From: Neelides folsomi
Lineage: Eukaryota; Arthropoda; Collembola; Neelipleona; Neelidae
Length of the DNA stretch: 64,000 nt
NCBI GenBank assembly: GCA_034687125.1
Contig: JAQGBZ010000052.1
Coordinates: forward strand, 62,001 to 126,000
Reading direction: 5' to 3'
Position 1 is the first letter of the stretch. The number at the start of each line of letters is the position of its first letter. A program made the position numbers and the translations under genes. This document shows, piece after piece, positions 1 to 64,000 of the stretch. The notes under the pieces are model-generated. The model was not told where the DNA came from, did not search any database, and was given only the letters and a program-made list of their open reading frames with translations.

Positions 1-3000
1 TATCCGTTAGCAAAAAATGAAGAATCAACCTCATGTGCAGTTAAAGATTGTTTTGTTTTAAGTAGCATGAATGATCTGATTGAGAACATTTATTTGAAAT
101 CGAGCCTTTGAGCTTGAAGCTGAATATTTTTTCACAGATCTGTAAGAATTTTGAGAAATTGTGCAAACATTCAGCTCATTTGTCCGCCTCTCTTTCTGTG
201 TGTAAACTTTCCCTTCCTTTGTGTCATAGCAAATGTGTCTTTCTTCTCACTCTCATTCATTATGGACTTATTGAGGTGATTATGAACATTTCACACGCTT
301 TTTACTCGCTAATATATTCATAAAACCATCATATAAATATCATACATTCATAGCACATAATACAGATGTATGTATGAATGCCATATTACTCCAATGAATG
401 ATCTAATATGATGACACAGCGGATTAGTTTATTTAACATTGTTTAACATCTTCAAACTTCCTATGTAAAAAATGAAAACTAAACTAGTTTTTATTTTTTT
501 ACAAGATTAACAAATAATTATTTAAATATATTCTTAAAATTTAAATAAGCAAGAAATTATGCATTTGTTATGCTAATTGTATCTAAAATTCAGAAACCTC
601 ATTCAGAAACACTTCAACTCACGCTTACATAAACTACACACATATCATTTTCATAAAAACAATTTAAAACCAGATATGACATAATGTTGTAAATAAATAG
701 CGTTTAGCTTCTTAACCATGATTTAATAATTGCGGGATAAATGAAAAGATCTTCATAAGCTGAAAGGGAAGTTAATTAAGGGCAAACAAACAAATTAAAT
801 GCAGAAAATGTAAAAGGCTCCACATTTAAGGTAAAATAGTTTGAATTCGTCATCGTGCAGTTTGCAATTTCCTTCTTTTTGGCTTTTTGGCTCTTCAATT
901 CATTTCTCCTTCTATTTACGTAAAGTCTTGGGTAAATTGGAAGGATCGGGTTTTTCACGCATTTGCCCTCCATGAGTTAAATGGGGGTCGTCGTATAAGT
1001 CGAAAAAGTACGGGGCTGAGTCTGCCAAGCGATGTCTAAAAGTAGCCGAAATTGCGGACGGGCTGCCGGTGAGGGAAGCCAAGTATTATTAAATGAGTAG
1101 ATTGTACACGGGCATAAATACAACGTCTCCTCGTACTTTGTAACATCCATCCTCCGTGAGAGAGAAATGCTGTAGAAGGGATATATATTTTACATATATT
1201 GTGTATATGTAAAATGTTAAGGCTCCATTCTCCTTCCCTCTCCGCCAGACTCCCAAAATAGGAGAGGAGCTCCTTATTTGGAGACTCGGGAAATTCGATG
1301 CCATGTGCTCCATGTGCTCTCGATTCTTCAACTTCCGGAACCCGCCCGGCTCCCATTTTCCCCCACCGCCCCATTTACCCCTCAAAGGAGGGGTTGAAAG
1401 ACCTGGAGACGTCGCAACCCGCCCGGGTAGCTGTAGAGAAAGGCGGGTCGTGGCAGGCGCCGTCTCCACCACACTCCACACAACTCATGAGAGAAATGCT
1501 CCGGGACTTTGCTGGAAGATTCCTAGTATTAATCCCATCATTAATAAGACAAACTCCCCTGTACCCCGCTACCCGAAACTCCCTTTTTTCACGTGGCTTT
1601 TCAATTCCTCAGCTTTTTGCAACCAAGGACTGTAATTATGGAGGAGGAACGACTCCAGGGTTTGAATGTTATTATCAAACTCATCATCTTGTCTCCTATG
1701 CAATTTGCCCAACATTTCCACCAATTACTGGATTTAAAATGACAGAGGCAGATATGACAAATGGAATATACATGGTTGATACTGTTGATAGCCAATTATT
1801 TACTTTACTTCCTGTAAAAATATTTAAATCAAGACTCAAAAATCTTTTTATACATATTCAAATCCCTAAATAAAAAGCTACATATAACATAAGTACTCTG
1901 TCAAGACTTGCAAAAAATGTCCTAAAATTGATTCTTAGCATTTTCATAAAAAAACGTCAATGTAATTATATATAAAAATTAATATTATGCCTGTATAACT
2001 TAACTTTTGATTAGCTTTTTCGTTTTGGTGGCAATTAGTACAGACATATTTAGCAAATTAAAACATTAGATACAAAGGTAACAAATACTTTCTACATAAT
2101 GTTACGAAGTATTATATGTTGGTATAATATACACATCAAAAATCCAAATAAGAACAAGGAAAAGAAAGAAGTTAAATAACAACAAATTGTTGATGAGCCA
2201 GAAAGAGAATCTCTTTAAAAAAGTAATTTAGTATTATGATCATACTATGGAAGCTAGGTCAAATACGACGCAGATGGTTCTAATCTGATAATAACCAATC
2301 TGTGAAATATTGCTTACAACTTATTAAAACTATTTTTTATGCTTCAATGCGTGGGCCGAGAGACACTGAGAAGTTGTGGAGAGCAACCTCCATTTTTTCC
2401 CTCGCAGTGCCACGACGGAATTCCATCCATTTGTAATTTCGATCGGGAGTCGTAAAAGGAGCCAAAGACGAAGACCATCAGCGGGAAACGACGCTTCAAA
2501 GGTCGCCCTTCTCATGATCTATTAACTTGAATGAACCCAGCAGGGAAGAAATGGAAAAAGTGTTTTATTCCTTCAACTCGTTGACGAGATAAATCCAAGA
2601 CACGTCACAAATGAATCAATTATTAGGAGAAAAACATTTCATTTCCTATCAAGTTCATATAAACAAATATCAATCATATTATTCTCTTGTATTGGAGCGA
2701 TATTCCAATGCTTGGAAAACATGATAAAATGTATCAATTACATAATAATCTTATCACAAAATAGTTTATTGTAATTACTTTACTTTCTTGTTTATGCTAA
2801 TAGTGACAATACGCGATAAAAAAGGCGACGTCTGGTTCCTAATAAGGTAGGGAATGGACAAGTTCATTTAACTATTTTACCCAATCGATCTAATTAAGTT
2901 TATAATGAGGTGAATGGTATTAAAATGAATCCTTAACTTTAAACTTGGGTCAAACTAGATCAGCCAGTTATGCTAAATAAGCATTTAAAAGGACTCGACT

Positions 3001-5934
3001 CACTTTTGGTGATTGCAAGTGTTTAAAAATTCTTTAATACTTTACAAGTATATTCTGTATATTTCTATAAAGTATGTAAAATACGATAGGATATATTCAC
3101 TGGAATCTTAGAATTCATTTATAAAAAACTGTCTTTATCTCCTGATTATATCCTATTGTACGGATACGATATGATGCATATGATAAAAATATTTTGAGAA
3201 TTAACATACTTTTACTTTTATTTATGACCTCTTTTGAGATCAATGATATATGAACATTAGCATACCTTTATAATCATTATCTATAGCTTTACCAAACTCT
3301 ACCTTGTTTTATATATAATACGTGTATTTTATAATACTGTATAAATACTTATATATAGTATAAACGTGTATTTATATATATAGGAATTTTATTTTTTAAG
3401 GATCATAAATATGGGATTTTGTATAGATTGTAAATATAGGATTGGATAAAGGCGTATGTGAAGATGTGAAGAAGAGTGATCTGTGAGTGTAGCCGTTTTG
3501 TGGTAATTGTTGCCCGTACGGGAGGTGTTCATTAAAAGTCTTGGTTTTCGCCCACGGTGTCCTTGTAAGGAAAGCTGTCGTTGTCACCTCTCCAGCCGCC
3601 GACTGGAAGAGTCACCGGACCCATTTCACCAAAATAGACACGTTCTCATTCAACTGCCCTTATAAGGACGCTGGAGCCCGGAAACCAACCAACAACTAAT
3701 TTATGAGACATTCATCCTTCCCAATAACAATTCAGACCCACAGCACCCATCAAATACGACACGCTCAATCTCACTTCATTAGAAAAACAAATGCCCATTT
3801 TTCATCTCTCTTCTTCAAATCATTCAACCATTATTAATAAATTCACATTTTATTCCCAAGCTAAAATAGTAAAAAATGTTATTGGGAAATGTTATTTGAA
3901 AATAAAACACACATCAGTGTAGAAATTTATTTATTCTAAAATTTATTTGCTTTATATCTTTTACTTTTCAATGATTTTTTTAAACTGGATGGAAATTTCC
4001 TTTTTGAAGAATTTTTACAGTTTGAAAATCAATAGATTCGTTAAGATAGGTATTTACATTTTCATTTCATTTCATTTTGATTGGGCGTATGTATAATGTA
4101 AGTAATATGAAATATGTAAATAATAAATAACTGACGTTCACTTTGTATTTTCTTTATTTTATAAAATTCAAATAAAGTTCAATTTATAAAATTAAAGATT
4201 TTTCCATTTAATATGCATATTGTAATATATCGCCTGTATTATTGATGTATCAGGTAGCTTATTATTAATATAAACATGCTATAAATATAGTTAAGTATAA
4301 TCAATAGATTTGAAAATATTTGGTAGTGTTTTTGATATTCACTTCAAATGTCACCAATACAAGTCAAGTCAAGTCGAAATGGTTTAAATTGTTTTAATAT
4401 TTTGTTAGCAATTGATTGTCTATTTTATTCGACAATATCAATGCCTTATTGTGTCTTATTATTCAATTTGAACTTTTGAACCTTTTCATGTACAAAGATG
4501 TAGGATGGCCTTTTATCGGAAGATTTCAATAGTCTTTTATAGTAACTTTCAGTTAATTTATGACTATACTAAAACACTTTATCTTTGTCATTAATCTTAA
4601 AATAGGATTGACTTATTTCAATTTGAGTTAAGATTTGAAGATTTCCTATCTTTTATATTAATATTTTTTTATTATAAAGAGTGTTTTGAAAAAAGTATAA
4701 ACCGTTAAATTGTTAACTTTAGACACCATTTCAATACACAATACAATAGTGGAAATATACCAAATGGCATGTATTTAGATAGTGGAGATGACATCAAGAA
4801 CTTAATAAGAATAATGAAATTGATCATAGTAAATAAAATTTACAATTGGAAAAATGCAGGAAACCATTTAGAATCGTGATGGGCGTTTTGACCTTTAAAG
4901 CAAAAGTTACATCTACCTATTTCTAACTTAAAGTGATCAATACAGTACATATAGGTAGTGCCAAAAGAAATTATCTGTCAGAATAATAAAATACACTAAA
5001 CTTAAATATAATAGATAAAATATTAAATCATCGACTAGCAATCTGATGATGATAATTATTGATTTGATACATATTGAATGACCAAATATATAAACTTTAT
5101 AAAAAATATTTACTAGCATCCTTATCTAATAAACATAATGTACATATTGTATTTTGGTAATAAATGTTTGTGTAAATTAATTTTTCTACATTATAATTTT
5201 ACAAGTGTTGGATTGTTATAAAAATACAAAACTGAATAAATGTTTAATGACAATGAATTGCATCATTTGTTGAATGTGTAAATATTGAAGGATAATTCAG
5301 GAGCAGATTGATTATTATGAGGGAACTCAATCGATATTCATTCTGTAACTTGAATACTTGAGCAGAGTGGAATTGGAAACTTAAAAACTAATTTGAAATT
5401 GTCATTTGATTTCAATGTCGCAGTCACTTAAAACTATCAAGTTGAAAGTAAACGGCGCAGGGCGAAGGGAAGTTAATTAAAAGATAAAAGTTACATAAGT
5501 TTAATGTTATTTTATAACACTAAAAGATTGGAAATGAAATGCCTTGAGTTAAATAAGCTTCATAGTTCATAGTGTAGATAGCAAATTAGTAAAGATGTAA
5601 AGAATTAATTTTTCAGATGAAGGGCCGAATAAGTATCCATACAAGGTTTAATAGAGAATTAATTGAAAATGTTAGTATGTGTTAAAGCAATAGAATTTGA
5701 TAGTTTTATTAGAATAAAGCACTTAATTGTCACATTTAAAGAACGTTTTATTGGGGATATTTAATGTAGAAGAAACCAAAGCCGTGAGAGTAAATAAATT
5801 AAATAATATAGACAGAGGAGAAGCGGAGTTAATGCCGTTGTTGTTGTTGTAGTTGTAAGTCTCAGCTTTTGGCCGAAGATCGTCACCTGTGGTTTGAAAT
5901 TTTATAACTCAGCTCTTCCTCCATCGGTAGTTAG
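1..5934. other. Intergenic region, no gene recognised
   Basis: Mostly AT-rich sequence with no open frame that resembles a known protein and no consistent exon chain. Two GC-richer islets stand out, about 950-1650 and 3440-3680. The first carries overlapping open frames on both strands (about 1036-1481 minus, 1298-1873 plus). They look like low-stop GC-rich DNA rather than genes: low-complexity Pro/Ser/Arg content, no family motif, both strands open. They could be promoter or enhancer elements or noncoding first exons. Confidence 0.5.
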
Positions 5935-8507
5935 TCAGGAAGACTCACTTGACAAGTGCATATATCTTGCAGTGAACACCCGCAATATCCGATTCAAATT
6001 GTCAATGGTTTCAAAGTCAAGAGCATCCTTATTGTCCGCTTCCGTATGCCACTCTTTTGGAAAGGGGACAGGAATCATGTGAACGATGTCGACTCCCCGA
6101 TGCAGAAAAGGAATATGATCGTCCTCCACTCCAGAAAAACTATTCTGGGCCTTGAAGATGGAATTGCCGAAAGAGCTTCCGGTCCAGTAACTCGACCGCC
6201 GGAGATCCTGTTCCGCTCCCACAAAATGGGAATAAAGATGGGACGTCTCTTGGAAGAAAGAATAAAACTTTGGTCCTTTTACTCCCAACAGATCCAGCAG
6301 AACCATCACGTCCTGTCATAATCATAAAAAAAGTTTTTCATTCTCTTATTACACCCTTTTTATATATTACAACTTGATCAAACTTATTTACTATGCATTG
6401 GAAATTTTATAATGATCGAATCTATTCAAGATCAAGTTATAATAGATAATAATCTTTGTTATATCTATTCCCAAACTTAGTGAAATTCTATCTATTCAAT
6501 CTATCATCGGGTTTTAGTCTTTTTAGTTTACTTTTAGACTTTTATAGCCCCTCAACGAGGCTGAATATATTTTATCAAGTGGCGGCGGAAAGGGATTCAT
6601 TTCCTCTCGTCTTTAATGGGCATTGATGGGTTTTTTACCATCCGATTGAGCTCCGTCGTGCCTTCCTTGTTATTGGGCGGGTAAAGGGTTTTCTCCCATT
6701 TTTCTGCCAGGTGCCGGGAGCCATAAAGTGAGTCGGTGGGACTCCATGCGCGGAAGGCTTCTTCTCCGTCGAAGAAGATCAGTTGGAGTGTCACATTGTG
6801 GGAATTGTCACGATGGTCGCGAAGAGGACCTTGGAGACTCTTTGCCAAATGGAGGAGCATAGCACAAGGAACTGAAAGAGAAGGACACATTTTTTATGGC
6901 ACCCAAACTATCATTTTCATCATGTCAGTCGCGTTTTCTCCCATCCAGGAAGATTTATTTTATAAGGAAGCGGAAAAAGAGCCGCGGGCTCTTGGGATTC
7001 TTCATGATCAATATTTGCATCTCCATTAAGGCACTCTTTCTTTGTGTTGACATTGTTCATTCAATTGCCACACATTGGATGGATTTGGCAACTTAGAATT
7101 TGCATATTTTGATAACGTTGTATTTACCTGCACTATCCGTTGCCCCAATGAAGACGTATTCTCGGGTGTATTTAGAATCGTAGTGGCAGGCAAGGACCAA
7201 TCTGCAAATAGATATAACTTAAATTGAACGGTAATAAATTTACAAATTGAATTGACATCATTTGCATTTTCTAGCACGTTGTGTATATTGGTTATTTGAC
7301 TTATTTGTTAATTGTTAAAGCAAGATGGTTATACAAGATAGAAATCAAAAAATGAATGATGGGATGAAAATCGAAGTTTATTCTTAAAGTAAAAAATACG
7401 AAATATTAAATAAATGTTTACTCTCAACATTTTAAAAAAAAGTTATGATAATAAAATAATCTTTATTTTTCATTTGATAGATCTCTTGAAATTGGCATTT
7501 ATATTTGATCAATTTTAATAGCTCCAATAACCGAATTGAAATATTGAATTATAAGATTTTAATACTAATGTGTGTAGATTCGCTTTAATAATTTCGTACA
7601 AAATAGTACAGTAGATTGTAATATTATCAATTATCACAGTCAATGTCGTTAAAATGTAGCTATTTTAATTATTATTGGAAATTTAATTTTATGGAACAAA
7701 TTTGTAATTTCTGGGTAATAATATTTACCTTCGTGGAGTGTATGGATTGAGTGTGGCGATAATGTTCTCAAATGGTTTTTTCCCATGTGGTGTTTGCGCT
7801 TCGAACTGATCGGTTTCGATATGCCAATCAAGTTTTTGAAGGTTCTCAATTATGTACTAAAATCATAATAATGAATGTAATAAATAATAATCAAATCCCA
7901 ATATTTACATTTAAACACAAGTAAAATTATACAAATTAAATTATTCATCTCTGAATAAAGTAAAGTTGATTAAATTAATTCATAACAAAATCCCAATTCA
8001 CCTTTCTAACAGCTGCATTATTCGGAGTACCAGAAACTCTTGGGATTAATAAAGGGTCGAGTAAATCCTCAAAGCTCTCTTTGGTTTCCCTCAAAGCTAA
8101 ATCTTTGAACTCGTCAGACTGTAAATTTTTCATCCTGTGTGTATACTGAAATATAAAATAAAATGAATTTGAAAAAAGGAAACAGCCCGCACTACTATGA
8201 TTTCTTTCCTAATTAAATGATTAATTTGAAAATGAATAATATAAAAAACAACTTTAAAATAATCAATATTTACAAATCTTTAATAAAAATCATTAACTTT
8301 GTCATTTGAATAAATTGTAATCTTATAAATAATTTCTAATTCTAGTCAAAAATCATAAATATAATCCGATTAATCAAATATTGTAAAAATATAAATTGTA
8401 CTATAAATAATAAAATCTTTTACCTTTTCTTGAATCCATTTCGTCTGCTGTCCCGAAATTTCAATTACAATTAGCAGGACAAAGAATAAATACAGTCGGG
8501 AGAACAT
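5935..8507 (-). CDS. QPCT: Glutaminyl-peptide cyclotransferase, secreted
   Basis: Zinc-dependent enzyme that cyclises N-terminal Gln (or Glu) of secreted peptides to pyroglutamate, in the secretory pathway or outside the cell. Six coding exons join in phase: 8507-8424, 8145-8002, 7856-7729, 7201-7128, 6871-6639, 6312-5935, giving 346 residues, the usual length. The first exon begins with a hydrophobic signal peptide ([19 protein letters not shown]). Zinc ligands seen by comparison with the human family: Asp141 in GATDSA, Glu181 in FFDGEEAF (Glu180 being the catalytic acid), and His310 in KEWHTEADN. The VEDDHIPF motif near 283 is also intact. All catalytic residues are present, so activity is expected. 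Exon 4 encodes the LACHYDSKY strand. No splice site is unusual. The region upstream (8.6-9.05 kb) is GC-richer and may hold the promoter. Confidence 0.93.
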
Positions 8508-11500
8508 TTCGAGTAAATTCCAATTTGGAATTGGAATTCTCAAAACCAAACTGAAAGAAAATGAGAAAATGGGTCAAAAAAAGCTGGTCGGTTCAAAAGT
8601 GCCTCTCCAGACCTTCGCACTCCGAATGGCAAAGAGTAACGAAAGTGAAGGAAATTAAATGATCGACAACTTTGGATTTTATTCAATGTTGCAGAAACGG
8701 AGGACCGTGAGATTTGGCGTATCTTTGTGGGAGCTTGACGTCAAGAGGGAATGATGAGGGAATTGGCACAACACCCAGCAGCAGTACAAAATCCATTCAC
8801 TCTCATCAGCAAAATCCTCCCACACTTTCCCTCATCGTGGGCGAATTCTCCCCAATTCCCACAAATCCCTTTCCATGGAAGTTTACACAAACTCCAGAAC
8901 TTCCACAGTCTCCAGAGCTGAACCATCACAATCTCCAGCTCTCTGGAGATTCCACCAACATCCGTTAAAATGGTCCATTAATCTCACAAATGAGTTCATT
9001 GGGGTTGATGAAGGTCTGGATGCAACCGCAATTGCAGACAATAACCCCCAAATTCTCATTCCTCTTCATTAAAATAAACCCTAAAATAATAAAAATAAAA
9101 TTCATTCTGTCACTTTCCTTCTCACGTTATTTCCCATTCTGTATGAACTACAGATACACATACATAAGTATAACATCCTATTTATATATACGCATTGTAT
9201 CATTGTACATATTTGTCTGTTTATATAACAGTATAACATAGTCGGTTCTTGTGATTCTTTTGGATGGAATAAATGAAATCTCGTTCCTCCCACTCATATT
9301 AATTCCAGTAAGAATCCCACACACTTTCTACCACAAACTTCCTTCCATGAAATTCTCATAAATCCAAAGATCCTTTATACGTTTAGTTAAAAAGTTCTTA
9401 TAAGTACTGATATTAACTGTGTGTGTTCTAAAGTGCTGTTTACTTATAAATATAATTCATTCTTCAATTATTACATTCGAATACAATACTCACATGAATA
9501 TGATTGTTTGATGATGGTTATTATCAAAATTATATTATCTTAAAATAGTAAAGTATTCTATAGGTCTATTAAGTTAGAGACAGATTTAGATCAATCGATC
9601 TATAATTTCTTTAATGTGCTTTTCTCAAATTCCTCTCACAACTCTTCTCAAATTGCCTGTCTTCATCGCATAGATTTAAGGTTCATGGAGGAGAAAGCGC
9701 ATTTCTCACGGGAGGAGTGACAAGAAGAACGTGGACGAAATGATCAAATCTACTCATCAACATTCCCTTTTGATCATATAATACTTAAAAATGGGCGTTT
9801 AAATACTTTTATCCAGTTATAGCAGTTCAGCTAATCGATTAAAAACAAAAATATAAATGGAAGCATCTACTTGTAGATACAATGATAAAGTTTGGAATGT
9901 TAATATACGAGGATAATATGATAATATATTCGTAATTTAATACCTATAAAAATGTGTGTGTAAGCCCTAGTATTTGAATTATTCTAGGTAGATCTTATAG
10001 AAAAATGTCTTGTATTGTAATGATACATCGTGCATATAGTATGTAGTAAATTAACGCTTGATTCTAATGAGTGTTTGGCCATTCCAAGAGAAAGGAGGAA
10101 TGGATTAGAAAAATGCTATTAAAATGCTATGATATGATGAGATTTTAATCCGAAATGAGATCATGGTAGAACAAAATAAATATTTCGTTATGAATATAAT
10201 TTATGTATTATTTATTCTCTTCGTTAGTGAATTAAATATACAAGAGTAAACTTTGGATAATGATAATTCCTCTGTAATTTGTATCTTTATTAATTGATTA
10301 TATTTATGTAAATTAGAGAATTGTAACCAACAAATTAATAGGTGGAAAGAAAATAAAATTCATTATAGACAAGATACTGACATTGAGCGACTACAATATT
10401 ATATGTAAAAGAAAATTAATCAAAATATCATCAAAAATAGTCAAAGTAAGCCTTGCATGAATATCAAGAACTAACATATTAAAAAATAATAATTGTTATA
10501 ATCAAAATTTTGTATTATTAGGTAATAACGAACGAATTAATAATGTGGGAAGAATATAAAATTCACTACATATTATAGACAAAATACTGAGTGACTACAT
10601 TTGAATAAATTATGTATTATAATTTATTCTAATTTTAATTCATATTATTTAATACATTTAATACTATACAAATAGGTATTAAATTGTCACATTTTAAATG
10701 CGAAGAAATTGCGCTTTGAAAAATATGGTCTTGTAAATGAATGTGATACGCTGGTCGAATACGGTCATGGCGTTCAATCGGGAATACTTTACTTTATGTA
10801 GCAAACTAATGCTGAAATGCTTAAATCGTTATTGAACGACAGGCACTGATGAGTAACGTTTGAATTTGTCGTTTTCTTTCCTGTCGTTTCATGTTCAAAA
10901 ATATGAAAAGTCGTCGTCGTCTGGCATAGCATAGGAGAAAAAGCTCGGTCATGCGATAGAACAAAGTCCATGCCAAATTAGTCATCAACGATTGTTAAGC
11001 TCAAAGTACAATTGTCGAAGCGTTCAGTGAAATAGCCGTCGGGTCGGTACTATGTATGTCGTGTAAATTGGTTTGCGAAGCTGTCGAAGTGCGTTTGCAG
11101 CGCTGTATTGAATAAAATGGAATTCATGTCCCATATTACATTGGTGCTCTTATTCTATTGTGTATAGAAAATATTAATTCATATTTGAATAAGAAAAATA
11201 ATTTCAAAAAGTAGTTAAGTATACTTTATAACTAAACATCAGCATCGTAATAAAAGTACATTTATTGTAATATGTAAGGTTTAGGTAAAGTATTGTAAAA
11301 AATATTTAGACACAATATTAGAATGATTACCATAAAATTCATTGCCATTTCTGTATAAGTTCATTTCATTAGTTTGTAAATTACATATTTTTCATGCGTT
11401 TAATGTATTCACATATGCCTAAATATTATTTATCCTTCAGATTATAAGGTATGTAAAGTGTTTATGGTTTCATTGGAATGAGACGGTCAGGAGAATCGAA

Positions 11501-11782
11501 CATTTGCTCCTCGCGCATTTCCCTATCCCTATGGGAGCAAACAATAACAGAAGATTAACTCACATTACAAGTGTAACTCTTTTACTCATTCACTGTAGAA
11601 ATTTTTCATGTATAAAATCATAACAAATTGAAATCTAAAATACAATAATTTACCTAATTAAATGCCAATGAGTGAATGGAGTGAAAAGTGATTAAATTAT
11701 TTATATTCAATTAATAGGAAGTGAGAAGCATAAATAATAAATAAATAAAATGAAACCTTTCCCCAATTGATCTTTTAACTTC
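8508..11782. other. Intergenic region, no gene recognised
   Basis: Between the divergent QPCT and ARL13-like genes. A GC-richer patch at about 8690-9070 sits just upstream of QPCT and has open frames in several phases without family similarity; it fits a promoter-proximal region. A second patch of mixed composition lies at about 10730-11130 and contains short open frames on the minus strand that I do not recognise. The rest is AT-rich filler. Confidence 0.45.
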
Positions 11783-13133
11783 ATGGGCAACGCGATCCGA
11801 GTAGGGATCGTCAGGGTTGGGCTTCAAATTAACAAACTGCTCCTGAGAAGAAGACACCGAAAGAAAGCCATCACAATCCTCTTACTAGGCCTTCAAAAGA
11901 CAGGGAAAACAACAATAAGCTTAAGAATTTCAGGAAAAAATAAACCATTTGTGCCTGATCCCAAATACATTCAGACGAAGGGATTCAACACGACAGAGAT
12001 TCCTTATAGGAGAAACGTCACAATCAATCTCCATGACCTAGGAGGACATGAATCAATCCGGGTAAATGAATATTTAAAAATTAACAATAGATTAGATTAT
12101 TAAATAAAATGTTATTTTATACTAACCGATCTTTTCTCTTACTTAATTAGTCTCACTATCATAAATAATAAATTAGTCACTCAAACTCAGGTATAACTTT
12201 TATAAATAATAAACATTTCTTTTATAGGAACTTTGGACTCATTATTTGACCGACGCTCATGGTTTCATCTTTGTAGTGGACACATCCTGTTCTGAAGAAG
12301 AACTCCTAATTTGCTCTAGAGTATTTCAAGACCTCTTGAGAGAAGGACGCGTAAAGCGGAAACCCATCCTCATGCTCCTCAACAAACAAGACATAGAAAA
12401 TGGTCTAACAGAAGGAGAAATCATTCAAAGGATGGATTTGCTCCGTTTGGTTAACTCCGCCCGTTGTCTCACTCGGGTCGAAACTTGTTGTGCCATCGGG
12501 GACAAAAAGTCAGTTGGTGGGATTTCCGAAGGTTTTAACTGGCTCGTCAAATTTATCATTATGCAATATGAGGAATTGAGCGAGCGAGTCATGGGCGACA
12601 TTATGGAGGAAAAAGAAGCAATTAAGTCGAGGTCAAATTACGTGTCAAATGTCTCAAATGTCTTGAGCGAAGCCTCTACGGTTGATTTCCACAAAGAGAG
12701 ACTTCCCCCTGATGGAGGAAATGCCGAGGACGTAGGCGAAGGTGTTGAAAATCCGGCCTTCCTTCCAGATGAAAATATCCCGGTTATTCGGAAACTCCCA
12801 GAGTTGAAGGACCGGAAGGCCAAATTGGCCTTTGAACCTCCGGAGGAAATCATGATGGTGACGACGAAAGTGATGGTGCATGGTAAAGATTCCCATAATA
12901 AGAAAGATGACCTGAGTGATGTGAGTGGAAAAGAAGAGGAGAAAATGGTCAAAGATCCATATCCCGTTCCTGTGAGCAAATCAAAGCCAAGTGGATTTTC
13001 CGTGCTGAAGAGAAAGAACAAAACTGCTCCTTGCAATGATGATGATTTCTCTCAAAGTGAGAAAACAAAGAAGGACAACGACAAGACAATTCATTCAAAG
13101 ACAAATGAAAATATGAATGAGGAATTAAGTTAA
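11783..13133 (+). CDS. ARL13-like ARF-family small GTPase
   Basis: Two exons, 11783-12061 and 12228-13133, phase 0, 394 residues. The N-terminal GTPase domain has the P-loop GLQKTGKT (36-43), the switch II motif DLGGHE (85-90), FVVD near 108, and NKQD (145-148). The sequence after it (LxRLVNSARCL..VETC.AI) follows ARL13B closely. A long charged C-terminal tail of about 190 residues follows, rich in Lys/Glu/Ser, with NIPVIRKLPELK as a possible counterpart of the tail motifs of ARL13B. ARL13B acts in cilia as exchange factor for ARL3 and is membrane-anchored. Here position 2 is Gly (MGNAIR), but the N-terminal Cys pair palmitoylated in vertebrate ARL13B is not visible. The catalytic Gln of switch II is replaced by His (vertebrate ARL13B has Gly), so intrinsic GTPase activity is probably low. 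ARL13A versus ARL13B cannot be decided. Confidence 0.8.
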
Positions 13134-13798
13134 GATTTCCTACAAACTAATTCTAGGATTTGTATCATGTCATTTTATCTCGCTTTCTCTCCAAAATTAA
13201 TCAATAACCTTTTTAAGTGTTTTACCTATTTAAATATTCATCGCAATTTTATTAATCTTTAACTTCTTTACTATTTACTAAAGTGTTAAATATTAGTTTT
13301 CAAATTAAAGTAGGTATGTGTGTATGTAAATAAAATTTCAATGTGTAACAGTAATGTAGTAGTGTGATACAAGTGATTTTAAATAAAAAAAGACAACTTA
13401 ACAATCTTTAAATTTGGTTTAATTCTTATTTTAATTCTAATTATGAAAATTCAAAATTAAGCACAAATCATAATCATAAATCATCAACACAAATTCATTT
13501 TAATCACAATTCAAGATAAAGTTTCACTGTGAAATCTTGTTCAATTTCCACTCGGTGAATAAGCGAATTTAATCAATAATACACAGACTAAATCTTGAAT
13601 GAAACTTTCCTCTATCTTTCCTTGCTTCAAAATATTTTTACTTTATATACAAATTAATAATCGTTAATTTAATGTTGTTTCGAATCTCCAATTAACATTT
13701 AAGATTGAATTGTTCATTAACATTTATATAAAGAATTTTATTGGATAAGGAGATAAGATAGATTTAAGCTTGTCAATTGCGGTCTTATACCTTTAATA
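13134..13798. other. Short intergenic spacer
   Basis: AT-rich spacer between the ARL13-like gene and MRPS7, with several AATAAA-like motifs just after the ARL13-like stop codon that could serve 3' end formation. Nothing else seen. Confidence 0.4.
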
Positions 13799-14995
13799 AT
13801 GGAATTGCTGAATAAACTTAAACTTTCGTCTGGAATTTTGAAGTCTCCCCTTTTGTTTAATACCGTTCAAAATAGGTATAATATTTCAATTTAAAAGGTT
13901 TTTGTAAACTGTTTTTGTAGATTATTTTTAGTTTCGTTTCGGAATATGATTATGATTATTTTTAGTTTCGTTTCGGAATATGATTATGATTATTTTAATT
14001 TCTAAGATATTCATATTTGCATTTTATTGAATTATTTTTCTTTTATTTATTACAGAGGGTTCCAATGTAGTGCTGTTCATTATCGCAAACCATGGTCTCA
14101 TTACAAGCACGGGTCAAGGACGACGTACAAAGCCGTCTACCAAAGGCCGATTTACAGACAAAAGGATTTAGAAGCCCTTGAGGAAAATCTTGAAGAAAAG
14201 GAAAAGTTGTCGCATCTTCCCTTCTACCCGCCTTTCCCATGGATGAACGATTCTGTCTGGCACGATCCGCTCATTCACCGATTTTCAAATCATTTCATGT
14301 TAGGAGGAAATCGTGTTATGTCAAAACACATTATGGAAAAGGTCGAAAAAAAATAAATTAGTTCCATAATATTAATAGACTATCTTAAATGCCCAAATAT
14401 TATTGTCAAAAATCGTTAATCTTATATCTCGTAAAATAATTGTTTTATTTATTTTAAAGACTTTTGAATGTATCAAGCGGATACAATTGGCCAAATGGCA
14501 CGAGACGACGGACGAAGTTGAAAGAAGCAAAATAGTTTTGGATCCTCAGGAAGTCTTCCGCATTGCAATTGACAATGTTCGTCCGACTCTTGAAACCATT
14601 ACAGTCAAAAAAGGGGGAGCGAATTATCAAGTTCCAGTGGGAATCGTACCGAACCGAACATATTTCTTAGCTATCAAATATATCAAAGATGCTTGTGCAA
14701 GGGGATCGAAACCACCGGAAGTTAGTTTTTGGACGAAGCTGGCTAGTGAGATTATGGACGCTTATAATAATACAGTGAGTTTTTTTTCTATATTAGAGAT
14801 CCATCCATTCACATTTAAATAAATTAAAACCACGCTTAATTCTTTTATTTACTATTGCCTAAATATTAAATACACTTTTTTACATTTTAACTAATATAAC
14901 CTTTTGATTTACAGGGTAAATGCGTGAAAAGGAAGAATGAATTACACAAGTTATGTGAAGCTAATCGAGCCTACGCACATTTCAGATGGGCATAG
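13799..14995 (+). CDS. MRPS7: Mitochondrial 28S ribosomal protein S7 (uS7m)
   Basis: Small-subunit mitoribosomal protein that nucleates the 3' major domain of 12S rRNA. Four exons in phase: 13799-13875, 14056-14341, 14460-14774, 14915-14995; 252 residues against about 242 in human. The first exon gives a basic, amphipathic N terminus ([15 protein letters not shown]) fitting a mitochondrial presequence; I chose this ATG because its exon ends in phase 2, exactly as the next acceptor needs. Family landmarks: [20 protein letters not shown] (human DPVISKFTNMMMIGGNKVL), [16 protein letters not shown], and the C terminus [21 protein letters not shown]. The second donor is weak (AAG|GTCGAA). Upstream neighbour is the ARL13-like gene on the same strand, about 670 bp away. 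Confidence 0.93.
13921..13988. repeat. 34-bp tandem duplication in MRPS7 intron 1
   Basis: Two identical 34-bp copies, 13921-13954 and 13955-13988, followed by the first 8 bases of a third copy. It lies in the intron and does not touch the acceptor at 14055. Perfect identity suggests a recent slippage event. Confidence 0.9.
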
Positions 14996-16944
14996 TTAAA
15001 GAAGATAAAGTAGAGTCATTAACGACCTACATAGACGATTTAACTATAAATTATTAACTATTTTAAATAACATTTAATACATGATTGAATGCCATCCACC
15101 TATGTTCATTTATTATATATTACACCTAAAATATCAATAAAAAGTAATATTTGTAAAAGAAACGTATGAATCATAAATCCTTTGCATTTTTCTTATTTAA
15201 TTTAGCAATTACATCAACATAAATCGGAAAAAAAGTTAGGACAAAACCAAATAAACTGAATTTACATTGAAGTTGTTCAACTAAATAGAATGGATTTTTC
15301 ATATTTCCTATTAACCAAGTTTCATATATTTTTCATTTATTATATTCACCTCTCAATTAAAATCTTATTGCATCATTTATAACAGATCCATATTACTTGA
15401 TAGATTCAAATCTCTACTGTAGGGTTATATAAGAATCGAAGAAAACATTCAAATAGCATCAATTACCTACAATTAGACATGAATGCATAACATATTTAGT
15501 ATGTAAACTGTTGATCAATTATTACAATAAGTTTATCTTGGAATCTTATGAAAAGTTCACATGATAAAAGATCTTCAATGCATACCAAATCCTATTGTTG
15601 AATTTGTCTCATTGTTTTCTCCAATCAAAACATTGTTTAAAAGATCACATCAACGATTTTCGATAAACCATCATCCCAATTAATCATTCCATCATATTTC
15701 ATTCATATAATCTTAACGACGAAGTCCATTAATTATAATTAAAAGAATTTCAATCGCCATTTTAGATATTGAAATTGACCATTCGAGGGCTTTTCCCTCC
15801 CAGTTTGCCTCAAGTTGGTCCCTAATGTTTAAAGTCCATAAGAAAAAAAGAGTCCGAAAGGGTAACCCCACTACTTTTCAAGCGTCTATATAAAGGCAGC
15901 ATTTTTGGAACCGAGTCCGAATCGTTTCGCAAGACGCATAATTCACGCCAATTGTATTCGGCACCAACTCATCCCTTGGCATCGTCTCTTCAACATCGGT
16001 TTCATCCTCGGACATCGCGCATCTGATGTGAATCGCTAGGCACATTCATACCAAAATTGTGCAGTATTTACAGCTTTGGTCTGCTTTTGCCAATCGATTC
16101 ATTTTTCACCCTCGTTCCGTCATGCTGTTGATCGAGGGTTTACAAAGACCCGATAATGGCTGTGGTATGGGTAGAATCATATCACAGTGGTTATGTGGTC
16201 TTTGGAATTTCTAAAATTTCGTCTTGGCACCTTCCTTGGCCGTTATGGCTATTTCGGCGGCTTTGGGTGTCATTTTCATTAAAGCTTCCGCAATAGTTAA
16301 AACGTCTCTTGGAACCACTGGCATTTGTTTGCCGCCTAGTGGTTTATTGTTCTATTTCATGTTTTAATAATCATGACTAGAACACTAAATCACTAAGTAA
16401 GCTTACAATCTTCATCGAATTCTCTCAATCTTAGCTCAACGATCAAGCCATTCAATTCAATATGATTATGATCCCAAGAACTTGCATTATTAAATTGTGT
16501 TCATTTCTAATACTCATTTCATATCAAATTAAATAACACGATTGACCTTAAATTCACAAAATAAATAATTTAAAATTAGTAGTCTTAAACATGGTTAAAG
16601 ATAATTATTTGTCAGATTTTTATTTATTAATGAGATTCAACATTTAAAAGATGTAATTAATTGATTTAAGTCAAAATCCATGATGCATTTTGGCATTTGC
16701 ATTTGGCGATGGTGAGAATGGGAGTTTATGGGGAAATAGTGACTTGTAAAAGAGTAGTGTGGCTAATAAATGCCAAGGTTTCAATGCGAGCCAGAGTTTT
16801 GGATCTTCCGCTAAAATAAGCACGTGGATCAGGGCAAAGCGAGTGTGTGGTTTCGAGTTTGAGTTCTTTTGGAACATTGTTGTCTAAAGGTGAAGAAAGT
16901 CGGATTTTGAAACTGAGGATTGCGACGCCTTCAAGAACTCCAAG
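14996..16944. other. Spacer with two short decayed-looking reading frames
   Basis: Between MRPS7 and eIF4B. The part 15780-16370 is less AT-rich. On the minus strand it holds two codon-like stretches, 16324-16211 (37 residues, MPVVPRDVLTIAEALMKM...) and 16015-15878 (45 residues, acidic start MSEDETDVEET). The DNA between them carries stops and a CKYC motif. I recognise no family; it may be a decayed mobile element or pseudogene. A TATATAAAGG at 15887-15896 resembles a TATA box but overlaps the second frame. The rest is AT-rich and featureless. Confidence 0.4.
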
Positions 16945-19640
16945 ATGTCGAGTAGTAAGTAAAGTCAAAGGTCAAACCCCCTACTAACTACCCCTTGTCC
17001 TTTTTTCCAGAAAAAGGGAAGAGCAATAAAGGGAAGACCATGAGTCTCCAGGAGTTTAATGCCCAAATTGAAGATCATGGACAATCTCCAGCTGCTGGGC
17101 AGAATGTCATCTACGCTCCCAAGAAGCCGACCAACATGGGATCATCGTGGGCCGACGAGGTCGAGGAAGAAGGTCCGCATTAAATTACATAATTTTACCC
17201 TTACTCATCCTTACTCCGGCGTCTTACCATTTCCCTCCATTTTTCATTGTTAGAATTGATCACGGAGCGGGAGAGGATTATTTTGCCATCTGCCCCGAGA
17301 GCCTCCCGTGGTCCGGCCATCGATGAGAGGACCATCCCAAGAGAAGGGCCATTCAATGCCCATCTCGGTAATTTGTCATACGATATCGGCGAGGACGACG
17401 TGGCAAAGTTCTTCCGGGATCTTGCCATTGCCGAGATGCGACTTCCTAAGGATGGGCAGACCAACCGGCTGAGGGGATTTGGTTATGTTGAGTTCCGGGA
17501 CCGGGAATCGCTCATCAGCGCCCTTTCCATGAACGAGTCAATGCTGAAGGGAAGACCCGTCCGGATCTCCCTCGGACAACCGGGACAAAACACCGGGTCA
17601 CGGAACGACCACAGACAACCTGACGAGACTCCTGATGATTGGAGATCAGCAATGGATGGACCTATGGCCTCAAGAGGAGGAGGAGGATTCCCACCGTAAG
17701 TAACAAATAATCATTATGAAATTGTAATCATAATTGCAATCATTATAAAACACGTTATAAAATTCTTTATTGCATTATTTAATCTTTATTCTTTAATCTC
17801 TTTATGACAATAGAAGGGACGATGATTTCGGGCGTCAACCAATGGGAAGAAGGCCATATGATGACTACGGTGGTGGTGGTGGTCGGGACCGGGGTGGTGA
17901 TAGATACGGGGAAGATCGTGGTAGGGATAGGGGATTCGGCGGAGGTGGTTTTGGAGGAGATCGGGAGAGGTTCGGAGGAGAGAGAGATCGGTTCGGCGGG
18001 GACCGAGGACGTAGTTTCGGTGGTGGTGGTGGTCCTGAAGAGTCCTTTGATGCGCCATGGAGAGACGAGCGGATGGCGATGTCCCGTCCACAATACCCGC
18101 CCCCTAGAGAAAGAATGCCTGTGAGAGAGAGATACGACGAAGAGCCTCAACGCGAGAGACCCAGAGGACCCCCGCCCAGATCTTCTTCACCCACTCCTTC
18201 AAAAGAGTCTTCTTCGTAAGAATAAATAAATAATTACATAAATTATGTTTTATTCTATATAATTAATTGGTGTTTTAATTGGCAATATAATTAATTGGTG
18301 TTTTAATTGACAATAAAATTAAAAATAACTAAAGATTTAATTAAATGGTTGTTTTTGTAGAAGCGAGCCCCGCGAAAGGAAAAGACTTGTTCTTGCACCA
18401 AGGACAGTGCCAGACCCAGTGGGAGCGAACATTCCTGCAGCGACTTCTTCTATCTTCGGAGGAGCAAAGCCGGTCGACACGGCTGCCAGAGAGAGGGAAA
18501 TTGAAGAGAAACTCGCTACTGGAGCCCAAAATAATCAAATACGTATTCTTCAGCGACCACACGGAGAAAGAGGGGATTCTAATCCAAGAAGAAGGTAAAA
18601 AAACTATTTCAATCAATTTCATAACAATGTTTAAATTAGATTTAGTAAAATATTTAGAAAGTTTATAGACCAATTACACAGAAAGCTCCAGAAAGTTGCA
18701 TTAAAAGTTTTACAATTTAACCAAATTGAAATGTTTGAGTTTTGAATGACTTTTACATTTGAAGTACCTAGTTTAAAAATAATTAATTATCGAATTTCTG
18801 GTTTAAATTAGTAAAACCCCATTCGCCACGCTGGTTTGAAGAATGATTCTTCTTCTGGTGCCAATATTCATTTATTGAAAATGGGGAAATTAATCCGGAA
18901 GGAAGCTATGTAGGAAGCATTTAAACCTTTATTAATGGTTCATAAATGTGCCGAAAACAGACGCTATATTTCATTTTGAATTAATAATTAAATAATTATT
19001 TTAATTGTTAAATCTTATCTTTAATATTAAACTTGATTTAGATTTAGATCATCAATTATATTTTATTAGATGGTTCATAGTTATTTTATCACTTCATAAA
19101 CGAACTTTTGATTTTAGTGAGTCTGAGGGAGATGAATTGCGTGAAGAAACTACAGAGAAAGATAGCCATTCGGAGCCTGAGGATGAGCGAGATGCCCATA
19201 AGTTTGTTGAAGAACGTGAAGAGAATGAGAAGCGAAGCGAAGGACCCAAAGGTGCACGTCGAATTGTCTCACCGAGGAGAAGCGAAGACAGACGAGATGT
19301 CCGTGAACACCCAAACACACGAAGACCGGATCCACGTGATGGGCAAAGAGACCAACGAAGTTCTCGTCCTGTTAAAGTCGCTGGGCCAGGAAAGCCCAAA
19401 GAACCCACACAAGACAAGTGAGAGAGATTCTGTTTATTTATTTATTTAACAAGATGAAATTAATATTTTAGATTTAATTAATTTATATTTTCATGATCCA
19501 ACAGAGACGGCTTCACTGACATTCGCTCCGGCGTTCCTACACGGATCCTCCAAGAGGAAAAGGTCGCGATTGTTCCAGCAAAGAATAAATTTGAGTGTCT
19601 CGTCGGTGATGATGAAAATGTGTCGGAAGTTTCGGATTGA
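16945..19640 (+). CDS. EIF4B: Eukaryotic translation initiation factor 4B
   Basis: RNA-binding cofactor of the eIF4A helicase in cap-dependent initiation, cytoplasmic. Seven exons in phase: 16945-16954, 17011-17172, 17254-17695, 17814-18215, 18361-18594, 19118-19417, 19505-19640; 561 residues. The first coding exon is only 10 nt. N terminus MSSKKGKSNKGKTMSLQEF matches the conserved KKGKT.SL.EF start. RRM at about 92-166 with RNP2 (HLGNLSYD) and RNP1 (RGFGYVEF). Then a Gly/Arg/Asp-rich DRYG-type region encoded by exon 4, the conserved stretch RKRLVLAPRTVP leading to IFGGAKPVDT and EREIEEKL, and an acidic/basic low-complexity tail. The order is that of eIF4B rather than the shorter eIF4H. Two introns contain small tandem duplications or AT runs, nothing that breaks splicing. 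Confidence 0.93.
18258..18313. repeat. 28-bp tandem duplication in EIF4B intron 4
   Basis: Copies at 18258-18285 and 18286-18313 differ at one base. Intronic, between the donor at 18216 and the acceptor at 18360. Confidence 0.85.
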
Positions 19641-20319
19641 GCCGCCTCCATTATTTAAATAATGAAAATTAAAAAAATAGAAAAAACTTTTAATTCTATT
19701 GTACACCTTTTTTGAATGCATTGGGCTTCGAATAAGGATTTTTTATGATTATCGAATATTGACTATTTTTTCTTTTCTAAACTAATCAAAAGTGTCTAAA
19801 AAATATTCCTCTTCCTAATTTACTTTACACGTTTATGATATTTATAAAAAGGCGTTTAAAAATTTAAAAAAAGGGAAAAACGGTAAAATGAACACGTATG
19901 TTATAAAATAATATACAAAAAAGTTTTTAGCAATAGTTGAACCTTTTAGAAATAAATGTATATGAAAAGCTGAGTAATTTGCCAGATTTTATTTAATATT
20001 TACAGTACCTTTAACCCATATAGATAAAAAACGAATAACAACATTCACAAATCATGCATCATGGGCAAATTGGTAGGAAAAAACATTTTAACTCCAATTC
20101 ATATAACATACCTCAATAGTTTCTTATCTAATCTTGAACACGCTTTACTAAATGGCACTCCATTGAGTTATTTCAAGTATTTATGATTCGTGAATGAAAG
20201 GAATTTGAGTATTGTAGTTTATTGCGTTATCAATACAAGACTCGATTTATTAGGTTTAATATTATTCATGAACTAGATAATTGGTAGTTATTTGGTTTGG
20301 TTTTTTATCATTATCAAGA
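19641..20319. other. Convergent intergenic spacer
   Basis: Lies between the 3' ends of EIF4B (plus) and FAM135 (minus). AT-rich, with AATAAA-like motifs for plus-strand 3' end formation (for example near 19950). No gene seen. Confidence 0.4.
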
Positions 20320-25166
<4,847 letters not shown>

Positions 25167-25199
25167 TTATAAAAGGCGACAGCGGAAGGGAAGCGTAAA
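25167..25199. promoter_or_regulatory. 33-bp head-to-head interval between FAM135 and a plus-strand gene
   Basis: Only 33 bp separate the FAM135 start codon (minus, 25166) from the ATG at 25200 (plus). It contains TTTATAAAAGG, a TATA-like element on the plus strand, but this lies too close to the plus ATG to place a normal leader. Either the transcripts overlap at their 5' ends with start sites inside the partner's first exon, or one gene has an upstream noncoding exon. Confidence 0.5.
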
Positions 25200-25638
25200 A
25201 TGCTGGTGATCTTCGGCTGCTCACTCCTGCTCCTCGCCGGGCCGGCCTGGGCGGGGGCGGAGCTGCGTGGGTACGGACACGGGCACCACGGGCACCACGA
25301 CCAGCACAACCTTGACCTTTACTCGCTCTTAGGCGGCATTTCTTTTGCGTCACTCCTCGGTGCCACCATTGTCTTCCTCGCAAGGAGAAACAGTAAGACG
25401 ATTTGAAACTTTTAAGGCCAATTTTGACTTTCCGGAGTGATTCTCACTTTTCGGCTAATTTTGACTTTTCGGGTATATTTTGAATATTGGGCAGAACTTT
25501 GGTGTCGATTTTTAATTCTTGGTTTTTAAAGCTACTGGAAGGCGGAGACGTTCCTTAGATCCCAATGACGATGACGACGATGGTGAACATATCTTCCTCA
25601 GCCCGCTTCGCAACCCAGTGCCCTTTGAATTAAAGTAA
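25200..25638 (+). CDS. Small His-rich single-pass membrane protein, unrecognised
   Basis: Two exons, 25200-25392 and 25532-25638, phase 1, 99 residues. A clean signal peptide (MLVIFGCSLLLLAGPAWAG) is followed by a short Gly/His-rich segment (GYGHGHHGHHDQHN), a hydrophobic helix (LYSLLGGISFASLLGATIVF), then a basic stop-transfer run with RRNTTGRRRR and an acidic cytoplasmic tail (NDDDDDGEH). The layout predicts a type I membrane protein with a tiny, possibly metal-binding ectodomain. The intron ends (A|GTAAGA, TTTTTAAAG|C) restore one frame across the junction with a sensible stop, which supports a real gene. I know no family with this layout and assign no function. It lies head to head with FAM135. 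Confidence 0.65.
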
Positions 25639-27698
25639 AAATTAATGAGAAATGACCTTTTTGATATAAAAGTAAAAATATAGATATGGGGTAGATACAA
25701 TATTTTTATTTTTATAAGAATCTTATTTATTTGCTATTTCATTGAAAATTGTAAAAAAATATATAAATCTGAATATTAAAAATTTAATCGCATTTGTAAA
25801 ACTGATCGTTTATTTATATTGAATCTCAAATACTTGCATATTGAAGAAATCAGAATAGTTAAAATAGGCAATCAAATATTCTACATAAGTACTTACAAGC
25901 ATATTATATATTTTACAACACGTTATAATTAAAAATTCGATTTTTCAGAAAACTTACAAAAAAATTTAAACCTTATTATTTTTCAGAAATAAGTCCTTCA
26001 ATAAAAAATTTAAAACTTAAATATTTAAAATGTTTTTAGGATTAAAAGTAGATAAAAAAAAGTAGTATTTTATTTAAATTGAAGTAGTGAATTTAAAGTA
26101 GTTTAATATTACCAGAAGTCAGTCGAGACAAATCAAGATAAATGTAAATAAGCGAGGTTGTTCTTCAACTCCAATTTTCTGCAAATAAAACCCAAAAATT
26201 ATCATGAATGCAAGTCCCCAAACAAAATTTTAATACGTGAGATTATTGACCTTTCGAATTACATTGAAAATCTGACTTGAAGGATAGAAATAGAGTTGTC
26301 AATAAATTAGTAATACAAATTGGCTTAATTAACACTTGATTGATACACTTTGGCACTTGTGCTTAAATGTTTAAAAGTTTCTTGCAACATTTAGTTAATA
26401 AGCAGTATGAAAAGGCAATTAGAAAAGGATCTATAAAAAAGGAAATAAAAAAGGAATGCGAATGGGTAGAGAAGTAAATCGGGTCTTTCACCTGTCCCTC
26501 TTTGGGAGTCGGAGAGGAAGAGACGGGCAGAGCCTCCATCTTTTACCCGCTTCTACCCGGCCCGGATCTCTTTATTCTCCTCCTGTCTCATTCCCCCCAC
26601 TTCCTCACTCCACGCACCAACAAGGAGTTGGATGGAGGAGACATTCTCGCGAGAGTGTTGGTCCTTCAGATTGATCGATGAGGGATTATTAATGAATTTT
26701 TAAAACTTTGCCTTCTATAAGCCCAAAGTCGGGCAAAGTGACATTTGAGAACCACAATTTATGCCTCGCTTTTATTTGAGGATCATAAAAGCTTTTAGCT
26801 TTTGATACTCACTCAATACTCCAGAGATAAATATTACCTTCCATACATATTCCTTTCCTATACATAATTCCATACGTAAGACTGCCCTATAGTCTTTTCC
26901 CATCCTTTGTCTTCATTATTTTTGGCACTTGACATTTGACAAAATCTATAAAACGGTTCTCCAGACAAAGAATGGAACATTTTTATAAGACTTTTATCAT
27001 AGTTTTTATATTAGAGGCTTACAGAGTTTTATGTTAGAGGCTTATAAAATTTTATATTTTAGAGGTTTACAGAGTTTTATATATTATAGGCTTATAGAGC
27101 TTAATATGTTTTACAGCTTTTTGAGTGGGCATTAAAAGTTTTCCTATACATATTTTATAGCCTTCATTTGTATTGTCATGCTTTACTGTTTAACTTTCTC
27201 TTTAACCACTTTTAATTGAATTATTGTTATTAAGAAAAAGTTGAGCATAATAGTCTCATTAAAAAGTTATCAAAAAGTTTTGAACTCGAGCTAAAAGTTG
27301 AACTTGATTCAATTATAAGTTTAACCCATCTACCTAATTGTTAATAATTACTAAACCAAAACTAAACAGAGCATTTTCTTAAAATAATATTTAAATAAGC
27401 AATTAATTATAAGTACAAACTCATGCAGCATTGTTATAACTAAACAGTGTATAAAAATTACTTTATAACAAATAATAAATTAAAAATCGGAAATGGATTT
27501 GAAAGTATAAAAATGTTCATATTTTATTGAGTACTTTGGTTCGATCAATTTTAATGACTATTTGACTAAATAGCCTGACAAATACAATAGTTGATTATAA
27601 TATTAAATATAGTATTTTTAATAATAGCTTCGTCCTTCATCCAGACGCACCTCTTTTGACTTTTAATGTGTTGATGAACTAATGATTTAGAAAATTTT
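25639..27698. other. Convergent spacer between the small membrane gene and PMCA
   Basis: AT-rich, except a GC-rich islet at about 26455-26680 that has an open plus-strand frame of 72 residues (low complexity, no family). I looked on the minus strand here for further PMCA 3' exons, such as a calmodulin-binding segment, and found none. Confidence 0.4.
27005..27102. repeat. Degenerate minisatellite, about four units of 23-26 bp
   Basis: Successive units share the core TTAGAGGCTTACAGAGTTTT with substitutions and small length changes. Intergenic, upstream of the PMCA stop codon in plus coordinates. No coding role visible. Confidence 0.75.
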
Positions 27699-30600
27699 TT
27701 ATTTGGGAGGTTCTGCCGGTGCAGCTGGTGTAGAAGCTCCAGATGCACTTTGCTTTCGTTCTTTACCCCCTGAGATGCTTTGTGGTTTTTTTCTATCGGC
27801 TGAAGCACTTTGTTTCCGCTCACCCGTTCCATTTGGCTGGGCTGGTTTTGCGACCTGACCCTGATTCGCTTCTCTCTTTAAATGTTTCTTCGATTCAACT
27901 TTCTCCTTTGGTGCTTGTGGGGCTGGTGGAGGTGGCTCGGAAATTCCTTCGATTTTGTGACCAAGTTCAATGAAGTCTTGATCGTCGACAAATTCTTTCG
28001 GGGCATGCCGTTTACTATTTAATAATTTAAATAACTAATTAATATTTTAGTTTATAAGTAAATACAGATAGTTCACATTTGATTGCAAGTTGTATTATGT
28101 GATTAATTTATCGTTTATGAATTAATCTTACACCAAGCATCTAATCGGAATTGACGTTATGATCTGCTGCCAAATTAAAGTTCCAATACCGAATTGGAAA
28201 CACCAGAGCCATTGTTCGATGGTTAAAGGCATTGTCCAAAACACTTTCCCTCCAAATTGGATAATGACGGCCTTAACAAATTGTAATTTGAAATATGAAA
28301 ATTGTTCATAATTCAATTTGGAATGATTTTAATTGGATTGATTTTTTGAAGTATAAACCTGAAGAAGCATCGTAACCACCCAAATGATACAAAAAATGGT
28401 ATTGGTGAAAACACCTTTGAAGATGTTTCTCTGGCCGTGAATCTTTCTTGCGTTCAATTCATTGAACAAAGTCATCATCACGAATGTGTTGAAAATAATT
28501 GTAAAATGGGAAGAAGGCGCGTCAATTTTAATACCGTTGTCAACATCCATCAGCTTATGTCCTTTTAATTAAATTAAATTGAATTGAATTGAATAAATCA
28601 AATTCAAATTAATTAAAATCGATTTAAATGAAATTTTAAACAAAAATATATTAAAATTGATCAAAAATTTCAACCTCTGAACAAAAGCACAAAGATGATT
28701 GTGAGTTGGTAAACTGCTTGGCCCACAATGTTTTTAATCATGGTCGGAGAAAGGAGCGGTTTGGTTCTTCCGTAAGGTTTTCGTTGTAAAAGTTCGTCAG
28801 TCGGCATTTCAGTGGCTAATGCGAGGGATGCCAAAGTGTCCATAATCAAATTAACCCATAACATTTGCATAGCCTATAATGTATAAAGTTGTTCCATTTA
28901 AAAATTTATAACCCAATTAAATAAATTCAAATTAATTAAATAGTTATCAATAAGACAATAAGAAAAGTGATTGTAGCTGCATTAAGGTTTATTATTATTA
29001 TTATTGTTATAAAATTGACCTTCAATGGACTGTTATTGACAATACAAGCTCCAGTAAAAGCTGCGATGACAGCCACAATGTTAACAGTGAGCTGAAATTG
29101 GAGGAACTTTGCAATGCTGTCATAAACATTTCTTCCCCAAAGCACAGCTTTCACAATGCTCGTGAAATTGTCATCAGTGAGGATAATATCAGAGGCTTCT
29201 TTGGCCACATCAGTTCCAGCAATTCCCTAAAAAATTTATTTTAAAAAAATAACTCATTTAAATAAATTTAACAACAAAACTAATTAAAAATATTTTTAAT
29301 TCAAAGATTTAATAAATAAAATCAATTTTTTCTCTGGAGTTTAAAATATATTTAGAGTTCATTTAATTACCATTGAAAATCCCACATCAGCTTTTTTAAG
29401 TGCAGGCCCATCATTTGTTCCATCACCAGTCACAGCCACAACTTCCCGATTCGGGTTCACCGTTGAATCAATAATTCCCTTCACGAGATTATATTTATCA
29501 GTAGGGGAGGATCGAGCCATGACACGCAACTTGGGCCAAACTTCATCAATCAGCTCTTGCTGAACTTCACCATAATCATCACGAATCCTCTCATTGAAGT
29601 CTTTCCCCTCCAAGATCAAAAATCCATCCCCTGGCTTCATAATCCCGCACTTGTATGCAATCGACCGAGCAGTTTCAATATTGTCTCCTGTGACCATCCG
29701 AACTGTGATTCCAGCCCGTTGGCATGTGATGATAGCAGCTGGGACTTCCGGTCGGACGGGATCTTCAATTCCGACAATTCCAATGCAAGTGAGTCCAGAA
29801 ACGATATTGTCTTCTGCGTCCCAATTCGGCTCATTTCCGTCAATGTCTTTATACGCGATTGAAATTGTTCTGAGTCCATCTGCAGCCATTGACTCGATCA
29901 CTTCTTTTACCATTTTGTTTTGCAATTCAGAAGACAGATTTTCCATTTTCCCTTCTTTCCCGTAAATATTTGTGCATCTTGAAAATATTAATTAATTGAG
30001 CAATTAAGTAATTATTTTCTAAACTGACTTTATCAAGGGGTGGAGAGAAGAAAAAACTAATTTTGATATGTTGTTAGTATTATTTAAATATTATAATATT
30101 TTTATTAACATGACTTTATACTTTTTCATGATAATTTCAGAAGCTCCTTTAGTGAAAATCCTCCAACCTCCGGATTTCTTCTTAATAACCGTCGTCATTG
30201 ATTTTCTCACTGAATTGAAAGTGTAAACACGAGCAAAAGATTCTTCTGTATTTGCTTGTCGCTCTTTGGCATAATCCCCTCCGCATGCTTTCACAAAGCC
30301 CAAAAGAGCACATTCTGTTTTATTTCCAACTTGTTGTGGTAATCCCCCAGCTTCATCAGCCTAATCAAATCATGTAACAAAAGAATATTGAATTTATACT
30401 ACTAATATAAAGCAGTTAAATACTAAAAAGATCCATTGAGTGTTTTGTTTTCAAGCTGTTGAAACAAGATTCAAACTTACCACAATTCTGGAAGTGAATG
30501 CAGAATTTAGTGAAATAGCTGGATATAAAATTGATGAAACATTCCCAGGAATGCTCACTCCGCCTTTGTCAATCGTTTTATTGAAATTTCCACAAAGGTA

Positions 30601-32819
30601 ATATTGCACAACCGTCATTCGGTTAGTTGTGAGAGTTCCAGTCTTGTCAGAGCAAATGGCCGTAGCATTTCCCATCGTTTCACAAGCGTCAAGATGTCGA
30701 ACCAAATTATTGTCTTTCATCATTTTCTAATAAAAACCAAAATTTCAATTTTAATAAGATTTATAAATCTCACAGTCTAAAAAAATCTATTAAATTCGAT
30801 CGATTATTTCAATCGAGTAATTCAAATTCAAATGTTAAAAAATATTAAAATTATCAACTTTGACAGAATAGGCGAGAGCGATTGTGACAGCTAATGGAAG
30901 TCCTTCCGGAACAGCAACAACCAAAATGGTGATTCCAGTGATAAAAAAGTAAACAAACCGCTGAAGATGGGCAACTTCGAAATTGTGTTTTGGTTCCATC
31001 CCGTAAGTCTCAATGCTGAACCGAATGCACATGATGATAAATGTAAGCACAGCCGCCACAGTTCCTTTCATTATAAATTGTATATTTATTAAACTACTTA
31101 TTAAATTATGTTAAATTTGTCTTTAACCTTTGCCTTATAAGTAAATTAATTATTAATTAACATTCAAGATAAAATTCTCACCGGCATATCCAATTCGCAT
31201 AGCAAGGATGATGATCTTCGCTTGAAGAACAGACTTTTCGCTTTTTTCCTCTTTCTTATCTTTATTTTTGTCATCCCCGCCAAGATTTTGTCTCAAAGGA
31301 TCGTGAACTTTGTCGTCTTTGTCATCCTCCTCTGTGTCAATGGTCGACATGAGACTTTTCTGCTCTTCTTCATAAGTCAGTGGGATTCCCTTCTTCTTTT
31401 TGGCCTCTACAATTAAGAAATAATCAATTCATTAAAAATTCCAATAATTAGACATTTTAACAAGACTTAAGTTGTACATTTAAATATAATTGGGTATTTA
31501 TAGGTAGTTTATTATTTAACTCACTCTTTTCTTCTTGTTTCCTGTCTTTTTCTCCTCCATCGGTCGCCCCTAAAAGTGAAAAGATGATTCCGGCTTGGGA
31601 GCTCAATCCAACGGCAGCAATCACAGCCTTTCCACTCCCTTCCATGACGTGCGTTCCTGTTCAATTTTTCAGTAATAATTCTTATTTAAAGAAATGTTAA
31701 TTATTGTTTAAAGTTATAGATTGAGAAAGCGTTTATATAAACTTCAAATGCCAAATATAAATACCGGATAAAATCATGGGATTTCCATCTCCCTTTTTCA
31801 CATGATCAGATTCTCCGGTCAACGAGGACTCGTCAACTTTCAAATCGTTACTTTGAATTAAAATTCCATCGGCTGGAATTAAATCACCATATTTGACCTA
31901 AAAATGTTTAAATACTCGCGATCAATATAAATTCAGAGAAGTCATTTTCTCTGAATTTATATACTGAATTTATATTATATTGTCCAAGTATTGAACTTAC
32001 AATTAATATGCAACCAACATTTAAATAATTATTTAAACTATTTTGCTTAAATTCTTAGATTATTTGATAAACATAGAGTTTAACTATTAAACAACATTAA
32101 AAACTTGCAATCACACGGCTAAAATAATAGTTTGAAAAACGTTACTTGAATCACATCCCCAACGACGATATCCGCCACGTGAATTGTAATTGCTTTTCCT
32201 CCTCGGACGACTGCAAAGTTGTGATCTTTCTCAATTCTGCTCTGAAGACTTCTAAACTGCTTCTCCTTTTTGTAATCGTTAATGGAAGTGACTAATACGA
32301 CGAGGACGACGGCGACCATAATGGCCGCGGCTTCAATCCACCCGTCCTCATCTTCCTCTTCCCCGTGACCTCCAACACCTGTGAATCTCCCAATGGCCCA
32401 CAGGATGATCGACACAATGGAAGCAATGATTAAAATAATAAGAGTTCGATCTTGAACGGCTTCCCACACGAGCATTAAAAAAGACTTTGATTCCTTCGGC
32501 GGAATGTAATTTCGACCAAAGGCTTTTCTCCTCCTTGTTAAATCTTCTTCACTTCCATCCAAACCTTTTAATCAATGACAATTAAATTAAACCACCGTTA
32601 AGCAAATTAATTAAATCATTTTAGCTTTACATTAATTTAGCTTGTTTTACTACAAGTTATTTAATTGTAATTAATTAATTAACCATTGATTGGAGAGACT
32701 TTGAGCTTGGTGCAAATGCCTTGTACTCCTCCTTGTTCTTTGACTCTGTCACTTGCTTCTGCTTCTTTCAGCTCCATCATCTCCTTGAGCTCTCCCAAGG
32801 TATACCCGAACTCACTCAT
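27699..32819 (-). CDS. PMCA: Plasma-membrane Ca2+-transporting ATPase (PMCA, P2B)
   Basis: Exports Ca2+ across the plasma membrane. Fourteen coding exons in phase: 32819-32684, 32564-32146, 31897-31765, 31656-31525, 31406-31182, 31064-30859, 30726-30481, 30360-30122, 29977-29371, 29226-29020, 28873-28675, 28561-28359, 28271-28132, 28014-27699; 1135 residues. Motifs: LTGES (actuator), VPEGLPLAV (M4), SDKTGT with phospho-Asp444, [27 protein letters not shown] (hinge), LWVNLIMDT (M6) and [11 protein letters not shown] charged insert ([23 protein letters not shown]) lies in the second cytoplasmic loop, as in other P2B pumps. The acceptor at 32826 just before the ATG marks a spliced 5' UTR whose exon ends at 32937. 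The tail after M10 is short and Pro/Ser/Lys-rich, with two RKQSAS motifs (PKA-like sites) and without the usual RGQILWFRGLNRIQTQ calmodulin-binding segment. Confidence 0.95.
31927..31962. repeat. Perfect hairpin in PMCA intron
   Basis: Arms of at least 13 bases (ATAAATTCAGAGA and its complement) around a short loop, inside the intron between exons 2 and 3. Possibly a small foldback insertion; no effect on splice sites. Confidence 0.7.
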
Positions 32820-34172
32820 TTTCTCCTGCACAAATTAAAGACTTTCATTCACTTTCCGCGTTGAGACCAAATATAGCTGAATTGAAAATTAATTGTAAAT
32901 ACAAGAACTTTAAATTAAGATAAAATTTGAACTTACCGATTTGATATTTACAATTCCTAGTTAATGATTAAATGATTAATTAAGGAAGGCCTGAGAAAGG
33001 CCACGTGGTGTAAAAAACCCTCCTTCGGTGAATCTTCAACTTTCACTTATCCAACTACACAGTAAATTTTTGATGGTCATCATGCATGTATTCAATAAAT
33101 TTCAATCAGCAAAATATTTTATTTATTATTTCCATTCAATTTCATAAGCTTTAATCACGTTACTTCGGAGACTCATTTTAAATTTTCCATTCTCGAAGCC
33201 GTTTATTTTCATATAAAAAGTATGCATTTTAGTTTTATGCGAGCATGAGGATAGTTGGAGAAATGCTAGTGCTAGTTTCTAAATCTTGCGCAAATTAGCA
33301 AATACATTTAAACTTAAATTCAACGTTTTTGTATTTCATCCATGTTCATGATATTTTTCGATTACAAATTGAATACGATTAACTTATTAACTTATATTTA
33401 TTAAAAATACAATACATGGAAAAGAAAATATAGGTGTATTTGTAATTATATATGACTATGAGAATGCATGCTTAACCTTTTATGTTATTTTAATACGGAT
33501 TTGAATCAGTTGTATGTTCATGTTCAGCTAAATCGGAACAACTAAATATGTATTGCCAGCCTTCATTGTAAGCTTCAATGAAAATTTAAACAATTGAATT
33601 TCAATTGAATGAGTGATCCATTGGCAAATGGACATATATCATGCGAGATTGGATGTTAAATTAACTTTTTTGATAGTAGTGTAGAAAATCATTTATATAC
33701 CTTAATTAACCCGTATTTATATTTCATTTAATACACAATACAACTAAAATGATTCTGATTTACTTTTTAAACCTTTAAAATGGATTTGAAAGAATGTTTA
33801 TTTATATACACGCATCCTTTAATCATTGAATAAAAAAATAAACTTGGATTTAATGCGAAATACAATCTGTATGAAATGTCCTGATACTTAATAGATCAAA
33901 TTATTAAAGGCTATTCATGATTTATAAAATTATAAATTTTTAGTTATACTATTCATACTATTACTTATTAACTTAAATGTTACATAAGCTATAAAATATA
34001 ATAGTTTTACTTTTGATAGAACCTTTTAATGCAAGTATGAAATGGCTTTATTTCTCTACAAAAGAAATTGAGTATAAAATAGACAAATATTCAGAATCAA
34101 ATTCATTTCATTTCCGAATTCAGACTCAATAAGTTCATTTGAATTAAAGTTCAAATATCACTTTGTTTCAAA
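32820..34172. other. Divergent intergenic region PMCA / OBP-like A
   Basis: Contains the PMCA 5' UTR intron (32936-32826) and leader exon ending at 32937, then about 1.1 kb of AT-rich DNA up to the first OBP-like gene. Apart from the TATA element annotated separately nothing is recognised. Confidence 0.45.
34073..34080 (+). promoter_or_regulatory. TATA box of OBP-like gene A
   Basis: TATAAAAT at 34073-34080, in the context TATAAAATAGA, 93 bp before the start codon at 34173. The same 11-mer context recurs upstream of the two-domain gene at 44726, the first ORF-proximal element there. Shared sequence in paralogues supports a core promoter. Confidence 0.55.
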
Positions 34173-35347
34173 ATGTCGCAAGTAACTTTGAATTCGCTTA
34201 CTTACGCGTTTGTTTTTGGACTTTGTTTAACCGTAATAAAACATTTTATACATTACTTATATACATAAGATACTAAACTTAAGTAAATTCACCATTAATC
34301 AATTTTAGCAAATAACTATATGTATAGTATAAAAAATATAAGATAGGTAAATAAGTCTGTATAATAATAATTAGTAATAATGTAGATTAGATTAGCTATA
34401 AAGTTTACATCTTTTACTTGTATTTTTGTATGAATTAATTTTTGTTTTGTTTAAGAATTAGTAATTATATAAAAAAGTATAGTCTTCTATAAATGTTTTT
34501 TTCTTCAGATTGTACAATCAGGATGTAACGGGAAACAACAATGTGACGGGGAAGATTTTGTTAAATCTGACGCTCAAATGGAGGCGATGGAGGAATGCTC
34601 CAATGATCTTAAAATTACAGACAAAAAAGAAATGTTTAAACACCCAGTATGGAATAATTATTAAAATGTTCGTTCTACAATTTAATAAAAAATATTAATT
34701 AGCCTTTTTAATTTTTTAGTGTTTCGAATTGTGTAAATTGACCAAACTTGAAGTGGTAAGATTTTCATGCAAATTATCTTTCAAACTCAATTATTCATTT
34801 CCAGACTAAAATTTTCGCTTAAAGTTATATTGTAATATTAAACATGTAATTAAGATCAAAATAAATTTTTTAAGATTTAATATTTTTTCCATAGATTGTT
34901 GAAGGAAAAATCGGAGATGATGGTCTCAATACCATGGCTGAATCATTTCCAGCAAAAAATCAAGAAGCTATCAAACAGATTTTTAAAGATTGTGGAACTA
35001 ATAATCGTAAAATACTTATTTAATCTCATCATATCATTTTAGCATAATTTAAAATATTGCAATACTTTTAGAGCAATGCAATAATGGCTTGTATTTAATA
35101 AGTGTTCATTTAATCAAATAATTTATGGAACCGTTATTAATACTATTCTAGCTGGGCCATACAGCATGGACGATTCTTCTTGCTCTTCTTTCCAGAGCTT
35201 TAGAAAATGCATGTGGGACGGAATCAAGGATGTAAGTTAATCCATTAAACATGAACCAATTATTTATTATTTTATAAAGTGATAACAATGGTTGGTTTAA
35301 AATGGAATTAATTAATGTTTTAGGTCTGCAAATGGAAAAAGCAATAG
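34173..35347 (+). CDS. Odorant-binding-protein-like (PBP/GOBP-type) protein A
   Basis: Predicted secreted helical carrier of small hydrophobic ligands. Six exons in phase: 34173-34232, 34509-34646, 34720-34755, 34895-35006, 35152-35231, 35324-35347; 149 residues. Exon 1 encodes the signal peptide (hydrophobic AFVFGLCLT). The mature part shows the OBP order: MEECSND (C1), CFELC (C2-x3-C3, its own 12-codon exon), KDCGTNN (C4), DSSCSSFQSFRKC (C5-x8-C6). It adds a Cys near the N terminus (QCDGEDF) and one eight residues after C6 (VCKWKK), a possible fourth disulfide. A further Cys (GCNG) is unique to this copy. KIGDDG after C3 is the usual acidic turn of OBPs. First gene of a same-strand array; exon sizes and phases match the paralogues downstream. 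Ligand unknown; chemosensory use is inference. Confidence 0.75.
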
Positions 35348-35940
35348 ATTCACTTCATCTCCATCATTAATTACAATAAATGTTATTCCATTAAGTAAAA
35401 TCTGTTCTTAAATGTATTATCTAATGAACTATCTATACTCTATGAATTCTTCAATGAACTTACACATAACTATCAAACCCAATAAATTAAACGGTCTATA
35501 AATTGTTTCCACTTATTTGTTTAATATAGGTTTCATTTACTTTATACATCTTACATGTGTTTCCATTTACATCTTGTATGTATCTATTAGCTTAAACGTT
35601 AAGATTTTCCTTAATATTCCTAGTTCCTACATAAGTGTTTCTCAAATATCTTATACTTTATAATCTATAATAATATCTTTATAATTTAAATTCTATTCAA
35701 TGTAGAACTATTTAGAATGTAAAATGTAGGGTTTGATCTTCGAACCTGTAAACATTACTTGATATTAATGAATACGCAATTAAATAAAGATGATCAAATT
35801 GTTGAATATCTAGTAAAGTTTAACTTAATTGTCAAATAACACATGACATCACATGTCATTTCGTAAAATGTTATTTATATTATAAAACTAAACTTTATTT
35901 ATGTAGAGTACTAAATATGATTCATATTGTAGGATACATA

Positions 35941-35965
35941 CAGGGTGTGTCTAAAGTCGTTTCCG
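35941..35965 (+). mobile_element. Solo Tc1/mariner-like terminal sequence
   Basis: CAGGGTGTGTCTAAAGTCG preceded by TA is the typical start of mariner-type terminal inverted repeats. I found no matching inverted end within the next kilobase, so this looks like a remnant. Confidence 0.45.
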
Positions 35966-35999
35966 ATTTCTAATCTTGTATAATATTATACATTTTGAG

Positions 36000-36190
36000 C
36001 AAATAATATGATGTGAGTTTATGGCTGAGAAAGAGATAATGAAGGAAATTGGATCTTTGAACCAATGATGTGGATGATTCATTAGGGAAGTGGAGATTAC
36101 ATATGGGGTAGATTGTGATTTAATTATCAGATAATTGAGGATTTGAGTTTGAATGAACCAGCAACCAACGTTGAATATCTTGATCATTAA
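36000..36190. repeat. Diverged block repeated at about 49035-49265
   Basis: Shares AATGAAGGAAATT-GATCTTT, GTGGATGA-TC, GATAATTGAGGA, GGAGTTTG-like and ACCAACGTT blocks in the same order with the 49 kb copy. The two copies sit on either side of the array from gene B onward. May be an old segmental duplication or a duplicated promoter or leader. Confidence 0.55.
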
Positions 36191-36339
36191 AATTAAGTTG
36201 ATGATTAGTGATTAATGAGGAGGAAAACTCATTTAGTTTTGATCTTTAATTGTCTTAGGAGATTTTGGATCATCTCTGGATCCATCATCTGGGTTTCTCA
36301 CTTAAATATCTTAATAAATATTTTAAACTCCGTTCAATC

Positions 36340-36528
36340 GGTCTTATTCATGAATATTTGCTGAGCAAATGCCTAAGTTAGGATTTGCTGAGCAAGATGC
36401 GTAAGTTACGCAAATTGGAATTCACTAAACTTTTATGCTAAGCCAATTTTTCTTTCGTGAATTACTTTAGGCAAAATCGCCATTTTGTTTTTGCTGAGCA
36501 TTTGCCTAAATCGTTAGTGAATAAGGCC
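36340..36528. mobile_element. MITE-like inverted-repeat element
   Basis: Left end GGTCTTATTCATGAATATTT and right end, inverted, GGCCTTATTCACTAACGATT; the similarity continues inward through TTTGCTGAGCAAATGCCTAA and its counterpart. About 189 bp, no coding capacity. Target-site duplication unclear. Confidence 0.55.
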
Positions 36529-36576
36529 GAATGTAAATAGTAAAGATAACAAAAAGTTACTATAAATGGAACCGTA

Positions 36577-36596
36577 TACGGACTCACGAGTCCGTA
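36577..36596. repeat. Perfect short palindrome
   Basis: TACGGACTC-AC-GAGTCCGTA, nine-base arms around two bases. Function unknown; may be a chance or transposon-derived hairpin. Confidence 0.7.
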
Positions 36597-37251
36597 CATA
36601 GGAAGGTCAAAAAATTTAAATTGTACAAAGTTCAATGTGAGGTAAACGAATCCAATGATTTTTGTCTTTATATTAAATCCATTTGATATATTCAAAAGAA
36701 AACAAAAAGGGGCAATTTATTTCCTTTTGTAAATATCATTCACCTAATTGAATAATAACGAAGTATGTACTTCCATGTTATTTACCATACTCTCATACAT
36801 CTCCTATGCAAAACTAAAAAATATATAAGGAATTACTTTTATATAAAATTTAAGCACCCAAAGACATTCAACATTTTTCATTAACAAATTTGCATGCATC
36901 ATGCAATACTTAAACTCTTTTAAATATTATTTTATATAATATAACATTTTTAAAATTACTAATTGGTTTAACAAGCAAAGGTCAACTTTTATTAAATTTT
37001 ATTTTGACAAACTAAGTTGCGATTTGATTATAAAATTCTATTAATTCTATTAAAACACGCATCATCTATTAATTGAAACGTTTTCATTATAAAATTTTAA
37101 ATATACCAAGGATTATTATAAAAATAATAATTCTTAATAGCGATATTTAAATTGTTTAAAATTATAAAACTTGCTACAATTTTTATAGTAGGACACTATA
37201 ATAAAATATAAAGACGAAGTAACTTAATTTATTTAATATTTTGATTTTAAA

Positions 37252-38347
37252 ATGTTAAAAATCTCTTCAACATATTTGGTTTGTTTGGCTTTGACCTTAG
37301 GACTTTTTTTCACCGTAATAAAAATAAGAGAAAATAATTTACAAATTATTTCAAATAAAGATGAATACATTAATAGAGCATCAATTAATAAAATAAAATG
37401 CAAAAAATTTTTTTCACAGGTTGTTGCTTCTGATAAATGTGCCGGAGAAGATTTTCCTGAAGATGCTTCTGACAGTTATATTAAAGCTGAAAATGATTGC
37501 ATCAAAGATCTTGGTATTAAGGAAGATGATAATAGTGAACATCCCGTAAGTCCCAAGCAATTTATGAATGTACCATTGATTGATAGTTATAGTTAGGTAA
37601 TGGTTATGATAATATCTCATTTAAAAATGTGTATGAAATACTTAATTATAATTGTCTAACGGACTAAAATTTACAATGTATTTAAACAGACTTATTTAAA
37701 TATTTGACAGTGTTATTTCACTTGTATAGAACACAAATTGGAAATAGTAAGTAAAATATTTAAATATTGAATTTAATAAAAAGGTTTATAATAAATTAAC
37801 TACAATTTTCACTCAATAGTTCGGAAAAGACGGAAAAGTTAATGCAAAAGCAGTAGAAACCGAGTTGTCATATTTTTTCCCCAAAAAAGTTCAAAAAAGT
37901 TTTATAAAGAGTTTTGTAGATTGTGGGACTAAATGTAAGAGTAAAACCTATTATTTATATTAAATTTTTTGTGTAAGTTAAAATGAAGGATTACAACTAT
38001 TTTTTTGTTAAATTCAATTGTACTTTTATTAAAGATAAATGATATTAAGTGATTTCTTTTTAATGTATTTCAGATCCAGTAATATTCAAAAACAATGATT
38101 GTTCTTCCAGTGAGAATTTTGAAAACTGCTATATCGATAAACTCTATGATGTAATTTGAATATAAAACAAATCTAATAATAAGATTGATATAAAAATTAA
38201 AAATGTAAAATAATGTTTATACATAATCTAAAACGAGTTAATGTTAATGGGTAACATTTATCATAAATGAGAAAATTAAATTAAATCTATGTAATGTTAA
38301 TTTTGCTTTATTATTTTTTTTAGATTTGCAAGTGGAAGAAGGAATAA
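37252..38347 (+). CDS. Odorant-binding-protein-like protein B
   Basis: Second member of the array, the cleanest copy. Six exons in phase: 37252-37314, 37420-37545, 37711-37746, 37820-37934, 38074-38150, 38324-38347; 146 residues. Signal peptide in exon 1 (YLVCLALTLGLFF). Cysteines: KCAGEDF (extra N-terminal), NDCIKDLG (C1), CYFTC (C2-x3-C3), DCGTK (C4), DCSSSENFENC (C5-x8-C6), ICKWKK (extra, eight residues after C6). The segment CIEHKLEIFGKDGKVNAKAV is a typical OBP C3 helix and turn. Exon-1 donor GTAATAAAA is the same as in the other copies. Predicted secreted ligand carrier; ligand unknown. It could instead belong to a related OBP-like family of non-insect arthropods. Confidence 0.78.
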
Positions 38348-38803
38348 GAAAAATTACAAAATTGTAATTGCATAATGAACTTTATGATAAAATTAAGAAC
38401 TTTTATTAGAACTTTTATTTAAATATTCCTTCATTTTATCATTTTTATCAATAACTTATTCGTAGACAATCGTTCGAGTATTTTATTCTTAATCATTGGA
38501 AGTTATCAAGCGTACCATAAATTTATATCATTTTAACTCTTATTTATTTAAAATTAAGAAAATGACTAATAAATATGACATTATCTAAAAATAAGACTTC
38601 AATAAAAATTTTATTCATAAGGTTTCTTATATCCATTTAGCATTATAAATGCGTTAACCACGGAATAAATTTTAATATTAATTTCGTAACATATGATATG
38701 CTTATTGCTTTTTTAGGAGAAACAACGTTAATTGAATCTTAATTATTATACAATTAAACAAAATATAAGATAAAAATATTTATATTGTACATACAATATA
38801 GTC

Positions 38804-38908
38804 CGCGATAATTTAAAGATTGCCCGACAGAATTTGAGGGTTGCCTTTCATATTATAAAGGTTGCCTCTTTAAATATTAATATTGCCAGTTAAAATATGG
38901 AGCTTGCC
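38804..38908. repeat. Five TTGCC motifs spaced exactly 21 bp
   Basis: TTGCC starts at 38820, 38841, 38862, 38883 and 38904. The spacers are AT-rich and strongly diverged while the pentamer and the spacing are kept exactly. It abuts the Tc1 relic and may be part of that element. Confidence 0.7.
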
Positions 38909-39113
38909 CCATCCAATTGAGAATCTTTGGGGTTATCTCACTCGCAAACTTTACGAAAACAGTAAAGTTTATGCCAAAGTCATTGAGCTTCAGACTGCGT
39001 TGGAGCGAGCGTGGCGTGAAATCCCCGAAAACCTGCTTCAAACTTTGGCTGATTGAATTGAGAATCGAATTTTCGCTTTAATTCATCAAAATGGAAGACC
39101 AATTAAATATTAA
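38907..39113 (+). pseudogene. Tc1-type transposase, C-terminal relic
   Basis: Reads HPIENLWGYLTRKLYENSK, then TALERAWREIPENLLQTLAD, a stop (TGA, 39054-39056), then IENRIFALIHQNGRPIKY and a stop. This is the C terminus of a Tc1-family DDE transposase (consensus NPIENLWG...W..IP...L..L..S...R....I...G...KY). The upstream catalytic parts are missing, so the element is dead. Confidence 0.85.
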
Positions 39114-39712
39114 ACCTAAATTTTAATTTTAATCACCATAATTAAGCAAAGTGATTATTCGAATGAGCGATTTGAATGTAACAATTTTCCATTAATTAAT
39201 TATTATAAAACAATCGATTTTCCAATATGTCATTTCGTTACGTTGCTCAATTTCATTTCAAATGATAAATATAATATACAAATTTTGAGTAAAAATTTAT
39301 ACATGAAGTGGTACATGAAGTTCATGAGGATCTGGACCTGGACAACTATTTGTAAGAAGCCATAAAATATATGTTTGCTCTCTTTTTCACACGAATTATT
39401 TATTATATCCATTTATTCAATTCAGATAGTTTACAAAATCTGATCTTCAATATCCTTTGACTTGAACCGGATATCCGCTGTTTCATAATTAATGCGTGAT
39501 AATAATTTTAAGGATGAAAGATTTGTAAATTCTATAAAAATATAATAAAGGATAGAATTATATCAATTAACTACTTATTACTACCTGCATATATAAATAC
39601 TCCAAAAGGTTAAAATAATATATAAGTATTTTTTTTAAAAACGCTGACTGTTTGTTTATATATTCCAAATACCAAGTAATATACGAGTAGATAAAATACC
39701 TAAGACTTAAAA

Positions 39713-40750
39713 ATGTCAAAGTTTTTTTCTTTGGCCATTTGCTTTATTTTAGCTTCGGAACTCTTTTCAATTGTAATAAACTAAAAGATAATTTAGGATT
39801 CTAAAAAATAATGCTCATTAATTAAAAATACGATTTTTTATTAGAATGTTGCCTTTGAAGACAAATGCGATGGGGAGGCCTTTCCCCCCAGATCTTCTAA
39901 AAGACTTGACGAAGTTCAAAAAGAATGCGATGAAGAAAACAAAAATCACAAGTTTGACTCAATGGCAAGACTATAAATCAACTTATTATCAAATATTAAA
40001 TTCTTTTAATTATGCCTCAAGATACATTGAGAATTGCATTAATAAATTATTATTTTAATTATTTTACAGTGTGTAAATTCGTGTATATATAGTAAATTAG
40101 GAATAGTAAGCTAATAAATCTTAACTATTAAATCAATTACAATAATATAATAAAAATAATAAAATAATATTAAATTGCTTATTTCAATGAATTCAATGAA
40201 TTATAAATATTATTAATTTTTTGAATATTAAAGTTTGGGACTAATGGAAAAATTAACAGACAAGCTGTGGCCGATGGGTACGGATATCAATTTCCAAATA
40301 AATTCAAAGAAGATCTTATCTATGCATTTGTTGACTGTGGAACTCAATGTAAGACATTTATAATTAATTAAATTAATAATTCAATCTTTAGCAATTCTTA
40401 ATATATTTAAATGAGCAATTACTAAAATAATCATTTTATCTGTTATCTGTTATAAAATATATACCTAAATTAATTTTAACATTAGTTTTGCATTTTTACT
40501 ACAATGTTTAACAAAAATTATTAATTAATTTTCAATATAATTTGCTATAAACCATATTAATTTCAGTTCCAGTCACATTTAATGATGACGAATGCTCTTC
40601 TAATGAAAAATTTAATAACTGTTTCATTATTGAATTAGAAAAGGTATTTTAAAATTTAAAATAAAAATGTGTAAATAAATTTTTACATAATAAAATGTTT
40701 TATAATATTAACAGATTTGTAAATGGCCAAAGAAAAATAGAAGAAATTAA
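39713..40750 (+). CDS. Odorant-binding-protein-like protein C, with a GC-AG intron
   Basis: Third member of the array. Six exons: 39713-39772, 39845-39964, 40070-40105, 40234-40348, 40567-40643, 40715-40750; 147 residues. Signal peptide in exon 1 (SLAICFILASELFS). Cysteines: KCDGEAF, KECDEEN (C1), CVNSC (C2-x3-C3), DCGTQ (C4), ECSSNEKFNNC (C5-x8-C6), ICKWPKK. Exon 2 can only be joined to the next exon in phase by using GCAAGA at 39965 as a 5' splice site (ATG|GCAAGA), a GC-AG intron; the nearest GT would put the CxxxC exon out of frame. The longer open frame at 39846-40058 is in a different phase and ignores these cysteines. If the GC site is not used the gene would be a pseudogene. Confidence 0.68.
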
Positions 40751-42532
40751 CAATGGAGTTCATTGTAATATTAAATGAAATATTATGTTTTGTGTATATT
40801 ATGAATAAAAAATGGGCTGTAATCACTTGTGTACAAAATTGGGCTGATGCTTAAGTTTAAATATTTATGTTTTGCAAAAGATTTCCTTTATGAAATTTTA
40901 CTAATCGGCTCGTTGATGTCTGTACTATTGATGATATAAATTGCAGAGTTCATATATTTTTAAAAAAACTTATTAAAAATCGACCCATGCGGGTCTTTAT
41001 AGCATGGGATTACATAGGGATGGAACATTTAAACCACCTTTAAAAATGTTTTGCAAAACATTTACAATGAATACATTATCGAATTATAAGGGTAAAATAT
41101 TCTATTTTCATATATCCAAATTACAGCTTTCATATATTTTTAGTTTTAAATATAATTAAGCATTTGTTAATATAATTAAGCATAAAAGTCATAAAATACC
41201 CAAATATGAGTGCTTGGTAACATTGTTGTAAACAATGAGCACTTTTCCAATTTTGAAAAATGAAAAATTATTTTTTCATTTTTCAATTCAATCATGCCGC
41301 ATAGTTTTTGGGTCAAAGTCCAGGACGCGGGCCTGTTTCGGGCAATGGTTGCCCTTTTGTTTTAAGCGTATCACCTCATCAAATAAGGTGTTTCGTTTAA
41401 ATCCAAAAGAAATTGGCACACGGAAGGTAGTTTGCATACAATGTTGGACGTTCTTTTCCCTCAAATTGAAGAACTTCTTTTCTCAAGGTGAAAAAGGACA
41501 ACGTTCAGTTTTGAATCAATGACCATTCGGTGAATAAAATTACCATACTTTTAATCATGTTATACCAAAAGTCATTTAAATGAATATTATTGAATAAAAT
41601 AATTAATAATTTTTTATAAACATATAAGGAAAAGTTTGAAAGGCGTAAATCGAAAAAGCGAAAGTGAAGATGCAAAAAAAATGATAAAAGGGCAAAGCAG
41701 CATTTATTAATTGTTGTGAGATACTTTTTAATAAATTATTATCTATGTTAAAATACACATTAAATTAAATATTTCATTCATTTAATTATTAAATATTTAT
41801 AATAGGATGAAAATGTTCAGCGTGTCGATTTCGAGGCTTCTCATGGGCATTTAGGGAAGGAACATTCCGCTTTACTCTTCGCATCTGGGAAAAAAACGTC
41901 AGAACGATGAAGAAAAAGGACCGTTTATCATGATTCAAAGTATGACCGGCGTGCCAAGTGTGAATCTCAAAGTTTGAATTTCCACTGTTTCATTACAAAA
42001 GTCGTGGCTTAAAGTTTTAAACACATACGGGGTATTTTCTACTTATTATTTTACATACATACAAAATATGTACAAATTGTAAAATTATTAACTTAATACA
42101 TATTATCATGCTGTTTAATTTTATATTTTAATCAATTCAGATCAATATTTCTTCTGAATATTTCTTTATAAAGTCTAAGGAAATTGAAGGGAATTTGAGT
42201 GAAAAAGTTGAAAAAATGATGTCGAAATTCAAATCTCAGCATTGCATTAATCTCTACATACTGCGGAAAGTCCAATGCGAATTGCACACTTCCCCATTTC
42301 AATTTGACACTTCAAAACCTTCCACATCAGCGTCGTTTTACAAGCATGAAGCACTGCAAAAGAATTTAATGAATTGTGTGGGAATTCATTCACAATTTAA
42401 ATCAAATTTAGCAAGGTTTTTGATTGATTATAATTAAATTACACATTTTAATTAATAATTAATACTAATGTTTTAAGCTAAAATAATTGACTAACTCTAT
42501 TTTAAAATTCAGTTATTAAATTATTCTTTTAG
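40751..42532. other. Spacer C-D, unassigned reading frames
   Basis: Two plus-strand frames, 41235-41522 (95 residues, no family) and 42195-42437 (80 residues, several Cys/His, no family recognised). The second lies directly before the transposase relic and could be an exon of the same element or of a lost host gene. The 41.8-42.0 kb part is less AT-rich but not open. This is where the front exons of OBP-like remnant D should have been; I could not find them. Confidence 0.4.
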
Positions 42533-43359
42533 ATCGAAGATTATGAAGAATCTACGGATGAAGAGGATTCTTTGGAATTTGACAATGAGGGTATAGGATT
42601 TGAGAATGATGATGACGAAGAGGAATTAAGCCAAAGCTACCAATCACAGGAAACTCAAGATCCAAACACAATTTTCCTTGAAATGAATGCCTGTGTCAAA
42701 ACCGAATCTCATTGCTTCTTATGTAAAAAGAATGGAAGATGGAGAGTCCCCAAAGAGGCGATTTTACAAACTTGGAATCATCGCCGAATTTATATTCATC
42801 CCAACAACAGAATTTGTCGTGAACATCTCGCTGTAGATAAAAAGTTCGAGGAGGATTCTCAACAAAAGATTCATTCAATAAAAGAAAAAATAAAACTCTC
42901 AGCACAAGAAATTCATTTGTTTGTTGTCGGGCAATCAGAAGAATGAAGATTCCAAAGGTCCTTTCGATTTCAACGAAAATAGCAATTTGAACTCTGACGA
43001 TTATTTTTCCTTGACTGGAAGTGATGAATAAATGCACTGAATTTGAGAATTGGAGACGATTAAACGACATCAATCTTCTTGACCGAGGTTTCCGAGACTC
43101 AATTCAAACGGCGGAAAAGCATGGTTTGACTATTTTTATGCCTTCACTTCTTAAGAAAGGACAAACCCAATTTACTACTCAAGAGGCGAATTACTCAAGG
43201 AAAGTCACAATGGCCCGGCATGTGGTGGAATTCAGTAATGCTCGTCTTAAAAAGTGGGGACTTTTAAATTCTGTAATTGAATTGCCTTATGTTAAAAAGC
43301 GAATTATAAAAATTCGCTCATTAATTGAAAAGAATTTGGGTGCCATTTTGGAAAAGTAA
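42533..43359 (+). pseudogene. Decayed DDE-superfamily transposase with internal deletion
   Basis: N-terminal part (42533-42946): acidic segment, then a zinc-binding motif CFLCKKNGRWRVPKE followed by NNRICREHL, as found at the start of a class of DDE_Tnp_4-like transposases. After a frameshift near 42930 the reading continues (NEDSKGPFDFNENSN, then DDYFSLTG). The C-terminal part (43021-43359) has LLDRGFRDSIQTAEKHGL, PSLLKKGQTQFTTQEAN, SRKVTMARHVVEFSNARLKK, the last catalytic segment of that family. The central region with the first catalytic Asp residues is missing between LTG and DRGFRD. Dead element; I identified no terminal repeats. Confidence 0.65.
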
Positions 43360-43630
43360 CTAACGTTAAGTACATTATAAAATTTACATGACATAATAAT
43401 AAACGTTGTAATTTAAGACTTAACTCTACTAGTTCTTTAGTCAAGTTATGGGAAACTTGAGAAATTGTCGGCATTGCGTTTGTAACTAACATCTTGTTAA
43501 TAATGTATATAAAGTTACCACCCCGCACACACGTCCAGCCTATCTTAATACACTTGTTCGGGGTTTGTAGTTATCCTCATGGGATACAAACCTAGGGCTT
43601 GGCAGACATGTTAGTATGGTCCTTCGAAAC

Positions 43631-44040
43631 AACATGTATGAGTTCAGTGAGATCCAAATAAATTTAGAAAACGTTAGTTCTTCCTATCCTTATGCATTTA
43701 TAGATTGTAAAAGTGAATGTAAGGTTTTTTTTTATTCAAAAGTACTAATTGCATTAGTAAAAAAATTGATTAACTAATTAAGTATTTTTTTACTTAATTA
43801 GTTAGAAAAAACGCCTTCCAAGTGTCTATCTTACGATAAGTTTAAATCCTGTTATTTTAAATTAATATATAAGGTAAGTCTAAATCAAAAATCAAATGTT
43901 TTGAGTTTTAAGTACAAATATAATTAAAATGCAGAATGCATTTTCAATATTAACTTATCAAATAATAAATTCCATATTCGAATAAAAAATACAATTATAA
44001 TATTAGATTTTACATGCAGATTTGTAAATGGGAAACGTGA
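43631..44040 (+). pseudogene. OBP-like gene remnant D (exons 4-6 only)
   Basis: Remnant of an array member. Exon-4 end: YPYAFIDCKSE up to the donor at 43718, matching AFVDCGNE / AFIDCKTE in the two-domain gene. Exon 5: 43806-43873, PSKCLSYDKFKSC (C5-x8-C6). Exon 6: 44020-44040, ICKWET then stop. Exons 1-3 and the front of exon 4 are missing; the DDE transposase relic ends about 270 bp upstream. In the only phase-correct junction, T|AA, an in-frame stop forms. Not functional as an OBP. Confidence 0.65.
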
Positions 44041-44908
44041 TGATCTATAAACTAAAAAATTAATTATTTAACCAAAGAAATATCGTTCCATTCAATAATA
44101 AATAATAGATCAATTCGATAAAAATAAATTAAAAACTAATAAATCTGTATAATTATTTCAATTGCATTTATTAATACATAAATTACTTTGTCTGATGACA
44201 TGAATACATCGGTTTAATAAACCCATTTTTATATTTATCTTTAATTTAAAATTAAATAATGCATCAAAACAAATCCAAATGCCATATATTTATTTATATA
44301 TAATGTAATAGGTATGACCAATAATATGTATAATGTTATTAGAAGATACCAAAATAAATTAAAAATAAATAAGTTTTGATAAATGATTAAAAATAATTAA
44401 AATTATTATAGATATTGTAAAATGCATTACATTATTTATTCGGTTATTTTCTGTCCAAATATAATGAGATTTTTTTTAATTTGACATTTGCAAATTTTGT
44501 AATTTACATAAATGGGTATGGATTCGAGAAATAAATATGATTATAGTTTCTCGAATTAAACAAATTCATTAAAAAGATTATTCATGATTAGAGTAATTTA
44601 ATAAACGTTGTCGTTTATAAAACTGAATTGACGAATTGTCGTGCTACATGAAAGAAAACCCTTGAATAAAATAAATAACCTTTATCATGTAATGTTCATC
44701 CTACGAGGAAAGGTATTACTTTTGTTATAAAATAGATAAAGCTACCTATTAGACAAAAGCAACAATACATCTAACAAAATCCAAGTAAATTTTAAATTAT
44801 AACCAAAATCATATACACGCACTACCGAAACATTTTATTTTTTCCATTAAATCTATGTACTACGATAAATGTTATTTTTGGTTTAAATTGAAGTATAGTT
44901 ATGCTAAA
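44041..44908. other. Spacer before the two-domain gene
   Basis: AT-rich, no gene. Contains the TATA element listed below. Confidence 0.4.
44726..44733 (+). promoter_or_regulatory. TATA box of the two-domain OBP-like gene
   Basis: TATAAAAT in the context TATAAAATAGA, identical over 11 bases to the element before gene A. It lies 176 bp before the ATG at 44909, implying a leader of roughly 150 nt. Confidence 0.5.
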
Positions 44909-47900
44909 ATGGCATATTTTTCTTCAATTTCTTTTCTAAATTTACTTTTGGTTCTGAAACTAATTTTTATTGTAATAAAACAATCTGTTTTATTCAAATT
45001 TAATTTATTCTAACATAAGTACATATTTACAAAAAAATAATTTCGAAATCTTTAAAATATTTTATGCAGAATTTTTCAGTAGAAGGTTCCATGCCCAATT
45101 TATGTAAAGGAGAAGAATTTCCTAAAGATTTACCTGAAAATTATGTCAGAGCTTATAAAGAATGCACTAATGAATATTCGGGAGTAGAACAAAGTGAAAA
45201 TGTTATTAAACGGGTAAAAACAAAGATGTCTAAAATCACAAAACTTTGAACAATATTTTAAAACTTATTTTTTGGAACAATAAATGATATGCAATATACA
45301 GGATAGCCCTTAAGTAACGCAAAATCAATAAAATGATTCTATAGGAAAAATTGATAAAATAACAATTTACGATTGATTGAAAATTTTGCGTTACTTAAGG
45401 GCTACCCTGTACATTGGACCTCGGTTAAGATCAGCCCTCGGATAAGATCAACTTTTTCTGTGTTCCCGGCATAGATATAGGAACTGTAATGCTTTAAACC
45501 TCGGATAGTGTCACCTCGGATAATGTCAACTTTGGCTAAGATCATCAAAATTTTTGTTCCCGTGGAACGTCAACTACTCATAAGATCAACTTTTAGTCTC
45601 TACGAATTTAAAATATTGTTTGACTTTATAAATTTGAGGTGAAATAAATTGAGAAACAGTTAATGTTCACACAAGTAAACATAATGGAGTGATTTCAGTG
45701 CCCTAAAACATAATATAGAATATCACCAAAATTGGAAAATAGCTATTTTGGTTTAGATTACTTCTCGTTCCATGATTCGGGTATAGCATTCGACATATTT
45801 TTTATCAAATAACCTAATATTGGTATACATACTTTTAATTCAATCGGTATGTTATTTTATTATATAATAAATTTGCATTGATATAAATATGTACATGTGT
45901 AATTACATGAGTTATATCAACTTCGGTGTCAACTTAGGTTAAGATCACCAAAATTGATGTATCTCTTGAAGTTAATCTTATCCGAGGTCCAGTGTATTAT
46001 AATAAAATATTCTTTAATTTGGATTGTGGTTTTGTCTAATTTAATGCTAAAAATTAATGTAAAATCATTATTTTCCAGTGTGTAAAAGCGTGCATATTTA
46101 TTAAATTAGGAATTGTAAGTAAATCAAAATTTACGTTTTGCTAAATTTTAAAGGATTAAATACAATTCTGGCAAATTACCATTAACAATTTTAAAACATT
46201 TACATATAATAGTATGGAAATGACGGGAAGGTGAACGAGACAGCTGTGGCGATTGATATTTCTCCTGCAATGTATCCGGAAAAGTTTCAAGAAAGCTTTA
46301 ACAAGGCATTTGTAGATTGTGGAAATGAATGTAAGCAATCAATATTTTTACTCGTTCTAAATAATTCAATAATATAACCCAATTAAAATTTTGATATAAC
46401 AAACAGTTTTACCTCTACATTAGTTACTTATACTCTATTCGCTCCGAATAAAATCCCCGAATCGAAAGTGGCCTCCTAAATATTTCCACCGTTACCTATT
46501 AAACTAAATGTTAATCTTAATTGTAGTAAATCAAAAATAAATGATTCACATTTGTTAATTTTTAAATTTCAAAGCTTTTCTTATTGGTAATTGATTGATA
46601 TTTATTTATTTTAATGTTTTCGCTTTTTACGACTGGGGTTTACCAATACCAATCAATTATGAATAAGAAAAGCTTTATTAATACTTGAAAAAGTAATGAG
46701 AAAATTGAAAATTGGCAAATGTTAATCATTTATCTTTTATTTATTACAATTATTGATAACATTTAGTCTAATTGGTAACGGTGGAAATATTTAGGCGCCA
46801 ATTTCGGTTAGGGGATTTTATTCGAAGCGAATAGAGATAAGTGTTAGATTGGCATTTAAATTTCAAATTAACCTATACTCTTTTGAAATTACAGACCCAT
46901 TCTCCTTAAATGACAAACGATGTAGTTCTGTCATCGAATTTAACGAATGTTTTTTTAAAGAAATGCTTAAAGTAGGTGAAAATGGCAAATTAAGTGAAAA
47001 AATTACAATATAAGTATTATAACCATTATTTTTAAATTATTTTAACTTAAACTTAACTAGTAATATTTATTTTATTACTTTAAATTTTTTATAGTAATTA
47101 AAATATTATTTACTCATTTAGTATTACTTTTATCTACAATATTAATTTGAAAATCATGTGTATTTACACCATTGTCTTATATCTATTACTTCTTTGATAT
47201 TGATTATTCATTTTTGTAAATCATTTATATTTTTTTTAGATTTGTAATTGGAAAATTACAAAAAGTGTCACATTGATATACAAAAATGTAATAAAAAAAT
47301 TACTAAGCTATAATTTAAACAAATTTTATATTAGCAGTATATATATTTTAAAAATATATTTGGGAAAAAAATAATTATTTTCATAGGATTTAAAAAAATG
47401 TGACGGAGAGACTTGGCCCCCAATTCCAGAATCTCATATTAAAGCAATGAACAAATGTGTAAAAACCCTTGGTTTAAAAGAACTAAGCGAACTGTCAACA
47501 AATAAGGTATACAATTTAAAAACTCAGTAACATGAAAATTTTGAATAAAATGTTTATTTAATTGTCATTATCTATTAAACCATAACTATATTCTTATAAC
47601 TTTATTGTTAGTGTCTCGAACCGTGCAAATATCTCGTTTTAGGAATTGTAAGTTGAAATTAGAAAATATAACAATTAACCATTATTTTAAAGTTTTAAAA
47701 GACATAAATTCTATGAAACAAATTAAATAAAATTTAACGATGATGATTAAGACATCAAAAAACGGAGAAATGAATACAACAGCTGCAGCAATTGAAATGA
47801 AACCATATTATCCAGAAAAATTACAAGAAAGTTTAACAAAGGCATTTATCGACTGTAAAACTGAATGTAAGCACTTTAAATTTATTTTTGGTTAATTGAA

Positions 47901-48198
47901 ATCGAATTAACATGATTCATTCGTTGTTGCAATGCAGGGGTAGGATAAAGGTTTATTTCCCATTTTTATTTCAGGGCCAGAAAAAACGCATACAAATTGC
48001 GAAACTTACAATGATTTTTATTCTTGTTATATAAAAGGATATATTTGTGTAAGTAAAAAACCAAGTGTGAAATACAAATAAATATGCTTATGACGGAAAT
48101 ACGTATTTTATTAATTTAAAATTAACAAAAAATACTCAAGTATTATAATATTTTCAAAATGTTTTCTTTTACATATTTAGATTTGCAAATGGGATTAA
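44909..48198 (+). CDS. Probable two-domain OBP-like protein (E-F fusion)
   Basis: Eleven exons in phase: 44909-44971, 45070-45213, 46079-46114, 46213-46330, 46895-46971, 47240-47287, 47387-47506, 47612-47647, 47752-47866, 47975-48048, 48181-48198; 282 residues. One signal peptide (FLNLLLVLKLIFI), then two complete OBP-like units. Unit E: LCKGEEF, KECTNEY, CVKAC, DCGNE, RCSSVIEFNEC, ICNWK. Unit F: KCDGETW, NKCVKTLG, CLEPC, DCKTE, NCETYNDFYSC, ICKWD. Unit E has lost the stop codon after its CNW motif, and unit F has no signal-peptide exon. A phase-0 GTAATA donor at 47288 and acceptor at 47386 join them through a 99-bp intron. Alternative: E alone with a 44-residue C-terminal exon running to 47374 and F a headless pseudogene. 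Introns 2 and 4 contain MITEs. Confidence 0.62.
45299..45409. mobile_element. 111-bp mariner-type MITE in intron 2
   Basis: Ends CAGGATAGCCCTTAAGTAAC and, inverted, CAGGGTAGCCCTTAAGTAAC; arms match for about 28 bases with one or two differences. Flanked by TA at 45297-45298 and 45410-45411. No coding capacity. Confidence 0.85.
45412..45994. mobile_element. 583-bp Tc1/mariner/pogo-type MITE in intron 2
   Basis: Left end CATTGGACCTCGGTTAAGAT and inverted right end CACTGGACCTCGGATAAGAT, flanked by TA (45410-45411 and 45995-45996). Subterminal repeats of the type TCGGATAA-ATCAAC occur several times inside both ends. No transposase. It shares its left TA with the 111-bp MITE beside it. Confidence 0.85.
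46433..46836. mobile_element. 404-bp foldback MITE in intron 4
   Basis: About 63-bp imperfect terminal inverted repeats (46433-46496 and 46774-46836) beginning CTCTATTCGC and ending GCGAATAGAG, with inner inverted copies (AAAGCTTTTCTTAT and its complement), so most of the element folds back on itself. Flanked by ATA on both sides. No coding capacity; superfamily not certain. Confidence 0.8.
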
Positions 48199-51100
48199 GG
48201 ATTTGTTTAATTCATTACTAAATAAATCAATTAAATAACTTTTCGATGAATAACAATAGGATTAATCGATAAAATTCTTAAAATCTAATAAATTAATAAA
48301 TCATCATATTAAATAAAATTTATATTATTGGCACATTTAATGTAAAGAATTTTGTTGCATAATGCATAAAGTTAATATAAATAGTTTATGAATTTAGTAA
48401 AAATAGATATTTATTTAAGAACGGAAAAATATAAGTTTGTATAGTTATTCTAAATGTAATATAGTATTGTATGGTAATAGTAATGGTACATGAGCATGGG
48501 GGAGTAACAGATAATTTTTACATTTACATACATTGTAATATATGAAATATCTTATGTAAACTAACGGTCTACTTGAACTTATATAGAATTAAATTGTATA
48601 AATGGTTAAAGTTAAATTAAAAGTGCGTTTTCATTCCACGAGGTCGAATTTTGTTAAGGGACATTCATTGCCGTGACCATTTTGCTTATTATTTTAAAAG
48701 AAAATGAATTGCCATTTTAAATCAAACAAAGAGGTTCGTAAATATAATTCATTATTTACCAAGATCCTCATAAGGGACAAGTCATGTACAAGATATAATA
48801 AGATTTATAACAAACCATTTACTATTATATGAAAAAGGTTCAAGTCAGTTATAGGATGTTACGTGTGCAAAGTGGTGTTTACAGAACGGACGCATAATTT
48901 ATCCGATGTTGCATCACAAAATAAACATTTTAATTACACAAACATGATGCGTGAAGGTGTGTGTGTGTGTTTGGTATTTGATTTCAAAGGATCTTTGAGG
49001 CTTCTTCCTCTTGTGTAATGAGGAGAGTAGTTAAATGAAATGAGTGAGCAAATGAAGGAAATTCGATCTTTCAATCGAGGCCGTGGATGAATCTTGTGGG
49101 GGATAAATATTAGATATGACTTCCTTTCAATTGCTGGATAATTGAGGAGGATTGGAGTTTGCGTGAGTCCTCAGGTGTGGAACTTTCCAGCCGCCACTCG
49201 ACCACCCGCGTCTCAACAGAAACCAACGTTCCAAATCTCCTCCGACATTCAAACAGTAAGTTAATGGTTTAATTACTCACAAAAAACCTTTTAGTTTTAT
49301 CTTCATTTTTTGTATATTTGGAGAATATCGGTCAACTTCGGTTGTTAAACTCCCAATATGCCCAAAATCAATTAGACAATTTATCCAAGTGGTTTCATGT
49401 CAATTCATAATTAATCATTCTTTTAACTTTATTAAACATTAATAAACTTCAATTAAGTATGTATACAACGTTATTTTTCTGAATATTGTATTGATACATT
49501 TCTACTGGATAGAAAGATTAATTTAAAAATAATTCGATGTAATTAAAAAAAATCAAAATGGCTTTAAGAGGATTAAGAATTTCAATTATTTGTGATTTCT
49601 TTTTTGTAATCAAATTCCTTAATATTGTAACACAAATTTGACAATTTTTATATGAATTTAATTGATTTAAATGTAAATGCGTCACAATCACGTCCTGATT
49701 CATTTGCTGATATGAATTGAGTCAATAATAAGCTCATTCGTTTTAATAATACTTTTAATGGTCATTTTTACTGGAAGTTGAGCTTATAAATATTTATAAA
49801 TGTGTTGAATGAGTTCTGAATGGATTTGTCCATTTTATCACCTTGAATTGATAAAATTGATTAAAATGGTTTCTATTTCTACTTTTACACTTTAGTCAAT
49901 TTTATGAATGTCGAATTTCACAACATTTTCAATTACCATCAAACACTAAAAGAATACATTTCGTGTACAAACAATTTATAATCATTTCATTCCACTTGAA
50001 CCTTTAATTCACTGAATTGATTGAATGAATAATTTGAATTTGATAAATGCGCCATTCATTCTATTTTTATTAATCATTTAAATACTAAAATGAACTTAAA
50101 TGGATAGTTAGATATTAACGCCATATTGTCAATGATCATCTTTTAATAATATTATATATTTCAATTAAATAACTGACCATAATTTAAACTAAATTTTATT
50201 ATAGTAAGTGTAGAATGCTAAATTTATTAAAATTGCAGAATGTGAATTTCTTTGCAGAATATGCAAAAAGTATTAAAAGGATTTTTTCATTTTGGTATCT
50301 TTGGAAAAACGTTTATGGGTTAATTTTGTGAGTGGATGAATTTCTCGCTCAGTCGTAATGTTGGGAATCAATCAATGGGTTATCTTGTGAGGAATCCTCC
50401 TTCCATTAATTCACTTCACCCGCCCAGATCCACTGCAGCTCACTTTGATTGGAATTGGGGAATTCATCCACTTTTTCTCATTTATTATCACTTCAAAACA
50501 CGCAGTGGAGGCATTTGCCCACTCATAAAAAAGGAGGAACACGAAAGCACCATTAAATCATTTTTAGGAATCATCCCACTGAATTTCGCACATATTTTCC
50601 CATATAGCTAATATTATCAACTTTGATCTTTTTTCAACTAAAAGAATTTTTGCATTTAATCCCAAATAAAGAACGTTTTAACACGTACATTCACCGCAGT
50701 TTGGCCTACCATTTTTCTTCGGAATTATTCCCATCCAATTCCTTAAATTGTAATTTGTAAGGATAAGTGAGAATCAGACGAAAAAAACTTCGCGTGTGGA
50801 AATGGGAAATATCAATAAATTCCAATTTGCAATTTTTCTATCTCATCATTTTCACCTAATTTTATCATAACTTGGATCTTATTTTCGCTAAAGACGACTA
50901 TAATTCTTTCAAGAATCTTCTATCTAATTATTAACTACCGTTTTTAATCCTTTATTAAATTATTCTAGAAATTGTTAAACAACTTTTACTAAATTTTAAT
51001 TAGATATTAACATGAATTTTTCACTCTGTTTATTCATCTCGATCGATTCAAAGTTGAAAAGTAAAAAAATTAAGGTTATTTGGCCCATTAAAAAATATTT

Positions 51101-54100
51101 TTATTGTGACAAATAAATGATGTTCATGAGGCGCAAAGAAAGTAATAAAAAGAATTACTTGGATATTTGAATGTGTGAAGAAGCCATTCGGGGAGATTTT
51201 TAGTAGAACGGAAGTTTGGCTAAACAATTTCTCAACATTCCACTTTGTTCCATCCCAAGCCATAAAAGGCCCAAAAACCTTGCTGACATACAAGATGCAG
51301 CAAATAATCGTTTTTATCTTCCGAATCTCCCAAATTCTTCAAATATTCCACAAATCCCAACAGATCCCTAGAAGCTCGTGAAACCATGAAGTCATGAATA
51401 AGTAGAACATTGAGGCAGGATTTGAAAACATGGAAGCTAAAAGTAAATAAAAACTAAAAGCCCGAACAAAATTCCGCACCTTTTCTCCCAGATCTCCCAT
51501 TTAATCGCTTTTGGCCTTCTGAAATCATCTTCATAAAATTTCACATCTTTCCTATGTCACTTTTCTTTTAACTTTAACAACTAACTTAAGCACTATGTTA
51601 CAGACTTAAATAAGAAATGTATTATAATAAATATAACATAAAAGCTAAGAATCGAATAGTGCCTTCGTTCTCTTCATATAATATATACAATATAGATAGG
51701 TAGATAGATCTTGTGTACTGAAACTGATGAGATGATACATAAAATGTATGTTATATTTTAGTACAAGAAATTGTATACAATTTTACACGAGCTGTCTTTG
51801 TATACAAATGTACTGGTTAAGTCCGGGAGTTTTGTTTGTATCAATTTTTTTGATGTCGTGTTTGTGTGTGGCTTGTTGGTGTAATTTCCATGATAAAGGG
51901 TGATGAGAAGGGTCGTAAATCCTGAGTTATGTCCATTATGAAGGGACAATGAATGAATGAAGTCTTTTAACTCTTTTATCACTCAATCACCCGGGGAGGG
52001 CTACACAAACAATTGCCCAACTCCTAGACATACAAACTCCACTCATCCACACAATATGAAGGAGGTAGGGAGAATCACCAATTTGATTCTTCAACCTCTC
52101 AACATCAACTTTAATACTCAATAAATAACATCCCTTCTTCAATGCTCTCATCATTATACCATATACTATACTAATACCATATACTTACTCTTATATAACT
52201 ACTCATTCTTATTTTTCTTATACTCAACCCCTTATTACTTATTATTACTTATTGTTAGTCCTACTACAGATATGTACAGATATGTATTTATATAAGATAC
52301 CCTTAATATTTTTAATTTTCATATGACTGGCAATCTTTATGCAAAATTTGTTCAAGTGGTATTATTGTTAAAAGAGTATAACTACTGTATGTATTTTATA
52401 CTGGTATTAAATCAATAGGTATATGTAATACCATTGGTAGTTTATTAGTCGCTGGTAAATATGAATTTATGAATGATTGAGATTTAACTAAGTGAGTGAG
52501 ATATGTTTATTTAGGAAATGAATCCTTTTGAGTTGATTATGAAGTAGGCAATCAACCGTGGTTGTCTATAAATGACCATCGTGCTAGACAAACATTGAGA
52601 ACACAAACAGGAGTCAATACATCAATATTAGGAATATGATTCATATGAAGTTATGAAGCATAAAGAGGAGGAGAAATGAAGTTGTTGAACAGAGAGGGGA
52701 GGTTTTTTTGTTGCGTGTAAGAGAATCGTTTGTTAATTAGTTGATTATAACAAGTATCATCGAGGCCTCCCCCAGATCTCATTCATGAGACAAATGACAA
52801 GAGGCATTTATTTATTATTCCTTAATTGTCCTTCTTATTTCACAATTACCACTCAACTATTAACATTTTGAACCTTTTCAAATGTTGACGTTGAGTCATA
52901 TTGGGGTTTTAATTTTTTCATGTTAAGAAATATTGTGAACTGTTTAATTATTAATTTTTCTGAACACATTTTTGATAAAAAAAAGCAATATTACATGCGA
53001 AAATTGTGTAAAAGATATCTGACATTGATTTATTAAACAATTAACTAATTTGCGACCTATTCAATTGGCAATTAGTGTGAATATTTCCAATAGACATGAG
53101 ACAGAAATTTAATAAGAAAAGTGTGAAGCCTGTCAAATAACTTATAAAGGAAGAATGGTCAACATATGTAAATCAGCTCAATTATTGCCAAAAGCCCAAA
53201 CACTCCCAAAGCTCTACATGCAAAATGCAAAAGTATGAAAAGAATTTCTAATGTAAAATCTGCCATCCTATTGAACTGTTCAATTTATAGCTTTTAAACT
53301 GTAGAGCTCGGAGGGATAATATCGTTTGGTATAAATTGTAGTTGTGATGAGAGATGTGAAAGAATTGAATGATTTCAATTTGTAATTCGATCTTCCTTTC
53401 GTGTGTGGAATTTGGAGGTTGCAAATAATTTTTGTGTGATGTTAAATATGGGATTTTGTGAGTTGGCCGATATTTCATTTCTACGCTTTTCATCATGATG
53501 ACATGAGTGCCATGAGGGCACATGTGATGATATAGGGAACATGAAGTAAGATAAGGGAGTGTGGGATTCACAAAGGGTGAGATAATCCTAATTTATGCGG
53601 AATTGGGAATTGGCGTCGACGGAGCGACCTTCCTCATCTTCACTCATAAATCCTCCATCAGTGAAGATTTGAAATGCACACAGTTTTGAAAAAGTCACGC
53701 AGCCAACCCAAACTTCGCCTGTTGCTGTTGGCCCTCATTCGCCCTATTGACTCCCATAGTAGAAATAACTCACAAAGTGAACTCAACATTCACTCAGTTG
53801 AATGCATTCCTGTAAAGTGCAAGCACTTTGGTTTTCTGGGCGGAATTGGCAAACTTTTCATACTTGATGTAATAAAAACATAAACACCAGTTTCGCATCA
53901 AGTGCAAACTTTTTTTTGCATTAGTGGACAGAGAAATTATTTTATACGTATTTTTGCATTAGCTTATGAACAGTTTTTTGAATTACTAACTTACATTTAG
54001 ATTTTAAATCCTTGCAACCTTTTTTGCACATAAGTAGTTGGATCTTGATTCTTAAAGGTTGGATCTGGTTAAATCAAGAAATTTATTTTCCATTCGCGAG

Positions 54101-55399
54101 GAATAATTTTAGTTTGAGATAAAGCTAAAGTGCATTTATAATATAGTTTAGTGTGGATGAAATTGAAGTGAAGAACATTTTGACAAGTTTGATTTATCCT
54201 AATGATCATCCTCAATTATTGGGTTGATTGATAAAAATAAAAACTCGCTCTTTTGACCTTCCTTTGACAAATTCCGCACAAACCCACGGAGGAGGACGAG
54301 TTTAGAAGCAGAAAGGCAAGTGACGTTGCCTTTTACATCTTCGATAATCTCCGACTTGTTTGTCTTCCCCATTTGTTTACTTTTTCATGTTCTGTATTAA
54401 TTGGGAGCTATTTAAAAAGCGGCATTTATTAGACATCATTTTTATTTGAGCAAAACGAGGCTTCCAACTTTGTGCACTTTTGGTCTGTAGGGAGTGAAAA
54501 ATTGGAATGGGAAAAGAGGAAAAGGAGCAGTTTGATGGAAAAGTTGTAAATCAAGAAGGCCATTAAACGATAAGGGGAGTTCTTTTTACAGTCGAACACG
54601 TAAGAACACTTAAAGACGCAACAAGATCATTATAATATTATTTTAGCCCATTTGATTCAACATTTTGATCGCTCGTGATCAAATTGAGATTTTATGTAGG
54701 TTGAATTTTTTAATATTCCGATTCGTAAATTTCGAACAGATGGGATTTTGGTGCTGACTAGGGTTATTATTATTATTCCCATTTTCATTCCTTGCACATT
54801 CGATCTTTGCAAATATTGTGGATATTTAAAAGAATAAAAAGATCCAGAGTGCACAAAAGAGTTCTTATTGTTAGTTCTTAGCTCATCTTGAGCTCATCTT
54901 TACAAATATTCGCTGTGGCATGTAGAACTCACTCACGGCCAGTCAGCTCAATTCACATTATTCAACCTTAGGGGGAAAAGGTAAAAAGGTTGAAAACAAA
55001 AGAAACACAATTCTTACCTCATCTTCTTTCAAACTCCTCCTCGTCCGACAGAAATGTAATTTGATACTTTTTCCCATTTATTAACTACAATGTAATAAGA
55101 CTATATTGCTAATATATAGACAAAGAACATAACCGATTTAAATAAACCTACTAAAATTTATTCATATTGAAATATCAGTAAAATAATATTTTAATGAATA
55201 AGAATGAACGAATCTAACTGTATACTGATAGGAATATAAACCTCTTATACAATTGTATTTCTATATTGAAATATTATTATAAGCGGTTAAATGTTTAAAA
55301 AAAAGAACATCGCAATCTTCAGTTTTATCAATCTACGCATTTAAGGATTTCAATATTTATAAAAAAACTTGAATCCTTTTATTTAAATTAATTGTTCAG
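48199..55399. other. Long intergenic spacer (7.2 kb)
   Basis: Mostly AT-rich. Contains a short GT run at 48957-48971, the diverged repeat near 49.04-49.26 kb, GC-richer patches at 49.15-49.26, 50.35-50.6 and 53.6-53.85 kb, and an imperfect GATA-type tract near 51690-51710. Open frames at 50336-50611 (91 residues) and 53674-53883 (69 residues) have no family features and no splice partners. The segment ending at CAAACA|GTAAGT near 49258 could be a noncoding first exon for the TINAG-like gene, whose ATG follows an acceptor directly. Confidence 0.45.
49035..49265. repeat. Diverged copy of the 36.0-36.19 kb block
   Basis: Same ordered motifs as the copy at 36 kb (AATGAAGGAAATTCGATCTTT, with one base different, then GTGGATGAATC, GATAATTGAGGA, ACCAACGTT). 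This copy has an extra 50-60 bp GC-rich insert before ACCAACGTT and ends with a good donor, GTAAGT. Confidence 0.55.
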
Positions 55400-57635
55400 A
55401 TGAGCGGGAGTTGGCTGTTTTTTCGGCTCCCGCCGTTGTTCCTCCTTTTCATCATCGTGAACGGAAATCCTTTCGCCGATATTAAGGTTTTTTAATCATA
55501 TAATATATATCATCATTTAAACTTAATTAGATAGATGTTGCAATTTGTATTAAAATTGTATTTGCAATTTGTATTTTATGTTAATTCATTATTGATTAAA
55601 TTGAAATTGAACATAACAAAAGTTGATTGTTTATTAGGGAGATTTTTGCCGTCGAAGAATCGGTGGATGTTGTCCAGGAAGAATTGACGAATGTTCTGTT
55701 CCCATTCTTGGAACTTTATGTTATTGTGATGGGTTTTGTAATCGAACGGAGAATCCCGACTGCTGTCCGGATTACAATGCATTTTGCCTTGGCCATGAAC
55801 CAATTGAACTTGACCCACCAGAAAACTTGAAAAGTAAACTGACAACTTTATTAATAACATTTATTTCAATGGATGTCTAAATAAAATATCCTTCAATAAT
55901 AATTTAATAATGCTTAAATGAAAATAACTTTACAATTCTTTAAAATTAAGGTTGTTCCAAAGACGGAAGGAATTATGAAATAGGCTCCAAATTAAAAATT
56001 AATTGCAATGAATGGTAAGTTTCAACATGTTGACCTGAATTATAATTGCGAATTATTTTTATTTCATGAATTATTTAGTAAATGTGAAATGGCTGGAAGT
56101 CCAATAAAAGCTGAGTTTTTATGCGAAACTGAACCCTGCCTCTTGGATGAATCCTCCATCGAGGAAATTAACAACGGGAAGTTTTACTGGACAGCCGGGA
56201 ATCACAGCGACTTCTGGGGCAAAACGCTGGCCAAGGGAATTCTCATGAAGTTGGGGACTCTCGAGCCTGAGCGTGCAGTTCGGCGAATGGAGCCAATCAA
56301 AGCTGTTTATGATCCAACGTTAATTCCGAGAGCTTTCGACGCTCGGACCAAATGGCCAACTTTGATCTCCCGTGTAAGAGATCAAGAATGGTGTGGAGCG
56401 GATTGGGCCATCACAACTGCTGCGGTTATTCAAGATCGACTCGCAATTCAATCTGGTGGATCGGAAATTGTCTCTTTGGCACCTCAACAAATCCTTGCCT
56501 GCAATAACCGTGGACAGCAAGGTATGCAATTACCTAAATCCATCAGATAAATTCCATTAATTTACGAAAAACTTATGGCTTATTTATATTTAAATCCATT
56601 TAATAATTATTTCTAATAAGATTTTTCGATTTTAATTAAAGGATGCAAAGGAGGGCATTTGGACAGAAGTTGGAACTTTATGAGGAGATTTGGGTATTTA
56701 AAATAACTTCAAATTCGCCATTAATAAGTATTAAATTTAGTTAAATTTAAAAGTATTTGAGATTTTGTAAAACCACAGTTATCGTCTTGATTTTGGAGTT
56801 TTTATGACTTTATGATGATCAAATTCTTTTTATTATTTTAGAGTGGTTCCTGAAACTTGTTATCCTTATACGGGAACAGATGAAAGTCCTTGCAGAATCA
56901 GCCGAAACACCAAACGTTTATCCGATATCCCAACTTGTGAAGCTGGGAATTCCATTAATGTTCGGAGTGAATTATATCGGAGCGGACCGCCTTATCGGGT
57001 TGGAACAAAAGAGACAGATATTCAACATGAAATAATGAATTTTGGACCAGTTCAAGTGAGTTAAATTAAATTAGCTAAGGACCTATAATTTTTATTCAGA
57101 TATTACATAATTTAACTTTATTAATTTAATTAAAATGAATTTGATTGATAATATAGCTAAAATAATTTTTGTCTTCTTATTAGGCCACTCTTTCAATTTC
57201 TGCTGACTTCTTTTCTTATAAGAACGGGATTTATAAACGGAGCGGGCTCCGTGTGGGTCAACGCACTGGTTGGCATTCGGTTAGAATTATTGGATGGGGC
57301 GAGGAGTTTTTACAAGGATCAAATGTCAAATATTGGGTATGATCAATTTTGAACACTTTTAATTAATTTATTAATTTTAGTTAATTTGAGAGCATTTTCA
57401 TAGTCTTAAAGACAATTTTGTTAAGTCGATTAATTAACATTGGTTGTATAAATGATTGATGAAATTTATATTTACAAATTAGATTGCAAGCAATTCATGG
57501 GGAGTTGATTGGGGAGAAGAAGGTCATTTTCGGATTCTTCGTGGTGTGAATGAATGCGAGGTTGAGTCGTTCGTGGTGGCCGCTTGGGCTCGTCCAGACG
57601 CCCATTCTCGTCCTCGTACGCCGTTCTCTCAATAG
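55400..57635 (+). CDS. TINAGL: Tubulointerstitial nephritis antigen-like, inactive cathepsin-fold protein
   Basis: Secreted matrix-type protein. Eight exons in phase: 55400-55486, 55638-55833, 55951-56014, 56079-56521, 56642-56693, 56842-57055, 57184-57336, 57483-57635; 453 residues. Signal peptide (LPPLFLLFIIVNG); somatomedin-B-like Cys-rich domain (CRRRIGGCC, CYCDGFCNRT, DCCPDY; about 31-82); a short Cys-rich segment (GCSKDGRNY, INCNECKC); then a papain-like C1A domain from about 200 to the end. The catalytic Cys is replaced: DQEWCGADWA puts Asp224 where papain has Cys25 and where TINAG proteins usually have Ser. The His (GWHSVRIIGWGE) and Asn (IASNSWGVDWGEEG) positions remain. So it is predicted to have no protease activity. 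The acceptor touches the ATG (TTCAG|ATG), so a 5' UTR exon must lie upstream. Confidence 0.92.
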
Positions 57636-58109
57636 AAGGAAAATATTTTATAGTGATGGAATTCGCCTCCTGTGATTGTGTTCAATGCTCCTCTCTCTCC
57701 CTCACACTCATTCGCGCTTATTGACAAACACACTTTTATCTCAATACTTAATTAATAAATATTCGCTTCATTAACGAAAATATCCTCGTTCATTTCTTTA
57801 AAAAATCATTCATTTTATTCTTATTCATCAAATTGATTCAATATCGATATCAATATTGGTTTTAATAAGTAGTAAATGGCATAATTATTTTAAAATAAAA
57901 TTAATTGATTAAGCATCATTATAGTTTCATCTTACATACCATAGAATTCTTTAAACATTCCGTATTTATGGTAATTGTATTAAAAGAAAATTGTCATTTT
58001 TACAAGAAATGAATAAATTGAATTGGTGATTGGTGAGTGAATTGAAAAGTATTTTGAAGCAAAGTGATCTTTGAATATTTCTTTGCATAGTCAATAATAA
58101 TAAATTCGA
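57636..58109. other. Short spacer
   Basis: AT-rich; contains an AATAAA-type signal about 120 bp after the TINAG-like stop (AATAAATATTCG near 57752). A CATAG acceptor-like site at 58090 may mark a 5' UTR intron of the next gene. Confidence 0.4.
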
Positions 58110-59368
58110 ATGGAAGAATTTGGCATTGTCAATTTGGTGCAAAATGAACCAAATTTAGAAGCACCATTGCAATGTCAACCTTGGTACAGAAAACTCTTCA
58201 TTTTACTCATTCCATACAAAGTTCAAGTTACAGGAATTTTGTTGGCCATTTGGATTTCAATGTGCTACTTTAACAGTAAGATGCCTATCGATATTTATTA
58301 AATATTATATTATTTAACTTTAACATTAAAGTTAGTGGAAGAATGTTGAAAGAAATTCAATAATATAAAATTTTAAATTTAATTCAGTGCTACCTTCAAT
58401 GTTGTGTCTTGGCCTACGAAGAAATTTCGCGTATCCTCCTCTAGAAAGGACAGAAATTGATTTTGCATCTTCATATTGCGGAGCGAAGATCGTGTCTGTG
58501 GATAAACTCACACCGTGTTCTTTCACCTGCAATTACTTATTCAAAATGATTCCTTTTTCATGTCGACGAAATGATCCCAATTATATCTTAAGTGTAAGAC
58601 CATAACTGTCAATATTATTAAATTACCTAAACCAGAGAATTAACTTATCTTTAAATTTTAATTACAGAGAAGATTAAGTTAACTTTATTAAAATAAATTG
58701 TTAAATTTCTTTGTTTTTCTATTTAGCCTGGTGTGAATTTTGATAAAAACTTTTGCTTCGAAGGACATAGTGGAGTTTTCACCATTGAGCTTTGTGAAGC
58801 GATCAAAATGAAGGGATTTACTCTTAGGCATCTTCCACCAGAAGATAACCATTTTTGCAAAGCGAGTCTTGCAAAGTTTAAATCAAACTTTGGGTCGTTG
58901 ATTCCAGACGCACCAAAGAACTTTGTCTTATATGTAATAATTAATTTTTTTAACAATTTCACAATATTGTACATAGTTTGGACTTTCGAATGAAAAACTT
59001 TAAATGATAAAACTTGACTAAAACGATCGATAATTTATAGGGTTCGAGCACAAATACAGAAAAGAGTTCCTGGACGTATTTGGGAGATTTCACATTCAAA
59101 GACAATGGATTTATGAGACAGCATTTTGTCATTAATGTAATTCACACTCTCCTTATTACACATTTATATAATATTTTATTTATTATATTCTCAATCTAAC
59201 AATGATACAATCAATAATGTCGTTTTTAATTGTTTACAGAAAAAGAATGAAAATACCAAGTACCTTCGTTTCATTGTGAAATCTAATCAGGGGGACTATT
59301 GGGAAACGAAAGTACACAAAGTTTATGTGCAAGGAGAAAAGCAAAACCCAAATGGTCATTCGTGTTAG
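58110..59368 (+). CDS. Short SUN-domain protein
   Basis: SUN proteins of the inner nuclear membrane bind KASH proteins and form LINC bridges between nucleus and cytoskeleton. Five exons in phase: 58110-58275, 58388-58593, 58727-58933, 59041-59136, 59240-59368; 267 residues. A hydrophobic helix at about 38-54 (VQVTGILLAIWISMCYF) is followed almost at once by the SUN domain (about 79-262): IDFASSYCGAKIVS, NFCFEGHSGVFTIELCEAI, PDAPKNFVLYGSS, YLGDFTF, and the final SNQGDYW...VHKVYVQGE. The coiled coil normally between helix and SUN domain is essentially absent, so this resembles the short testis-type members (SPAG4/SUN3/SUN5) in size or is even shorter. Assignment within the family is open. Confidence 0.82.
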
Positions 59369-61826
<2,458 letters not shown>

Positions 61827-62731
61827 AAAGTTTGAATTTCATTAAAATATAATAACTTCACTAGTATTAAAAACTTAATGTCCCTTGTATCCTTGTATCC
61901 AATCCATCCCATTTCCATCATTTAAATAATTTTTTATTACATCCTTCGTTGACCCTTTATAATTTACCAAAATCTGTGTGTTTGTAAACATTTTAAGTGG
62001 CTAAATAGTTTAAACAGTGTCGACTTTCAAAATCGTGTACCTCACATCTGTCAATTTTACAAGAAGTGTAAATGTCTTATAAAATCTCCATTAAAAGTTT
62101 TATAAAATTCAGATTTTAATATTTTTATTGCATCAATATTTCCCAATACCTTATTATAGTATACATTTATCATAAAAACAAAATAATTGACTAACAGATT
62201 AATTAAATAAATAGTAATTGTATTAATATTTAATTTATATTTAATCAATTGTTTATAACAAATTTAAATTGTCCCTATATTATTAATTTCCATCTAAAAA
62301 TATGATTCATATAAGTGTATCATTATTCACATCGTGCGTCGTTAGAACTGACATTGAGAACTGATCATTAATTAAAAATACGTATTTTCGATTTGCGCTC
62401 TTTAATGCCCCATTTATCCAAATGATTCTATTCAAATCCCAAATATTGCTAATACAATATTCCAAAGTTGTTGAATGACTTTGGAATGTAATTGAGCTTA
62501 CTACCATTAGAGTTTGAGCATTACAATTTGTATTTGGATGTGTTGCGTATGCGAGGTGAGTCATAGTGGCTCGAGATAGCGAGTGAGTGCGGAGAAGTGC
62601 GCTTGTACACGGAGCAGAAGGTGTCGTCAGACTCGCACGAACGTCTCTTCATTCTTCTTCGACCAGGTCGACGATCATCAGGAAGATTTTCGTCCTCGCC
62701 CTTCACCTCTGTACCCCTGTCATGTCCTGAG
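61827..62731. other. Spacer RUVBL1 - ILRUN with GC-richer ILRUN leader
   Basis: First 700 bp AT-rich. From about 62520 the GC content rises through the probable ILRUN promoter and 5' UTR. An open frame continues upstream of the ILRUN ATG from 62597, but the family start (MEEDMEV before QQFSCLGTTDKD) argues for translation from 62732. Confidence 0.5.
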
Positions 62732-63166
62732 ATGGAGGAGGACATGGAGGTGGGGCTCGTGCAGCAGTTCAGCTGCCTCGGGACCACCGACAAAGACGTG
62801 CTCGTGGCCCAACTCCAACGGATTGTCGGGCCGTCGCTCAACCCCTCCGCCGCCCACTTCTTCCTCGACATGAACAATTGGAACCTTCAGCTGGCCGTCG
62901 GAGCCTACTTTGACCTCACGGAAGATGTGTCCCCTTCGGAGCCAGCCCCGGTCAGTGGCACGACGTCCACGTACTCCATGAGTCTTGTTGACGAACGGAG
63001 TGCGGGCGAGGAACCGACCGTCACTCCCTCGACCAAGTTCGTCCGCACTTGGAGGATTCGGAATTCGGGGGCTGAATCCTGGCCACCCGGGTCATTCCTC
63101 AGGTTCAAGACTGGCCATATAATGGGGGCCTCGGAACGGATATACTTTCACCCTGCAAACCTCAAG
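62732..63166 (+). CDS. ILRUN: ILRUN (C6orf106-type), first coding exon; continues beyond the window
   Basis: Inhibitor of IRF3/p300-driven transcription in vertebrates. The exon gives 145 codons and ends in phase 0 at CTCAAG|GTATGA. A UBA-like domain (QQFSCLGTTDKDVLVAQLQR, FFLDMNNWNLQLAVGAYFDL; human FSCLGTTDKDVL, FFLDMTNWNLQAAIGAYYD) is followed by the start of the NBR1-type immunoglobulin-like domain (TKFVRTWRIRNSGAESWPPG; human TQFVKTWRIQNSGAEAWPPG). The rest of that domain and the tail are not in the window: no matching exon is seen before 64000, so the intron exceeds 830 bp. Confidence 0.92.
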
Positions 63167-64000
63167 GTATGAACTCTGTCCTCAATCTCCCAAAAGTGTA
63201 ATTCAATTTTTTATTTTAATTCCAACTCACTAGTACTCTTTATTAAGGTTAATTAATGTGACATTAAATGAAGGAATAAGAAAGATAATCATTAGGTGTA
63301 GACCTCATTTGGATAGATTTGAATAGTCAAAAAGTTAAGTTTCAAAAGTTTAGCTGCAATTGTAAAGTTCATTGCCCTACTTTGAAGATTACATATAGAA
63401 TATTATGAGGTCTTAAAAATGAATATTACTACCATTGATGATTATTCATTGTGGGATGATTTAAAAAGGTTTTAATCTCCTAATGCATGTGTAATTTGTA
63501 TTGGGGACAACGATGTAGCGAAGTGGAATTTATATATCCAATTCATTGTTCACTTTGTAAATAATAAAAGAGTCATTCATTGCAAGTACAAGTCAGTATA
63601 TCGCTTCTTCCTCTATTGCATTTGAATGTAAGAATTAGAATTTCGATTAGGATTTATTCGATTTATCACTAATTCACTCCGATATTAAAGTTGGAGTTCA
63701 ATTTTAACCTTTTATATGCCATTCAAAGATTTTTTTATTAACCCTATTTTAAAAAAATTGTAAATTGAAATTAGGAATAAAAAATGGACTGAATTACGAA
63801 ATCATGAAAATGAATCATCAATGTTAAAAAATGAATCGAATGATGAATGAATAACAATGAATTAGAAGATGAGATTTTAAAAAACTTGTATTTATTAATC
63901 ATGATAATTATAAATATTGCTATCTTTAAGGAGAGACAAAGTCCCCCTAAAAATTAACTTTACTAAAACTTAAAACAACATTAAATACTCTATAAATGTG
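63167..64000. other. ILRUN intron 1 (partial)
   Basis: Starts with the donor at 63167 and runs off the window. AT-rich; no exon recognised. Confidence 0.6.

Follow-up and report, generated by a model that had tools for sequence, protein, structure and literature searches.

Loss of a stop codon and of an intact signal-peptide exon may have joined two tandem odorant-binding protein genes in the collembolan Neelides folsomi

A tandem array of odorant-binding protein (OBP) genes occupies 34.2 to 48.2 kb on the + strand of the window, by which we mean the whole analysed stretch of 64,000 nucleotides (C52:62001-126000; 68% AT) from the 75-Mb, 840-contig assembly of Neelides folsomi. Each of the units A, B, C and E is built of six exons with intron phases 0,0,0,1,0, exon 1 coding for the signal peptide as judged by hydrophobicity, and exon 2 of unit C would need a GC donor. 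Unit F has exons 2-6 only, with phases that match those of A, B, C and E. The modelled introns of the cluster measure 71-865 bp, the intergenic spacers 1904 bp (A-B) and 1365 bp (B-C), and 135 bp lie between the CNW of E and exon 2 of F. The units other than E and F are the following.

Unit A, 34173..35347, + strand, complete single-domain gene, for comparison
Unit B, 37252..38347, + strand, complete single-domain gene, for comparison
Unit C, 39713..40750, + strand, complete single-domain gene, for comparison
Unit D, 43667..44040, + strand, remnant, recognisable only by parts of its exons 4, 5 and 6

Ahead of the D remnant, at about 41.8-43.4 kb, broken open frames have by eye the look of mobile elements, and for the 124-aa ORF at 42572 a Pfam search at E 0.01 gave no match. 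Elsewhere in the window the following genes or open reading frames were recognised.

ORF at 12246, Arf-like protein
ORF at 14403, ribosomal protein S7/S5e
ORF at 17247, RRM protein
ORF at 29359, - strand, HAD hydrolase
ORF at 32122, - strand, cation-ATPase N-terminus
ORF at 56008, papain-type protease
60060-61823, TIP49/RuvB-like helicase gene, in several pieces
ORF at 62597, UBA-like and N_BRCA1_IG protein

Assignment to the OBP family was based on the Pfam profile PF01395 (PBP_GOBP; cut-off 22 bits), above which E (32.9 bits), F (29.2) and B (24.3) scored, with C under the cut-off at 20.3 bits and A without a match. In addition, a profile made from five cluster units and one unlinked paralogue matched 29 distinct PDB sequences at E up to 0.01, most of them named odorant- or pheromone-binding proteins, with 6jpm as the top match (1.2e-8). 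On other contigs we have identified the following related sequences.

C67, about 68900-69770, - strand, unlinked single-domain paralogue with the same eight cysteines, exons 3 and 4 merged
C413, about 40020-40950, - strand, unlinked single-domain paralogue ending in VCA, exons by eye only
C486, 25233-25448, + strand, PBP_GOBP match of 27.8 bits with a proline-/threonine-rich stretch ahead of the OBP part

On another contig (C448, 46754-46873) TTAGG repeats run up to the contig end, which we take to suggest an ordinary insect telomere and to speak against a dipteran.

Insect OBPs are distinguished by six canonical cysteines with the spacing CxxxC between C2 and C3 and C-x8-C between C5 and C6. 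These six, with the expected spacing, are shared without exception by A, B, C, E, F and the C67 paralogue, as are two further cysteines, one in a CxGE motif near the start and one in C[KN] near the end, and F retains all eight. Plus-C OBPs, as the cited source describes them, have additional cysteines immediately following C4 and C6, and C6 is also followed by a conserved proline (PMC12495806). In the present family one extra invariant cysteine precedes C1 and the other follows C6 at a distance of 9 positions, and the six aligned paralogues have no conserved proline beyond C6. The extra cysteine pair of the E-F locus is common to the single-domain paralogues and unlike the Plus-C layout.

The exons of the E-F locus are listed below as they would be used in a joint transcript.

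E exon 1, 44909..44971, + strand, start codon and signal peptide MAYFSSISFLNLLLVLKLIFI, donor ATT followed by GTAATAAAAC
E exon 2, 45070..45213, + strand, both ends phase 0
E exon 3, 46079..46114, + strand, 36 nt, carries the CxxxC pair
E exon 4, 46213..46330, + strand, phase 1 at its end
E exon 5, 46895..46971, + strand
E exon 6 as in the predicted fusion, 47240..47287, + strand, ICNW and a 12-codon linker KITKSVTLIYKN, phase-0 donor AAT followed by GTAATAAAAA
Putative joining intron, 47288..47386, + strand, 99 bp, begins with GTAATAAA
F exon 2, 47387..47506, + strand, the second OBP domain begins here
F exon 3, 47612..47647, + strand
F exon 4, 47752..47866, + strand, acceptor score 1.8, the lowest of 25
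F exon 5, 47975..48048, + strand, one added cysteine ahead of the splice
F exon 6, 48181..48198, + strand, ICKWD, then stop

Introns 2 and 4 of E contain apparent short mobile-element insertions, at 45281-45987 with inverted-repeat arms of 45 and 19 nt, and at 46433-46836 with arms of 32, 40 and 120 nt. Were intron 5 of E retained, translation would end at a TAA at 47011-47013 with the last cysteine missing. The acceptor of E exon 6 scores 13.1 on the splice matrix and the donor at 47288 scores 8.1, and the exon 4 acceptors score 10.4 in A, 4.4-6.6 in B, C and E and 1.8 in F; all these values merely rank the sites, because the matrices derive from these same sites.

The initial annotation had claimed that the last exon of E reads through where the other copies stop, and this is borne out. 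The exon starts at 47240 after ttttttttag, and its ICNW is followed by 40 codons, 44 in all, up to a TAA at 47372-47374, whereas the stops of A, B, C, D and F lie 1-7 codons past CKW. In these units the protein ends with CKWKKQ (A), CKWKKE (B), CKWPKKNRRN (C, stop codon 40748-40750), CKWET (D) and CKWD (F), and the unlinked single-domain relatives end with ACKTMR (C67) and VCA (C413, exons read by eye).

At the start of F, an in-frame TAG (47384) lies just upstream of exon 2, and the sole in-frame ATG of that exon is internal, past the first cysteine. We have scanned for an ATG followed by a hydrophobic stretch and a phase-0 GT within 14-31 codons, which listed 11 candidates across 33-49 kb; four of these were the known signal exons of units A, B, C and E. 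None fell between 44972 and 47386, where chance alone would give 0.98 per 2.4 kb on the + strand and 1.47 on the - strand. In agreement with what had been proposed for the 130 bp ahead of F, no intact signal-peptide exon was found for F in this interval. A look-alike within intron 5 of E (ATG 47156, 20 codons, MCIYTIVLYLLLL followed by stop, Y, stop and LFIF), considered as a decayed signal exon of F, has two in-frame TGA codons and a donor score of 3.7. It was set aside because the 8-mer at 47288 is the better homologue of the exon-1 donors, and because hydrophobic frames come easily in AT-rich DNA.

It had also been proposed that a phase-0 donor (AAT followed by GTAATA, 47288) and the phase-0 acceptor of F exon 2 (47386) join the two units by an intron of 99 bp, and both sites, their phase and the intron length were confirmed. 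With the predicted junction 47287/47387, the spliced frame has 282 codons and a single stop, which is terminal. The predicted 282-aa product would consist of one signal peptide, an E domain with 8 cysteines, the linker and an F domain with 9 cysteines; contingent on that junction, two complete OBP domains lie in one spliced frame.

The first bases of the joining intron suggest where its donor came from. GTAATAAA occurs five times on the + strand of 33-49 kb, namely at 34233, 37315, 39773 and 44972, which are the signal-exon (exon-1) donors of A, B, C and E, respectively, and at 47288, and it is absent from all other 20 modelled donors. Elsewhere in the window there are six copies on the + strand, outside 33-49 kb, and four on the - strand. 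The 8-mer has T, not G, at +5 and is identical in the four intact units despite their diverged exons; it seems to be specific to the cluster, because the unlinked paralogues have GTAAGT (C67) and GTAAGA (C413) as exon-1 donors. When 47252-47386 was shuffled 20,000 times with dinucleotide composition kept, an in-phase copy ahead of the stop arose in 0.29% of cases, and among 62,510 overlapping windows of the real sequence (135 bp, + strand, the surroundings of the five sites excluded) 102 had one (0.16%). These values are not blind odds, since the 8-mer was chosen after being seen. Any in-phase GTAA, GTGA or GTAT ahead of the stop was found in 11% of the same shuffles and 16% of the same real windows, and the in-frame route by itself is therefore modest evidence. 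Since the 8-mer in phase at 47288 is the one that A, B, C and E have at their exon-1 donors, the site is most likely the exon-1 donor of F, and the joining intron is probably the old intron 1 of F. The initial annotation had explained the fusion by a lost stop and a lost signal exon. The lost stop of E, the want of an intact signal exon in F and the in-frame route from E to F all stand, but exon 1 of F is seemingly not wholly gone, the link between both genes being probably its retained donor together with intron 1.

The body of the joining intron adds little to this, since its likeness to intron 1 of E appears weak and not specific. Its length (99 bp) is close to that of E intron 1 (98 bp), but in a comparison of 22 introns (two of more than 300 bp left out) E intron 1 gave a shuffled core z of 1.34 and intron 3 of A a higher one, 1.85. 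In alignments with the joining intron, 2.0% of 2,241 local windows did at least as well as E intron 1, the share being 1.5% for B intron 1 and 30% for C intron 1.

Taking the arrangement as a whole, we consider it somewhat probable that E and F form one gene for a secreted two-domain OBP, made by deletion and capture of the exon-1 donor of F. One or a few deletions would have taken the E-F spacer, the promoter of F and exon 1 of F except its donor end, and the stop of E would have been lost along with the spacer, the promoter and the start and hydrophobic core of F. The last exon of E would thereby use the exon-1 donor of F, so that both genes would be spliced together from the E promoter, and the signal peptide of E would export a covalent OBP dimer in which 18 residues separate the last E cysteine from the first F cysteine.

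The 36 nt ahead of the donor at 47288 bear on where the breakpoint would lie. They show no likeness to any exon 1 (p 0.51-0.91 in four tests), which would place the breakpoint at or very near the donor, or else give the 8-mer another origin. The idea that this 36-nt linker is the end of F exon 1 was dropped as unsupported by the same four tests. Compared with 3′ flanks, the 36 nt match that of B weakly (p 0.042, best of five, the C flank being taken from 40740, 10 bases ahead of the real stop of C), and a former 3′ UTR of E may be named as a weak alternative source. As to upstream motifs, TATAAAATAGA is found upstream of the starts of A and E, and in favour of the fusion TATAAAA is absent from the + strand between 44726 and 48030. 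Against it, TATAAATA lies at 45882 within intron 2 of E, and a run of the TATATATA type lies 50 bp upstream of F exon 2.

Perhaps F is instead a 5′-truncated relic, left by a deletion of its promoter and signal exon, with E either gaining a 40-residue tail up to the TAA at 47372-47374 or ending in retained intron 5 at 47011-47013. The missing start and intact signal exon of F would suit such a relic, as would the weak acceptor of its exon 4 and the presence in the cluster of unit D, which is already decayed. Moreover, against each of A, B, C and C67 the dN of F exceeds that of E (4/4 comparisons, margin 0.05-0.17), and this would agree with relaxed constraint. The ratio dN/dS (0.74 for E-F) decides nothing because synonymous sites are near or at saturation, with dS from 0.80 upward and infinite in one pair, in a run in which unit C ended one codon short of its last ones. 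The relic would also be favoured by the AATAAA at 47290, which is part of GTAATAAA, and the 8-mer might represent an old poly(A) signal of E, preceded by GT through chance, AATAAA having a density here of about 0.4 per 100 bp. Yet polyadenylation soon past 47290 would precede any stop and leave an E mRNA without a stop codon. The 363 coding nt of F run without a frame break, free of stops, frameshifts and losses of conserved cysteines, and the agreement of frame and phase from E to F would have to be put down to a chance outcome of 11-16%. On balance we regard a relic F as rather unlikely.

The same donor-capture deletion might have left a locus with several products, all from the E promoter and one signal peptide: the E-F dimer, and F alone if exons 2-6 of E are skipped. 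This is an unlikely elaboration in our estimate; if true, such a multi-product locus would be an early, still legible stage of the domain-fusion path that other insects took long ago. We see distinctly less prospect for a first exon that is merely shared through alternative splicing, in which E exon 1 (44971) has E exon 2 and F exon 2 (47387) as alternative splice partners and two single-domain proteins result. The junction 44971/47387 is phase 0 and is predicted to yield a well-formed secreted OBP of 141 aa, but it requires a 2.4-kb intron past five exons, where the modelled introns have 71-865 bp, and sharing alone does not explain the absent stop of E. Least probable of all is an error of assembly, or else a deletion confined to the individual that was sequenced. 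In its favour, a single assembly stands behind the locus and tandem paralogues readily collapse. Against it, the junction preserves frame, phase and donor, no direct repeat of at least 18 nt spans it, the reported E/F copies, 75-77% alike, are situated elsewhere, and a DNA search with 47200-47520 against the 75-Mb assembly found the self match alone and hence no second haplotype.

The preferred reading, one E-F gene for a two-domain protein, places the locus in known company, as double-domain OBPs are already described from flies, mosquitoes and a wasp and the E-F locus fits that kind. In Nasonia vitripennis, NvitOBP38-46 and 48 are double-domain OBPs, a set of ten made up of nine two-domain genes and OBP43, in which most of one domain is lost (PMC3428353). 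According to the cited parts of that study, its authors favour fusion of physically close paralogues over internal duplication and cite ESTs across adjacent OBP genes, although a PCR test of their own yielded no such transcript (PMC3428353). For Drosophila, duplication or fusion of linked OBP genes was proposed for the dimer OBPs Obp83cd and Obp83ef, each component of which was placed in the minus-C group (PMC2258175), and both domains of the Drosophila dimer OBPs have been called complete (PMC3428353). Thus, as presented in these sources, both duplication and fusion are named as possible origins of the Drosophila and Nasonia cases (PMC2258175, PMC3428353). In mosquitoes, the atypical, two-domain AaegOBP45 accumulates in ovaries and was proposed as an eggshell component (PMC3892079).

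Like AaegOBP45, the predicted E-F protein unites two classic-OBP-like domains, and like Obp83cd and Obp83ef these are consecutive, although the former is from mosquitoes and the latter are established Drosophila genes. The resemblance to Nasonia, as far as the cited sections describe it, extends to tandem OBP domains of near-equal gene structure save for the signal peptide, within an OBP cluster. In that description one Nasonia domain is short of many canonical cysteines, whereas both domains of the E-F locus have the canonical cysteines; Nasonia has a family of ten genes with ESTs over both domains, whereas the E-F locus is a single gene seen, known from DNA alone. What is unusual here is that an apparently parental exon arrangement and the putative joining donor are still readable. 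One can still make out the single-domain neighbours, the loss of the E stop and of an intact signal exon for F, and the probable leftover donor, and the proposed route of deletion and donor capture is thus directly testable. In this the E-F locus differs from the double-domain OBPs of Nasonia, as described in the cited sections, in that its donors can still be read.
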